Source of the DNA: Hysterangium stoloniferum
Taxonomy: Eukaryota; Basidiomycota; Agaricomycetes; Hysterangiales; Hysterangiaceae
Direction: 5' to 3'
Assembly (NCBI GenBank): GCA_015178975.1
Contig: WHVD01000009.1
Coordinates: 558,001-622,000, forward strand
DNA: 64,000 nt
A program made the position numbers and the translations under genes. Below the pieces are notes generated by a model. That model was not told where the DNA came from and did not search any database. It saw nothing but the letters and a program-made list of their open reading frames with translations. Position 1 is the first letter of the stretch; the number at the start of each line of letters is the position of its first letter. Positions 1 through 64,000 of this stretch are shown here, piece after piece.

Positions 1-462
1 ATCCTTGAGATAAGAGAGTGCAAAATTGACTTTTCGACTGTCGGATTTAAAAACATTGGGTCGATCACGGAAACTGAAACGGCATTGGAGAAGGAAATTC
101 TTCAATTTTTTTGGATCCTTGCCGGTAAACGGTTCGGGTTCTTTGACTCCGGTGCGGGATGATTCTTTGCTATCCTCAGCGGATTTCAAATAGTCAGCGA
201 ATTTCACAATGGAGTTGATAAACAATATTTCAGTCGGTTCGTCGGAAGATTTCTTTTTCGATGTCTCCGGCTGATCTTCTGCTTCGTTGTCGGAAGTGTG
301 GGGAACATTGGGATCTTTTGTTACCTCGGTAACCTCCTCGGTAACTTCTTCGACTGAAGCTGATGTTGTCGGCTGAATTGGAGTTTCAGGTTGAGTGGTG
401 TAAAGTTGCAATGGGGATTGAAGTTGGGATGGTCCTTTGGCAGCTTTGCGTTTGGGACCCAT
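1..462 (-). CDS. Ty3/gypsy gag, N-terminal part, running off the left edge
   Basis: The minus-strand reading frame opens at an ATG at 460-462 and stays open to position 1 (154 codons seen). It is a close copy of the G1 gag start at 44469-44008, with the same offset throughout and mostly synonymous changes, so it is the N-terminal half of a retrotransposon nucleocapsid precursor. The first part is Ser/Thr/Glu rich and disordered, and the retained end contains the start of the conserved capsid-like region (the 'FTGKDPKKLKNFL' type segment). Upstream lies a 34 bp leader and then the LTR at 497-1081. The rest of gag and pol lies outside the window. Confidence 0.85.
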   Translation of the reverse strand, partial: MGPKRKAAKGPSQLQSPLQLYTTQPETPIQPTTSASVEEVTEEVTEVTKDPNVPHTSDNEAEDQPETSKKKSSDEPTEILFINSIVKFADYLKSAEDSKESSRTGVKEPEPFTGKDPKKLKNFLLQCRFSFRDRPNVFKSDSRKVNFALSYLKD

Positions 463-496
463 GATGAGTGAGTCGCAGAGTTGAGATCTGATATAC

Positions 497-1081
497 TGTT
501 AAGTGCCATGTCGGGAACTTATTCCGGAACTATCGGGAAGTCACCGGAAAGTCGGGAACAACTAGATAGGGTCAGGACGTCGGCTTCAGCTTATGTGCTG
601 CGCCTCTACGCAAACGCTCAATGTCCTTAATTTCGGAGGTGAGACTTGTGATGGGAGTTATGGATATTCAGAGTTCCGAAGAGTTCCGAATATCGAGCAT
701 ACAGAAAGATGGGAGAAGGAATAAGAAACTAAGTCGATATCAGATCTAAGGTAAAGTACAAATTCGCGGAAACTAATATAAGTCTGCTCGTTATTGTACT
801 ACAAACTAAGACCATAATAAGATGGAAACGGAAGTGTTCTTAAAACAGAAATACAATAAGACATATTAGGAAGGCAATATTCCGTAACAGGAATATAACA
901 AACAAACGAGTGAATACTTGTCAACGGACAAATTACCAAATGCGGAACAAGGGAAGAATGCGGATGATACGGTAACTATGATGTTCCGTAGTCGGAGGTC
1001 AAAGTCGGAAGTCGGGGATCGGAAGTCGGGAGTGGGAGACCGGAAGTCGGATATTGAAACATCCGGGAACGGGTCGTAACA
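497..1081 (-). mobile_element. 5' LTR of gypsy element (LTR family A)
   Basis: A 585 bp block starts TGTTAAG and ends GTCGTAACA. Near-identical copies lie at 37227-37792 and 37898-38483, and an inverted copy at 59627-60159. On the minus strand it is followed by a short leader (463-496) and the gag ATG, so it is the 5' LTR. On its outer side (from 1082) the sequence changes abruptly to copia pol, so the gypsy element was inserted into a copia element. The TSD partner is outside the window. Confidence 0.9.
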
Positions 1082-3212
1082 GTGGTATCCTGAAGGATAT
1101 AGGGATGGTTATTCTACAACCCAGTGACAAAAAGGATAGTGATCAGTGAACAAGCTGAATTTGATGAATGATACACATGGAAACACCAACCACCACAAGT
1201 TACAGATATTGGTGGGAAGGATGAATCAAGTACTAGGGATTATACCCAGGGGCTCCAGTTGTTGAAGAAGAAGATAATCCACCAACTGACTTACCAACTG
1301 TCTCTGTGGGGATCATGAATTCCCTACACCTGAATCTGAAGACAATGGTGTCACACCATCCCCCCAGATCACAGATAATGAGGAGGAAGAAGATAATAGA
1401 CCAAGTGCCATTCATCATGAATTCCCTGCACCTGAATCTGTAGACAATGCTGCCACACCATCCCCCCAGATCACAGATAATGAGGAGGAGGAAGATAACA
1501 GACCAATTGCTATCCAAAAACCTTCACACAATATAAAACCTCCTAATCAATGGTGGAAAACTTGGAAACCCAATCTGACCACTTCTGACAGTACTGATGA
1601 AATGGAATTGGAGGAGGCACATGTGTCAATTATTTCTGAACCAAGGTCATTTACAGAGGCAATAAATGGTCCACAGGCAAGACAATGGAGAGAGGCAGCC
1701 TTGGAGGAAATGAGCACACAGATTAGCAATGGAACCTGGACCTTAATGAAACTACCACTTGGAAAGAAAGCTTTAGGATCAAAATGGGTTTTCAAGGTGG
1801 AATGAAAGGCAGATGGATCAATAGAACACTTTAAGGCATGATTGGTTGCTAAAGGATACAACCAGTGACCAGGACTTGACTATACAGAGATTTTTGCCCC
1901 AACAATGTGCCATGCTACTATTCATATAGTATTAGCACTGGCTGCAGCAGAAGGCCTCCATCTCCAATCAGTTGACATATCACATGCATTCATCAACAGT
2001 GATATTGATACAGAAATATACATGGTCCAGCCAGAAGGATTTCATCAAGGAGACCCAGATACAGCATGTAGACTAGACAAGTCACTCTATGGACTCAAGC
2101 AGGCAAGCAATCTCTGGAGCAAACACCTGCGGAGTGTACTAGAGAAAATGGACTTCAAGTGGATTTATTCTGATCCATCAGTCTACATCTATCAACGAGA
2201 TGGAATCAAAGTCATTGTTCCAATATTTGTAGATGACATCACCCTTGCAGGACCCTCTGAAAAAGTCCTGGATGATTTTGTAGCTGAGTTAGCTACACAC
2301 TTCAAACTCAGGGATCTAGGACCTACATCTTTCCTATTAGGCATTGAAATCACATGAGATCGAGAAAAGCGAACTGTCTCTCTATCACAATGCCAGTACA
2401 TCTTGAACAAATTACAGGAATTTGGGATGTCAAACTGTCATGCAGTGGGTACACCCATGGATCCAGGGGCAAAACTATCATCAGACCAATCACCCAAAAC
2501 CATGGAGGAACAGAATGAAATGCATGACATTCTCTACATGAATGCAGTTGGGTCCATGATGTATTTGGCCACCACCACCCGTCCCGACATTGCATAAACT
2601 GCAGGAGTATTGGCTCAGTTTAACTCAAACCCTGGTATGGCACACTGGAAGGCTGTCAAACACCTACTGCAATATTTGAAGGGAACTATGGATATGAAAC
2701 TCACATATGGTCCAGATCCCTCAAATCTCGACCTATTTGTTGGCTTCAGTGATGCTAGTTATGGTGGAGACAAGGACAGTGGAAAATCAACAACAGGCTA
2801 TATAATCAAAGTAGGATCAGGAGCAGTATGTTGGAACAGCAAGCTACAATCAATTGTGACACTGCCAACCACAGAAGCTGAATATGTTGCAGCAGTTGCA
2901 GCAGGAAAGGAGATCTGTTGGATGGAGAACTATTAAAGGAATTGGGATACAAGGCACCATGTCCATCAAAACTCTTCATTGACAACCAGTCAGCACTAAC
3001 TGTAGCCAAGAACCCAGCACATCATGGATGAATGAAACATCTGGACTTATGCTACTACTGGTTACGACATGGTAGAAAAGGAATTAATCAACCCCATCTA
3101 CCTACAAACAGATGAAATGCCAGCAGATATCCTAACCAAAGCACTACCAAAACCAAAGGTGGAGAAGTTCAGAGCTATGATGGGATTAAAAAGGTGTTTC
3201 ATCAAAGGGGTG
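1082..3212 (+). pseudogene. Ty1/copia pol (integrase end, RT, RNase H), decayed
   Basis: The fragment starts in the integrase C-terminal segment ('FYNPVTKR'), passes an acidic linker at about 1290-1600, then the RVT_2 reverse transcriptase (1602-2360: VDISHAF, FVDDITLAG) and the RNase H region (2700-3060: FSDASYGG, TTEAEY). It ends with the typical MPADILTKAL tail before the LTR. The frame is broken by TGA stops near 1803, 1839, 1866 and 2355, a TAA at 2595, a one-base loss near 2931 and another shift near 3070. Most TGA stops sit where the intact copia ORF at 23593-26826 has Arg. It is truncated on the left by the gypsy insertion. Confidence 0.93.
1314..1517 (+). repeat. Two tandem copies of a 102 bp unit in the copia linker
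   Basis: A 102 bp (34-codon) unit occurs twice, starting at 1314 and 1416. It encodes an acidic Glu/Asp/Pro-rich linker between integrase and RT. Because the unit is a multiple of three it would have kept the frame when it arose. Confidence 0.8.
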
Positions 3213-3690
3213 TGTTGGAATTGGTGATGAAACCACCCTTTTCCTAGGAGCGGTTCACCAATTTCCTCACTTTTTCATAGGAGGATGCTAATTGTGGACC
3301 ATGTTTTCTGAGGTTAATGCATGCCAGAACTAGTGTACACCTAAACTAGCATCCTACCTATCACCATTGAAACAGTTCTAAATAAATGACCATGTCATAC
3401 AAGCAAGGAAGAAATGTTATTCCACTGGAAACAAGGGTTTGTCTTGCACTAACACTTTTTATATATTATCTTACTGCCACAGAGACTATATAGATCATGG
3501 CTGGAATTCTGAATTATTGTAATGGGGTACACCAGAAAGTGCTCTATAAGCTAATGAAGCATATGTCAAGAGAAGGAAATATCATTCTAATAGTAATAGG
3601 AATCCATCTTACTACAATAGTTTACATATATTTTACACAACTAAGTAAGATTATGATACAGATCATCACAAAATTATATTGTTTATAACA
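3213..3690 (+). mobile_element. Putative 3' LTR of the decayed copia element
   Basis: Directly after the pol tail a purine-rich tract (AAAGGGGTG, 3204-3212) is followed by TGTTGGAATT, the usual start of a copia LTR. The right end is less certain. I place it at TTATAACA (3690), which gives TGTT...AACA termini. No second copy is present in the window to confirm it. Confidence 0.5.
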
Positions 3691-4274
3691 GAACCTTCTG
3701 CACATTCATCCCTCAGAGAGTAATTATTCTAGCTGTTATGCAGTTGTTATTTGAATCACATTGGTAGCAATTTTTGGTTTGGCTGTGATTTGCCATGTTT
3801 CAATAGTGCAACAGTTGAATAGTGTAGGATGAATATTTGCTGCAAATGAAAACAGCTGATAGATTGAGTGATAAGGGGGAATAAACCACTACTTTATACA
3901 AACCACATGTAAAGTACATATCCATTTGGAAAATAATGGAAAGAGAAGAATGATGAGAGCCTATTACCACCTCACAGTGTATGTTGTGTCACTACCTTAC
4001 ACATTCCAGGTATTCAAATATTGGCTGCTTTTAGTCAATCTTCTAGATGTAGAATGCATTTGATACTAAGGAGGATAATACAGGTGAACAGAACAGATGT
4101 CATTAAGGATATTGAGTACACAGTGGGGTACTATGTATGAGAATAATGGAACAGATAGAATTATACAATTGATGAAATGTGGATAGACATGATTACACAT
4201 CACAGCCTTGTTGATATGGAAGTATTGGGAGGAAATTAGGAGTCTTTGGGAGGAGATTGAGGGTGTTGGGAGGG
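3691..4274. other. AT-rich non-coding spacer
   Basis: No gene, RNA or recognisable repeat is visible here. It lies between the copia LTR and a minisatellite. Confidence 0.5.
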
Positions 4275-4435
4275 AGGTTGGGAGTATTATGAGAGAGGTT
4301 GGGAGTATTATGAGAGAGGTTGGGAGTATTATGAGAGAGGTTGGGAGTACTATGAGGGAGGTTGGGAGTATTATGAGGGAGGTTGGGAGTATTATGAGGG
4401 AGGTTAGGAGCATTGGAAAGGAGGTTGGAGGTATT
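4275..4435. repeat. 21 bp minisatellite
   Basis: Six near-identical 21 bp units (AGGTTGGGAGTATTATGAG plus two bases) run from 4275 to 4400, followed by degenerate units to about 4435. The ORFs over it on both strands are repeat artefacts. Confidence 0.9.
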
Positions 4436-4764
4436 GGCAGGGAGAGAGATAGAAGGCATTGGAAGAGGCATTGGGGTATTGGGAGTTGATTGAAGGGATT
4501 GGGATTGGGATTGGGAGCATTTCAAGTGGGGGGGGGGATGTGTGAAGGAGTTGGGCAGAGAGATTGGGTTGGATTATTTTCCAAACCCAGTTCTTATGCT
4601 CTCTTCTAATCATTGTGATATTTTTTCCAAATTACCCCAGTTCTCCTCCAAAATATCTTCCAGTTTTTCCCATTCTTCCAATCCAATCCTTCCAATCCCC
4701 AATCCCTCCAATCTTCCCAATCTCCATAAGGTTCCACTCCATGTATATAATTATTAATTATATT

Positions 4765-5530
4765 TCTGTGTATGTACACCAGAAATCTCAAGAATTACCT
4801 TTATGTGAATACCCCTATAATCTGCGTATCACTTGCTGTGTATCTACCTGAAAAATCTCAAGAATCACTTCTGTGTGAGCACATCCATTTTCTGCATAGC
4901 ATGTAGGATGTATCTACCCAGGAACCTTAAGAATTACTTCAGTGTAGGCACCCATATAGTGTGTATATCATGTATTAGACATGTACACTAAGAATCTTAA
5001 AAATCACCTCTGTGTGAACACTGCTATAATCTGCATATTATATGTTGTGTATCTACCCCCTAAGAATCTCAGGAATCACCTCTGATTGAGTACATCCATT
5101 TTCTGCATAGCATGTAGGATCTATTTACCCCAGGAATCTCATGAATCACTTCAGTGTGGGTACCCATATAGTCTGTATATCAAGTTCTGTGTATGTACAC
5201 TAGAAATCTCAAGAATTACCTTTATGTGAATACCCCTATAATCTGCATACCAATTGCTGTGTGTCTACCCTAAAAATCTCAAGAATCACATTCGTGTGAG
5301 TACATCCATTTTCTGCATAGCATGTAGGATGTATTTACCCCAGGAACCTTAAGAATCACCTCAGTGTGGGTACCCATATAGTCTGTATATTATGATTTGT
5401 GTATGTACACCCAGAATTTTAAGAATCACCTCTGTGTGAATACTGCTATAATCTGCATATTACATGCTATGTATCTACCCTAAGAATCTCAGGAATCACA
5501 TATGTGTGAGCTCCCTATATACTGACCCAT
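4765..5530. repeat. ~70 bp satellite with ~421 bp higher-order period
   Basis: About eleven diverged monomers of roughly 70 bp each contain an 'AATCTCAAGAATCACCT'-like core and a 'TATAATCTGCATA'-like end. Monomers one higher-order unit apart are more alike than neighbours. The type starting TATGTACACCAG at 4771 recurs at 5192, and the type at 4980 recurs at 5402, a spacing of 421-422 bp (six monomers). Slightly less than two higher-order units are present. Confidence 0.85.
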
Positions 5531-5535
5531 TTCCA

Positions 5536-6485
5536 TCAGTTAATACACAGAATCTTAAGATGCCTTATTGACATGTGGTGGCCTTGGGCAACTATTTTGG
5601 CAGCATAAATGACTCCAAGAAGGAGAATAATGACATTGGCCAAAGGACCAATGTTGCGAGCCATAGCTTTGATGACCATGGCATTGATTTTGGAGGGTTG
5701 TAAAATTTCAGTAGTTGGGGTTGAGAGCAAGGTTAAGCTGCGACTGGACTATGATCTCTGACAAATCAATAAATCAATCTTCCCGGGCGTCCAATGTGGC
5801 ATTGGTCAATTGAGTCACCGCATAATTTGCTGTCCGACCGAGCGGTAACGGGTGGACGGCCAACTATATCAGAATACCTGACAGGTTGGGTAGATCGCCA
5901 TTTGCTTTGTAACTAGTTCCTCCCGTACTCCCTCTCACCGTTAATTGTGTTCTTGATGTGATAACCATAAATAATGGGTCTATTCCAGTCAGGCTCATGT
6001 GATTAAGAGAGGGATGAGCTTGCATTTCGAAAGTCACGCCTTCGCTACATTTTAGCATGCACAGCCAGCCCCACGTCATGCTTGAGACCTTAGCGAGATC
6101 AATAGGGAGATTGAGAATTGCGTTTCCAAGCGCTACAACTGTGTCATATGAACGCTATTACAGAAAAAGTGCCGACATGCATGCCCTCTTCGTGCTTATC
6201 TCGTGTGACCCCAAGTGATCCCTTGGTTTAACGGTATACAATCAGATCATCCATTACATCCACATGTGCTTCAGACTGGATACCAAAGTGGCGAATTCCT
6301 TGTCTGAAACCACAGATGGTCCCACTCCGAGGCAATATTTCGAAAGTATGTAACGAAAATTCTTTATATGGCAAAATGTTGTTGAAATTGTTGAAAGTCT
6401 GAGGTAAAGGAGGAGCAGAGTCAATGGTAAGATTATGGAGGGCGATAAGGGGCAACGTTGTGTGGCTGGGCAATAATAGGGCCAT
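5536..6485 (-). pseudogene. Degraded copy of the membrane-protein gene at 10.4-13.9 kb
   Basis: Minus-strand exon-like segments match those at about 13010-13899. They include an N-terminal part (6485-6228), a middle segment (about 6120-5940), and a segment ending in a hydrophobic helix ('PLANVIILLLGVIYAA', about 5650-5600). Relative to the other copy there are indels: two extra bases at about 6265 and an extra 5 bp near 6415. The end of the gene is absent and a satellite array follows at lower coordinates. The function is unknown. Confidence 0.7.
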
Positions 6486-7038
6486 AGCTTACTAACTAAT
6501 TGGTACCCACCTCTAGAGGCTGGCATTTTAAGAGACCTATCCAGCATTCCTCCAGCGTGACAAAAAAACACCGACATCACTCATCGATCAACCTTGTGAT
6601 GCTGCCTAACCATCCCGAATCCCGAATTTAACACAGCAACTCATCACAATGGTTGCAACGGTATCGCAAACAGAGATTGCGCTCCACTCCTGTCACATAT
6701 GCATAAATAATAGTGGAAAGTAATAGGATGTATGGCTATCTGATACAAACACAAGACCTTTTATCAGTTCAAGCTCCGCTGATCTAGACGGGGCAGCTTT
6801 GTGACAAAGATTTGGCGATTACTTTTCCTCTCGGACAGACATCATTTCAGGGTGTGCCACTGCTAAATTGGAGCTTTGAACGACAGGATGACATTCTGTG
6901 ACAGATTTTGACACATTCCCTGTTTCAGGCAACCAGAGAGGGTGCTAGAATGGCGGCGTAGTCGAAAAGAAGAAATTTAGTATGATTTATATACAATGAT
7001 AAAGTTACCAGACAAACAGGTGATAATTACGCGTCGCA

Positions 7039-7971
7039 TCACCTGTTCTCATATATATATATATTTAATACATTTGTATACCGCATCGCATAACGTAGAT
7101 ACATAGCGGTTGGGAGCAGGTACCCTAAAGGTGGATAGGTATGTAGGTAATAGGGCGAGTAGGTGTGGGTATGCAGGTCAATTGTAGAGTGGGGGGAGGG
7201 TGAGAGGGCAGAGGAAAAAGAAGAGAAAAGAAAAAGGGAAGAACTGGGGGGGCTTGTTGGAGTCTGCAAGCCATAGAAGCTGCGAGACTCTGGTGTTGTC
7301 TCAGATGTTTGATTCTGAGATTGAATTAGGTATTTAGGTATATAAAGGTCATGTAGGGAACATTATACAATAATGTGCTTTGCCCTTATTCATTAAGACT
7401 CCCAAAATATCTAACAGGGCTACGTCTTGCCAAAGGTGTTAGAGGCGTCAATGAATTTTCCTAGAGCAGTGAGCCCTTTATGGGTTCTGAGTCCTGAGAG
7501 GCGTCGATTAGGAGGTGGCGGTGTTCCTCATATAGAGGGCACTCGGTCAAGATGTGGAGGCGGGACTGGATGGCTGCTGTGCCACAGGGGCAGGATGAGG
7601 GTAGGTCAGGGAGAAATCGGCGGTAGTACTCGCCAAAGAAACCATGGCCGACGATGGCCTGGATGATGCGAGTGTGGATATGGTGGGGCCCTCCATATTC
7701 CTTCGGGAACTTCGACAGTTGCAAGGTGGGAGGTTTGTGGAGGGCCATGGCGGCAAGGTTGGTGTGGGGGAGGTGGAGCCAATCCTTGCGCCAGCGCTTC
7801 AGAGCGCGAGCTTTTGCACGCTCCAGGGCCCGAGAGGTGGTGGAATGGAGGAGAGGGGGGTGGAAGTTGACCGCCTCTTTCGCAAGGGTGTCAGCCTCCT
7901 CGTTGCCATGGAAGCCATGGTGCCCAGGGATCCAGGAGAGGGAGACGCGGCGGGAAGGGTTCACGTGTTCT
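7039..7971 (-). mobile_element. 5'-truncated non-LTR retrotransposon with target-site duplication
   Basis: An insertion of about 911 bp is absent from the paralogous block at 14245. It is flanked by TCACCTGTTCT (7039-7049) and TCACGTGTTCT (7961-7971), an 11 bp duplication with one mismatch. The element is on the minus strand. Its 3' end carries a TA-repeat tail (7051-7063) instead of poly(A), and its 5' end is cut inside the RNase H domain. This is the classic product of incomplete target-primed reverse transcription. Confidence 0.9.
7461..7964 (-). CDS. LINE ORF2 C-terminal fragment: RNase H end and Cys/His tail
   Basis: The minus-strand frame begins in RNase H ('WIPGHHGFHGNEEADTLAK', with the conserved Asp of the last RNase H motif). 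It ends with a 'CPCG...HILTECPLY' cysteine/histidine motif typical of Tad-like fungal LINEs. It is cut at the 5' end by the truncation. The final codons read out of frame: a normal-looking tail ('GKFIDASNTFGKT') follows the TAG in the next frame, so one base seems lost near 7465. It is a non-functional relic. Confidence 0.85.
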   Translation of the reverse strand: MNPSRRVSLSWIPGHHGFHGNEEADTLAKEAVNFHPPLLHSTTSRALERAKARALKRWRKDWLHLPHTNLAAMALHKPPTLQLSKFPKEYGGPHHIHTRIIQAIVGHGFFGEYYRRFLPDLPSSCPCGTAAIQSRLHILTECPLYEEHRHLLIDASQDSEPIKGSLL

Positions 7972-8282
7972 AATACAAGCCAATCCCTATTTCCCGAGGT
8001 TTCAACGAGCGGGTAACTTACTAATTCAGATCCTACTTGAGGGTACCCCTTTCCTTAGTCCAGCTGACAACCGTATTTTGCAAGACTTATCTATCTATTG
8101 GGAACTCGCGCAGACCACAGTAGATATTAGAATATAACTTGGCTTGTATCTATGAGTGAACTACTGGGGATTATATATGTCTACAAGGAAGAAGGTTCTG
8201 GAAGGGATGACAGAGGTATTACTACAGCTATGTTAAGTATATTCCAAGATATTCTGTAATATTCTAGGGATGTCAGGACAGT

Positions 8283-8362
8283 TCGCTATTTGAATACCGC
8301 CATCTCATGGCCATGGATGATCGTATCGTGTGTATACCAGGAAGGAAATCATCATCCCAATA
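8283..8362 (+). pseudogene. GMC oxidoreductase exon relic
   Basis: About 75 bp matches the internal exon of the GMC gene at 16060-16165 (AATACCGCCATCTCA..., CCAGGAAGGAAATCATCAT) with small gaps. It lies just beyond the end of the duplicated block, as expected if copy 1 of the block once carried its own GMC gene that was mostly deleted. Confidence 0.65.
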
Positions 8363-8665
8363 TGCTTGTATGTTACGAATAATGCACACTTCAAACACAA
8401 GAAACGGAGAATTAACCCTTTAACGTTCGACAGACTGGTGTCACTAAAGGAACCATAGCGTTCCACGTGCTGATGTGAAGTCAACAGAATAAATATCACT
8501 ACCTTCATCCTATTCACAGGTGTGAGTGAAATTAAATACCGGAATTTTGGTATCAGCCAATGCTACTTTGTTGCAATACTATTGGGTTGTCCCCGATCCT
8601 AGCCCTTCCTAACCAGCTTCCAGAGCTGGAAAATGACAACGCATCGATGCCGACTAAACGGCAAA

Positions 8666-8724
8666 AGCTCCGTACTCCTTGCAAGCACCGCACGCCCTCA
8701 AGAGTGCGGGCTTGCAGGGAGCTC
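8666..8724. other. Imperfect inverted repeat / hairpin
   Basis: The left arm AGCTCC...CCTTGCAAGCACCGCAC pairs with the right arm GTGCGGGCTTGCAGGGAGCT around an 11-base loop. It lies in a gene-free interval (8080-8880). It could be a MITE remnant or a structured RNA; nothing in the sequence decides. Confidence 0.45.
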
Positions 8725-8959
8725 TAATCGCAATAGCGTTGGCAAGATTCCAAACATCTGTCCACCAACTTCCGACGCACAACCAACTACATTATAATTT
8801 TTATTTATTTCACTAGAACGATAGAATTCTTCTTATAAAACAGTTTCGCAGCAGGTTCATTGCATTTCCGCCAATAATTGATAGAAATTCTATTTTATGA
8901 GCAGTGACCTGGATACCAGAGCAATTAACAGCAGAGTAAAGTTGCAGCATAGCGAAACA

Positions 8960-9015
8960 CAGAACAAAACAACCAGAACAAAACAAGAAACAAAACAGAC
9001 TACAAAACAAAACAA
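8960..9015. repeat. AACAAAACA-type low-complexity tract
   Basis: Irregular repeats of AACAAAACA/AAACA occupy this stretch. ORFs over it are not credible. Confidence 0.6.
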
Positions 9016-9196
9016 TGAAATTGATCGGAAAAATCAACAAGAAATTAAAGTTATCAACACAAAGAAACCTTGGGGGGGCTCGGTTGGTTCACCTCGTGAA
9101 CTTCAAGAACGTCGCTGGATTTGAAAGTCTGTTAGTAGTTTCGTGTCGTCTAAACGAGAGGTCAGATTAAAATATGAAAAATTTTACCGTGAACGG

Positions 9197-9980
9197 AAAC
9201 TCACCAAACTCTCAGTCGGACTCGTAGGCAGGCTACACTCTTAAGGAGACATAGAGTGCGGTGAGAGGCCTTATACGAGTCCAACCTCTCAAGACCATAT
9301 GGGACGACTAGAGGAGTGCTTCCGACAGACAACAAAACCATTCCTTGGGCGCCGCTTGAGATGGGATGAAGTGAGTATGAGAGAATAATTGTACTGGAGC
9401 GAGAGGAACTCACAGTTACATCGATGCAGGGTCGCCGTTTGCCGGATTGACCCGTACTAGCTAGCTGATACACACCAAGGTAGGACGCTAACAAATTAGT
9501 AAAAAATCCATTAAAATTTCAGAAGATAAGCATACGAGGCAATATTTGGACATACAAGAGTCGATAAATGAATAAAAAGTCAAAACCTAGACAATTTGCC
9601 ACGAAAGCCCGAAGTCGGCGCCAAGGGAAGACTGTAAAATCCAAGTCAGTAGCCAGTCTTGACGTCCTGCGTCAAAAGTGTGGGAGTAGAATGGGATCAG
9701 TACTAAAATTATACAATACATAGGATAATAAAACCCACCGGGTATGGTTTGAATGCTTTCTGCAGGTGCTCCATCCAGCCTCGAATCCGCTCGGTAGACC
9801 TCAACGCCAATATTTGTTAAAGGTAGATGCCGAAACTGTCCTACCTGGTTACAGGACTGAAAAAAAAAATGCGTTAGAAGGAATGAAAACAAATGTGAGA
9901 ATTGTGCACACCCAACCAGTTGGGAATTAGCAGTAATCCCTTGCACAGATGCCCCATTGCACCCAAGCCGCTGAAAGACG
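9197..9980 (-). CDS. Multi-exon hypothetical gene (internal exons)
   Basis: At least four minus-strand exon candidates follow one another with good GT-AG borders: about 9973-9925 (RLGCNGASVQGITANSQL), 9863-9741 (SCNQVGQFRH...IQTIP), 9665-9590 (RQDWLLTWIL...), 9485-9413 (YLGVYQLAST...CIDVT) and about 9357-9204 (AQGMVLLSVG...). The acceptors are well formed (TTTTTTTTTCAG, TTTGACGCAG). I cannot place the start or the stop and do not recognise the family. It lies downstream of the membrane-protein gene on the same strand and could be a separate gene or its extension. Confidence 0.45.
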
Positions 9981-10249
9981 AAGAAAGAAAGAACACATTC
10001 GTTAGAGTAGACTCCGCTATCTTAAGACAAAGGACATACGTTTAGTCATCCAGCGTGCAGCACGTCCTCATAGCGATGTCCCAAAGGCTTGCACAGCAAG
10101 CCCGTGGTCTAGGAGATTCCGAAGACACAATACTCACAAAACAGACACAGCTACATGACAGCGAATAGGTAAACCGAGGCAGGAAGGTGAACAACGGCGC
10201 ACCTTGTTCTCAAAGACAAGAGCCAGAACCAGCCGAGCCGATAACCCAA

Positions 10250-10370
10250 GGAAAGTAAATAGGAGGGCAGAAACAATAAAAGAAGAAGGAAAAAAAAAAC
10301 GGAAACAGAAACGACAATGAAAATGAAAACAAAAATGAAAAGGAAAATGAAAATGAAAACTACTGCGCTA
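10250..10370. repeat. A-rich GAAAATGAAAA simple repeat
   Basis: Irregular GAAAAT/GAAAAC repeats lie just beyond the 3' end of the coding region at 10389. Confidence 0.7.
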
Positions 10371-10388
10371 GTTTGACCTCTGCTTGCC

Positions 10389-13300
10389 TTAGCTCCGCCT
10401 CCCCCCTTTCCGCCTCTTCATCGAATGCGATGTGGCCCGGGGGTCGGCTTGTTCCTTGTTGGTACGCTGGTTTCCCGGGGCCCATATCGAGGCCTCCAAT
10501 CCCTCACCAGAGGCAGCTGTGTCTATGGATGACCTCGGTTTGGCGGTGGTGGCAAGCTCCCCCTTGGTCTGCTTCTTCATTGAATGAAATGCAGACCAGA
10601 GGTCATCAATTTCTTCCTGTGTGTCAAACTCCACAGCCTGGTTTCCCGGGGCCCACATCGAGGCCTCCGATCCCTCGCCACCAGAGGCAGTTATATCTGT
10701 GGGTGGAATGTGGTCGGCGGTGGCGGCGGTGGCGGCGGTGGCGGATGGGGTGGGGTCTGCTGCAGTAGCGATGGCAGCGGATCGGGTGTGGTCTGCTGCA
10801 GTGGTGGTGTCGGTGGTGGCGGATGGGGTTGGGTCTGCTGCATTGTCGGTGGTGGCGGGTGGAGTGGGGTCTGCTTCAGTGGCGGCGGGAGTGGATAGCG
10901 AAGGTGCGGCGTTGGAAGAGGCGCTCATGTCCCGGGACATCTCCACATAATTGAAAACGTCGTCGTTGTCCTGATTGATGTTCTCAGGGGGGACCTGCTG
11001 CGCTCCGCCGAATGTATTGACGCTGTTTGCTGTGGGGTCGGCTGCAATAGCCGTGGTAGCGGATGGGTGGGTCTGCTGCGCTGTGGTGGTGGCGGGTGGA
11101 GTGGAGTCTGCTTCAGTGGCGGCGGGAGTGGATAGCAAAGGTGCGGCGTTGGAAGAGGCGCTCATGTCCCGGGACATCTCCACATAATTGAAAACGTCGT
11201 CGTTGTCCTGATTGATGTTCTCAGGGGCGGCCTGCTGCACTCCGCCGAATGTATTGACGCTGTCCGCTGTGGGGTCTGCTACAGTGGTGGCGGTGGCGGA
11301 TGGGGTGGGTTCTGCTGCAGTCTTGGTGGTGGTGGATGGGGTGGGTTCTGCTGCAGTCTTGGTGGTGGCATCTGCAGTGGCGGTGGTGGCGGATGGAGTG
11401 GCGTCTGCTTCAGTGGCAGCGGCAGTGGATATAGTAGGTTTGGCGTTGGAAGAGGCGCTCATGCGGCGGGTCATCTCTTCATTGAAAAAATCGTCCTTGT
11501 CCTCATTGATGCTCTCAGGGGCGCGCTGCTGTGCTCCGCTCACTGTGTTGATGCTGTTGGTTGTGGCGTGAATGCACACGCGGCAAACATTCCAAATGGG
11601 TCTGCGGAAATACACTACCATAAGTGCTGTAACTACGACACATGCGAACGTTGCTGTCAACCTGAATGTGCAGCTTGTCAATGACCGGGACTAAATGAGG
11701 GAATGGGGATATACCTTGAAGTAACCATAGGGTAAGCCTCTGCCTCAAGAGAGCGCCCAACACCGGAGAACAAACTGATGACCTGATCTATAACATCTGC
11801 GGGCATCGGACTCTGAGCCAGCACGTATGGGATGGCAGGCAAAATCTTCCAGAGAGAACCCCTGACAGGGGCAAGGCTATGGACATGGTTAGATTACAGG
11901 ATGGGTTGTTAAATAGACAGATGACTGGCTCACCTTTGATGATAGCAGGTATGTAGCATCAGCTGTGAGGAGAGAATGCACATGCGGCGAACGGTGATAG
12001 GATTGTACATAATGAGGATGGGGACAAGGGGGGATGACATGAGGTCGTCTGCAAGAGAATATGACCGGTACGCTGAGACCGTGCAGATACATCCCAAAAC
12101 AAACTTCAGCAACTTAAACACAATTGTCGCTGCCATTTTGAGCAACCAAAACAACACCATTCCTGCGGCTCGTGCCACAAGGCACAACGCTTGATGGCAA
12201 ACGTTCCAAATGGGTCTGCGGAGATACACTACGAGAAGTGGTGTAACTACGACACATGCAAACGTTGCTGTGATCCTGAATGTGCAGCTTGTCAATGACC
12301 GGGACATAAATGAGGGAATGGGGATATACCTTGAAGTAACCATGGGGCAAGCCTCTGCCTCAAGAGTGTGTTGAACACCGGAGAACAAACTGATGACCTG
12401 ATCTATAACATCTGCGGGCATCGGACTCTGAGCCAGCATGTATGGGATGGCAGGCAACATCTTCCAGAGAGAACCTTTGACAGGGGCAAGGCTATGGACA
12501 TGGTTAGATTACAGGATGGGCTGTTAAATAAACGGATGACTGGCTCACCTTTGATGATAGCAGGAACGTAACATCAGCTGTGAGGAGACACTGACAGGCA
12601 ACAAGTTGACAAAAATGTTGGCGTGATATGGCTCAATCTTCGCTCCTGTCATAACCTTGAAAAGCGCCATGAATTTTGAGGAAGAAGACACATCCGCTAC
12701 AGGCGCAGGAAGCAGCGATGGACCGAAGATCTTTTCCGCCACAAAGCTGAGAAACTTCAGAATGCTCCACTGATGGAGTGGGAACCAAGAAACCACAAGT
12801 AACATGTGAAGGCAATATTCGCACATATTAACGTAGGAGGCAATGGAAACAGCGAGAGCGTGTGTTGCAAAGCGACGGAGGTGGGCAATGAGTTCAGCAG
12901 GTTGAGGGTAATGGGAAAGTCGCGGAATACTATACCGGGGGACATTAAGGTTATGTGTGGAGACGAGGAAAATGAACTTACAATGTGCCATGGACAAGTA
13001 TTTTGACCGTATAAATGACTCCCAGAAGGAGAATAACAACATTGGCCAAAGGACCAATGTTGCGAGCCATAGCTTTGATGACCATGGCGTTGATTTTGGA
13101 AGGTTGTAAAATTTTAGTCATTGAGGTTGAGAGCAAGGTTGAGTTGCGAGTGGACTATGATCTCCGACAAATCAATAAGTCGATCTTCCCGGGCGTCTAA
13201 TGTGGCGTTGGTCAATTGAGTCACCGCATAGTTTGCTGTCAAGGATCCACGAATGGGAATTGGTATTAAGCCTGGCGGATGTCCGACGGAGCGTTGACGG

Positions 13301-13899
13301 GTGGACAACCAACCATAGGAGAATACCTGACAAGTTGTATAGAAGATCGCCGTTTGCTTTGTACCCGTACTCCCTCTCACTGTTAATTGTCTTCCTGATG
13401 TGACACATTCATAAATAATGGGTCTATTCCAGTCAGGTTCACGCGATTAAGAGAAGGGTGAGCTTGCATTTCGAAAGTCACACCTTCGCTACATTTTCGC
13501 ATGCACGGACAGCCCCACGTCGTGCTTGAGACCCTAGCGAGAGCAATAGGGAGATTGAGAATCGCGTTTCCAATGAACGCTATTACAGAAAAAGTGCCGA
13601 CATGCCCTCTTCGTGCCTATCTCGTGTGACCCCAAGTCATCCCTTGGTTTGACGGTATACAATCAGATCATCCATTACATCCATGTGCTTCAAACTGGAA
13701 ACCAAAGTGGCGAATTCCTCGTCTGAAACCACAGAGGGTCCCACTCCGAGGCGATATTCCAAAAGTATGTAACGAAAATTCTTTATATAGCAAAACGTTG
13801 TTGAAATTGTTGAAAGTCTGAGGCAAAGGAGCAGCGGAGTCCAAGATTATGCAGGGCGATAAGGGGCAACGTTGTGAGGCTGGGCGACAATAGGGCCAT
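10389..13899 (-). CDS. Uncharacterised multi-exon membrane protein with Thr/Ala/Pro repeat tail
   Basis: The probable start is the ATG at 13899-13897, by homology to the copy at 6485. Exon-like segments then run leftward: a stretch ending 'VMDDLIVYRQTKG' (about 13640), 'LTNATLDAREDRLIDLSEIIVHS' region (about 13220-13140), a hydrophobic helix 'PLANVVILLLGVIYTVKI' (about 13060), and an exon of about 130 codons at 12945-12560. Next come two tandem copies of a segment with a helix 'TATFACVVVTPLLVVYL', and a terminal exon (11690-10389). The terminal exon is a repetitive Thr/Ala/Pro-rich low-complexity tail ending in a Lys/Arg-rich sequence. The copy as read has frame conflicts (near 13850 and 11693), so it may be partly degraded. 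No family was recognised. A membrane location is inferred from the helices only. Confidence 0.55.
10920..11480 (-). repeat. ~237 bp coding repeats in the Thr/Ala/Pro tail
   Basis: A unit encoding a 'VNTFGG' start, a 'NINQDNDDVFNYVEMSRDM' part and an Ala/Thr/Pro stretch occurs at about 10920-11025 and 11160-11265 (offset 237 bp, 79 codons). A third, diverged unit lies at about 11470-11560. It accounts for the long glycine/valine ORFs on the plus strand. Confidence 0.8.
11582..12583 (-). repeat. Intragenic tandem duplication, 612 bp period
   Basis: About 388 bp at 11582-11970 is repeated at 12194-12583 with over 90% identity by eye. The unit carries an exon encoding 'MLAQSPMPADVIDQVIS', a short AT-rich segment and a transmembrane helix exon. 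The spacer 11971-12193 encodes a second hydrophobic stretch ('GMVLFWLLKMAATIVFKLL'). One copy has TTTATG where the other has TTTAG, so they differ in frame. Confidence 0.9.
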
Positions 13900-14330
13900 A
13901 GCTTACTAACTAATCGGTACCCACCTCTACCTAACCGTCCCGAATCCCGAATTTAACACAGCAACTCATCACAACAGCCGCAACGGTATCGCAAGCAGAG
14001 ATTGCGCTCCACTCCTGTCACATATGCATAAATAATATTGTAAAGTAATAGGATGTATGGCTATCCGATACAAACGGGGTGACTTTGTTGACACACAGTT
14101 GGCGATTAATTTCCCTCCATCGGACAGACATCATTTGAGGTGTACTACCTTTGAACGACAGCAGACATTCTGTGGCAGAATTTGAAACACACCCTGTTTC
14201 AGGCGACCAGGAAGGATAATAGACAAACATCAAACGCGTTCCATCACGTGATTATGCAAGCCAATGGCTATTTCCCGAGCACAAGCGGGTAACTTACTAA
14301 TTCAGATCCTACCTGCCGAACAGTCCAACT
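13010..14330. repeat. Segmental duplication, copy 2 (partner 5600-8080)
   Basis: This is the longer-lived copy: it sits between the membrane-protein gene body and the GMC gene and lacks the LINE. Its left limit is inside the gene, near 13010, where copy 1 runs into satellite DNA. Confidence 0.85.
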
Positions 14331-14753
14331 TCAGCCTTATGAAATTATATCCTTGTGTAGACAGTCCATTTATTCATTATCTTTACTAAGAAGGACTAGT
14401 ACATGTAAGGAATGTTGAGTCTGGTGTTGACCCTGATCGAGCCATTCTTCATGAAACTCAATTTTTCGCTCGATGTGGCTTTCCATAGCCTCCCATTGAT
14501 TCTATAGGCGTAATCACTCGATTGCACTTTCCCTTAATTGGCCTTCTTATGTAAGCCCATCTCATAACCCGCTGAACACCTCCCTACTGCGCCAGGGCGA
14601 GGCGCACTAGTCCCTGTACAGGCCAGTTCGCTATTTGAAATTTGGCGAAGATCGATCCCTCGAAGTGCGATGCTGGTGTGGGAAGATGACTAGTACTGAC
14701 TATAAAGTGCTTGCTAGTGGTTAGTGTTTTGATACCTTCGACATCGAAATACC
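14331..14753. promoter_or_regulatory. Divergent intergenic region upstream of the GMC gene
   Basis: With the start of the minus-strand membrane-protein gene at 13899, 13900-14753 separates two divergent genes. A TATAAA (14701-14706) lies about 50 bp before the GMC ATG. No other feature is visible. Confidence 0.4.
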
Positions 14754-17534
14754 ATGGGTATCACCTTGTCAAAGAACGCTATTGGCTCCGATCCTTCCCT
14801 GGTTGGCACTCGAAGCGATCCAAACGACTCTTATCGAGCACCATCCCAGTGGAAGACTTACGACTATGTGATTGTAGGAGGTGGTCAGTTGTTGGGCATA
14901 GAAATAATTTATTCCGCTCATCGTTTGTTAAGGAACTGCTGGATGCGTTTTGGCATCACGTTTATCAGAAAATCCAAATGCGACGGTACTTCTTGTGGAG
15001 GCAGGACAGAGGTGAACTTTGCGTTTAATGCCTGAAAATGACAAACATAAATAATATCTGACCTGCACACAGTCACAAACGAACATTCTTTACGAAATTT
15101 CCTATGGGGTTTGCTAAATTGCTGAAAACAAAGGCTGATTGGGAATATTATTCAGCGTGCGTTCGTTAGCGTGCGTCACAATAAGTCACGCCGTCTAATA
15201 TGGAAGTAACAGTCCGCAAGAAAATCTGAATAATCGTCAAGTTTATATGCCCCGAGGAAAGATACTTGGAGGAACCAGGTATGTCTTGCGTTATGCGTTA
15301 CGACCTTCACGCTGTGAATATAGACCATATTAACCATCATCAAGTTCGCTCAACGCGTGTATTTACCACCGTTGCTCCCCCCAAGGTTGTACTGCATAAT
15401 TCATTCATTTACCAACGTTTTACCCCGCATCGTCTGAGATTACTTTACAGATTTTAATTCGTGGGCTGCAAATGGTGCAGAAGGTTGGAGTTATGATGAA
15501 CTTCATCCGTGCGTGTCGTGTATATCACTGATGCCAAACTCTGACAGATTATGTGATTGTAGCTATTTCATGAAGTCTGAAGGATATGCCGCCAGCGCCT
15601 CAAAACCCGACGTAAAGCTGAAAGATCATGGTTTTAATGGCCCTTGGAAAACAAGCGAACCGGATTTCGCCGTATGGTTTTAGATATTTTGGTCTGATTG
15701 CAAGTTGTTATCTGATTCCAGAATTATATAGCCTCTACACCATGTTATTATGGAAGCCTGCGCAGTATTAGGCATTCCGTGGAGCCCGTAAGCAGTAATA
15801 GCAGAACTCAGACTCGAAATTATATTTTTTTGTACAGAGACTTGAACACGCCAAATGGAACCCTGGGTGCCAGCTCTTTCACCGCTTTCATTGATACAAA
15901 AGGCCGTCGTACGTCGCCCTATAATTTCTTTCCCAAGCTGTTGCATTAAAAAAATTTTTAGGAAGCTCTTCTGCAACTGCATATCTTACTCCTGATGTCC
16001 TCTCAAGACGGAATCTCACGATCATAGTAAAGTCACGTGTCGACAAGATATTATTTGACACCAATACCGCCATCTCACGGCCTCGGGCCATCGGGGTTGA
16101 ATTCTCCCAAGCCTGCAACTCACCTCGGTACCGTGTTCATGCCAGGAAGGAAATCATCATCTGTGCTGGGGCTTTCAATACCCCACAAGTCTTGCTTTTA
16201 TCTGGGATCGGGCCGGCTGCAGACTTAGAGGAAATGGGAATTGAAGTGATCAAGGATCTCCCTGCCGTTGGCCAGAATCTCTTTGACGTCAGTCTTCTTT
16301 CAAGCGTTCTTCTTTTGAATCTTAAATGGACTCATTCTGATACATCATGACCAGCATCAATCGTGTGGAGCGTTATGTGTACGGACCAAGGCAGCATTTA
16401 GCTGGGATTACCTCGCAAAGCCCTTACCCGGAGTGTTTGCGTTGGTTCAATGGCTTTTAAAACATAAGGGCCCATTGACAAGCTTACCCTGCCAGGGAGG
16501 GGCGTTCTTCAGGTCGGATAATCCATCGTATGTACAAATTCATAACCGCGATTTTTTGCACATGTGACATTGTGATCATACTTTTCTCATCTAATAATAG
16601 GATATCTTTTGAATCCAACAAGAACGAGGGTGATCAAGACATCCAGATCGCTGATTTGACTTCGGGTCCCAAGTCACCAGATATCGAATTCATGTGGTGT
16701 ATGACTCTCCCCGAGTTACATTCCCAAAACTGGCACACTGACGTCATTCTAGTTCCAGTTTTAGTGGTCAACAACGGATTTTCAGCGGCTCCAGCAAACG
16801 TGCAGGGCATGACAATCGTAAGGTTTCATTAGCAGACTTGATATTAAACTTCATCTTGTACACAGAGCGCACTTGCGCTGAACCCCGAGAGTGTAGGTCG
16901 GGTTTTTTTGAAAACAACTAGTGTCTGGGATAAGCCCATAATCCACTCGAAGTAGGTCCGAGGGTTTTAGTGTCCCTTGTCACCTTGACGTTTAAATCTC
17001 TGCAGCTTCTTCTCGTCAGAGAACGACATGAAGCTCATCATACGTGCTACACGGCTTCTCCTGAAACTAATCAAGACTGAGCCTCTTGCCTCCATTGTGG
17101 AATCGACACCTCTACCTGGCAAATCTTACGACTTTTTATGGCCAGGGGATGTTTCTGACCCTGACGAAGTGAATATGCCATAATATTATCAAACATACCA
17201 TCTCATCATTTTAGATTACCGATGAACAGCTACGTGAATGGATCTGTAAAAATACATCCCCGGCCTACCATCCAGTACGTCGTCTATGTCCAAAAGCTAA
17301 CTTATTTATTATTGCGCTCAATCATTTCTTCTCCCATAGACATCCTCCGCCAGAATGGGAATATCCGAAAAATCCAGTGTTATTGATTCGAAGCTGTGCG
17401 TTCACGGTGTTGATAGGTTACGCGTTGTGGACGCGTCCGCCTTCCCAACGCAAGTATCGGGACACCCATGTGCCGTGGTAATCGCCATGGCCGAGAAGGC
17501 CGCAGATTTGATTAAAGCGGCAGCAGAGGCGTGA
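14754..17534 (+). CDS. GMC-family FAD oxidoreductase, about 16 exons
   Basis: This is a flavoenzyme of the glucose-methanol-choline family, oxidising an alcohol-type substrate. Exons I can join in frame are 14754-14883, 14933-15011, 15073-15156, 15213-15278, then 15451-15508, 15563-15671, 15732-15787, 15838-15908, 15962-16287, 16355-16527, 16601-16817, 16866-16951, 17006-17168, 17215-17274 and 17340-17534. The protein shows the FAD-binding 'YDYVIVGGGTAGC' (over the first junction), 'PRGKILGGT', the GMC signature 'GAFNTPQVLLLSGIGP', and the C-terminal catalytic His residues in 'YHPTSSARMG' and 'VSGHPCAVV'. No signal peptide is visible, so it is probably intracellular. One small exon ('NSFIYQR', near 15398) cannot be joined cleanly: the only acceptors give the wrong phase and the next gap would be 19 bp. 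A lesion there is possible. The substrate is unknown. Confidence 0.9.
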
Positions 17535-18371
17535 GATGATTGGTATGCCTCGGACTGACACGTTGGGGTGATTGAGATGATTACTGACGTTTACACTTCT
17601 TGGGCCTATATAGTTCTAGTTAAGGGCGGCTGAGGATGATGGTAATGTTCAATTTTGTTAAGTTCTTGTGCTCCTTGTTGTATCCGAACGCTACGATCAA
17701 TATGTTGTTTAATGCCATCATTTATGTATGTTTAACATGATGCTTATCTACACTGTATCTTATCAAGCCCAGTAGTTTACTATTGAGTATGATGTGCCCC
17801 CCATCTTGGTTATTCTTGTATCTTGTGCCCGCCGTGTCCAACTTGTTACATAGTTTGTTGGCTGAAGTTGTATAAGTCTCACTGGTGTGTTACTCCCAGG
17901 GACCTCATTTTGGTTGAACTTAGCCAAACAGAAGTTGAAATGGCCGCTAGGCCTTAAAAAGTTTTGCCCATTCTAAAACTTCTTTGTCGTCATAAAATAT
18001 ATCATACCTAGTTTTGCTAATGACGGTGGGATCTTGCAGTGAAATTCGGTCCCCGAACATTTACTGGCACGTCAGGTCCGCTACCATAGTTAAAAAGTAG
18101 TAGGACCCCAAGAAAAGTTGTTATCAACTTGAATGTACATCCAGTACCATGTCATCTCTCACTGTAAGGCTGCCGTCAATTGCAGCCTCACTGAGTCTCA
18201 GTTGATAGGACTCGAGTATATTCATCTAAGAACAGAGACGGCAGTACACGATAGTGACGGTAGGTAAAAACGATAATGAAAACACTACCACGCGCGTTTA
18301 TCCTAATTATCTAAGGAAGTGGATACTAAATATTAAAGGTCCGTTGTGGTAAGCTTCACCAGGCTTACACT
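17535..18371. other. Intergenic region 3' of the GMC gene
   Basis: This is a non-coding spacer. I see no RNA gene, repeat or credible ORF. Confidence 0.5.
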
Positions 18372-19512
18372 CGCTGTCCATTTGGACGATTTGAACTGGG
18401 CTTGAATCGAGTTGAGGGTTTGCCACAGGCCGAGGTTAAAGACAGTATGAAGCCGGGAAGTGAAAATTAAAAAGATGTGAGATAGATGATCTGTGGTACT
18501 TGATGATGCATCAGTAGACGGCTCTCCGAGTCCCCAGGAGGGCCTCTTAGCCAGAACATTCTTTAAGATACATTCGCCTGCAATATGCTATTTTTCATAC
18601 CTCGTTAAGCATCATGAATTCGCATTGTGAGAAACCTCTAACGGGATGATCTCTGACCTGATCATTGTCATACTCATAGGCAGGTTCAAGGTGCCAGAGG
18701 TGATCATGAGAACCAAACTCTATCAGCTGGCTAAACTAAAAATAAAGTGATGAACGGGACCACAGTTGCAAGGAACTTCCATCATGTCCGGCTGCACATC
18801 TCCTAGTTGACTCCCCGACAAATGAACTATTTTTAGGAAAACTGGGCATGAGTATGAGATCACTGTCTATCTTATGTATTTCATGGATTTTCCAATATCA
18901 TCATGAAGTTATCTGTTCTCAAAATGTACTGGTAATCGGTCCGAGTAGATAGAAGCAGATGGGAGTAATTGACAGACGACAATAGGATGGTTTGAAAGAA
19001 TGGAATCAAGGAAAACATGGTGGAGTACCCACCCACCCCCATCACGTGGTGGGTCGGAATGAATGCTCAGATCCTTCTTGGAATGTAACCAATTTCAAAA
19101 GGGAAACAAGGTTTGATCGCAATGCCTACTCATGGTAGCCGTACGCAGTTTAACCTCTATCTGGTCATAAATGTTCCGGAATCGATCCCGATTATCAGTC
19201 GAAAAAGGTGGAGACAGCTACTAACAAGGAGTTTTTCGAGGCATATTCAATGCTTTGGGAATGGTCTCAAAGATACAATCACACCATCTTCCAATCAGGT
19301 TCCCGATCTACTATGAATGGTAGATTGCTCACCACTGGACAATCTACATATAATAGAACCTTTTCACCTCTCCACCCCCTTAACATCGCTTTACAACATT
19401 CACAATCACTCAAACCTGCGATGCATCCTACCCAACTTCACCCATTCAGCACCTTTACTATTCAAGAAAACGGCGACGCCACATGGTGAGTCATGTTATC
19501 CTTGCTACTGTT
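18372..19512 (+). pseudogene. Partial paralogue of the host gene at 32.9-36.0 kb
   Basis: It matches 32938-34090 over about 1.14 kb. A 287-nt exon at 19199-19485 (reading SKKVETATNKEFFEAYS... to QENGDAT) has exactly the same length and frame as 33773-34059, with mainly conservative changes, and ends at a GTGAGT donor. The following intron (19486-19544, 59 bp) is the short ancestral form. After 19552 the gene breaks off and continues inverted (next entry). The function is unknown. Confidence 0.75.
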
Positions 19513-19544
19513 GGTGCAACATCTTATATCTATCGTCCTTCAAG

Positions 19545-19683
19545 CAATCGCGAAGAATCCTGGATTCGCCATCGAATGTGAAATCCTAAGAGAAAGTAAA
19601 AGGTATAAATATGTTTGAACAGCCGGGTGAACCGCACAATTGGCTTACCTTTCATCATCAGTTTGAGCATACAACCAAATGTC
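19545..19683 (-). pseudogene. Inverted downstream exons of the same paralogue
   Basis: Read on the minus strand from 19683, the sequence matches 34725-34858 of the host gene: an exon end, a GTAAGC intron start, the intron, a CTTAG acceptor and the next exon start. It lies in inverted orientation directly beside the plus-strand part and is cut at 19683/19684 by a copia LTR. Confidence 0.75.
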
Positions 19684-19915
19684 TGTTAAAGCTACTTGCG
19701 CAGGAACTCAAGTATGCCTGTAGATAGACGAATAAGGGACTATTACTATAATAGAGAAAAGAAACCTTGCATACCTTTTAGTGAGTTAACAACTCCACTA
19801 AGAGGTTACGTCCTCAACTCGTAATTATTTATATAGTTCGGGCACTCAACTCTGAACTATACAGGTGACCAACATTTGGTGTGTTCCTGATTAAATAATA
19901 CTTATATCTCCAACA
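19684..19915 (-). mobile_element. 3' LTR of truncated copia element
   Basis: This 232 bp block has TGTTAAAG...TCCAACA termini as seen on the plus strand. Next to it, on the internal side, is a purine tract on the minus strand (complement of CCCTCCCTT, 19916-19924), the expected PPT. No second LTR is present because the element's 5' part is missing. Confidence 0.8.
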
Positions 19916-19924
19916 CCCTCCCTT

Positions 19925-22440
19925 AATCGGAACACAGTCCGATAAGGTGTGAAAACGTCTCGACTTTCTCACAGGTGAGAGCCTTCGTAAACATATCGGC
20001 AGGGTTGTCATTCGTTGGTACGTAGTGGACAGTAATGAGGTATTTTCAAACAGTGTCACATATAAAGTGATAACAGATATCAATATGTTTGGTGCGTGCA
20101 TGGAATTCATTGTTTCTTGCGATTGAGATAGCTGATTGATTGTCGCAGTTAAGTACGATGGGGCGAATGAGTGGACGAGCGATTTCGGAAATAAATGTGT
20201 GGATCCACAGGGCTTCTTTCGTAGCATGAGTCGCTGTGATATATTCCGCCTCGGTGGTCGATAGGGCAACTATTGGTTGTTTCTTTGAACTCCAGGATAC
20301 GGCACCTCCATCGATCGTGAATACATATCCCGAAATTGAATGTCTGTGTTCTTGTGAGCACCAGTCTGCATCGGTGAACCCTTCAAGTCCTTTTCTCTCC
20401 CCTCCGATTTCCAATCGCTGATTTCTCGTTCCCTTTAGGAATAGAAAAACTCTTTTCACTGCTTCCCAATGGGGGTGACCCGGGTTCTGCATGAATTGTG
20501 ATAGTAACGAAATGGCAAATGCGATGTCTGGGCATGTGCCAAGTGCGGTGTACATGAGTGAGCCTATCGCTTCACGATAGGGTACATTCCTCATGTCTTC
20601 GTGTTGGTGTGGAGTGCTTGGTGATTGGGTGACAGAGAGGTGTTGGTGGGGATCAAGTGGTGTGGTTAGCGGTTTTGCATCCTGTAGGCTGAATCTTGTT
20701 AGGATCTTATCAATGTAAGCACCTTGTGAAAATGATATCGGTTCTCCCATATCGTTAATCCTGAATTTGCACCTAAGTTTGTTTTTGAACTTCAATATTA
20801 TTGCCTTCGAATTTCCCACCATGGTGATATCGTCGACGTCTATGGCCACAATAAGGACATCTTTGTCTGAGTATTGATAAAAAACGGCGTGTTCGACTTC
20901 GCAGCACGTAAATCCTGTTTTGAACATCACTCCGCATAGGAATTCATACCATTCCCGTCCTGCCTGCTTCAACCTGTATATCGCGCATCTCAGCCAACAT
21001 GCCATATGTTCTTTACCTGGTACTTCAAGCCCTTTTGGTTGGCACATGTGAATTGTTTCTGTCAATGGTGCATTAAGGTATGCAGCATCGACATCGGTTT
21101 GCTCCAGCTCCCAGTCATTCTGGGCAGCAATGGCAGTGATTATGCAGATTGCAGTGAGTTTTGCCGTGGGTGAGAATGTTTCACTATAGTCAATTCCCTC
21201 CTTTTGCGAAAACCCCTGCACTACGAATCTAGATTTATAGCTGGTGATTTCTCCATTTGGGCCATGCTTGTACAACATGTCGACCTTGCTACCAATAATG
21301 TTTGCTCCCTCCGGTGTGTCCATCAACTCCCAAGTTCCTGCATCTTCGTGATGCTTCATCTCCTTTTTGAGTGATTCCTCCCATTTTGGCCAGTCTCTTT
21401 GACGTTTTGCTTCTTCAACCGTGGCTTGTGGGTCTTCGAGTTCTTTGATTGCAGATGCCATGGAGCTTTTGAGGGATGTCAAGATTGCAGGTAAATCTGC
21501 ATCTATCTCATTCTGAAGATCCTCACTAATTTGCATCATCATTGCTACAGCGGCAATGTCTCTTCATGTCTCATTTTGGGGTATTGGCATTCCCTTTGGA
21601 TACTCAGGTCCTTTAGGTCGAGCTTCCGTGGATCCCTTTCCGGCATCAATGTCACAGATGTAGGCAGATGGCTTGTGTAGTCTCCATTCCCTTCCTGATG
21701 CTTGGGATTCTGGCATTGATGTGGGCTCCTCAAAATCTTCGAGTGGATTTATTCATGCACCTTGGGTTTCGTTTGGGGTCCTTGGTGGTTGTTGCACTGC
21801 TGACACATCATTTTGTGCAATGTATTGGGTGTCTAAGGGGACACTCCCCCCCTCAACTGGTACGTCTTGCAAATATACCATTATTGACTCGTCGAATCTC
21901 ACATTCCATTCCAACAGTGACCCTACACTTCCCCGGCCAATAGATTCGGTGACCTTTGCTTTCATCACTGAATCCGACCCAACACCCTTCGTCTGCTTTC
22001 ACCTCTAGTTTCCCACGGTTCTCCTTTAGAACTCATGTTTTCGTTCCCCATTCCAGTGTGTTACCCAGGTTGGGTTTCTCATTTCGCAATGCTTCGAAAG
22101 GAGTCAGACTGTTTAGTACAGTGGTTGACATGTGATGTTTCAGCCAAATCACATGTTTCATGGCTTCTGTCCATAGGAACTTTGGTAGGTCCACTGATAT
22201 AGTCATTTCTCCGATACGTTCTAGTATAGTGCCATTCAGCCGTTCAGATACACCATTTTGTTCAGGGGTGTCATGTACAGTAAGTCTGCACTCTGTGCCT
22301 TGTGATTTCAGATATTTGGTGAATATGTCTGACATGTATTCATCCACACAGTCCATCTGCAATGTTTTCATCTGTCCATTATGTTGCGTGCTGACCCATG
22401 CTTCATATGATTGGTAGGTGGTCATTGTATCGCTCTTTTG
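19925..22440 (-). pseudogene. Ty1/copia pol fragment: integrase core, RT, RNase H
   Basis: On the minus strand, 22425-22033 encodes the integrase core end ('NGVSERLNGTILER', with the catalytic Glu). 21542-20046 encodes 498 aa of RT ('VDAAYLNAPLTETIHM', 'IDVDDITMVGN') and RNase H ('FTDADWC', 'STTEAEY'). The tail 'VPTNDNPADMFTKAL' continues past a TGA at 20046. Compared with the family about 25 residues are missing in frame between 'INDMGE' and 'AYIDKIL' (near 20745), which removes a conserved RT segment, so it is inactive. A frame break separates integrase from RT (21545-22030). Confidence 0.9.
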
Positions 22441-22449
22441 TCATAAGGT

Positions 22450-22990
22450 CACGAGCCTCAGTCTCCCCTATTGTTCTGTTGTGTTTCCCCATTTATCCAT
22501 ATCACATGTCTGATCTTATCTTTTGTTTGTCATTCTCTTATTGTCTAGCACAGCCTCCCCCTTTTATTATTCACAGCTTTACTAACATTCTTATTGTGAT
22601 GACTCAGAGATGACTCACACCATATCACATCATTATTGTGTTGTCATTTGTAGATGTTTGTTTTGACCTGTGCTTTCTCATGTATATAAGGGCCTCTCTT
22701 TTGCCCACTATTGAACAAGCAATTTCATTGTATCTCATTTTGAAGCTCATTCTTAAGGACAGTCTCTTAAGTCTTACTCTCAGTCTTACTCCTATGGCCA
22801 GTAAGGGATACTGTAGTGTCTCTTATTGTTGATGTTCTATGTTCTACGACATTGGGCTTACATCAGCCTTTTGTATCCATATCTGATTACATAATCCAAG
22901 GTCCGATCTCTAGCCTCTCGCTCCGAGTGTGTTTGGTTATAGACTGGTTTCATGAATGACTGTGTTAGTGACCATCATAAAGACTTGACC
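22450..22990 (+). mobile_element. LTR-like sequence with TATA box
   Basis: After the abrupt end of the copia fragment there is a C/T-rich region with a TATATAAGG box (22683-22691) and an initiator-like pyrimidine tract downstream. This arrangement is typical of an LTR U3-R-U5. It precedes the gag-like ORF at 23132, so it may be that element's 5' LTR. The ends cannot be fixed without a second copy. Confidence 0.45.
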
Positions 22991-23131
22991 ATTGCACACA
23001 GGTTATTAGGTATATTCCTAGTGACAAACTTACACTGAGTGGAGTTTAAATTAATATAAAAGAAATGTAAATTCACTAAAGAAATTTTCATCCCTCTTTC
23101 TCCTAGCCCCACAACAAACATGCAAACCAGT

Positions 23132-23266
23132 ATACATGTCACAGGAGCAACAAACTAAACCCAAACTCCCAAACTTCAAAAGAATACCTCAACCCCAAGC
23201 CATTACTCCTTCTACCACCTCATCTTGTACTGAAAATGTTGACCACAGTGCAGGTAATTCCAAGGT
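23132..23266 (+). pseudogene. N-terminal part of a gag-like ORF, split by copia insertion
   Basis: An ATG at 23135-23137 opens a frame ('MSQEQQTKPKLPNFKRIPQP...') that runs into the copia target site AAGGT (23262-23266). It resumes at 27185 after the element. A similar 'RPKLPSFKRIPWPQ' stretch recurs at about 27288, so the ORF contains a diverged internal repeat. Confidence 0.55.
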
Positions 23267-23571
23267 TGTTGAAACAGTTGAATAACTCTTGACAAACACC
23301 CTGTGAGTGTGAGGAAAGTAAACACTAAATGTATTCAACTGTGAAATAACTACATACCTGTGAGTGTGAGGAAAGTAAACACTAAGGAGACTTTCCCACA
23401 CCCACAGCAGAGTATACTACAGGGTGCTTACCTAAGCACCTACACATCAGTTACCTTACTAGGTAACTCACTCAATACTGCACCTACAGTGCTGGGAAAA
23501 ATACTACAAATATCAGAAAAATATAGGGAACATCATAGACTATGTAAGAGCTGTAATATCATACTCTAACA
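23267..23571 (-). mobile_element. 3' LTR of young copia element
   Basis: This 305 bp LTR (TGTTGAAAC...TCTAACA) has one mismatch to the other LTR (A at 23409, G at 27022, a CpG transition). It contains two copies of a 27 bp motif (CTGTGAGTGTGAGGAAAGTA...) at about 23312 and 23359, a possible regulatory repeat. Flank: AAGGT. Confidence 0.97.
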
Positions 23572-23592
23572 CTCCCACCTGATGAGACAGCT

Positions 23593-26500
23593 CTATGCTA
23601 GTCCCAGTAGTTTTCGTAAGTATTCTACCTTTGGCTTAGCCAATGGTTTTGTCAATAAATCAGCAGGCATCTCTGAAGTAGGGAGATGAACAACTTTGAT
23701 CTTCCCACTATCAACTTCCTGCCTTAACCAATATGTTCTCAAATCCAGATGCTTCATACGGCCATGATGTTCAGGATCTCTGGCAACTGCAATAGAAGAT
23801 TGGTTGTCAAGATACAAAGTGGATGCAGTCTTTTGAGGATATCCCAATTCCTCAAATAAGTTTCGCAACCATAGCACTTCCTGACCAGCTGACACTGCTG
23901 CAATATACTCTGCTTCAGTAGTAGAGAGAGTTACAATAGTCTGGAGTTTGCTCTGCCAGCTAATGGCTCCAGTACCCATCTTAACCACATATGCACCAGT
24001 AGATTTTCCAGTTGACTTATCACCTCCATGGTCAGCATCTGAATAAGACACAAACAATTCCCTGTCATTACTAGGGCCAAAGGTCAAGCCCAAGTCAAGG
24101 GTGCCTTTGAGATATCGAAAGAGATGTTGTACTGCTAGCCAATGAGCCTTTCCTGGATTGTGATTAAATCTGGCTAATACTCCAACAGTATAGGCAATGT
24201 CTGGACGAGTGGCAACAGCCAAATACATAAGAGAACCAACAGCATGGATGTATGGAATGTCCTTCATGTATGCAATCTCTTCAGGAGACACTGGAGCCTG
24301 GTCTTTACTCAATTTTGAGTTAGGTATCATAGGTGTACCAATGGGATTGCAGTCAGCAAGACCATAACGCTGTAACATGTCCAAGATGTATTGACGCTGT
24401 GATAGAGTAATAGTACGCTTTGTCCTGTCTCTTTCAATGCCAACACCTAACAAGTAAGAAGTAGGACCAAGATCATGCAATTTGAAGTGGCTCTTTAGAT
24501 CATCTTTGAGCTTTTTGATAGCCTCCTTGGATTTAGATGCAATAGTCATGTCATCTACAAATACTGGTATAATGACTTTGACATCACCCTTTTGGAAGAC
24601 CCAAATGCTATGATCGCATAGCACTTGTTTGAAACCCAAACTGAGCAGGACAGCATTCAACTTCTTGTGCCAGATACGAGGTGACTGGCGTAAACCATAT
24701 AGTCCTTTCAGAAGAAGTAAGAACTCATCACGAGCACCTTGGTGAAAACCTTCAGGCTGCTGCAAGTATACTTCCTCTTCAAGTTCACCATTCAAGAATG
24801 CAGAGGAGATATCTACACTCTCAAGTTCCATGTCCTCCAGTGCAGCCAATGCTAGGACAGCACGCAAAGTGGCCCATTTGGCAGTAGGAGCAAAGGTATC
24901 AGTGAAGTCAAACCCTGGTCGTTGTGCATAGCCTTTTGCAACAAGACGAGCTTTGAACTTGTCAATTGACCCATCCTTCTTACGCTTGATCACAAACACC
25001 CAACGAGAGCCAATAGCTTTACGACCCTCAGGTAGTTTAGCAAGGCGAAAAGTGCCATTTTCAAGCAGGGATTGCATTTCTGCATATGCAGCGTCATACC
25101 ACTTGTCAGCATCAGGACTTTGTAAGGCCTCTTTGAGAGTTCTCGGTGCATCATCATGAGCACTGGCCTTGTAGGCAAACTCAAAGGCTTCATCCACACC
25201 AATGTAAAGATCTCCCTCACTGGCAGCTAGGGCTTCTTCCTCAGACTCAACTGGAGGAGGAGAATGTAGTGGAGAATCCTCTGCCTCATCACTGGACTCA
25301 ACTACAGGAGTAGATTCTCTATAGTTGTGGATGTGAGCAGGGTCAACTTGCCAGAAACGCTTAGGAGGAACTCTGTTTCTGGGTGGATTGCGACGTGGTT
25401 GAGGAGGAGGACTCGGTGAACGTTCAGAACGTTCAGAATTAGAATCAGAGTTGGAACTAGGACCAGGAGGCAAAGCATTATTCTGACCATCTCCCACTGG
25501 ATTTGGTTCCTGTGGAGCTCCCATCTGATTAGGCTGGGCTCCCACCTGAATAGACCTAGAGGGTCCAGGAATAAACAAATCAATAAATTGTGGAGTATCA
25601 GGAAGAACATCAGGAGCAGTAGGAGTAGAATGTATGGCAGGTTTAGACAAGCCTGGTAAGACTCTCTCATCAAAGACAGCATTATTACTGATAATAGTCT
25701 TCTTAGTCAAGGGATTGTAAAACATCCAACCCTTATAATCTGGAGGATATCCAATAAAGACACATTTCTGTGTATGAGAGCCAAGTCCAATACGTTGATC
25801 CTTCTGTACATGCACATAAGCAGTACAGCCAAATACCCTAAGATGTGATACTTCTGGTTTCCTACTATGCCAAACAGTATAAGGCACAGAATGCTTAAGA
25901 GCAGTGGTAGGTGAGCAGTTGCGCACATGAGTAATGGCAATGACAGCATGTCCCCAGAATGAGGGAGGGAGGTGGGATTCAGCCATAATTGAAGTAGCCG
26001 CTTCTTCCAATGTTCTGTTGAAGCGTTCAGCAACCCCATTCTGATGTGGTTCATTCCGCACAGTATGCTGCCGGCTGATGCCAGCAGTGGAAAGGAAGGT
26101 ATCAAACTCCTTAGACATATATTCTCCACCCTTGTCATCTCTGAATATCTTGATCTTCTGACCAAGCAAGTTCTCCACTTTAGCCTTATATTGCTTAAAT
26201 GCCTGAAAGGCATCACTCTTATTTTTGAGTAATGCAATCGAAGCATAGCGTGAGGCATCATCAATGAAAGTGATCCAGTAGCGAAACCCTTCCACAGTTT
26301 GTGTAGGCAAGGGACCATGAACATCACTGTGAATGAGTGCAAGTGGTTTAGTATAGCGTGTTGTTGCTATTTTATTAATCACTCTGTTCTGTTTTCCAGC
26401 CAAACAAGGTTCACAAATAGGATCAGGAGACGTGTGAGAGTCAATCTTTATCCCACCAACCAAATCACCTTTGAGGAGCTTCTGGATATCGGCATGATTG

Positions 26501-26826
26501 AGATGATTAAAGCGACGATGCCAAAGTGTGGAGTCCAAGGGACAGGTTGTAACAAGACCTGCATAATCCGTCATAGGTACCGTCATTCCATCCAAATAGG
26601 CCTGGTTATGTTCATTGACTGTGGCAGTGAAATGCAAGACCTTTCTCAAATAGAAAGACATGGTGGAATGAAAGATAGAGACACGGAAATTCTTTCTCTT
26701 TGTCAAATACAAGACGGAGAGGAGGTTACTTGTGAGATGGGGAACATGGAGAACCCTTTCAAACTCTATTATTACATTTCCATTCCCTTTAGGCTTAAAC
26801 CGCACTGCTCCTATCCCTGCAGACAT
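23593..26826 (-). CDS. Ty1/copia integrase-RT-RNase H polyprotein, intact ORF lacking gag
   Basis: The 1077-codon open frame has no stops. In order it encodes the last part of the protease region (residues 1-40), the GAG-pre-integrase zinc motif (H/H then 'CEPCLAGK', about 101-147), the integrase core with 'DVHGPL', 'RDDKGGEY' and 'NGVAERFNRTLEE' (about 160-290), and a Pro/Ser-rich linker. RT follows with 'VDISSAFLNGELEEEV' and 'FVDDMTIA', then RNase H with 'SDADHGGD' and 'STTEAEY', and the 'MPADLLTKPL' tail. Gag and the protease active site are missing: the ORF starts about 50 bp after the 5' LTR. Such a copy could only move with Gag supplied in trans. The absence of stops and near-identical LTRs imply a recent insertion. 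Confidence 0.97.
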   Translation of the reverse strand: MSAGIGAVRFKPKGNGNVIIEFERVLHVPHLTSNLLSVLYLTKRKNFRVSIFHSTMSFYLRKVLHFTATVNEHNQAYLDGMTVPMTDYAGLVTTCPLDSTLWHRRFNHLNHADIQKLLKGDLVGGIKIDSHTSPDPICEPCLAGKQNRVINKIATTRYTKPLALIHSDVHGPLPTQTVEGFRYWITFIDDASRYASIALLKNKSDAFQAFKQYKAKVENLLGQKIKIFRDDKGGEYMSKEFDTFLSTAGISRQHTVRNEPHQNGVAERFNRTLEEAATSIMAESHLPPSFWGHAVIAITHVRNCSPTTALKHSVPYTVWHSRKPEVSHLRVFGCTAYVHVQKDQRIGLGSHTQKCVFIGYPPDYKGWMFYNPLTKKTIISNNAVFDERVLPGLSKPAIHSTPTAPDVLPDTPQFIDLFIPGPSRSIQVGAQPNQMGAPQEPNPVGDGQNNALPPGPSSNSDSNSERSERSPSPPPQPRRNPPRNRVPPKRFWQVDPAHIHNYRESTPVVESSDEAEDSPLHSPPPVESEEEALAASEGDLYIGVDEAFEFAYKASAHDDAPRTLKEALQSPDADKWYDAAYAEMQSLLENGTFRLAKLPEGRKAIGSRWVFVIKRKKDGSIDKFKARLVAKGYAQRPGFDFTDTFAPTAKWATLRAVLALAALEDMELESVDISSAFLNGELEEEVYLQQPEGFHQGARDEFLLLLKGLYGLRQSPRIWHKKLNAVLLSLGFKQVLCDHSIWVFQKGDVKVIIPVFVDDMTIASKSKEAIKKLKDDLKSHFKLHDLGPTSYLLGVGIERDRTKRTITLSQRQYILDMLQRYGLADCNPIGTPMIPNSKLSKDQAPVSPEEIAYMKDIPYIHAVGSLMYLAVATRPDIAYTVGVLARFNHNPGKAHWLAVQHLFRYLKGTLDLGLTFGPSNDRELFVSYSDADHGGDKSTGKSTGAYVVKMGTGAISWQSKLQTIVTLSTTEAEYIAAVSAGQEVLWLRNLFEELGYPQKTASTLYLDNQSSIAVARDPEHHGRMKHLDLRTYWLRQEVDSGKIKVVHLPTSEMPADLLTKPLAKPKVEYLRKLLGLA

Positions 26827-26879
26827 AACTATTTGTCCATTTGCAACTTGGATAGGTGTTTGAAACGGGGCCCATAACC
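26827..26879 (-). other. Primer-binding-site region and gag/protease deletion junction
   Basis: On the minus strand the 5' LTR is followed directly by GGTTATGGGCCCCG, a primer-binding-site-like sequence. After about 10 bp it joins to sequence that reads into the protease end ('TPIQVANGQIV'). Gag and most of protease have been deleted between the PBS and this point. Confidence 0.7.
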
Positions 26880-27184
26880 TGTTGAAACAGTTGAATAACT
26901 CTTGACAAACACCCTGTGAGTGTGAGGAAAGTAAACACTAAATGTATTCAACTGTGAAATAACTACATACCTGTGAGTGTGAGGAAAGTAAACACTAAGG
27001 AGACTTTCCCACACCCACAGCGGAGTATACTACAGGGTGCTTACCTAAGCACCTACACATCAGTTACCTTACTAGGTAACTCACTCAATACTGCACCTAC
27101 AGTGCTGGGAAAAATACTACAAATATCAGAAAAATATAGGGAACATCATAGACTATGTAAGAGCTGTAATATCATACTCTAACA
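26880..27184 (-). mobile_element. 5' LTR of young copia element
   Basis: This 305 bp LTR is followed by AAGGT (27185-27189), identical to AAGGT at 23262-23266: a perfect 5 bp target-site duplication. The element therefore spans 23267-27184. Confidence 0.97.
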
Positions 27185-27900
27185 AAGGTGTCATCATCAA
27201 TGCATTCTATGCTGAAGGGTAACACTGCAGGAGTTTCTATCAGCTTGGGGAATGAAACCACTTTTACATTGTATACCCCCCTCCTCAGGCCCAAACTCCC
27301 TAGTTTCAAAAGGATACCTTGGCCTCAGACAATAATGCCCTGCTTCCCCACCACCTCATACAGAGAGTGTCGAGCACTATGGGATCCACCCAGAGGCCTC
27401 TTTGTCAGCACATCCCAATGCATATGGGCTACATCCAGAGGACTGTGCCTTCATGCCCCAAACTTTGGGGAAGTCCCATGGAAACCTGGAGTGAAACCCC
27501 TCCACCTGCTTGTAGTACTTTCCCTTCTACTGAAGAGGATATCAGAAAGAAACAGCAGTCCGAAGCATTCTCTGAGTAAGTTCAGGAAGAAATAAAGATG
27601 CTCAAGAGGAAGAGGAGAGAGGAGTACCTAGAAGGACAACAGAAAATGGGTGCTAGGGTTGATGTCCCCTCTAAGCAAACACAAAAGGAATGGAGGAGAA
27701 TGGAAGGAAGCAGCAATCCTTTAGCCATCGCTCCTCCCCTGGGCCATAAATGGGTTGACTTTGCTGAAACAGATTGCAGTGATGGCAGCATGTCATGCAT
27801 TTGGAGTGTAGGAAATAAAAGCAAGAAAGGAAAGGATAGCATCACCTTCTATGATTGGGACAAAGTAAGGAGGATCAAGCTGCAAGGTATCACATTGTGA
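27185..27900 (+). pseudogene. Continuation of the gag-like ORF of a chromodomain retroelement
   Basis: The frame interrupted at 23266 resumes here ('VSSSMHSMLKGNTAGVS'). After a shift near 27320, sense-like coding continues through a Lys/Arg/Glu-rich helix ('EEIKMLKRKRREEYLEGQQK') to the TGA at 27898-27900. There is a TGA in the frame at about 27580. No zinc knuckle is visible. It is assigned to the plus-strand element whose chromodomain lies at 29512-29760. The family is not recognised with certainty. Confidence 0.5.
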
Positions 27901-27969
27901 CATGGAGATGGAGCTGAGCTACCTCCCAGACCCCCCCAGCAATGCAGAACCCCGGAAAGAACCTATTGG

Positions 27970-28493
27970 ATGGGGCCCATTGACTTGTCATCTGATTTGG
28001 AGGAAGATCAATTGTGCTACCCAGCTTATGACAATAAGTACCTAGGCATGGACTGCCACAAAGGATTTCTACTCCCTGACAATATTCACTTCATTACAAG
28101 TGACCCTAACCAGCAAAGACAGTTACCAACTTCTGTCAGGATTTGGAGGGGTATCATCCATCCAACCCCACAATATCATCCAACCCCACAATATTGTCCA
28201 ACCCCACCCACATCTCCCCACCCCCATTCGTCTCTTCTGCACCCCCACTGCAGCACTTTACACCATTTTATGAGCAGTTAGAAAGCCTTGAGGCACCTTC
28301 CACTGGCCCACCTCCTTTTCCTTCCATACTGTTACCTCTTCCCTCAGCAAGCTCTTCCTCCACACCAATATCCTCTTCCATGCTGAAGCCGCCTTCCACA
28401 CCAAGTTCTCCCTTCATGCCAATGCCCTCGTCCATGTCACAGCCCCTTCATGTGCCAAGGATCACCCCATGTGAAGAGTGGTGGAAGTTCTAA
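27970..28493 (+). pseudogene. Pro/Ser-rich reading frames of the same element
   Basis: Two overlapping frames (27970-28281 and 28143-28493) encode a short acidic start ('DLSSDLEEDQ') and then a Pro/Ser/Thr-rich low-complexity sequence. An ATAT(C)CAACCCCAC repeat is visible at about 28160-28210. This may be the disordered part of a gag; there is no enzymatic domain. Confidence 0.35.
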
Positions 28494-28499
28494 CCTTTC

Positions 28500-29010
28500 T
28501 ATATACAAAGAATATTGACCATTTAGGTATGACATGATGATGTATTGACTATCTAGTTCAATAAAGTTGAAAGGATTAGTTATCTTAAGTAGAATAGATA
28601 GCTAAGACAACTGAAAGAGAATCAACTTTAAAGTACAATTCTGAGCAACTGCTCTAGTGATTAAGGAAATAACAAGAGAGTCAAACAAAACAGAGTAGTG
28701 TGGATGTAGTCTGCGTGGATTGAGATAACGGTTTGAGTTTCAACTAGTATAGTTCAAAATGGTGATTGCACTAATAGTTAAGGCCCATCTGTGATGGTTG
28801 AGATGATACCCCAATCACAACTTGCAGGACACTAAGTGGGTGTCTGGGCAAGTTGTGGTTTCAGGGTAAAAGTGTCTGTTGTTATTTGGCACTGAGAGTG
28901 CCCACAAGTATACACAGAGCTTCGAACTAATGAAATGGTGCAATAGTTGAAGAATGTAAAGGATAAGAAAATGTAAGTAAAATATGTAAAATATAAATGA
29001 AATAAAAGGA
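28500..29010. other. AT-rich non-coding stretch
   Basis: There is no credible gene here. It separates the Pro-rich frames from those at 29011-29330 and occupies the place where protease and RT would be expected; neither is present. Confidence 0.5.
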
Positions 29011-29330
29011 GTGTTTTACTACAATGAAACTGTGGTAAAAGCATACTCCTCACACCACACCCCTCTGTGTACCACCTGGTCCTCTCGTACCCATTCCCCC
29101 ACCCTGCACTACACCCCCACCCTTAGTCTCTATGGAGCTGGACACATCTCATGGTTCTCCAACAGTTCAGAGTCCCCCGCCCAAGCCTCCCTGCTTGCCT
29201 TGTGTTTCCCTCGGGAGCCCCATCCACAACCTGGTGTTGAATCAATGGACATTGATCCCCCAGCCATGGAAGACTTTGAGGAGCTTCCCCCAATAAAAAT
29301 TGAAAGGGAAATGGAGAGCTGATGTCCAGG
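29011..29330 (+). pseudogene. Frame with an acidic Pro-rich segment, function unknown
   Basis: The only distinctive part is 'MDIDPPAMEDFEELPP' near 29250. It has the same orientation as the chromodomain frame. Coding status is uncertain. Confidence 0.3.
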
Positions 29331-29511
29331 ATGACAAGCCCCTTGTCATTGACTCCACTCCTGCTGCTGACCCTGTTTGCAGTCCTCCACCAAGACAGCC
29401 CTCTCCCCTATCTCCCCTACAGTCTCAGGGAATTACTGATCTGGCTCATTTCTCCCCAACAGGTTGGATACATATCTCCATAAACTATCCCTCTGAACAT
29501 TTTACTGTGGG

Positions 29512-29760
29512 ATGTACACTAGAGCAACTGCAGTTAGGCCTCCTCCAGTTGTTAAGGGAGAAACTCCTGAATGGGAGGTTGAATATATCAAAGATAGCAG
29601 ATTGGCAAGGGGAAAACTACAATACCTAGTGAAATGGAAAGGGTACCCTCAAGAGGAATGCATATGGGAACCTGCTCATAATCTTGGAAACTCCAAAAAA
29701 TTAGTGGATAAATTCCATAGCCAACACCCCTCTCTGCACCCAGGAGGATTTCTGCTTTGA
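29512..29760 (+). CDS. Chromodomain at the C-terminus of a Ty3/gypsy chromovirus pol
   Basis: The frame reads '...WEVEYIKDSRLARGKLQY', 'LVKWKGYPQEECIWEPAHNL', then 'LVDKFHSQHP'. This is a complete chromodomain with its aromatic residues, as found at the end of chromovirus integrases. It ends at 29760, followed by about 110 bp, a purine tract (AAGAAGGGGG, 29865-29874) and the LTR. RT and the integrase core are absent upstream, so the element is internally deleted or rearranged. Confidence 0.85.
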   Translation: MYTRATAVRPPPVVKGETPEWEVEYIKDSRLARGKLQYLVKWKGYPQEECIWEPAHNLGNSKKLVDKFHSQHPSLHPGGFLL

Positions 29761-30179
29761 CCTTCAAAAGACTGCCTTTTCAAGCATATATCAATTTCAC
29801 AGAGATTGTGGCTCAAACTGAAACCCTTTGGACCTCTGGCAAGCACAGTGAGGGCAATATGCCTTAAGAAGGGGGTGATGTCAGGGTATTGATTTTATTT
29901 TATTTTATTTTATTTTATTATGCACCTACAAAACAGTACAAGCAAAGGCACAAGTGTGATTACATAATCACACTGCTGCCTGCATGAAAAGTGGCCACAC
30001 AGTGACATGGCACAGCAATGTGGCACAGCAGGACCATGACACAATGCAGTGGTGGCATGGCCAAACAATGGTGCTGACATAAGGCTGATGGCACTGCCTA
30101 TGCCCTGATGGACACATAGTGCTTTACACTGTGTGCCCATGGGGCCTCCTTGTGTGCTGGCACTGCAAATGCAGTTGGC

Positions 30180-30918
30180 TGTTATGACTGTGTCACAACC
30201 TGACGGTCCCTGAGGTTATCGCTGCCTATCGATGTTTCAAGTTATCGTTCAAGTCATCACATCAGAAACTGTCAGTCTCCTGACGCTGACGTATGCCTTC
30301 ATGGTGATCAAACTCCATTTACACCCCCATCAAAATATACTCGTACTATCTGGTTAAACTCTGAAACGTCCCTTTTTATTATGATGATCCATTCTATTCT
30401 ATGTTTCACATATGTCTATATATACTTGTAACCCTCGGACTATTTCCTTTTCTCGTAATTCTGCTCTTGGTTAATCATGGCCTCTGAACTCATCGTAACC
30501 TTCCCATTCCTAGTTAAGCCTATTTGTCAGTAATGTTTCTGCCCTTCCCTTAGTTAGTATTTTCTAGATGCTGAATACTTGTATATGAACCTGCTGTAGT
30601 TGTAGTTACTAGTCAATCAGAATGTCGACTCAGAATACCCTCATACATCTCTAGAAGTCTCATACTAAGTATTCTGCCCTCCGCCTACACATGCACTTGC
30701 CCACTCTCGGTCCCCGACCCCTTGGCCTGACATTCAACTTATCCTTCGGTCCCGATCAGTACTCACCGTGAGGTATTCATTAGGACTAGTCTTCTCCCGT
30801 CTGAAATTTAAGGACATCTGATGGATATTTGTGAGGGTGCAGCACATAAGCTGAAGCCAAGTCCTTCCGATCGGTCCCCGTCGGCCTACTGACATTAGTC
30901 AGTTTTCAGTTCTTAACA
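30180..30918 (+). mobile_element. Solo LTR, family B, inserted in the large LTR
   Basis: This is the reverse complement of the G2 LTR (53867-54590): starts TGTTATGAC, ends TTCTTAACA, 739 bp. It is flanked by TTGGC (30175-30179) and TTGGT (30919-30923), a 5 bp target duplication with one change. No internal sequence is attached, so it is a solo LTR left by recombination. Confidence 0.88.
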
Positions 30919-31504
30919 TTGGTGTGATGTATTAGCCTTATTTTAATACTATTTTCCGAAAAAGGAGTCCAATGCTCTATCAAAATGTGCAAATACTCAA
31001 TTCACTGCAAGGTAAAATAATTTAAGTATTTGATATTAATCAGTGGCAGCCTAAATAGACTTAGAACCCCTGAAGTCAAGAGTTTACTTGAATATATGCA
31101 CCCTACTTCGCAAAGAAGGTTTTGAGAGCTGCTTGTGCAAGCTTGTTCTTTTTCTGTAAAAACACTACTAAAATATGAATAACAATTCACTGATTCCGAA
31201 ACTAGATTCGACTTCGATTCTAGCTAGTTTATATATATTTTATACTATTTATCAAACAGTAAAAATATTTATAAACAGGTCAAAAGATTAGATATAGAAT
31301 AAAACACTATTTGGCTAATATATGCTTTATTTACACTAACCTACAGGGTCTACTGTGATACTAACTTATCAGGATCTTAATGTAGTCTTAAGGATTCTGC
31401 AAGAATATTCTCAGTATTTATTTATGCCAAAAACCGGGTAGAAATTAGAATATATGTATTTCTAATCTCAATATAACCTAAAATATTTATTACTTTAACT
31501 GATA

Positions 31505-31745
31505 ACCAACAACTCAACTAGAGGTGGATTAGTAATAAAGGATAGCCAGCTACTCAACTAAGAGGTGGCAAAAGGGGAACAAGTTGTTTGTCAGAAGCTC
31601 AACTAGAGGTGACAAGGGGGTAGGATTATTACCAGAAGCTCAACTAGAGGTGGCAAAGGGATCCTGAGATAGCTTAGGTCAGCAGCTCAACTAGAGGTGA
31701 CTAAGTGTTTATATATATTTATCCAACAGCCCAACTAGGGGTGGA
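31505..31745. repeat. Interspersed CTCAACTAGAGGTGRC direct repeats
   Basis: About seven degenerate copies of CTCAACTAGAGGTGGCAA occur 35-50 bp apart. The same series appears in the other large LTR at 57232-57470 with its own substitutions. Confidence 0.8.
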
Positions 31746-32059
31746 ATATAACTGCTGATGCAGTGGCACACTGATGTGGTGTAGTAAATGGGTTAAAATA
31801 AGTTATATTTCAGTGGTGGAGCAGAGCTCCTTATATACAGTAAAATCTGAGACATGGGAGAATGTTCTAGCTACTTGTTTTACCTATTTTTAGCTATTTT
31901 ACCTGGAATCTGCTGGAATATTCCAGGAGTTTCTGCTACTTTCCATTGTAGCATATATGCTGATGTAATGTTCTCGCGCGTCGCGAAGTTGCTGATTTCG
32001 TGCGCGCGCTGATTACATAATTTTCCCGCGCGTGTCGCGTTTGTGACAAGTCGTCGCAT

Positions 32060-32200
32060 TTTGTGACGACGGTCACTTGTTGTGACGACAGTCACTGTTG
32101 TGACGAAGGTCACCATTGTGACGAATGTCACCGTTGTGACGAATGTCACCGTTGTGACGAATGTCACCGTTGTGACGAATGTCACCTTTTGTGACGAATA
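32060..32200. repeat. 18 bp minisatellite with palindromic GTGAC/GTCAC unit
   Basis: Tandem units TTGTGACGAATGTCACCG (18 bp) run across this stretch. Each unit contains the inverted pair GTGAC-gaat-GTCAC. It lies in a short CG-rich island inside an AT-rich LTR. Confidence 0.9.
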
Positions 32201-32766
32201 TTCCCGCGCGTTGTGCAATAAGCGCCAGAAGGCCGACTTCGAAGATTTTTAGTTAAAAAAGAATAAACAGTAGAATTTCGATAGTTCTCCCAAATTAAAT
32301 CATAAAAATATGAAATAAATTGTAAAAATCAGGTTAAATTCAGGAGAATATTTTACAATAATTTCGTCGCAATATAAGTACATTTGAACTTGTTTTTATC
32401 AATTTGTTTAGGGGGAGATTGGTTAAAAATCGGAAAAACCTAAAAATACATAACAATTGGCATGCTGTGCAGGCCTACACAGCACTGGGTGGGCTTACAT
32501 AAGTGCTGAGGCACAGCTATCCACTGTAGGGTGCATACATGCTGTTTTTGGTATTTTTCTCAGATTTGTAATAAATAAAAATACTAAATAAGTATTAAAT
32601 AAATAGTATAAATAGTAGACCTGTACCTACTCATTTCTTTAGTTTCAATCTGTTAGGAATCCAACTAAAACAAGTGTGATCTCCCTGTCATTGAGCTGTC
32701 CCCTCTTCACTTCATATTTTGATATTCTATCTTGTGTTTGGAAGCCTTGTTAGTGTTGCCCAAACA

Positions 32767-32937
32767 CAAAGTCACTGAATAAATAAAAGACGATAAAGGT
32801 GGTGCATGATTTAATTTGCATTTACTACCAGTGGGCCAAAAGGTTACATTGGCTTTTGAAGCTAGAACATCATGAAACTGTAAAACATGTGAAGCTTATG
32901 AGAGGCTCTTTGTCACAGGTTTTTGGTATTCATCTCC
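32767..32937. other. Spacer between the large LTR and the host gene
   Basis: Short AT-rich sequence with no feature. Confidence 0.4.
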
Positions 32938-34091
32938 TGTCCATTTGGATGATTTGAACTGGGCTTGAATTGAATTGAGGGTTTACCACAGGCTGAGGTT
33001 GGAGGCAGTATGAAGCCAGGAAGTGAAAATAAAAGAGATGTGAGATAGAGGATCTGTGGTACTTGCCGATGCATCAGTAGATGGCTCTCCAAGTCCCCAG
33101 GGGGGCCTCTTAGCCAGAACATTCTTTAAGATACATTCCCCTGCAATATGCTATTTTTGATACCTCGTTAAGCACCATAATACAGATTTAGTTACATAGT
33201 CTGAAACCTCTAACAGGATGATCTATGACCTCATCATTGTCATACTCATAGGCATATTCAAGGTGCCAGGAGTGAGTATGAGAACCAAACTCTATTTGCT
33301 GACTGAATTAAAAATAGAGTTATGAACGGGGCCACAGTCGCAAGGGACTTCCATTATGTCTGCCTGCGCCATCTCCTAATTGACTCCCCAACATGTGGAC
33401 TGTTTGTGGGAAAACTGGTAATGAGGCTAGGCGTGAGTATGAGATCACTTTTTATCTTACATATTTCAAGGATTTTCCACCATCTTAATGAAGTTATCTG
33501 TTCTGAAAATGTACTAGTAATCGGTCTGAGTAAATAGAAGCAGATGGAGCAATTGACAGATGACAGTAGGATGGTTCGAAAGAATGGAAACATGGCGGAG
33601 CACCCACCCCCATCACGTGGTGGGTAGGAATGAATGCTCAGGTCCTTCTTGGAATGTAACCAATTTCAAAAGGGAAACAAGGTTTGATGGCAGTGCCTAC
33701 TACTCATGGGGGCCGTACGCAGTTTAACCTCTATCTGGTCATAAATGTTCCGGAATCGATCTCGATTATCAGTCGAAAAAGGGGGAAACAACTACTAACA
33801 AGGAGTTTTTTGAGGCATATTCAATCCTTTGGGAATGGTCTCAAAGATACAATCACACCATCTTCCAATCAGGTTCCCGATCTACTATGAATGGTAGATT
33901 GCCCACAACTGGACAATCTACATATAATAGAACCTTTTCACCGCTCCGCCCCCTTAACATTGCTTTAAAACATTCACCATCACTGAAACCTATGATGCAT
34001 GGCACTCAACTTCACCCATTCAGCACCGTCACTATTCAAGAAAACGGCGACGCCACATAGTGAGTCATGTTATCCTTGCTGCTGTTGCTAG
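32938..34091 (+). other. 5' part of host gene (paralogous to 18372-19512)
   Basis: The block is conserved with 18372-19512. The 287-nt exon at 33773-34059 is open and begins after a TATCAG acceptor. It encodes a segment with 'NKEFFEAYSILWEWSQRYNH' and ends 'QENGDAT' at a GTGAGT donor (34060). Sequence upstream of 33773 is similar between copies, but I could not assign exons in it with confidence. Confidence 0.6.
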
Positions 34092-34290
34092 GCATACAGG
34101 TTAGTGCCCAGAGTTTGGCGGGATTTGTCTGGTCGTAACAGTACCCTCCCTTTATGCTAAAGTCCCAAAGAGGCTCTAGGCATAGATAAGGTTCTTGTCG
34201 GCTACGTGCATGTGTCAAAAGTCATGTCAGTTACACGTATGTGTCAAAGAGTCATGTGATCTGGAAGGTAAGGTTCAAACACGGCGAGCC

Positions 34291-34298
34291 TATAAAAA
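34291..34298 (+). promoter_or_regulatory. TATA box of the G3 accessory gene
   Basis: TATAAAAA starts 58 bp before the ATG at 34349, the same layout as in G1 and G2. Confidence 0.65.
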
Positions 34299-34348
34299 TT
34301 TGAAAAAATAGAAATTTCTTCTTCTTTATTACCCCCATCTTCACAAAA

Positions 34349-34520
34349 ATGGGACCAAAACCAATGCCCAAACGAGCAATGCCAACCGCAGGGCCCTCCA
34401 CGGGCACTCCGTATCGGGCACCTTGGAGCGCGGCACAGTTAGTGCGGTGAGAAGAGCAGCACCGACTTCATGAAGAAGCAGAGAGGGAGGCCAGGGAGGC
34501 CGAGGAGGCCCTGGACAAAT
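34349..34520 (+). pseudogene. First exon of the G3 accessory (anti-pol strand) gene
   Basis: It reads 'MGPKPMPKRAMPTAGPS', then a Glu/Ala/Arg-rich helix 'HEEAEREAREAEEALDK'. A TGA at 34448-34450 interrupts it, probably from CGA. By position (after the 3' LTR and PPT, opposite to gag-pol) and composition it corresponds to exon 1 of the accessory genes in G1 and G2. It is truncated near 34520, where host intron sequence resumes. Confidence 0.6.
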
Positions 34521-34537
34521 ATCTATCGTCCGTCAAG

Positions 34538-35962
34538 CAATCACGGCGGCGCGCCACTTCAGACAACACCGGATACCACGCGACATGCTTTCCCAAGGTG
34601 AGTTGAAAACATAACATCTGACATTGCAATAAACGATAATTAACCCACCACCATTCGCAGTCACCACACAATGACAGTCACTCCTAGCGATTCGCTCTGG
34701 GAGATCCCTCGGGATATGTCGATGACTCTTGGTCGTATGCTCAAACTGATGGTGAAAGGTAAGCCCATTGGGCAGTTTGCCCGACTGTCCAAACATATTT
34801 ATACCTTTTCCTTTCTTAGGATTTCACATTCAATGGGGAATGCAGGATTCTTCAGCACCGTTCAGCCTGAGGGGACAGACAGTAGTGGCAGCCCCAACCC
34901 CAATCGTTTGTGCAACGACGAGTCCACGATGAAGTGTGTGAATGATGTCGATTATACACCTGCGCCTACCAACAGCACAAGGTAAGCTTTCTCGTGAATG
35001 CTTCATAATTTTTGTTAAAATGAATCGCACAGTTCAACGGTTTTCCCCGACCACACCGATGATTCCAGATCGTGGACAGGGATCGAACCTCTGTACTGTC
35101 CATCGCCTCTCCCTGGAGCGCTGCGACGCGGAGAAGTCCAAAGTACATTGTAAGTTGCGTGTGTATCTCGAAATATGGTCCAGTTAAATTCCAAAAGCCT
35201 TACTTCAAGTTACAATGAGACGCAGAGTGTGTCCATTGGATCATTGAAGCCACCGGATAAATATCTGGTCGACGGAATGTAGGTACTTCATAATGAAATC
35301 TACGACAAATAACTAACTATTGGCACAAATACCCGAAAAGATATTCATCCGCCGGCCAGAGACAATCAATTCTGGATCTCAGACCATCGTGGGACGGGGA
35401 ATTGCACCCCACTCCTTATGGTGGGAGAAATGACTGTAGTGAACCGAGCGGAGAATCGTCCGCGGGTCCTATAGTTACCCCACAGGGTCTGGCATCTCCA
35501 CCTAATAAGTCCCCATTGGGTTCATCCGCCAAACCCTCACCATCCTCATTTCCTCCTCACTGCCCCTGGGGCGGTATCTTCCTTTCCGACGGAAGGAAAT
35601 ACTCCTGTATGTATGCTCTGAATGGCCAAAGCGAAAGCCAGATCTTGGAGCATTGGGCACGGGAGCACGTCGCCAACGAGATATTTGCCTTCCGGGCTAG
35701 AGTCATCACAGAGTGGGATCAAGCTTGTTTCCTAAACACTCCACAGAAGTTATGGGCTGCTCTCTCGCATCTCGGGATATGTCCAAATAAACCATGCGTA
35801 GGAGAGATCTATAAGGCGACGGACGATAGGGAGGAAATGATTTATAGCCACCTGTTGAAACACCCGGAGTGCGAGCCTGCCTTCACGGTTGCCTTCACAG
35901 TTCCGCCAAACACTGGGTATATGGACATGGCCGCAGAGCTCGGATACGATGATCCTCGCTGA
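34538..35962 (+). CDS. Host gene, multi-exon, uncharacterised, C/H-rich C-terminal region
   Basis: Exons are 34538-34597, 34661-34758, 34820-34981, 35033-35149, 35210-35278 and 35341-35962, all with GT-AG introns of 51-63 bp. From the third exon the frame is open through every junction to TGA at 35960-35962. The long last exon has a Ser/Pro-rich linker, then 'HCPWGGIFLSDGRKYSC', 'ILEHWAREHVANEIFAF' and 'CPNKPCVGEIYKA'. The Cys/His pattern (C...C...H...H) hints at a zinc-binding fold, but I cannot name a family. The frame of the first two exons is ambiguous: one frame meets a TAG at 34685, the other does not join the third exon. The exon at 33773-34059 probably belongs to the same gene. Confidence 0.65.
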
Positions 35963-36713
35963 CATATTTCAGCTGATGGCTGGGAGCTTATCGACGGGAG
36001 AGTACATGGAAGCTGACAGAGATCCCGCCTCACTTCCTTAGATATATGCCTAACGTATTCCATGTGCTACATAATTAAAAGTACAACCAAATCTATTAAT
36101 TGTACAACCTACCGAAGTTCACCGTGCCATCGATAGACGATCGTCCCGACACTGATAGTGAACATCGAAAATTTGGTGAGCATTTGTTGCATGTGGCTCA
36201 CTCGGATCTAGGCGATCAAGGTTCACTGACCTAACTTGGATGTCAGCTGAAGTTTCTGTGGTAGTTATTCCAATCATACGAACGGCATGTCAGAATAATG
36301 AGGCTGTGAGAAGATACGAGATCAACCTTGTGCCCGATACCCTCCATCAAATGGTCGCGTACGGTCTTGATTTTAGTTCGGCCTGGAACGGTATGTGTGT
36401 CCTTGTGTGCGACCGAGTATTCAAGCTTTTTTTAGCTAGTGGCCTGTTCGGGAACGAAATCACGTCTAAACCGAAAACGTGATTCCGCCATCGTACGATG
36501 CTCATGTTTTGCCTATATGAAAGTTGACGAATACGTGATTTATACCGCAAGGTCAAATACATTATTATTATTGTCAATGGCCCCATCCTGAATCAATTAT
36601 AAAGGAACAACAGACGCTCACAACTATAGTTGTATTATTTGGTGGTGCTATTTGTTCCGGACCCTCTATTTGCACCATAGATGTGACTCTTGAACCTCAC
36701 CGGTCTTTGACTA
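35963..36713. other. Intergenic region downstream of the host gene
   Basis: No gene or repeat is recognised. The short ORFs here show no recognisable domain. Confidence 0.45.
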
Positions 36714-36872
36714 CAGTCGAACCCCTCTTAACCCATACCTCTGATAACCCATAACCCCTTATATCCCATAGTTCGAGCTGTCTACCAACTTGGTTCGCAG
36801 GAAATTGCATACCATAACCCATAGGTCCGCAATAACCCATAACCCATACCCCTCAGAAGGCAAAACCCATAC
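36714..36872 (+). repeat. Terminal inverted repeat and subterminal AACCCATA repeats of a pogo-like element
   Basis: CAGTCGAACCCCTCTTAACC follows a TA dinucleotide, matching the CAGT...-type ends and TA target of pogo/Fot1 transposons. The next 150 bp holds about seven copies of AACCCATA or close variants (for example 36731, 36747, 36826, 36843, 36850), which may bind transposase. The opposite end was not found; the right side is cut by G2 at 46880. Confidence 0.6.
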
Positions 36873-37031
36873 TGAATTAGATGTAGTCCCTTAATTTTAT
36901 TGTCAAATAATCAATCATTGTTAGCTCATCACAATGATGCACCATTGCACCTACTGAATAGCCCCCAAGTAAACTTTTACAATTTTTTTTCCCCTCAAAA
37001 ATATTAATATGACAATCCTATTGAGCTGAGT

Positions 37032-37226
37032 ATGAAATATGTGTCCGTGGCTGATAGAATGTGTCACATCTATAGTTGTTTGTTGATTGAACCTACTGAG
37101 CTTTTATTATCCATATCCAAGGATAGTATGGCTCCTAGACCACTTGAAATTCTTAAGAAAGGGCTTGTTAAATTTACAGAAACAATCAAGACTCGCAAGA
37201 AGGAACTTGGTGCAAAGCTAGCTAGG
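37032..37226 (+). pseudogene. First part of an ORF split by gypsy G1
   Basis: The frame 'MKYVSVADRMCHIYS...KKELGAKLAR' is open up to the G1 insertion and continues without a break at 44538 ('AETISSSDGHWLDNE...') to a TGA at 44790-44792. The joined ORF is about 150 codons. It lies within the pogo-like element upstream of the transposase. It resembles no transposase domain that I know; it could be a second element protein or a captured host fragment. Confidence 0.55.
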
Positions 37227-37792
37227 TGTTAAGTGCCATGTCAGGAACTTATTCCGGAAACTATCGGAAAGTCACCGGGAAGTCAGAAACTCGTGGATAG
37301 GGTCAGGACGTCGGCTTCAGCTTATGTGCTGCGCCTCTACGCAAACGCTCAATGTCCTTAATTTCGGAAGTAAAACTTACAACAGAAGATATGGATATTC
37401 AGAGTTCCGAAGAGTTCCGGAAATCAAGCGTACAGAAAGACAGGAGGAGGAATAAGAAACTAAGTCGATATCAGATCTAAGGTAAAGTACAAATTCGCGG
37501 AAACTAATATAAGTCTACTCGTTATTGTACTACAAACTGAGACCATAATAAGACGGAAACGGAAGTGTTCTTAAAATGGAAATACAATAAGACATATTAG
37601 GGAGACAATATTCTGAAACAGGAATACAACAAACAAATGAGTGAATACTTGTCAACGGACAAATTACCAAATGTGGAACAAGGGAAGAACGCGGATGATA
37701 CGGTAACTGTGATGTTCCGTAGTCGGGGATCAGAAGTCGGAAGTCAGAGATCGGAAGTTGGATATTGAAACATCCGGGAACGGGTCGTAACA
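37227..37792 (-). mobile_element. 3' LTR of gypsy element G1 (family A)
   Basis: 566 bp, TGTTAAG...GTCGTAACA, preceded by (G)CTAGG (37221-37226), the target duplicate also found at 44532-44537. It is followed by GTACCCCCCTG, the complement of the PPT. Confidence 0.93.
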
Positions 37793-37897
37793 GTACCCCC
37801 CTGTTAGGCCGAAATCCCATAGAGGCGATTAGGTACTGAGTGATTGAAGCGACGGCTGATTATTATGTGTCGTGAAATTTACACAATTCTGGAGGTG

Positions 37898-38483
37898 TGT
37901 TAAGTGCCGTGTCGGGAACTTATTCCGGAACTATCGGGAAGTCACCGGGAAGTCGGGAACTACTAGATAGGGTCAGGACGTCGGCTTCAGCTTATGTGCT
38001 GCGCCTCTACGCAAACGCTCAATGTCCTTAATTTCGGAGGTGAGACTTATGATGGGAGTTATGGATATTCAGAGTTCCGAAGAGTTCCGAATATCGAGCG
38101 TACAGAAAGACGGGAGAAGGAATAAGAAACTAAGTCGATATCAGATCTAAGGTAAAGTACAAATTCGCAGAAACTAATATAAGTCTGCTCGTTATTGTAC
38201 TACAAACTAAGACCATAATAAGACGGAAACGGAAGTGTTCTTAAAACGGAAATACAATAAGACATATTAGGAAGGCAATATTCCGTAACAGGAATATAAC
38301 AAACAAATGAGTGAATACTTGTCAACGGACAAATTACCAAATGCGGAACAAGGGAAGAATGCGGATGATACGGTAACTATGATGTTCCGTAGTCGGAGGT
38401 CAAAAGTCGGAAGTCGGGGATCGGAAGTCGGGAGTGGGAGACCGGAAGTCGGATATTGAAACATCCGGGAACGGGTCGTAACA
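37898..38483 (-). mobile_element. Solo LTR (family A) nested inside G1
   Basis: 586 bp, flanked on both sides by AGGTG (37893-37897 and 38484-38488), a perfect target-site duplication. It sits between the G1 PPT and the accessory-gene promoter. It is closer to the LTR at 497-1081 than to the G1 LTR beside it, so it derives from another copy. Confidence 0.95.
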
Positions 38484-38511
38484 AGGTGAGAGTTTCGGCT
38501 GATGTGCTGAG

Positions 38512-38519
38512 TATAAAAA
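38512..38519 (+). promoter_or_regulatory. TATA box of the G1 accessory gene
   Basis: TATAAAAA starts 56 bp upstream of the ATG at 38568. It is only 28 bp from the nested solo LTR, which has separated it from its original distance (about 128 bp) to the G1 LTR. Confidence 0.7.
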
Positions 38520-38567
38520 CCTTCAAATATTCGAATTAATGTTTTTGTTTCTTTATCCACAACTTGT

Positions 38568-39448
38568 ATGTCCATTCGTCGGCCATTGTTCATCACTACC
38601 CCGGAAGATTCAGATACCGAAATTGCCATTCTACAAAAAATGTCGAAGGTCGCAGAACTTCAACAAAAACGACAAAGGATGGAGGAGTTGAAGTGACGAC
38701 AAGAGGAGGAGGAGAAGGCGTTGATGCAGGAGTTGAAAGATGCGGAAGATGCGGAAAAACGGGAGTTGGAGCGGGTGAAGGCAGAGGCGGAGGCTCAGAA
38801 AAGGAAGGAAGAGTTGGAAAGGTTACAGCGGGAAGCAGAGGTGGCGAAAAAACTCAAGGAGGTAAGGGAAGGAAAGGTAAGTTCCATCCATAGATTCCAT
38901 GATTTCAACTGATAACTATTGGGTCCAGCGAAAAGCCATGGAGGTGGAGGTAGAGGGAGAAGCTGGACCTTCAAGTCCTAAAGTAAGTACATCTACAAAA
39001 GACCGGTAATTGGTTAACTTCCAAAACTGAGGTGCCGAAAACGGATAGTACGGGCATGGAACTCCTCAAGGATACCGTTGACGTGTTAGTTTTTATCGGG
39101 ACGGAAGTTATGAAAATGCGAGATACACTAGATCGCCATAATGAAATCCAGGAAAAAGGTTTCCGTTCGTTGATCTGGAACTTCCGGAGGCAAAACGAAT
39201 TCCTGGAGAAGATAATGGTTAGCATCGGTGTGATTGCAGTATCCGAGAGATTTTCCGATAAGGCATGGGAACAGCCTAATGATCCGTTGGCGGAATGTGT
39301 CGAAAAAAGGTGGGAGTCAGGAAATGGGCCGGAAGAATCAGAGAGTGAGGATGAAGAGGTGCAGGATATGGTGGAAAGTGCGGAAATTGCTGATGAGACG
39401 GAAGTCGGGATGGAAAGTGGATTTGGGGTATCGGAGACTTTAAAATAG
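38568..39448 (+). CDS. G1 accessory gene, opposite strand to gag-pol, three exons
   Basis: Exon 1 (38568-38876) encodes 'MSIRRPLFITTPEDSDTEI' and a long Lys/Glu/Arg/Ala heptad-rich helix. Exon 2 (38929-38982) reads RKAMEVEVEGEAGPSSPK. Exon 3 (39032-39448) encodes a helical region ('DTLDRHNEIQEKGF', 'RRQNEFLEKI') and an acidic tail, ending with TAG. The introns (38877-38928, 38983-39031) are 52 and 49 bp with GTAAGT donors and are in phase 0. A TGA at 38694-38696 in exon 1 breaks this copy. The gene converges on pol, whose stop lies 100 bp further on. Introns on this strand show that it is expressed as its own mRNA and not as part of the retroviral-type genome. The function is unknown. Confidence 0.75.
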
Positions 39449-39547
39449 TCCTAAATATATATTTTTTGACTTGCAAAACCTAAAACAAGTGTGATATCGG
39501 AAGTGTCGGGAGTGTCGGAAACTGAACAGAAAGAAAACAGAAAAGGA

Positions 39548-42500
39548 TTAAAGTGATGATAAAGGTCCGGGTTTGTTTGGATAAGCTGTGTGGAAGTCAG
39601 TAACAATTTCCATAGCATGTCCAAGTTCCGTGGCCAATATCCATGAAGTTTCCTCGTCGGTACCTTCATAGCTTGCCCATTTGATTAAATAGAGCAATTT
39701 ACAAGTACGTCGGCGATTGTCGATTTTAGAATCCAAAATTTCGGAAACTTCAAATTCAGGTTCTCCATCAATGATGACCAGAGGGGACGGAGGTTGAATA
39801 TGTTCCGGGATTTTGTTAGGAACACAGGGTTCTAACATGGAAATGTGGAAAACGGGGTGAAACTGCTCGCATACTATCGGGAAGTCGGAGAGTCCATGAG
39901 AGTGAACCGGCTTGTGCTATAATTTCAAAAGGTCCTAAGAATTTCTCAGCGAGTTTTTTAGAAGGTCGGGTAGTACGGAAGAATTGAGCTTTTACAAAAA
40001 CCTGATCACCGATTTTAAAGTTAGGAGGTGGGATCCTGTTTTTGTCCGTGGAACGTTGATAATATTCCTGTGCGGAAGAAATAGCTTTCCAAAGTTCTTG
40101 ATGTAATTCGTCGAGGTCAGTAATAAATTCTTGAGCACAGACAGAAGCCAAATCTCATTCGGAATGTACAGTGAGATTCGGATTATAGCCTTTGTTGGTG
40201 AAGAAAGGAGATACACTGGTAGTTGCATTCGGAGAGTTATTGTAGGCGAATTCCGTGATCGGGAGAAGGGATTTCCAGTTGTCCTGTTGATAATTGCAAT
40301 AGATGCGGAGATATTGTTCCAATGTTTGATTTACACGTTCCGTTTGTCCATCACCTTCTGGGTGATATCCCGAGGTGAAGTGTAATTTCATGTTGAGGGC
40401 TTTTCCGAGGGCCTGGAAGAAATGGGAGATGAACTTGGAACCTCAATCGGAAGTTACATGAGACGGAACTCCGTGTTTGGAAAATACGTGAATAATGAAA
40501 AGTTCCGCTAATTGTAAGGATGTGATTGTATCATGAGTGGGTATGAAAATGCCTTGTTTCGAGAATTGATCCACAACAACTAGAATGGATGTAAAGCCTT
40601 CGGAAGTTGGGAGTTGTTCGATAAAATCCATGGAAATTGAATTCCAGGGTTTTTCCGGTATCGGGAGTTGCTTGAGAAGGCCATATGGCTTATGCCTCTG
40701 GGTCTTAGAGCATAAGCAGGTGGTGCATGACTTACAGAATTGGGTTATGAAATCTCGGAGGTTGGGCCAAGTATATTCTCTACGGATTAAACCAAGAGTA
40801 TTGTTAATGCCATAATGTCCGGAGATTGGATGATCGTGTTTATACTGAAGTACGCGGAGTCGGAGATTGTTGGAATCTGGAACGTAGATACGTCCATCGA
40901 GACGGATAAAACCTTGAGAGTCCTGTGACCATCGGGGTTGGTCCGGATTGTCAGGAACCTCTGGGTGTGGCTTGAGAACTGGATCGGAAGTGAGTGCGGA
41001 AAGGATATCTTGATGTAATTGCTCAATGTCCATAATCATGATGCTACACATAATTGGGTAGTAGAGGGAAGTTGCTCGGATAGATGCGGAAAGTTGTTGC
41101 GTTGTAAAAACCGGTTTTAAATTATGCGGATTAACAACGGCATAATTACTTTCCCCCTCTTTAGGATAGATGTCCCATCGTCGAGTCATGGCATCTGGCT
41201 TTCCACCAAGATGTCCGGATCGGAAACGGATAATCATGTTGAAAGCGGAAAGGAATTCAGACCAACGGGCCTGCCGGCGGGTTAAAAGTTTAGTGGTAGA
41301 AAAATATTCGAGATTTTTGTGATCGGTAACAACGTCAACAGGAGTTGAGGAACCTTCGAGATAATGGCGCCAATGTTTAAAAGCTTCAAAAATTGCCAAA
41401 AGTTCCTTATCATGAACGTCGTAGTTGAGTTCAGATACTGAAAGTGTCCGAGAAAGAAATGCGACCAGATGAATTTCACCATCGGAATCTTGAATGGAAA
41501 GAATCGGGGCAATTGCATAATTGGAAGCATCGGTTTCCACAATAATCGGAACATCAGGTTTCCAATGGGAAAGGATCGGGGCAGAAGTGAAAGCATTTTT
41601 TAAAGTCTGAAAAGCGGAGCGGCATTTGTCGTCAAAGACCCATGGTTGAGTTTTACGGGTCAGACAAGTGAGCGGTACTGTAATATCCGAGTAGTTCCGA
41701 ATAAAACGACGGTAAAAGTTGGTGAAACCTAAAAATGACTGAATATCCTTGACTTTCCGTGGTTTGGGCCAATCACGGACAACTTGAACTTTGGTTTCAT
41801 CCATACAGAGACCATCAGGTCCGATAATGAAACCTAAGTATTCAATAGAATCCATGTCAAAGTAGCATTTTTTACTGTTGGCGAAAAGACCATTTTTACG
41901 GAGTCTTCGGAAAACTTCACGGACTTGTTCGTCATGAAGAGCGGGATCCTCGGAAAATACCAAAATGTCATCCAAATAGACTATAACACATACATCAAGC
42001 ATGTCGGAAAATATATTGTTAACAAAACATTGGAAAGCGGAAGGGGCATTGGTAAGGCCGAATGGCATAACCAACCATTCAAAGGATCCATAGTGAGTCC
42101 GAAAAGCAGTTTTCCATTCATCGCCCTCGGCAATTCGGACCAAATGATAGGCATGTTTGAGGTCTATTTTGGTGTAGATCCGAGCTTTCCATGGGGCATC
42201 GAGTAATCGGTAACGAGTGGAAGTGGATACTTGTCTTTCCGTGTGATGGAATTTAATCCTCTGAAATCGACACAGAGTTGAAGGGAGCCGTCCTTCTTTC
42301 TGATGAAAAGGACGGGTGCTCCATACGGAGACTTTGAGGGACGGATAAAACCTATCGACAAATGTTCATCCAGGAACTCCCAAATAGACGAAAGTTCCGA
42401 TTGGGATAACGGGTAAATACATAGGTCCTAACGGAGGGTTTGAACCGGGCTCAATATCGATTTTTAAGTCGTAAGGCCTATGTGGTGCAAGCCGGTCAGC

Positions 42501-43198
42501 TTTTTGCTTACTGAAAATGTCCACGAAATCATGGTATTTCTCGGGAACTCCGTCCAGATCGGCTTTTAGCTCGGATAATTCTGGAGTCGCAAAACGTCCA
42601 GATGCTTCATCAACTTTTAAGCTGATTGAAAAACACTGCGAACCATCCAGTTTACTCGCCCTAACAAATGCCGAAGCGTTGATGAGAGATATTTTTGGAG
42701 GTGCGGAGGTTTCGGTAGAAGCCGCAGATGCCGTGGATGCCGAAAAGGCGTTGGCTGGAAAAGACGCTGCAGGAGGAAACGGAGTGTCGGGGATTCGGAA
42801 ATTAATACTGCCCAATACCCAGTCAATCAACGGATTATATCAGGTGAGCCAGTTGTATCCAAGAACTACCGAACAGCTAGAGTCCAACTGTGTTATAAAA
42901 AAAGTAACCGTCTGGGATGTTCCACAAGGGAACCGGATAGACATGTCGCAGGCTTGGGTAATTGCCATATTGCTAGTGCTGTCAAACAGACGCAAGGAAA
43001 TTGCGGGAACAGAATGGAGTTTCAGATTATGTTTCGTGGCAAAGGTGGTATCTACAAAACAGTGTGTGGAGCCGGAATCTATCAGAGCTCGGAACACTAA
43101 ATTTCCAAGAAAGTCAGAAACAAGTTTTACAAATAATGAATCGGGATTAGAGAGAGCGGACGTGTTGAGATGGATAACCTCAGAAACATGGAGAGAGT
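39548..43198 (-). pseudogene. G1 pol: protease, RT, RNase H, integrase, chromodomain
   Basis: On the minus strand: an aspartic protease ('ALIDSGSTHCFVD', about 43020), RT (42361-41700: '[19 protein letters not shown]', 'VIVYLDDILVFS'), RNase H ('VETDASNYA', 'YDVHDKELLAI'), the integrase zinc region, core ('DFIEQLP', 'GYHPEGDGQTERVNQTLEQY') and a C-terminal chromodomain (39838-39548). The frame is broken by TGA at 42840, 40443 and 40155, each where G2 has Arg, and by shifts near 42190 and 39850. It is inactive but well preserved. Confidence 0.95.
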
Positions 43199-44469
43199 CA
43201 ACGCAACCCTCTGTCCGTGCAGATTCCGGAGGGTTGCTTACTCTTTTTTCTCGGCTCCGTGGCGGGTTTTTCCTTGGACGTTGTAGTCGTAGTGGAAGTT
43301 GCCATGTGGGCCTTGGAAGAGTTAGATTTAATGGTACAGTCGGAAACCTTGTGTCCACCTTTCCCACAGAAAAGGCAGAGGTCGTTGTCCATACATCGTT
43401 GTTTCTCCTTCAGGGTGAGTTTACCGTTGGTACCCAACAAATGGGAAATGTCGGGTTTGTCGGAAGTGGACTGTTTTTCCTTGTTGGATTTCTTGTCTTT
43501 CTTTCTGTCAGAGTTTGATTTGCCAGTATTAGTGCCAGAGTTGCCGGTGTTATTGCCTGAGTTGTTGCCAGAAGACTTGCTAGTCGACGCCTTGTTGTTC
43601 TGAGAACGTTCCGTCAGATTTTCTCAAGAAACCTCGGCTTTTCGTTCCCAATAACGGGCGTCAGATGTTTGAGCTTTCATCCGCATGAGTTGAAGAGTTT
43701 TCGGCTTTCCATCTTTGCAGATTTCGTCTTTCAGGCGTGACGGAAGTCCCATATAGAAATGGTGCCTGAGGGTGGAATCGTCCCATCCACATCGTGCAGC
43801 GAGGGTATTGAACTTGATGAGATAATTGGAAACTCGTTGATTGTCCTTCATCTTGAGCATCATTAATTCATTTTCTGCTTCGCCGGTTTGATCATAAGGT
43901 CCGAAATTAGTCTCCAGTTCTTCCACAAAAGCATCCCAGTCGTCGAGCCATACGGGTGTCTCGTCGGATATTCCAGATAGTCCGGGTTCGAACCAATCTT
44001 GAGCGGTATCCTTGAGATAAGAGAGCGCGAAATTGACTTTTCGACTGTTGGATTTAAAAGCATTGGGTCGATCACAGAAACTGAAATGGCATTGGAGAAG
44101 GAAATTCTTCAATTTTTTCGGATCCTTGCCAGTAAATGGTTCAGGTTCTTTGACTCCGGTGCGGGAAGATTCTTTACTATCCTCAGCAGATTTCAAATAG
44201 TCAGCGAATTTCACGATGGAGTTGATAAACAACATTTCAGTCGGTTCGTCGGAAGATTTCTTTTTCGATGTCTCCGGCTGATCTTCTGCTTCGTTGTCGG
44301 AAGTGTGGGGAACATTGGTGTCCTTTGTTACCTTGGTAACCTCCTCGGTAACTTCTTCGACTGAAGCTGATGTTGTCGGCTGAAAAGGGGTTTTGGATTG
44401 AGTGGTGTAAAGTTGCAATGGGGATTGAAGTTGGGATGGTCCTTCGGCAGCTTTGCGTTTGGGACCCAT
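43199..44469 (-). pseudogene. G1 gag with CCHC zinc knuckle
   Basis: It opens at the ATG 44469-44467. The N-terminus is Ser/Thr/Glu rich, the capsid-like part includes 'FALSYLKDTAQDWFEPGL' and 'DDWDAFVEELETNFGPYDQT', and it then reaches TGA at 43624-43626. The same frame continues through an Asn/Ser/Lys-rich spacer to a zinc knuckle 'CLFCGKGGHKVSDC' (about 43345) and ends at about 43198. The zinc knuckle after the stop shows that the TGA is a later lesion. Confidence 0.92.
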
Positions 44470-44503
44470 GATGAGCGAGTCCCAGAGTTGAGATCTGATA
44501 TAC

Positions 44504-44531
44504 TGTTAAGTGCTGTGTCAGGAACTTATTC
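44504..44531 (-). mobile_element. 28 bp remnant of the G1 5' LTR
   Basis: Only the first 28 bp of LTR family A (TGTTAAGTGCTGTGTCAGG...) is present. It is followed at once by the target duplicate (G)CTAGG (44532-44537) that matches 37221-37226. The rest of the LTR, about 540 bp including the end that should abut the target, is missing. Confidence 0.9.
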
Positions 44532-44532
44532 G

Positions 44533-44792
44533 CTAGGGCAGAAACCATTTCGTCATCAGATGGGCACTGGTTGGACAATGAAGCAAACACTATTGATGAG
44601 CAATGTGTTCTTGACACCTTGGAGTCAGCCTCAGACTATGAGCGAGGGCTTGAATGCTTGGATGAAAATGGAAAGGCAATTGTGAGGAAGCTGAGGGAGT
44701 GGGCTGGTGACTTGGTGAAGGTTGCAGGAAACAAACAGAAATGTACAACTTTCTTAATGCCTGAGAAAAGCAAATTACTAATAACTCTGTGA
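44533..44792 (+). pseudogene. Second part of the ORF split by G1
   Basis: It continues the frame that stopped at 37226: AGG|GCA joins as 'LAR-AETISSSDGHWL'. It encodes an acidic, Leu-containing sequence and ends with TGA at 44790-44792. Confidence 0.55.
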
Positions 44793-45485
44793 AGATTCCA
44801 TATACGAGAAAGGACCTAAAGCACCTAAGGAGGATATCTGAAAACTATTAATTATACCAAATTCTAATATACTCTAAAGGTCATTTAAACATCTGAGATG
44901 TGATTCAAACATGATTTGGTTTTTAAAACTTTTTGAAAGTTTTAAACTCTCTCATACATTACAAACTAAAGAATCTTTCCGGACATGAGTAGACAATAAA
45001 AAAAATTAGTAGTTTGAAACACTAATACTTTTAAAAAATAGATACCTTTAGATAGTCCATTCCATGCATATGTATATCATTGGCACCTCTAAATACATAT
45101 GTATTACTTCGGAATGGATCTGTTAATCTGAACAGATTTCTACTTGATTCAACATACCCAGAATATATAGGGGGTTTTACTTAATAAAGACAGCTGTGAT
45201 ATGAAAAATTTCCAATAATATTTTACATATTTTACATGGAAATAACTACATTTCAACTTTTAAAAAACAAAGTACTAATAAAAGTATTAGTAGGCATCTG
45301 TAAAAGGAAGGAAATTATATACAATGGAATTTGTTAAATAACTATGGGTTGTATAAGATGTAATATGGAGAACTATTTCTGATGGTTATTTTTTGATGAT
45401 ATAATTGTTTCAGAATAGATATCACTATTTAAAGATGGAGTTTTGTAAAAATAAGACTTTTATTAGTAAATATTTGAGATTATAG
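44793..45485. other. AT-rich spacer within the pogo-like element
   Basis: No gene is seen. It precedes the transposase frame and may contain its 5' untranslated region or an intron; a TATAG lies at 45482-45486. Confidence 0.4.
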
Positions 45486-45486
45486 T

Positions 45487-46823
45487 AATTATAAACACCC
45501 TCCTAAGAAGAAATCTGATAAGCCAGTCACTGCTCGTACTTTTACAAAGAAAGAAAATGCTACATTGGCTCAGCGCATAGAAATCCTTGATTGGCACTAC
45601 AAAAATGGCCAAAACCAATCAAAGATGGCTCAGCATTTCAATCCAATCTACCCAAACCTTAAGATCAAACAGCCATTAGTCTCAGCATGGATCAAAGAAG
45701 AAGCAAAATGGCATGGGCTTTGGGAACAGGCAAACCACCAAAGTGACCAGATGATGAAACGAGCTCAACAGACTGAGCATCCGGAGGTTTCTGAAATGAT
45801 GTATTTATGGGTTTTGAAGGCCATGGGTGATGAAATTCTGCTTACTGGGGAAGTCCTTTGCCAGAAATGGAACCAGTTTGCAGACTTGGTGGGTATTCCC
45901 GAAGATGAGAGACTGACATTGAGCAATGGTTGGTTGGCACGTTTCAAGGACAGGAATGGCTTGAAGGAGATGAAGAGACATGGGGAAGCTGCATCAGCAC
46001 ATGCTGACACTGTGGAGGAGAGGGAGCGAAAATGGATATCTTTAACATGGATGAAACAGGTCTTGTTTATGGGTACATACCTATTTCCTTATTTCTACCT
46101 CCATATCTGACTCCAATGCATAGACTTGTACCAGACAGAGGCCTGTCAGATCATAAACAATCAGGAGTCAAAAGCAAAAAGCTCAGGTTGACATACACAT
46201 TCACAACAAATGCTGATGGGTCTGAGAAACTCCCAGCTTTCATCATTGGGAAAGCAGCACAGCTACGAGCTTTCAACAAGAAGACCGGAATCCAATTGGG
46301 GTTTTACTACCAAAATAATGCAAAAGCTTGGATGACTGCACAACTCTATCAAGACTGGATTCAGCAGTGGGATCACGAACTTGGAGACAAAAATCGAAAA
46401 ATACTTCTTCTTCAAGATAACTTTTCTGGCCACATTGTTCCTACCAACCTTCAAAACATCCGAGTTGAAAACTTCGAGCCAAACCTCACTGCACATGTCC
46501 AACCAAATGACCAAGGTATCATCAGATGCTTCAAAGCCCACTACCGTACCAGGTTCATTCAACAGGCTGTTGATCATTATGACGAAGGTATAACACCAGC
46601 TCAAATCTATGACATCAATCAGTTGCAAGCAATGCGGATAGCAGATGCTTCTTGGCATGATGTCGACACAACGACCATTCGCAATTGCTGGTGCAAAGCA
46701 GGAATCTTACCTGAAATAAATCCCACTATGTCTCACCCTTTAATTCCAATTACTTCCCCATCACATGCAAATTCAAAGCAATTCTGGGCACATTCAAATG
46801 GCAGCTCTGCCTCAAAGCAATGA
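45487..46823 (+). pseudogene. pogo/Tigger-like DDE transposase
   Basis: The first part (45510-46020) carries a CENP-B/pogo-type helix-turn-helix DNA-binding region ('TLAQRIEILDWHYKNGQN', 'QPLVSAWIKEEAKW') and the second HTH ('NGWLARFKDRNGL'). The catalytic part has 'FNMDETGL' (first Asp), 'LLLQDNFSGH' (second Asp) and 'VQPNDQGIIRCFKAHY' (third Asp), the DDD triad of this group. A 51 bp intron is likely at 46073-46123. Near 46025 the DNA-binding part runs into the catalytic part out of frame, with about 15 residues of the usual linker missing, so this copy is inactive. The right end is removed by G2. Confidence 0.88.
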
Positions 46824-46879
46824 CGAGTCCGAAAGAAACTGTTATAACTGACTTCTTTCAGAAATCATAGATGGATCAC

Positions 46880-47585
46880 TGTTAAGAACTGAAAACTGAC
46901 TAATGTCGGTGGCTGACAGGGACCGATCAGAAGGACTTGGCTTCAACTTATGTGCTAAAATATCCGTAGGGTGTCCTTAGATTTCGGGCGGGCAAAGACT
47001 AATCCTAAAGAGCTCCTTTCGGCGAGATACCGATCAGAACCAAAGGACAAGTCGAGTGTCGGGCCAAGGGGTCGGGGCCGGGAGTGGGCGAGCGCATGCG
47101 AAGGCAGATGGGGGGATTCTTAGTGTGAGACTGTTACAGATGTATGAGGGTATTCTGAGTCGATATTCTGATTTCCTAGTAACTACAACTACAGCGGGTT
47201 CATAAACAAGTAACAGGCATCTAGAAAATACTAATGGGGAGAAGGGCGGAAAATGGCATTAACAATAAGCTTGACTAGGAACGGGAAGTTTATGATTAGT
47301 TCGGAGGCCGATGATAACCGAGAGCGGAATTACGATAAAAGGAAATAGTTCAAGGACTACAAATATAGATAGACATATGTGAAACATAAGATTGAACGGA
47401 TCAACATAATAAAAGGGGCGTATCAAAAGTTTGACCAGACAATACGAGTTATTTTGATGTGGGTGTAAATGGAGTTTGATCTTCGCGAAAACATACGTCA
47501 GCTTCGGGGCCTGAGATGGTGACTTGAAAACATTGATAAGTGGCGATAACCTCGGGACCGATAGGGTTGCGACACGGTCGTAACA
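46880..47585 (-). mobile_element. 3' LTR of gypsy element G2 (family B)
   Basis: 706 bp, TGTTAAGAACTG...GTCGTAACA, paired with 53867-54590. The flanking base groups ATCAC and GTTAT do not match, so the original target duplicate has been lost, probably on the right where another LTR now abuts. Confidence 0.93.
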
Positions 47586-47702
47586 GTATCTCCCCTTTTG
47601 GCCAAAATCCCAAGGAGGCCGAAAATCTAGATCCCGTACGTAAAAACTTGTCGGGTACGGCTGGGTGTGTCAAAACATCATGTGACTCGGCAAAATTTTA
47701 CA

Positions 47703-47710
47703 TATAAAAA
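47703..47710 (+). promoter_or_regulatory. TATA box of the G2 accessory gene
   Basis: TATAAAAA starts 57 bp before the ATG at 47760, which itself sits in a good Kozak context (CCACCATGA). Confidence 0.75.
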
Positions 47711-47759
47711 TTCGAGGGGTCCTGGCGCTTGAAATTCTACTTCTCTTCCCTTAACCACC

Positions 47760-48777
47760 ATGACCATAGGCTTGGGGTCGAAACCCTTCCCGGTTAGGTT
47801 AACAGTCGCGCCCATGTCGGTCCCGAGTGGTATGGTGAACACGCAGGAGCATCGGCGTATACTCAAGCAGAAGAGAAAGGCGCGTGAAGAGGAGGAGCGG
47901 AAGGAGAAGGAGGAGTTGGTGGCCATCAAGGCCGAGGAGAAGAAACAGGCGGCAGAAGAGGCCACACGCAAGCACTGGGAAGCAGTGCTTGCAAAGAACA
48001 AGCAACAGGAGGCCGATCGGGCGTGGGAGGAGGCGACGAAAAAGAAGCGGGAGGGAAAGGTAAGTTGGCTCTGGTATCTTTGCGAACCTTACTGACATAT
48101 ATTTGTTAGCGCAAGGCTGCGACACCTTCAGAGTCCGATGACGAAGAGGGAGAGGAGGACGAGGAGGATGCACTGGGGCCATCGAGCCCCAAGGTGGGTT
48201 CGGTTTCCCTAAATAAAAACCCTAAATAATTTTCCTATAGAAACAAAAGCAGGCCCCCAAGGCGGGGCCCGAAAACAACCCTAAGTGCAATCGGTGCACG
48301 AAACGGGGTCAAACCTGTCATCCCTGGGCCAATGGTCGGGGCCGCACCTGTCAAGAGTGTGCCGATCAGAAGCTTGGGTGTGTCTTCCCGGGGGCCGATG
48401 GATCGTTCCAGGAGTGACAGGCCGATGCTCTAGAAGAGCAAAACCACCTTATGCGGACATACTTCTCGGAGACAACTCGGTTCCGATACGAGACTCTGCG
48501 ACATCAAGGGCTCATGACCGAGCAGTTGCGACTTTTGGGCATCGGGCTGGAGAAGCAGACCAGCGTTATCGAGTCTCTTGGAGGTCAGCTTGAGCAATAC
48601 TTGGAAGTCTCGAGTTGTGATGGAATTGGGCACGAGATTGGGGTGTCGGAAAAGGTCGGTGGTGCGGTATCGGTGGCTGTCGGTGCAGGGGAGTTCAGAG
48701 GCTGGAGAGGAGGGAGAAGTTGTAGAGGAAGAAACTTAGATAGTAAATATATCGGTTTTTTTTTTCTTTTCTTTTAA
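47760..48777 (+). CDS. G2 accessory gene, opposite strand to gag-pol, with Zn2Cys6-like cluster
   Basis: Exon 1 (47760-48059, 100 codons) has a Pro/Val-rich start and a long Glu/Lys/Ala coiled coil. Exon 2 (48110-48193, 28 codons) starts RKA and ends GPSSPK with an acidic middle. Exon 3 (from 48241) contains C-x2-C-x6-C-x10-C-x2-C-x6-C ('KCNRCTKRGQTC' ... 'CQECADQKLGC'), the spacing of the fungal Zn2Cys6 DNA-binding cluster. It then has a TGA (48415-48417) and, in the same frame, a helical region ('LEEQNHLMRTYF', 'LEKQTSVIESLGGQ') up to 48777. Introns of 50 and 47 bp lie at the same places as in G1. The pol stop is 71 bp beyond the end. Nuclear DNA-binding or element-regulating roles are inference. 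Confidence 0.75.
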
Positions 48778-48847
48778 AACAAACAAATCATAGCGTGAAA
48801 TCATAAGGCATAGTCGGGAAAAGGTCGGAAACTGCATGATAGACTTA

Positions 48848-51800
48848 TTAAGAATTGAGAGGACCGGGTTTGTTCGGATAAGCTTGGTGAAACCCTAAAA
48901 CGATTTCCGAGGCATTACCGAGCTCAGTAGCTAGGATCCATGAAGTTTCTTCATCTGTACCTTCATAGCCAGCCCATTTGACCAAATAAAGTAATTTGCA
49001 TGAGTGTCGGCGATTGTCGATTTTTGACTCTAGGATCTCTGATATCTCGAATTTGGGTTCCCCATCAATAATCACGGGTGGAGGTGGTGGTTGTATGCGA
49101 TCCGGTATACTGTTAGGAACACAAGGTTCTAACATAGATACATGAAATACTGGGTGCACTGCACACATGTTGTCGGGGAGCCGAAGCGTCCATGAAAGCA
49201 TGCCGGCTTGTGCTATAACTTCAAAAGGACCTAAATATTTTTCAGAGAGCTTCTTAGAGGGTCTAGTAGTTCGGAAAAACTCAGCTTTAACAAATACTCG
49301 GTCTCTGATCTTAAAGTCAGGAGGCGGAAGTCGGTTCTTATCCGCAGACCGTTGGTATCGTTCTTGAGCCATTGCAATAGTTTTACAAAGTTCTTGATGT
49401 AGCTTGTCAAGGTTTATAACAAAGTCTTGAGCATGGGCGGATGCGAGATCGCGTTCCAGGTGAATTGCGATGTTGGGGTTGTAGCCTTTATTTGCGAAGA
49501 AAGGCGAAATGCCAGTAGTGGCATTTGGTGCATTGTTATATGCGAATTTGGCTAGCGGTAATAGTGATTTCCAATTGTCTTGTTGATAGTTGCAATAGAC
49601 ACGGATGTATTGTTCCAAGGTTAGATTCATACGTTCGGTTTGGCCATCGCCTTCCGGGTGATAGCCGGAAGTGAAGTGTAGCTTCATGTCTAGTGCTTTC
49701 CCGAGTGACCTAAAGAAGTGAGAGACAAACTCGGATCCGCGATCGGATGTGACATGCAATGGAATGCCATGCTTGGAAAATACATGGGTGACGAATAGTT
49801 CAGCTAACTGTACAGATGTTATCGTGTCATATGTTGGAATGAAAATACTTTGTTTTGTGAGCCGATCCACAACAACTAGGATTGCTGTGTGACCTTCGGA
49901 TGCCAGTAGGTGCTTGATGAAATCCATAGAAATCGAGTTCCAAGGTTTTTCCAGTATCGGTAATTGTTTGAGTAGGCCATATGGTTTGTGTCGCTGTGAT
50001 TTAGAGCATAAACACGTAGTACAGGATTTACAATAGTGCTTAACAAAATCTCAGATGCCAGGCCATGTATATTCTCTTCTAATGAGTGAGAGGGTCTTAT
50101 TGAGGCCGAAATGTCCCGAGATTGGGTGGTCGTGCTTATGTTGTAGGATTCACAGACGAAGGGTGTCGGAGTCCGGTACATAAATGTGATTGTCAAGTCT
50201 AATGAAACCTTGTGAGTCTAATGACCATTGGGGTTGATCGGGGTCGGACGGGTTATCGAGGTGTGCTTTGGTGACTGGGTCTAATGGAATTGCCAATAGA
50301 ATGTCTTGATGTAATTTTTCGGTATCCATAAGGATAACACTTCGCAAGACTGGATGAATGAGGTAAGTGGCTCGGATAGACGCGGACAGTTGTTCCGATG
50401 AAAACATACGCTTGAAATTATGCGGATTAACTGTGGCGTAGTTGCTACTCCCCTCTTTAGGATAGACGTCCCATCATCTAGTCATAGCGTCGGGTTTTCC
50501 ACCAAGGCGGCCGGGGCGGAACCGAATTACCATGTTGAAAGCAGAGAGGTATTCGGACCATCGAGCTTGTCAACGGGTGAGAAGTTTTGTGGTTGAAAAG
50601 TAAACTAAATTTTTGTGGTCTGTAATAACATCTACCGGGTGGGCCGAGCCTTCCAAATAATGTCGCCGTGTCATGAAAGCTTCAAATATTGTGAGTAGTT
50701 CCTTATCGTGAACATCATAGTTGAGTTCGGGTGCCGAAAATGTGTGAGACAGAAAAGCTACTGGGTGTACTTCACCATTGGTGTCCAGAATGGACAATAT
50801 CGCAGCAAGCGCATAGTCCGAGGCATCAGTTTCCACGATGAGTTGAATGTCGGGCTTCCAGTGCGACAAAATAGGGGCAGATGTAAACACACTTTTCAAC
50901 TCCTGGAATGCCGATTGGCATTCTTTGGAGAAAATCCACGGGGCATCTTTGCAAGTAAGACGAGTGAGCGGAACGGTAATTTTTGAGTAGTTGTGAATGA
51001 AACGACGATAAAAATTGGCGAAGCCTAAAAAGGATTGAATATCCTTAACCTTTCAGGGTTCTGGCCAATCTTGAATGACTTGAATTTTAGAGTTGTCCAT
51101 GCGGAGACCGTCAGGTCCCATCATAAAACCTAAATATTCAACTGTGTCAACATCAAAAGAACATTTTTTACCATTCACAAAAAGACCATGTTTTCGGAGT
51201 CTTTGGAGAACTTCACGAACGTGTTTGTCATGAAGTGTAGGATCTTTGGAGAATATGAGGATGTTGTCTAAGTACACAATGACAAAAACGTCGAGGAGGT
51301 CAGAAAAAACATCGTTGATAAACCATTGAAAGACCGATGGAGCGTTGGTGAGGCCGAAAGGCATTACTAACCATTCAAAAGAGCCATAGCGAGTGCGAAA
51401 AGCCGTTTTCCATTCGTCACCTTCGGCGATCTGAACCAAATGATAGGCATGCTTGAGATCTATCTTTGTATAGATTCGGGCCTTCCGAGGGGCATCGAGT
51501 AAATCGGAGATTAGTGGTAATGGGTACTTGTCTTTTCGAGTGATCGCATTTAGTCCTCGAAAGTCAATGCAAAGTCGAAGGGAACCGTCTTTTTTCCGAA
51601 CAAATAGGACAGGGGCTCCATAAGGAGACTTTGAGGGTCGGATAAAACCTATAGCCAAATGTTTGTCCAAGAAATCTCAGATAGCCGATAATTCGGACTG
51701 CGAGAGAGGATAAACCGGGCCTAGGGGCGGATGTGAACCATCTTCAATATCAATTTTCAAATTGTAAGGCCTGTGAGGGGCGAGTCGATCTGCTTTTTGT

Positions 51801-52470
51801 TTACTGAAGACATCTGCAAATTCATGGTATTTTTTGGGAACACCTTCCAAATCTGTGATCGGTTCGGCCACCGGGGATGCAAAGCGACCGGTGACTTTGT
51901 CAACTTTAAGATTGACTGTAAATACTCGGGAGCCGTCCAACTCGATGGCTCTCATAAAGGCTGCGGCGTTTATTAGAGAGACGGGCGGCGGAGAGCTCGG
52001 ATTTGCCATGGGGGCTGGAGGTGCTGTAGAGGCCATATTTGCTGAAACAGGCAGAAATGGACCAGTCATATCGGGCGCTGACGGAGTTCGGAAATGGATA
52101 CTGCCCAATACCCAATCAATCAACGGATTGTAGCGGGTGAGCCAGTTATGTCCTAGAACCACGGAGCAACTCGGGTCCAACTGTGTTACAAAAAACGTAA
52201 CTGTCTGAAAGGTTCCACACGGGAACCGAAGTCGGAGTTCACAGGCTTGTGAGATTACAGAGTTTGAGGTACCATCGAAGAGTCAGAGCAGAATCAGATC
52301 TATTGCATAGGTTTTTAACTGATTTTTTCGTGAAAAACCTGTATCTATAAAACAATGGGTTGAACCTGAATCTATGAGAGCTTGAAAAGTGAGGCTCCCA
52401 AGAGGTTCTGAAGTAAGATTTATGAACAAGGAATTAGGATCATACAAGGTGGATGTGTTAAGGTGACAAT
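48848..52470 (-). pseudogene. G2 pol: protease, RT, RNase H, integrase, chromodomain
   Basis: On the minus strand: protease 'ALIDSGSTHCFIDTGF' (about 52390), RT (51670-51053: '[19 protein letters not shown]', '[12 protein letters not shown]' with Asn in place of the second catalytic Asp), RNase H ('VETDASDYALAA'), integrase (49927 onward: 'DFIKHL', 'GYHPEGDGQTERMNLTLEQY') and a chromodomain ending at 48848. In-frame TGA lie at 52283, 51677, 51053, 50570, 50474, 50150 and 50051, almost all where G1 has Arg. The YLDN change would also abolish RT activity. The last 359 codons (49927-48848) are intact. Confidence 0.95.
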
Positions 52471-52499
52471 TTTCCGGTGTGCGAGGAGATTCAATGCAA

Positions 52500-53828
52500 C
52501 TCTCCAAATGCACGGAATCCAGAGAGTTGCTTAATCTTTTTTCGACTCGGCAGCCGGCTTGGCCGGTGGTGAGGTCGTGGCCGTATTGGGCAATTGGGCT
52601 TTTGAGGCTTTTGGGCATGCAGCGACTCAGTGTCCGGGATCTGCACACAACAAACAAAGGTTGTTGTCCATTCAGCATTGCTTTTCCTGTGGTAGGAGCT
52701 TGCCATCGGAGCCGAGTTTGCCAGTTAAGTCGGATTTGTCTTTGTCTTGAGACTTATTCGACTGTTTTCCCTTGCCTTTTTTGTCGTTAGCCCCTTTGTT
52801 TTCGGACTTCTTATCAGAGGTCGAGTTGCCACTGTTGTTGGTGGTTTGATTACCAGACTTGTTGGCGTTCTTATTGTCCGACGATTTCTTGTCCGAAGGG
52901 TTTTCGCGACTAATTTCCAAACGTTGTCCCAATATCGGGCATCTGCGTTTTGGGCTTTCAGATGCATGAGAGGGAGGGTCTTCAGCTTGCCGGTCTCTCC
53001 TTTGGAAACTTCATCTTTGAGGCGAGATGGAAGGCTGGAGTAAAACTGGTAATGGAGGGCCGAATCGCCCCAGTCGCAATGCACGGCGAGGTTGTTGAAC
53101 TGGACGATGTAATCGGTGATGCGCTGAGTGTCTTTCATTTTGAGATTAGAAAGTGCGGTTTCGGCATCGCCGGTCTGGTCGTAGGGACTGAAGTTGGTTT
53201 CGAGTTCCTCAACAAAGGCATCCCAATCGTGAAGCCAATCGGGGTCTTCGGAGGTGAGGCTAGTGAATGCGGGTTCAAACCAGGCTGCTGTGGAATCCTT
53301 AAGGTATGAGAGTGCAAAGTTTACCTTTCGGTCATCCGTTGCGAATGCAGCCGGGCGGTCCCGAAAGTTGAATCGACATTGCATAAGAAATGTCGGCAAT
53401 TTCTTTGGGTTTGAGCCAGTGAATGGCTTGGGTTTGTTGACTCGGGTTTGCCCAGGTTCCTTTTCCTTGATATTGCTTCTAAGGAATTCGTTAAGGGATC
53501 CTAGAGTACCTGAAAACAATTCCCATGTCTCTTCAGGGTCGAGAGCCGGTTTCTTTTTTGCGGACTTCTTGGAGCCACTAGCCTGAGGTTGGTTGCCATC
53601 CTCGGGTTCGTGTTCCAAAACTGGTTGATTGTTAATCTCTTCAGTTGCTTCGGGTTCGGTTGCTTCAGTTACTTCTTCAGCATCGCCGGTAATCTCCACA
53701 AAGTGAGATTCTTTGGAGGTTTCTGGTAGCGGGGTTCTCTGAGTAGCTCGGGCTGTATACAGGAAAGAAGACTTGAGAGTGGAAGATTCTGCTTCGCCGC
53801 CTGGCTTGGCATTTCTTCTCAGAGGCAT
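52500..53828 (-). pseudogene. G2 gag with CCHC-type knuckle
   Basis: It opens at 53828 ('MPLRRNAKPGGEAESS') and shares with G1 gag the core 'KVNFALSYLKDS...AWFEPAF' and 'WDAFVEELETNFSPYDQTGD'. A frame shift near 52930 separates it from the Lys/Asn/Ser-rich spacer (52932-52672) and the knuckle 'CLLCADPGH' (about 52650). TGA codons lie at 52672-52674 and, just after the His of the knuckle, at 52627-52629. Confidence 0.92.
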
Positions 53829-53866
53829 GATTAAACAGAAAATGTGAGTGTGAAATCAGAATATAC

Positions 53867-54590
53867 TGTTAAGAACTGAAAACTGACTAATGTCGGTGGC
53901 CGACAGGGACCGATCGGAAGGACTTGGCTTCAGCTTATGTGCTGCGCCCTCGCAAATATCCATAGGGTGTCCTTAGATTTCGGGCGGGCAAAGACTAATC
54001 CTAAAGAGCTCCTTTCGGCGAGATACCGATCGGAACTGAAGGACAAGTCGAGTGTCGGGCCAAGGGGTCAGGGCCGGGAGTGGGCGAGCGCACGTGAAGG
54101 CGGATGGGGGGATTCTTAGTGTGAGACTGTTACAGATGTATGAGGGTATTCTGAGTCGATATTCTGATTGCCTAGTAACTACAACTACAGCGGGTTCATA
54201 TACAAGTAACAGGCGTCTAGAAAATACTAATGGGGAGAAGGGCGGAAAACGGCATTAACAATAAGCTTGACTAGGAACGGGAAGTTTATGATTAGTTCGG
54301 AGGCCGATGATAACCGAGAGCAAAATTACAATAAAAGGAAATAGTTCAAGGACTACAAATATAGATAGACATATGTGAAACATAAGATTGAACGGATCAA
54401 CATAATAAAAGGGACGTATCAAAAGTTTGACCAGACAATACGAGTTATTTTGATGTGGGTGTAAACGGAGTTTGATCTTCGCAAAAACATATGTCAGCTT
54501 TGGGGCCGATGGTTTCCGAGATGGTGACTTGAAAATGTTGATAGGTGGCGATAACCTTGGGACCGATAGGGTTGCGACACGGTCGTAACA
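53867..54590 (-). mobile_element. 5' LTR of gypsy element G2 (family B)
   Basis: 724 bp, pair of 46880-47585. Between it and the gag ATG (53828) lies a 38 bp leader holding the primer-binding site. The two LTRs differ by several indels (for example around 46950 versus 53938, and 47505 versus 54510), so G2 is not young. Confidence 0.93.
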
Positions 54591-55250
54591 GTTATGACCT
54601 GTACGCTCAGCACACCATCGGACCTGATTGGACCTCACGCAAAACTCCAATCACTCGCAAACTGTTGGTATTCTGACTAACCCCATTAAGCACCTTCATT
54701 GTTCCTGATTAGTATTTCCGTCCACCCTTTATCCTATACAACCAGCTTATGCCTTTTCCACCCCCATAGTAGCCTATGTCCAGATTTGTAATGTTCTATC
54801 TATCGCTCTCCATTTTCACATCACTTTATATGTAGTTCCATCTGCTCCATTAGTAATTTCCTTTGTTCTGTTTTCGTTCGAATAAGCACCAGTTTTCCAT
54901 AGATATGCCACTCATGTATCATAGTATTAGGACAATCAGAATATCGACTCAGAACACTTGTATACCTCTCTCATAGTTCCACTCTGAGTAGTTCCACTCT
55001 GAGTAGTTCCACTCCCGCCCTTGCTTGCACTCACTCATTCTTGGTCTCCAACCTCACAACCCACTACTATCCATCAGCTTCTGATTGGTAACTCACCAAG
55101 AGGACTATATGACAGGATAAGTTTTCTACCTGCCTGAAATTTAAGGACACCCGATGGAATTTGCGAGGGCACAGCACATAAGCTGAAGCCAAGTCCTTCC
55201 AATCAGTCCCTGTCAGCCTACCAACATTAGTCAGTTTTCAGTTCTTAACA
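54591..55250 (+). mobile_element. Family B LTR in inverted orientation, abutting the G2 LTR
   Basis: About 660 bp, starting GTTATGACC and ending TTCTTAACA, reverse complement of the neighbouring LTR but clearly diverged. The two LTRs meet end to end with CA shared between their termini. Confidence 0.85.
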
Positions 55251-55427
55251 GAGAGACTTTCCAGAATAGTGGAAGACCTTATCAATCTCATAGAGACCAA
55301 AATCATGAACCTTTTCTTCTGATGGATTGTGAATGTGATATTTGTTCTGAAGGATGAACATCAAATAATCACAAATAAATTCTTTGAAGTCATTCCAGAG
55401 CTCTTCGGGTTGTGCAGAGGAGGCCAT
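55251..55427 (-). pseudogene. N-terminal gene fragment cut by an LTR (possibly Helitron/PIF1-helicase related)
   Basis: The minus-strand frame from an ATG at 55427-55425 reads 'MASSAQPEELWNDFKEFIC', then 'EEKVHDFGLYEIDKVF', then 'SGKSL', where the LTR begins. The 'GLY.ID..L..SGKSL' pattern recalls the region ahead of the helicase domain of fungal Helitron proteins, but it is too short to be sure. The rest of the gene is not found beyond the LTR. Confidence 0.35.
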
Positions 55428-55639
55428 GGTCAGGATGCTGACAAACAACCTGTGAAGTTGAAAGCCAGACTGTATGCAACTGGCTTGTCTGAGGCACATG
55501 TGCCACTGGCAACCACCTCCAAGCAAACCACATGCAACACAGGCTTATTGAAGTGAAGGATAAGTCTCACCCTGAAAAGTCCTGAGCAATTCAGATGAGG
55601 TGGCACCTTTGACAACACCACTGAGCAATATATAGAGGT

Positions 55640-56128
55640 GTCACAAATGTACAAACTCAAATTTCGATAATATTCAATTTAACATTTCTTCAACATTTCT
55701 TCAACATTCCTTCAATATTCCTTCGACTTTCCGACTCAACTTCCAACTCGACTATTCTTCGACAATATCTTTGACAATCTCAAATATCTTTGACTTGTCT
55801 CAGGTTGATGTCATTGATGATTTCACTTTGATATCATATTATCATCATAGGTAAATGATATATAGTATAAAAGGGCAATGATAGGAACAAAGGAAGTCAG
55901 TCAGAAAACTTGTATTATATTATATATTTACTGTATTATATAATCGTCGAACTTTTTCCAAGCCTTTCTTCAACTTAATTATTCATGAGCCTCTGTGTCC
56001 TATCTTTGCCTCATGCTTTATCAACAGGATGAATTAATACTTCGTCGAATGAGGCATCTTTATTCGATATTGTTGAATATTCTTCGATTGTTTATTCGAC
56101 TTTATTGAGTAAAATTCAATTTGTGACA
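55640..56128 (+). mobile_element. LTR family D, copy 1
   Basis: About 489 bp with matching inverted ends TGTCACAAA...TTTGTGACA. It contains a TATAAAAGG box at 55875 and a conserved stretch AATGATAGGAACAAAGGAAG. Other copies are at 56335-56611 (inverted) and 60964-62259 (split). Confidence 0.75.
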
Positions 56129-56334
56129 GGAGGTGGAATCTTTCCCCACTTGCAATATTGATAAAATGAATGCATCCTATGCAAAAGCCACTTTGATGTG
56201 GCTTCCATGACTTAGTCTTGGGTACAAATGTGAAATACTCAAAACAAATCCATATAAAATGTGTTCTGGGCATGCTGTCCATTATAGCCAATGAGATCCT
56301 TGGCATCAGCTTCAAAATAAGCATCAGAGTTGTC

Positions 56335-56611
56335 TGACATAAATTGGATTTCCCTTGATAAAGTCAAATAATAATCAAAGAATATTCTATTAAATTGAGT
56401 ACAGATGCCTCATTCAATGAAGTATTAATTTGTCCTGTCAATAAAGCATGAGGCAATTATAAGACACAAAAGCTCATGAATAATTATGTCAAATAGATTT
56501 TGAATAGAAGTCAAAATAATAATACAATATTAAGGAAACAGACTATGGTACAGATTTTCTGACTGACTTCCCTTGCTCCTATCATTGTCCTTTTATGCCT
56601 TCCATTGTTTA
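56335..56611 (-). mobile_element. LTR family D, copy 2, inverted and truncated
   Basis: It starts TGACATAAATTGG (complement of the D end) and matches copy 1 in inverted orientation up to CCATTGTTTA. There the large LTR (TGTCAGGGC) cuts it off. Together with copy 1 it forms a large inverted repeat around a loop of about 200 bp (56129-56334). Confidence 0.75.
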
Positions 56612-57231
56612 TGTCAGGGCTTATATATTTTATTTTATTTTATTTTTGTAATGTATTAGACTTATTTTAATATTATTTTCTGGAAAAAGGAGTCCAATGC
56701 TCTATCAAAGTGTGCAAATACTCAATTCACAACAAGGTAAAATAATTTAAGTATTTGATATTAATCAGTGGCAGTCTAAATGGACTTTAGAACCCCTGAA
56801 GTCAAGAGTTTACTTGAATATATGCACCCTACTTCGCAAAGAAGGTTTTGAGAGCTGCTTGTGCAAGCTTGTTCTTTTTCTGTGATAACAACTACTGAAA
56901 TAAGAATAACAATTTACTGATTCCAAAGCTAGATTTAACTTCAATTCTAGCTAGTTTATATATATTTTATACTATTTATCAAACAGTAAAAATATTAATA
57001 AACAGGTCAAAAGATCAACTATAGAATAAAACAATATTTGGCAATATATGCTTTATTTAAATTAATCTACTGGATCTACTGTGATACTAACTTATCAGGA
57101 TCTTAATGTAGTCTTTATGATTCTGCAAGAATATTCTCAGTATTTAATTATAAGCCAAACCAGGAGAAATTAGAATTATATTCTAATTTCAAACAATAAA
57201 ACAAACAATTTATTTATTACTTGGTTGATAG

Positions 57232-57470
57232 CCAACAACTCTAACCGAGGTGGCAACAGATTCCAACAACTTAAATAGAAGTCAGAAAAAGTAATAAAGC
57301 CAGCTACTCAATTAAGAGGTGGCAAGGGGGAACAAATAAGTCAACAACTCAGATTGAGGTGACAAGGTGAACTACTTGGGCCAACAACTCTAACCGAGGT
57401 GGCAAAGGTTTCCAACAACTCAAATAGAGGTGGAATTAAAAGTCCAACAGCCCTGATAGGGGTGGAATAG
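57232..57470. repeat. Interspersed CCAACAACTC...GAGGTGGCAA repeats
   Basis: Counterpart of 31505-31745. About six units, with the core here reading CTCTAACCGAGGTGGC or CTCAAATAGAGGTGG. Confidence 0.75.
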
Positions 57471-57734
57471 CCTGCTTGCTGCAGTAACACACAGATGTGG
57501 GTGGATAAAAAGTTATATTTTCACGGCTGGAGCAGAGCTCCTTATATACAATAAAATGTGAGACATTTTTGAGACATATTACATCATTACTATCCTAATT
57601 TAGCTATTCCTGGGGAAGCTTCTGGAATGCTCCAGGAATTTCCGGTTTTTTCTACAATAGCATACATGATGATGTAATCTATTCCCGCGCCTTTCGTGTA
57701 TGTCATCCGCGCGCCTTTGTGATCATCGCGCCGT

Positions 57735-57895
57735 GTGACTGTCACACTATGTGACCGTCGCGCTTTGTGACCGTCGCGCCTTGTGACCGTCGCGCTTTGT
57801 GACCGTCGCGCCTTGTGACCGTCGCGCTTTGTGACCGTCGCGCCTTGTGACCGTCGCGCCTTGTGACCGTCGCGCCTTGTGACCGTCGCGCCTTT
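57735..57895. repeat. 16 bp minisatellite TTGTGACCGTCGCGCY
   Basis: About ten tandem 16 bp units occupy the same position in the large LTR as the 18 bp palindromic units at 32060-32200. There are no spacers, so it is not a CRISPR-like array. Confidence 0.9.
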
Positions 57896-58438
57896 TTGTG
57901 ACGACTGTCACATGATTTTCTCGCGCGTTGTGTAATTAGCGCCTGGTGGCCGGTTTGATAGTATTTAGTTAAAAAAGAATAAATTCATAGCTTCTTCAAT
58001 ATTTAAGATAAAAATGTAAAATAAATTGTAGAAATTCAACGAAATTTAAAAGATATTTATACAAATTTTATCATCGCAATATAAGTACATTTCACAAGCC
58101 ATTTTGGCTATTTCGGCTTTTGGGGGACTTAAAAGGTAGAAAACTAATAAAATACATAACAATTTTAGTTTAGTTGTCATGCATCACAATGTGTGACATT
58201 ATGTGTGTCAAATGCAAAAACTTAAACTTTATTTAGTTTTTTCTTTAGTATAGATACCTCATGATATATACTGTATACTGTACATAGCTAGACCCCAGTT
58301 TCAATCTCTTAGGATTTCCACTAAATACAAGTGTGATCTTCTCAAGTCATTAGAACTTCTATCCCTCTACACCTTATCCTTGTCTTATCTCTCTTTCCTT
58401 CTTTGTGTTTTGGTAGCCTTGTTAGTGTTGCCCTAACA

Positions 58439-58685
58439 CTTCCTAGAGACACAGGGGAGAAAGAGGTTCAGGTGACTCTGTTGGCTGCAGTAGTGAAGGT
58501 GTAGGCATGGGGTTAGCTTTTGGGGGTGACAATGAGTGCTTGTGAGAGGGAAGTAAGAGGACTATAGTAGAGGTGTTTAGTATAACTGAGGACATAGATT
58601 TAGGGGGACATAATGAAGAAGCAGACATAGAGGTGATCAGTTTAAGTGCTAGTGATGGTGCGGTTGGACAATGTCCTCTCTGGAC
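58439..58685. other. Unassigned sequence next to the large LTR
   Basis: G-rich, repeat-like sequence with no credible gene. It may be internal sequence of the element whose LTR ends at 58438. Confidence 0.35.
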
Positions 58686-59298
58686 TCTGAGATAGATGCA
58701 CCGGAGCCCATGGGCTCCAACTAGTTGTGAGTGGTGTAATTCAAGTAGGGGTTTAGAGCAGAAAATGTATTAGATTACTGGGGGGAATCTAAGCCGATTT
58801 TCTGACTGGATTATATGTACAACATCTGCCAGTTTACATAGACCATGGAGTGAATGTCATACCGAATCCAGTAATGATGAAACAAAACAAGCAAAACATA
58901 AAATGGGAATAGTAAACACCAGGTTTGGTGTTAGGAATGGGACGGAACAGAGTGGAGTCCAAATAGTGACAAATCAAAAACCATAACGGGAAACGGAGTG
59001 GGAGCAGAGTCCAAATCATGACAGGTCATTTGACTAAAATGGGAATGGGGCTCTGTTAGAGGGGTGACAGGTTTTCTGAGTGGGGTCTGGTGACTAACAT
59101 GCAGGACAAGGTCAGATATAGACAGAGACGGAGTCCAGTGGGTTTTCCAGTGACTGAAACACAACGTAACGAAGTCGACTGTAGAAGTATGACGTACGGA
59201 GTCTGGTGGGAATTCCAGTAAACTGATAATGGGTGCGTATAGGGCATGGGTGCGTATAAGTTAGTGCCCGGAGTCCAGCAGGAATTCTGGTCGTAACA
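58686..59298 (+). mobile_element. Truncated LTR, family C
   Basis: It matches 61251-61869 over its length (for example the AAAATGTATTAGATTACTGG and GATTTTCTGACTGGATT stretches) and ends TCTGGTCGTAACA. The first about 225 bp of the LTR is missing on the left. Confidence 0.8.
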
Positions 59299-59626
59299 CC
59301 CATCACCCAGACTCTGTTCAGACATCCTGGACCATCTAGACACTTAAAGATCTCTTGTTCTGATCTGCCCCTGAGTCTGTTTGACATGCATTCATTCATT
59401 TGTTTATTGTGTCCCCTATACTTATTCCTATTCTGTATTAATTCTTATTCCATGTATGGTCTACCCTGCATCATTTCTTCTTCACCTGTTTTGTCCTTTT
59501 GTCTTGCTGGATTAGTAGTACAATAGTCACTCAGTCCATTTAGTCTAGAAATTGTTCTATGTACAATCTGATCAGAACATTGACTTAGTCACCTAGCATC
59601 CACCTATTTACCTCCTTGATATCTAC
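59299..59626. other. Spacer between LTRs
   Basis: C/T-rich, with no ORF of note. It may include a PPT complement of a family C element (ACCCATCACCC at 59298). Confidence 0.35.
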
Positions 59627-60159
59627 TGTTATGACCCATTCCCAGATACTTCAATGTCCTGTAATTATCTGACTTTCTGACTCGACATCTGACCCAACTT
59701 CCAACTACAGACATTTATAGTTCCCATACTTCTGGACCTCATCCTTGTTCTACATTTGGTAACTTGTCAGTTGACAAGTATTCACTCATTTGCTTGTTGT
59801 ATTCCTGTTTTAAAATACTCACCTACATCCATATTATTATGATCCTAGTTTGTAGTACAATAATGAAAGAACTTATATTACTTTCTGCAAATTTGTACTT
59901 TACCTTAGATCTGATATTGACTTAGTTTCTTATTCCTTCCTTCTTTCTGTATGCTTGATATTTCAGAACTCTTTGGAACTCTGAATATCTGTAATCTCCT
60001 GGTGTAAATCCCATCTCTGAAATTAAGGACATTCTGAGTGTTTGCATAGAGGTGCAGCACATAAGCTGAAGCCAACATCCTGAACCTATCCCAAGGTTTC
60101 TGAGCTCCCAGACATTTCCTGATAGTTTCTGGAATAAGTTCCCGACATGGCACTTAACA
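59627..60159 (+). mobile_element. Solo LTR, family A, inverted
   Basis: 533 bp, TGTTATGACCC...CACTTAACA, flanked by TCTAC on both sides (59622-59626, 60160-60164). No internal region is attached. Confidence 0.93.
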
Positions 60160-60419
60160 TCTACTTGCTACACTTGACTTGCACCAGCATATTCTCAGAG
60201 CTTCCAGGCTTCCCAACTTTGGCTCATAGCATACTCTCAGACACCTCAGGTCTCCTGACTCTATCACATTGTGTATTCTCAGATTCTCCAAGTTACCTGC
60301 ATCCCTCTATCTGCATGACTATGAAGTCCTCTTTTCAGATGAGTTCATGTTGATGGTTGCACATTTTGGCCATGTGATGATCCATTCTGGAGGTGGCAGA
60401 TATCTGCTATGGTGCTATC

Positions 60420-60947
60420 TGTTAAGATCTAAGCCTGGAGGAGGTAGAATGCTCTAGTTGGTGGGCCAATGATGGGAAATGAATTAATTGGGGGGCCAAC
60501 AATAGAGATTGTACTAGTTGGGAGGTCTGACTCTATAACTGTAGTGGAGCTTGGCTTCAACTTATGTGTTGCACCCTCACATGAACTGTTAGGGTGCTCC
60601 AGTATTTCAAACAGAGCAGATAGTATGATATGAACAAGAGTCAACACTTAGCTTAATCAACTGGAGGGCCAAATTACTAAGAGTCAAGGGATAGAGGGTT
60701 GCAGATTGCCAAAGACCAATCTTGAGGAGTATAGTGGTGAGGAAAAAGGCAGAAAACTAAGAGAGGCTAATCTAAGGCCGATCAAAGAAGTGAAATGTAG
60801 GACAGATCACAGGAAAGTGATGATGAGGTCAGGAGATATAGAAACTAATGTATGGTACTAAGAAACAATACCAGGTGGCAAATAAGAGTATACATACATG
60901 GAGACAGAACTGGAGGAATAGGTGGAGTGGAGAGGGATGTCATAACA
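60420..60947 (-). mobile_element. LTR-like block, family E
   Basis: TGTTAAGATCTAAG...GTCATAACA, 528 bp. It carries the hairpin motif common to families A and B at 60553-60575. No duplicate of the flanks is visible (CTATC versus GTCAC), so the limits are tentative. Confidence 0.55.
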
Positions 60948-60963
60948 GTCACAGTCACAACAT

Positions 60964-62259
60964 TGTCACAAAATATTCAAGGTAATTTTCTTCAACTCTT
61001 TGACTCTTTGACTCAACTCCTATTTGTTAAGGACATGTGTGGAGCTTATCGGAGGGTCTCTGGGAGAAACCTGTGGGAAAGCTGGTAGGAGCTTATAGGC
61101 TGCACCCTCGTGAGATTGTGTTGTCCAATTTCAGATAGATGGATGGGAATCCCGGGGAGTCTGGGAGCAGTTGGTGGGTTGAGGGGTTGGGCAAGTCAAC
61201 TGCGGGAATCCCGTGGAAGTTGAGGAGTCAGGTGGAGATGAGTCAGAGGTTGAGTATTAGATACTGTAGGTCGGAGCCCATAGGCCCTGATGAGGTAAAT
61301 AGCGGTGTGTTTCAAAGACAAGATTAGAGTGGAAAATGTACTGAGATTACTGGGGAGAATCTAAGCTGATTTTCTGACTGGATTGTATGTACAACATCTG
61401 CCAGACTATATAGACTGTGGAATGTATGTCATACCAAATCCAGAAATAATGAAATCCAAACTAGTAAACATGAAACGAGATAAGTAAACACTAATTTGGT
61501 GTTAGGAACAGGATGGAGCGGAGGTCCAAATCGTGAGAGGTCGTTAGACCATAATGGGAATGGGGCAGGAGTGGAGTCCAAAATGTGACAGGTCATTTGA
61601 CCATAACGGGAATGGGGCTCAGTTAGAGAGCTGTCGGGTTTTCCAAGAGGAGTCTGGTGACTGGTGCATGGGACAGGGTCAGAGATAGACAGGTGCGGGT
61701 CCTGGCAGGTATTCTGGTGACTGATACATGAAGTAACGAAGGTTCAGCATGGACAGGTCTGACATCTAGAGTCCAGCAGGTATTCCAGTAAACCAATAAC
61801 TGGTGTGTGTAGGGGTGCAGGTGCATATAAGTTAGTGCCCAGAGTCCAGTGGGTTTTCCAGTTGTAACACTATTGGACTTTCTTCAACAATCTTGGATAT
61901 CTTTGACATGTCTCATTTCAATGTCACAAATGATTTCATTATTAAATCATAACATAGTCATAGGTAAATGATGGAAAGCATAAAAGGACAATGAGAAGAG
62001 CAAAGGACCTCAGTCAGAAAATCTGTCCATTGTACATTAGTTGTCTGTATTATTAATCTACTCTCACTATTATCTTTCATAATCATCAAAACTCTTCAAC
62101 ATTAACATCAGTGAGCCTTCATGTCTAGTATTAGTCTCTCACTTTATTGACAGGATGAAGTAATACTTCATTTAATGAGGCTTCTGGATTCAATTTAGTA
62201 GAATAAATTATGATTATTATTCAACTACATGTAAATTGAAAGAAATTTGATTTGTGTCA
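60964..62259 (+). mobile_element. LTR family D, copy 3, split by a family C LTR
   Basis: It begins TGTCACAAAAT and ends TTTGTGTCA. Without the nested LTR and one target copy (850 bp) it is about 446 bp and aligns with 55640-56128, including the box CATAAAAGGACAATGA (61979). Confidence 0.78.
61025..61869 (-). mobile_element. Solo LTR, family C, with perfect target duplication
   Basis: 845 bp, TGTTAAGGACATG...GTTGTAACA, flanked by CTATT on both sides (61020-61024, 61870-61874). It lies inside LTR D copy 3, so family C moved after family D here. Confidence 0.93.
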
Positions 62260-62583
62260 ATGGAACAGGGTGGGAATATACTATAAACAAGTATTGGGGC
62301 ACCACAAGGGGTAATGACATGAATGTTTCTTCAGAATTTCTTGATGCAATTTTTTAGAGTTTTCAGATACAACATTTGGCCTTAGAAAAATATACTAAAA
62401 CTGAAAAATTTCAAGCAGTTTTTCAGTTCAAAAAATGCTTAGAAAATTTGGCCACATCAAGATTTTCTGAAGGTTTTCCAACTCCAAAAAAATCTTGGGG
62501 TGGCTCTAGTGATTGGAGAACCACTCATCCCAAGTACCACCAGAACGCAGAACAATCCCGCATCTGACGTCCCTTTTTCCTTG
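62260..62583. other. Spacer between LTR D and the kinase-like gene
   Basis: AT-rich; no feature recognised. Confidence 0.4.
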
Positions 62584-63804
62584 TTATTCTTCAGGGACCT
62601 CGACGTCCATTTGTCGAAAAAAATCATTGGCCATGAAAATCGTTTCTTGTGAATAAAGCCCAATACGCGCGAATGTCAGCAGCTCAAAGACAAGTTTGTT
62701 GCTTCTCACAGTGTCTACAAAACCGGGTAAAACCTCATTCACTTCTTTCACGAAAACCTTTCTTATCTCCACAGCCTCCGGATCGGTGGGGATGTCGTCG
62801 GGGTCCACCCACTGCAACTGGTCCGAACCAGCAAGATCCCAGCCCCAAAGCCATGCAGGCATCTGCCAAGCTGCTTCGACCGGTGCACCCTCAGCACGGT
62901 CCCAGTCCAAAACACCGGTAATTTTGCCAGTCTCTGGATCAACGAAAATGTTGCGCGGCGCTAAGTCTGGATGATACAGTACAATTCGTGCTGGGAGTTC
63001 GGCATCAGGTATTGGCAGTTTTGCCGCAGCAGCCCGAAATGCCCTATTGTATCGCACATCGAAGGTATCTCCAGGATTGCAGCGTTGTTCTTCCCTCTCG
63101 AAAAATGCCCAACGTTCTTCAAGGTAACCGCGGATACTGTCTGCCATAGCTGCCAAGGCAGGAGGGGTGGAATGTGAAAAGGTCCTACGATCGACTACGT
63201 GGCCAACTTTGAGCGTTGAGTCATCAGGTGACCCGGGAATAAGTCTACCTATACTACCGAAGGAGACCTGACTGAGGTCCTTGAGCAGATGGACTATACT
63301 AGAGATGACGGCTCGTTTCGTAGCAAGGGGCATGCTTGGGTAGACTTCTTCAAGACAACTACCTGGGAGATGCTCCAGGATGACGAAAGGGTGCGATATG
63401 ATGTTAGATGAGGATGCATCATAGTGCAGCACACGCGGGACTGGGATACTAGTTTTTTCGGCCAGAAAGTTGAGGACAGCAACTGCATTGGTAGGGGAAT
63501 CAAAGTGGACACGTGGGATACGAAGGACGATAATCCTTTGACTGACCATCGAATCAGAGCGGAGTGTACCATGCACAACCCGGTTGGAGGCACCACCTGC
63601 CATGTGTTTCACCTCGATGGGCAGGTCATTTGGAAAGAGGGCGACTAGGAGATCATGCGCTTGATGACTGAATGTCTCAAACAGCTCTGTGCTTGTCTGA
63701 GAAATGTGACATGAGCTGGATTCAGAATGGCTGTCATCTATATCCTTCTCATCTTCATGAAGTGTGACTTCGTTTCGAAATGGGAAAGTTGTCTCTGCTG
63801 TCAT
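62584..63804 (-). CDS. APH/ChoK-family phosphotransferase (aminoglycoside phosphotransferase-like)
   Basis: The intact 406-codon single-exon frame encodes a protein-kinase-like fold enzyme of the fungal APH family (Pfam PF01636 type). Landmarks are an N-terminal lobe with 'MAGGASNRVVHGTL' (about 68-81), the hinge-like 'PFVILEHLPGSCL' (139-151), the catalytic loop 'YHPDLAPRN' (His278, Asp280, Asn285) and the metal-binding 'GVLDWDRA' (297-304), followed by a Trp-rich segment. Such proteins probably phosphorylate a small-molecule substrate, but the substrate of fungal members is mostly unknown. Antibiotic resistance should not be assumed. It lies just beyond the LTR cluster and shows no sign of decay. 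Confidence 0.9.
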   Translation of the reverse strand: MTAETTFPFRNEVTLHEDEKDIDDSHSESSSCHISQTSTELFETFSHQAHDLLVALFPNDLPIEVKHMAGGASNRVVHGTLRSDSMVSQRIIVLRIPRVHFDSPTNAVAVLNFLAEKTSIPVPRVLHYDASSSNIISHPFVILEHLPGSCLEEVYPSMPLATKRAVISSIVHLLKDLSQVSFGSIGRLIPGSPDDSTLKVGHVVDRRTFSHSTPPALAAMADSIRGYLEERWAFFEREEQRCNPGDTFDVRYNRAFRAAAAKLPIPDAELPARIVLYHPDLAPRNIFVDPETGKITGVLDWDRAEGAPVEAAWQMPAWLWGWDLAGSDQLQWVDPDDIPTDPEAVEIRKVFVKEVNEVLPGFVDTVRSNKLVFELLTFARIGLYSQETIFMANDFFRQMDVEVPEE

Positions 63805-64000
63805 GTGGTAAGGACGATCAGTGATTGCTCAGATCGTGCGTAGCTTTGCGATGAGTGTAAGAGCACGACAAATGAGTAATGCTGTTTTGCTTGCAATCGG
63901 AGTCCGAATTGATGGAAATGCGACAGTTGTTCTGGGTCAACTTCACCTAATCAATGCCACAGACAGGAATTCAAAATAAATAAATAAACTGTAGAATACA
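63805..64000 (-). promoter_or_regulatory. Upstream region of the APH-like gene
   Basis: 196 bp upstream of the start codon; no clear TATA box or other motif was identified. Confidence 0.3.

Follow-up and report, generated by a model that had tools for sequence, protein, structure and literature searches.

An antisense gene with introns and a six-cysteine cluster, kept by selection in three Ty3/gypsy families of Hysterangium stoloniferum

Three families of Ty3/gypsy retrotransposons (G1, G2 and G3) of Hysterangium stoloniferum carry a real antisense gene of three exons, kept by selection. The gene product is approximately 290-350 aa in length; besides a six-cysteine cluster and NLS-like basic clusters, it contains a long, charged helical or coiled-coil region and a second helical part. 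We give a probability of about 0.6 to the reading that this is a nuclear zinc-cluster regulator owned by the element and expressed from its own promoter, somewhat like HBZ of HTLV-1. The evidence for the gene was stronger in the remaining genome than in the window (the whole 64 kb stretch of DNA that was analyzed), where the copies of all three families are broken. Elsewhere in the genome, uninterrupted genes were found in 4 of 36 aligned rows for G1, 5 of 16 for G2 and 1 of 7 for G3. The genomic copies analyzed were among the best-scoring search candidates, i.e. not a random sample, and the G1 alignment leaves out three of 38 loci (L048, L054 and L062) that carry large insertions.

The antisense gene in the window

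The features are listed with window coordinates, strand (. for none) and basis.

33500..34140,.: G3 3' LTR region of a truncated copy, left boundary not determined (LTR comparison)
34199..34216, +: G3 CGGCT...TGTGTC upstream element (motif search)
34291..34297, +: G3 TATA box, 58 bp before the ATG (8/8 rows)
34349..34519, +: G3 exon 1, truncated, TGA at 34448-34450 (copy comparison)
37229..37792,.: G1 3' LTR, gag-pol on the - strand (repeat D1, LTR-LTR blastn; ends TGTTA...TAACA by eye)
37807..37826, +: G1 motif GGCCGAAATCCCATAGAGGC beside the polypurine-tract complement (same place in G2 and G3)
37853..37871, +: G1 CGGCT...TGTGTC upstream element (motif search of the 64 kb)
37899..38483,.: solo LTR of G1 type between the CGGCT...TGTGTC element and the TATA box (sequence comparison)
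38512..38518, +: G1 TATA box, 56 bp before the ATG (compared with copy L037)
38568..38876, +: G1 exon 1, charged, probably coiled-coil, TGA at 38694-38696 (copy alignment)
38877..38928, +: G1 intron 1, 52 bp, GTAAGT...CAG, phase 0 (copy alignment)
38929..38982, +: G1 exon 2, RKA...GPSSPK (copy alignment)
38983..39022, +: G1 intron 2 remnant (acceptor and exon 3 start with the cysteine cluster deleted)
39023..39448, +: rest of G1 exon 3, to TAG (copy alignment)
39548..44505, -: G1 gag-pol, interrupted frames (Pfam, scan without 39548-40445)
46880..47585,.: G2 3' LTR (93.5% identical to the 5' LTR at 53867-54590)
47600..47619, +: G2 motif beside the polypurine tract, common to G1-G3 (upstream comparison)
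47658..47671, +: G2 CGGCT...TGTGTC upstream element (motif search)
47703..47709, +: G2 TATA box, 57 bp before the ATG (15/16 rows)
47760..48059, +: G2 exon 1 (family model)
48060..48109, +: G2 intron 1, 50 bp (GT and AG in 16/16 rows)
48110..48193, +: G2 exon 2, RKA...GPSSPK (family model)
48194..48240, +: G2 intron 2, 47 bp (GT and AG in 16/16 rows)
48241..48739, +: G2 exon 3, six-cysteine cluster CNRCTKRGQTC..CQECADQKLGC, TGA at 48415-48417 (family model)
48848..53855, -: G2 gag-pol, interrupted frames, convergent with the antisense gene (Pfam)

The first-pass annotation described a three-exon gene opposite to gag-pol, between the pol stop and the 3' LTR, in G1 and G2. This location and strand stand, but no window copy is uninterrupted. 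The phase 0 introns of both families were borne out by the copy alignments, and so were an exon 2 beginning with RKA and ending with GPSSPK in both. The limits of exon 3 had to be corrected. In G1, the start formerly placed at 39032 is not the acceptor of the family; the window copy has, besides the stop in exon 1, a deletion of approximately 230 bp that took away the beginning of exon 3, and in the 35 other aligned G1 rows this stretch holds the true acceptor and the region of the cysteines (mutated in some rows). In G2, the family model puts the end at 48739 instead of 48777, a position probably reached by following a shifted frame; past the cysteine cluster, exon 3 probably encodes the second helical part. 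For G3 only a first exon had been recognized, which is all that the window copy has, but the seven other fetched genomic copies have three exons, with introns at matching places. The six cysteines of exon 3, more informative than any other part of the protein, had gone unnoticed.

In the G1 copy of the window, the solo LTR at 37899..38483 has inserted into the promoter region. It is 89% identical to the G1 3' LTR and 98% to 498-1081, has AGGTG on either side (target-site repeats by eye), and the flank is contiguous in other copies.

The G1 gag-pol has the Pfam domains gag, protease, RT, RNase H and integrase zinc domain. The chromovirus label given before to these elements is plausible but borderline: after the integrase of G2, the only one covered by the Chromo scan (the G1 counterpart region lies outside it), the Chromo domain reached 22.7 bits (E 9.4e-5) against a cut-off of 25.1. 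A Tf2-type SH3 domain in G2 was above its own cut-off (64 bits).

Conservation and selection across genomic copies

An LTR end was located upstream of the antisense gene in all 38 G1 genomic loci and the pol end downstream in 36 of them. The gene thus lies where antisense accessory genes of the aORF-3R type lie, between pol and the 3' LTR and opposite to gag-pol, and, again as in this type, it has been kept in many copies by selection at the protein level. The splice sites of G1 intron 1 were also conserved (GT in 34 of 36 rows, AG in all 36).

We counted the substitutions by codon position, excluding columns with CpG in any copy and leaving out the window rows of G1 and G3 (the window G2 row was kept). 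Shared substitutions at positions 1/2/3 were 24/15/73 in G1 (present in at least three copies), 3/5/23 in G2 and 11/7/28 in G3 (both in at least two copies). This unevenness was far above chance (p 3e-13, 4e-6 and 1e-4, respectively). The singletons were 45/48/52 in G1, with no third-position preference, and 19/14/23 in G2; both G1 counts exclude the sites with a second base in exactly two copies (6/7/23). Besides, shared gaps had lengths divisible by three in exons (9 of 10 cases) but seldom in introns (3 of 18; Fisher p 0.0003). The third-position bias of shared substitutions and the exon gaps in threes indicate that selection has kept a spliced protein gene on the antisense strand. Values of dN/dS between uninterrupted copies were 0.17-0.43 (six G1 pairs) and 0.24-0.86 (ten G2 pairs). 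The proposal of a separate spliced transcription unit is supported by the conserved GT and AG, the intron gaps free of frame and the exon gaps in threes, patterns from which we infer that the gene is transcribed and spliced.

No processed (intron-less) copies were found in a search with the G3 junction peptide, in which 150 of 1091 candidates were scored; three candidate processed G3 copies that were fetched had their introns. Two long open frames (C93 and C222) were rejected as intron-less copies, their introns merely happening to stay in frame.

The upstream region

A TATA box lies 56, 57 and 58 bp before the ATG in G1, G2 and G3, respectively, as expected from the conserved promoter proposed before, and TATAWA was found at this position in 37 of the 38 genomic G1 copies. 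It is located inside the element, approximately 120-150 bp beyond the LTR end and not within the 3' LTR. Matches to CGGCT...TGTGTC on the + strand of the window were limited to three, and each of G1, G2 and G3 has one of them in its upstream region. The upstream rate was computed without two of the 38 G1 loci (L056 and L057). The conserved TATA and the upstream elements suggest that the antisense gene would have its own promoter. We also considered the CGG triplets of the LTRs as binding sites and rejected them: the LTRs of G1 were enriched (z 4.2 and 5.0), but pol was enriched to the same extent (z 5.4 and 5.7), the LTRs of G2 were weakly enriched (z 1.6 and 2.1) and those of G3 were not (0.1).

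The protein and its cysteine cluster

Fungal Zn2Cys6 clusters are defined by the spacing C-x2-C-x6-C-x5-12-C-x2-C-x6-8-C. Exon 3 opens with C-x2-C-x6-C-x9/10-C-x2-C-x6-C, which has this spacing, as do 29 of 36 G1 rows, 16 of 16 G2 and 6 of 8 G3. In the six frames of the window the pattern had a single match, at G2 exon 3, and the six cysteines were invariant when five copies, drawn from the three families, were aligned. The partial Pfam matches at the cysteines were mainly to Zn_clus (PF00172), none to zinc knuckles, and where Zn_clus matched it scored 6.8-17.0 bits, below the Pfam cut-off of 21. PF00172 did not match the two full-length proteins scanned, nor P0004 (E up to 1) or P0006; it was also without a match in 3 of the 10 pieces of exon 3 and in 8 of the 10 half pieces. 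The first cysteine triplet aligned to positions 16-32 of the profile (nine rows from seven copies) and the second to 2-25 (five rows, from P0003, P0005, P0007 and P0008), with one row of copy L011 aligning the second triplet to 20-33. All these rows are sub-threshold, and they hint weakly that the halves of the cluster may be swapped in order.

At the border of exons 2 and 3, basic NLS-like motifs were seen by eye in all three families. Neither bZIP nor TRP28 gave a Pfam match in the two proteins scanned, and NCBIfam gave, apart from weak noise, a coiled-coil match below the cut-off in P0003. Sequence comparison with solved structures found nothing significant, and neither did a structure search, in which PPR1 at rank 2 (E 5.8) is no evidence.

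Proteins sharing the layout of the product were found in Dendrothele (P0004-P0008) and Lentinula (P0003) in a search that scored 7989 candidates; in Dendrothele, proteins with weak similarity occur in multiple copies. Some of the Dendrothele relatives carry the database label Zn(2)-C6 protein. The AlphaFold2 model of P0004 had a confident helix at 65-159; at low confidence it also had a pair of short helices in the cysteine region and a helix at 244-299. Scans of IMG/VR confirmed no relative.

Proposed function and alternative explanations

In the mechanism that we propose, the three-exon accessory gene between pol and the 3' LTR belongs to the element in each of the three related families, and would be transcribed in the direction of pol from a TATA promoter of its own, immediately internal to the 3' LTR. 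The introns would stay in the replicating copy because the element RNA comes from the opposite strand, and they would therefore not be spliced from it. The product would bind zinc and act in the nucleus as a dimeric DNA-binding regulator of its own element, with the CGGCT...TGTGTC sequence found upstream of the gene in all three families as candidate target. More tentative, and less probable than not, is a broader version in which a gypsy lineage extended through mushroom-forming fungi would carry an antisense, intron-bearing Zn2Cys6 factor with swapped halves, binding its own upstream sites of CGGCT...TGTGTC type, an independently evolved counterpart of retroviral antisense regulators like HBZ.

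The same gene structure and selection would fit a cysteine protein with a role on RNA or within the particle (nucleic-acid chaperone, RNA export, packaging) or one that counters host silencing. The Zn_clus scores below cut-off are in line with such a role, and so is the fast change of the protein (G1 and G2 are approximately 30% identical, against 75% in pol), as counter-defence proteins often change fast. We consider it rather unlikely, given the NLS-like motifs of the three families, cysteines spaced as is usual in the DNA-binding clusters of fungi, and partial matches mainly to Zn_clus with none to zinc knuckles. It is less probable still that the antisense RNA itself matters, with the protein secondary, by pairing with genomic RNA and feeding RNA silencing or dampening expression. 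The transcript would complement the 3' part of the genomic RNA, and the available part of a review raises the idea for plant antisense genes (PMC7264820), but a role of the RNA alone would not preserve the codon-position pattern, gaps in multiples of three in the exons, the frame across introns or six cysteines, and selection at the protein level speaks against it as sole function.

Host genes of fungi typically have introns, and a domain resembling a zinc cluster is also common among them; two host database proteins were found (annotated only as hypothetical), as would be expected of a host gene captured recently and carried as passive cargo. However, the three families have in common the place, the intron positions and the upstream elements at approximately 30% protein identity, which indicates that the gene is old in the elements; selection during amplification and the at least 150 places listed in the genome for each of three exon 3 queries also make capture very improbable. 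As to chance open frames in decayed sequence, the broken state of all three window copies could suggest them, but selection and splice-site conservation across copies speak against them. On the opposite strand of the ten uninterrupted copies each frame is broken by 3-14 stops, and open stretches do not exceed 156 aa; together with the codon-position and gap patterns, this rules out chance ORFs.

The element-owned regulator is a clear protein hypothesis, with a metal-cluster motif, a candidate DNA site, evidence of selection and many natural copies, and can thus be tested by ordinary biochemistry. By placing the gene on the other strand, an element with an RNA intermediate can hold on to introns in the long term, and the antisense product may let the element regulate itself. 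If the Dendrothele relatives prove to be element-borne, the counts of transcription factors in mushroom genomes would be inflated by such genes.

Comparison with known systems

The product resembles the fungal Zn2Cys6 proteins (PF00172; GAL4, PPR1) in cysteine spacing, neighbouring coiled coil and partial profile matches; it differs in scoring below the Pfam cut-off, in its apparently (weakly) swapped halves and in having the cluster in the middle of the protein. HBZ is spliced and is a bZIP protein. It resembles the G1-G3 gene in being antisense, opposite to gag-pol near the 3' LTR and a nuclear regulator (a role putative here), but the G1-G3 product had no bZIP match in the two proteins scanned. 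HBZ of HTLV-1 is mentioned in the available text of PMC11963269, and that of PMC7264820 locates the HTLV antisense promoter in the 3' LTR, whereas the G1-G3 TATA is inside the element, approximately 120-150 bp past the LTR end.

The first-pass annotation considered a spliced antisense gene of this kind in fungi not well described, which is too strong. Genes in this position and orientation have been reviewed for plants, and according to the review Grande gene23 is reported to have its own promoter and a nuclear product (PMC7264820, portions available). The portions available of PMC7264820 and PMC11963269 call the role of antisense accessory genes in LTR retrotransposons an open question. As described there, the plant aORF-3R genes (Grande gene23, RIRE2, PvRetro13, Retand TRP28) have different domains (TRP28, SMC-like). 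Neither paper uses the word "zinc" or "intron" in its main text. In fungi, brtn of the Boty-like gypsy elements of Botrytis cinerea (Zhao 2011, Virology 417:248, as cited in the available parts of PMC7264820, PMC8365987 and PMC4227169; BRTN is also named in that of PMC5987419) is, by these descriptions, a Ty3/gypsy gene in antisense between pol and the 3' LTR, like that of G1-G3. It differs in its ascomycete host and, in a comparison made by description only, is cited in those parts with no mention of a zinc cluster, introns or a promoter element. Antisense accessory genes were thus already known (Grande, Retand, Boty brtn), and the G1-G3 gene is a new variant among them.

Elements in the window and copies of the antisense gene

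We have analyzed three Ty3/gypsy families (G1, G2 and G3) that have gag-pol on the minus strand and an antisense gene on the plus strand, between the 3' LTR and the pol stop. The assembly holding the window is fungal and comprises 111 Mb, and PMC7550596 lists Hysterangium stoloniferum as ectomycorrhizal. G1 and G2 are Ty3/gypsy elements in which Pfam finds minus-strand domains of gag, RT, RNase H and integrase, the protease domain being found only in G1. The two LTRs of G2 are 93.5% identical. The genes and the LTRs in and around G1 are located as follows:

34349-34519, plus strand, antisense gene of G3 (truncated exon 1)
37229-37792, 3' LTR of G1, from LTR comparison
37899-38483, solo LTR within G1, separating the TATA box from the motifs next to the 3' LTR, flanked by AGGTG repeats (repeats seen by eye)
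38568-39448, plus strand, antisense gene of G1
near 44504-44531, 5' LTR of G1, only a stub, located by eye
from 47760, plus strand, antisense gene of G2

Positions 1-1081 are the end of another G1-type element (minus-strand gag at 1-498, then a G1-type LTR at 498-1081 that is 98% identical to the solo LTR). The LTRs at 30180-30918 and 59627-60158 are G2-like and G1-like, in opposite orientation. Units of 18 bp (GTTGTGACGAATGTCACC-like) are repeated in tandem at 32061-32204, and past the truncated 5' LTR of G1, at 44531-46900, plus-strand ORFs resemble by eye a DNA transposon that encodes a helix-turn-helix domain.

The gene layout reported by the first-pass annotation is present in the window, but all the window copies are broken. 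In that of G1, exon 1 is interrupted by an in-frame TGA, and about 230 bp found in other copies are missing at the intron 2/exon 3 border. In that of G2, a TGA interrupts exon 3 and the frame changes late in the gene; the family model moves its end from the proposed 48777 to 48739. The first exon attributed to G3 is indeed kept, although truncated and carrying a TGA. By eye, C-to-T change at CpG appears dominant in the decay of copies of all three families, giving many TGA stops.

Beyond the window, 38 G1, 15 G2 and 7 G3 loci were fetched. The three-exon model was fitted to 36 rows of G1 (the window copy and 35 genomic ones, excluding three loci with large insertions), 16 of G2 (the window copy and 15 genomic ones) and 7 of G3, genomic only; it was uninterrupted in 4, 5 and 1 of them, respectively. 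Both introns are in phase 0 in every family and measure 46-65 bp, except for one shortened to 27 bp and a 40-bp remnant in the window copy of G1. All four splice sites are kept in 16/16 G2 rows. In G1, GT is found in 34/36 and 36/36 rows and AG in 36/36 and 33/36 (introns 1 and 2), one of the AG misses being the window copy; in G3 the first GT is kept in 6/7 and the other three sites in 7/7. A CTRAY branch site is regular in intron 1 of G2 (16/16) and in both G3 introns (7/7), but not in the G1 introns (8/36 and 6/36) or in intron 2 of G2 (0/16). An LTR end lies upstream in 38/38 G1 loci (184-186 bp from the ATG in 33, by the match used) and the pol end downstream in 36/38, beginning 83-103 bp past the gene match in 34 of these.

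Searches of the genome with three exon 3 proteins found at least 150 places each (the best 150 of 353, 651 and 1305 candidates); all scored places were filled, so these copy counts are lower bounds. At least 21 G3-type copies share one identical score and an open frame of 170 aa spanning exon 3, and for at least 10 of these a contig ends less than 6 kb away. Such copies probably arose very recently and interrupt the assembly.

Selection on the coding frame

Substitutions were counted only in columns never holding CpG. Those shared by at least three copies (G1) or at least two (G2, G3) have passed through active elements, whereas singletons, found in one copy, are mostly later decay. Shared substitutions at codon positions 1/2/3 numbered 24/15/73 in G1, 3/5/23 in G2 and 11/7/28 in G3, far from even use (p 3e-13, 4e-6 and 1e-4). 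The singletons of G1 (45/48/52, p 0.55) and G2 (19/14/23, p 0.29) showed no departure from it. G3 is represented by only 7 diverged copies; there the singletons had the same third-position excess (21/16/58, p 1e-8) and the contrast with shared sites was absent (Fisher p 1.0). Shared gaps were multiples of three in 9/10 cases in exons against 3/18 in introns (p 0.0003), and singleton exon gaps in 12/34. The dN/dS of intact copies, a check proposed in the first-pass annotation, was 0.17-0.43 in 6 G1 pairs and 0.24-0.86 in 10 G2 pairs, and the opposite strand had no frame comparable to that of the antisense gene. Taken together, these results indicate a spliced gene whose protein was required, or at any rate retained, while the elements amplified, and we consider the existence of this conserved, spliced antisense gene nearly certain.

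Upstream region

The distance from TATA box to ATG is 56 bp in G1, 57 bp in G2 and 58 bp in G3, with TATAWA kept near this place in 37/38, 15/16 and 8/8 rows. A motif adjacent to the polypurine tract, about GGCC-AAATCCCA--GAGGC, appears at the same place in all three families, its loose core in 33/38 G1, 16/16 G2 and 8/8 G3 rows. CGGCT followed by TGTGTC within 2-12 bp has three plus-strand matches in the window, all in the three upstream regions, and a single minus-strand match, within G1 pol; this rarity is descriptive, since the pattern was picked after viewing the sequences. Its exact form is found in 17/38, 10/16 and 5/8 rows, or 34/38, 16/16 and 8/8 when CpG decay is allowed. In G1, shared changes affect 0.054 of the upstream sites against 0.281 of third codon positions, with upstream singletons at an ordinary level (0.181).

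The protein and its relatives

The region encoded by exon 1 is charged, with many E, K and R residues. Exon 2 is short and starts with RKA in G1 and G2, as had been claimed, but with CKA in G3. At the exon 2/3 border there is a basic run (SPKKPK, SPKKQK and PQKKARK across the families) that by eye looks like a nuclear localisation signal. Exon 3 opens with C-x2-C-x6-C-x9/10-C-x2-C-x6-C in 29/36 G1, 16/16 G2 and 6/8 G3 rows, the two G3 rows without it being the truncated window copy and one with a stop and a frameshift. The pattern has a single match in the six frames of the window, and all six cysteines are invariant across five aligned copies. This spacing is that of fungal Zn2Cys6 clusters.

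No protein scanned scored above the cut-off for Pfam Zn_clus (best 17.0 against 21 bits), and for several the profile was not reported at all. Below the cut-off, 9 rows from 7 copies matched the first cysteine triplet to the second half of the profile, and 5 rows from 4 proteins of Dendrothele and Lentinula matched the second triplet to its first half; in one row (L011) the second triplet matched the second half. Partial matches in crossed order weakly suggest a cluster whose halves may be swapped relative to the Zn2Cys6 profile, and the protein is not assigned to PF00172.

The protein database contains two H. stoloniferum proteins similar to the G2 gene. Beyond these two host models, a profile search found, among the 7989 candidates scored, only a Lentinula protein (P0003, E 2.2) and a Dendrothele one (P0004, E 2.8), which taken alone are not significant. 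With hhalign, the profile matched P0004 with a probability of 96.6 across the cysteine region. At least four further proteins of the same Dendrothele species are related to P0004 (70-80% identity), and they share its layout: a charged N-terminus, a KRKA-like motif, six cysteines, a helical part and an acidic tail, the first two cysteines being missing in P0006. In the AlphaFold2 model of P0004 (overall pLDDT 64.9), the helix at 65-159 is confident, and confidence is low for the short helices at the cysteines and for another helix at 244-299.

Between G1 and G2 the accessory protein is only about 30% identical, against 75% from RT to early integrase and 57% in gag, indicating that it evolves fast. 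The best reading, to which we give a probability of roughly 0.6, is that the product would be a zinc-cluster protein that regulates the element from within the nucleus; the main alternative is that it acts at the RNA level or in counter-defence.

Comparison with known antisense genes

For plants, PMC7264820 reviews antisense genes located between pol and the 3' LTR, describes their function as unknown, and gives Grande gene23 a nuclear location and its own promoter. The available text of PMC11963269 describes antisense TRP28 genes of Retand elements, with suspected DNA binding. Among fungi, Boty carries brtn (Zhao 2011, as cited in passages of PMC7264820, PMC8365987 and PMC4227169), and BRTN is named in an excerpt of PMC5987419. 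No zinc-cluster gene lying antisense in a gypsy element of a basidiomycete was found among the matches listed for antisense or accessory LTR-element genes, zinc clusters, Boty, and binuclear clusters with transposable elements (titles and abstract openings, most subscription papers lying outside the search). Given the plant and Boty precedents, the gene described here is therefore new as a variant and not as a kind.
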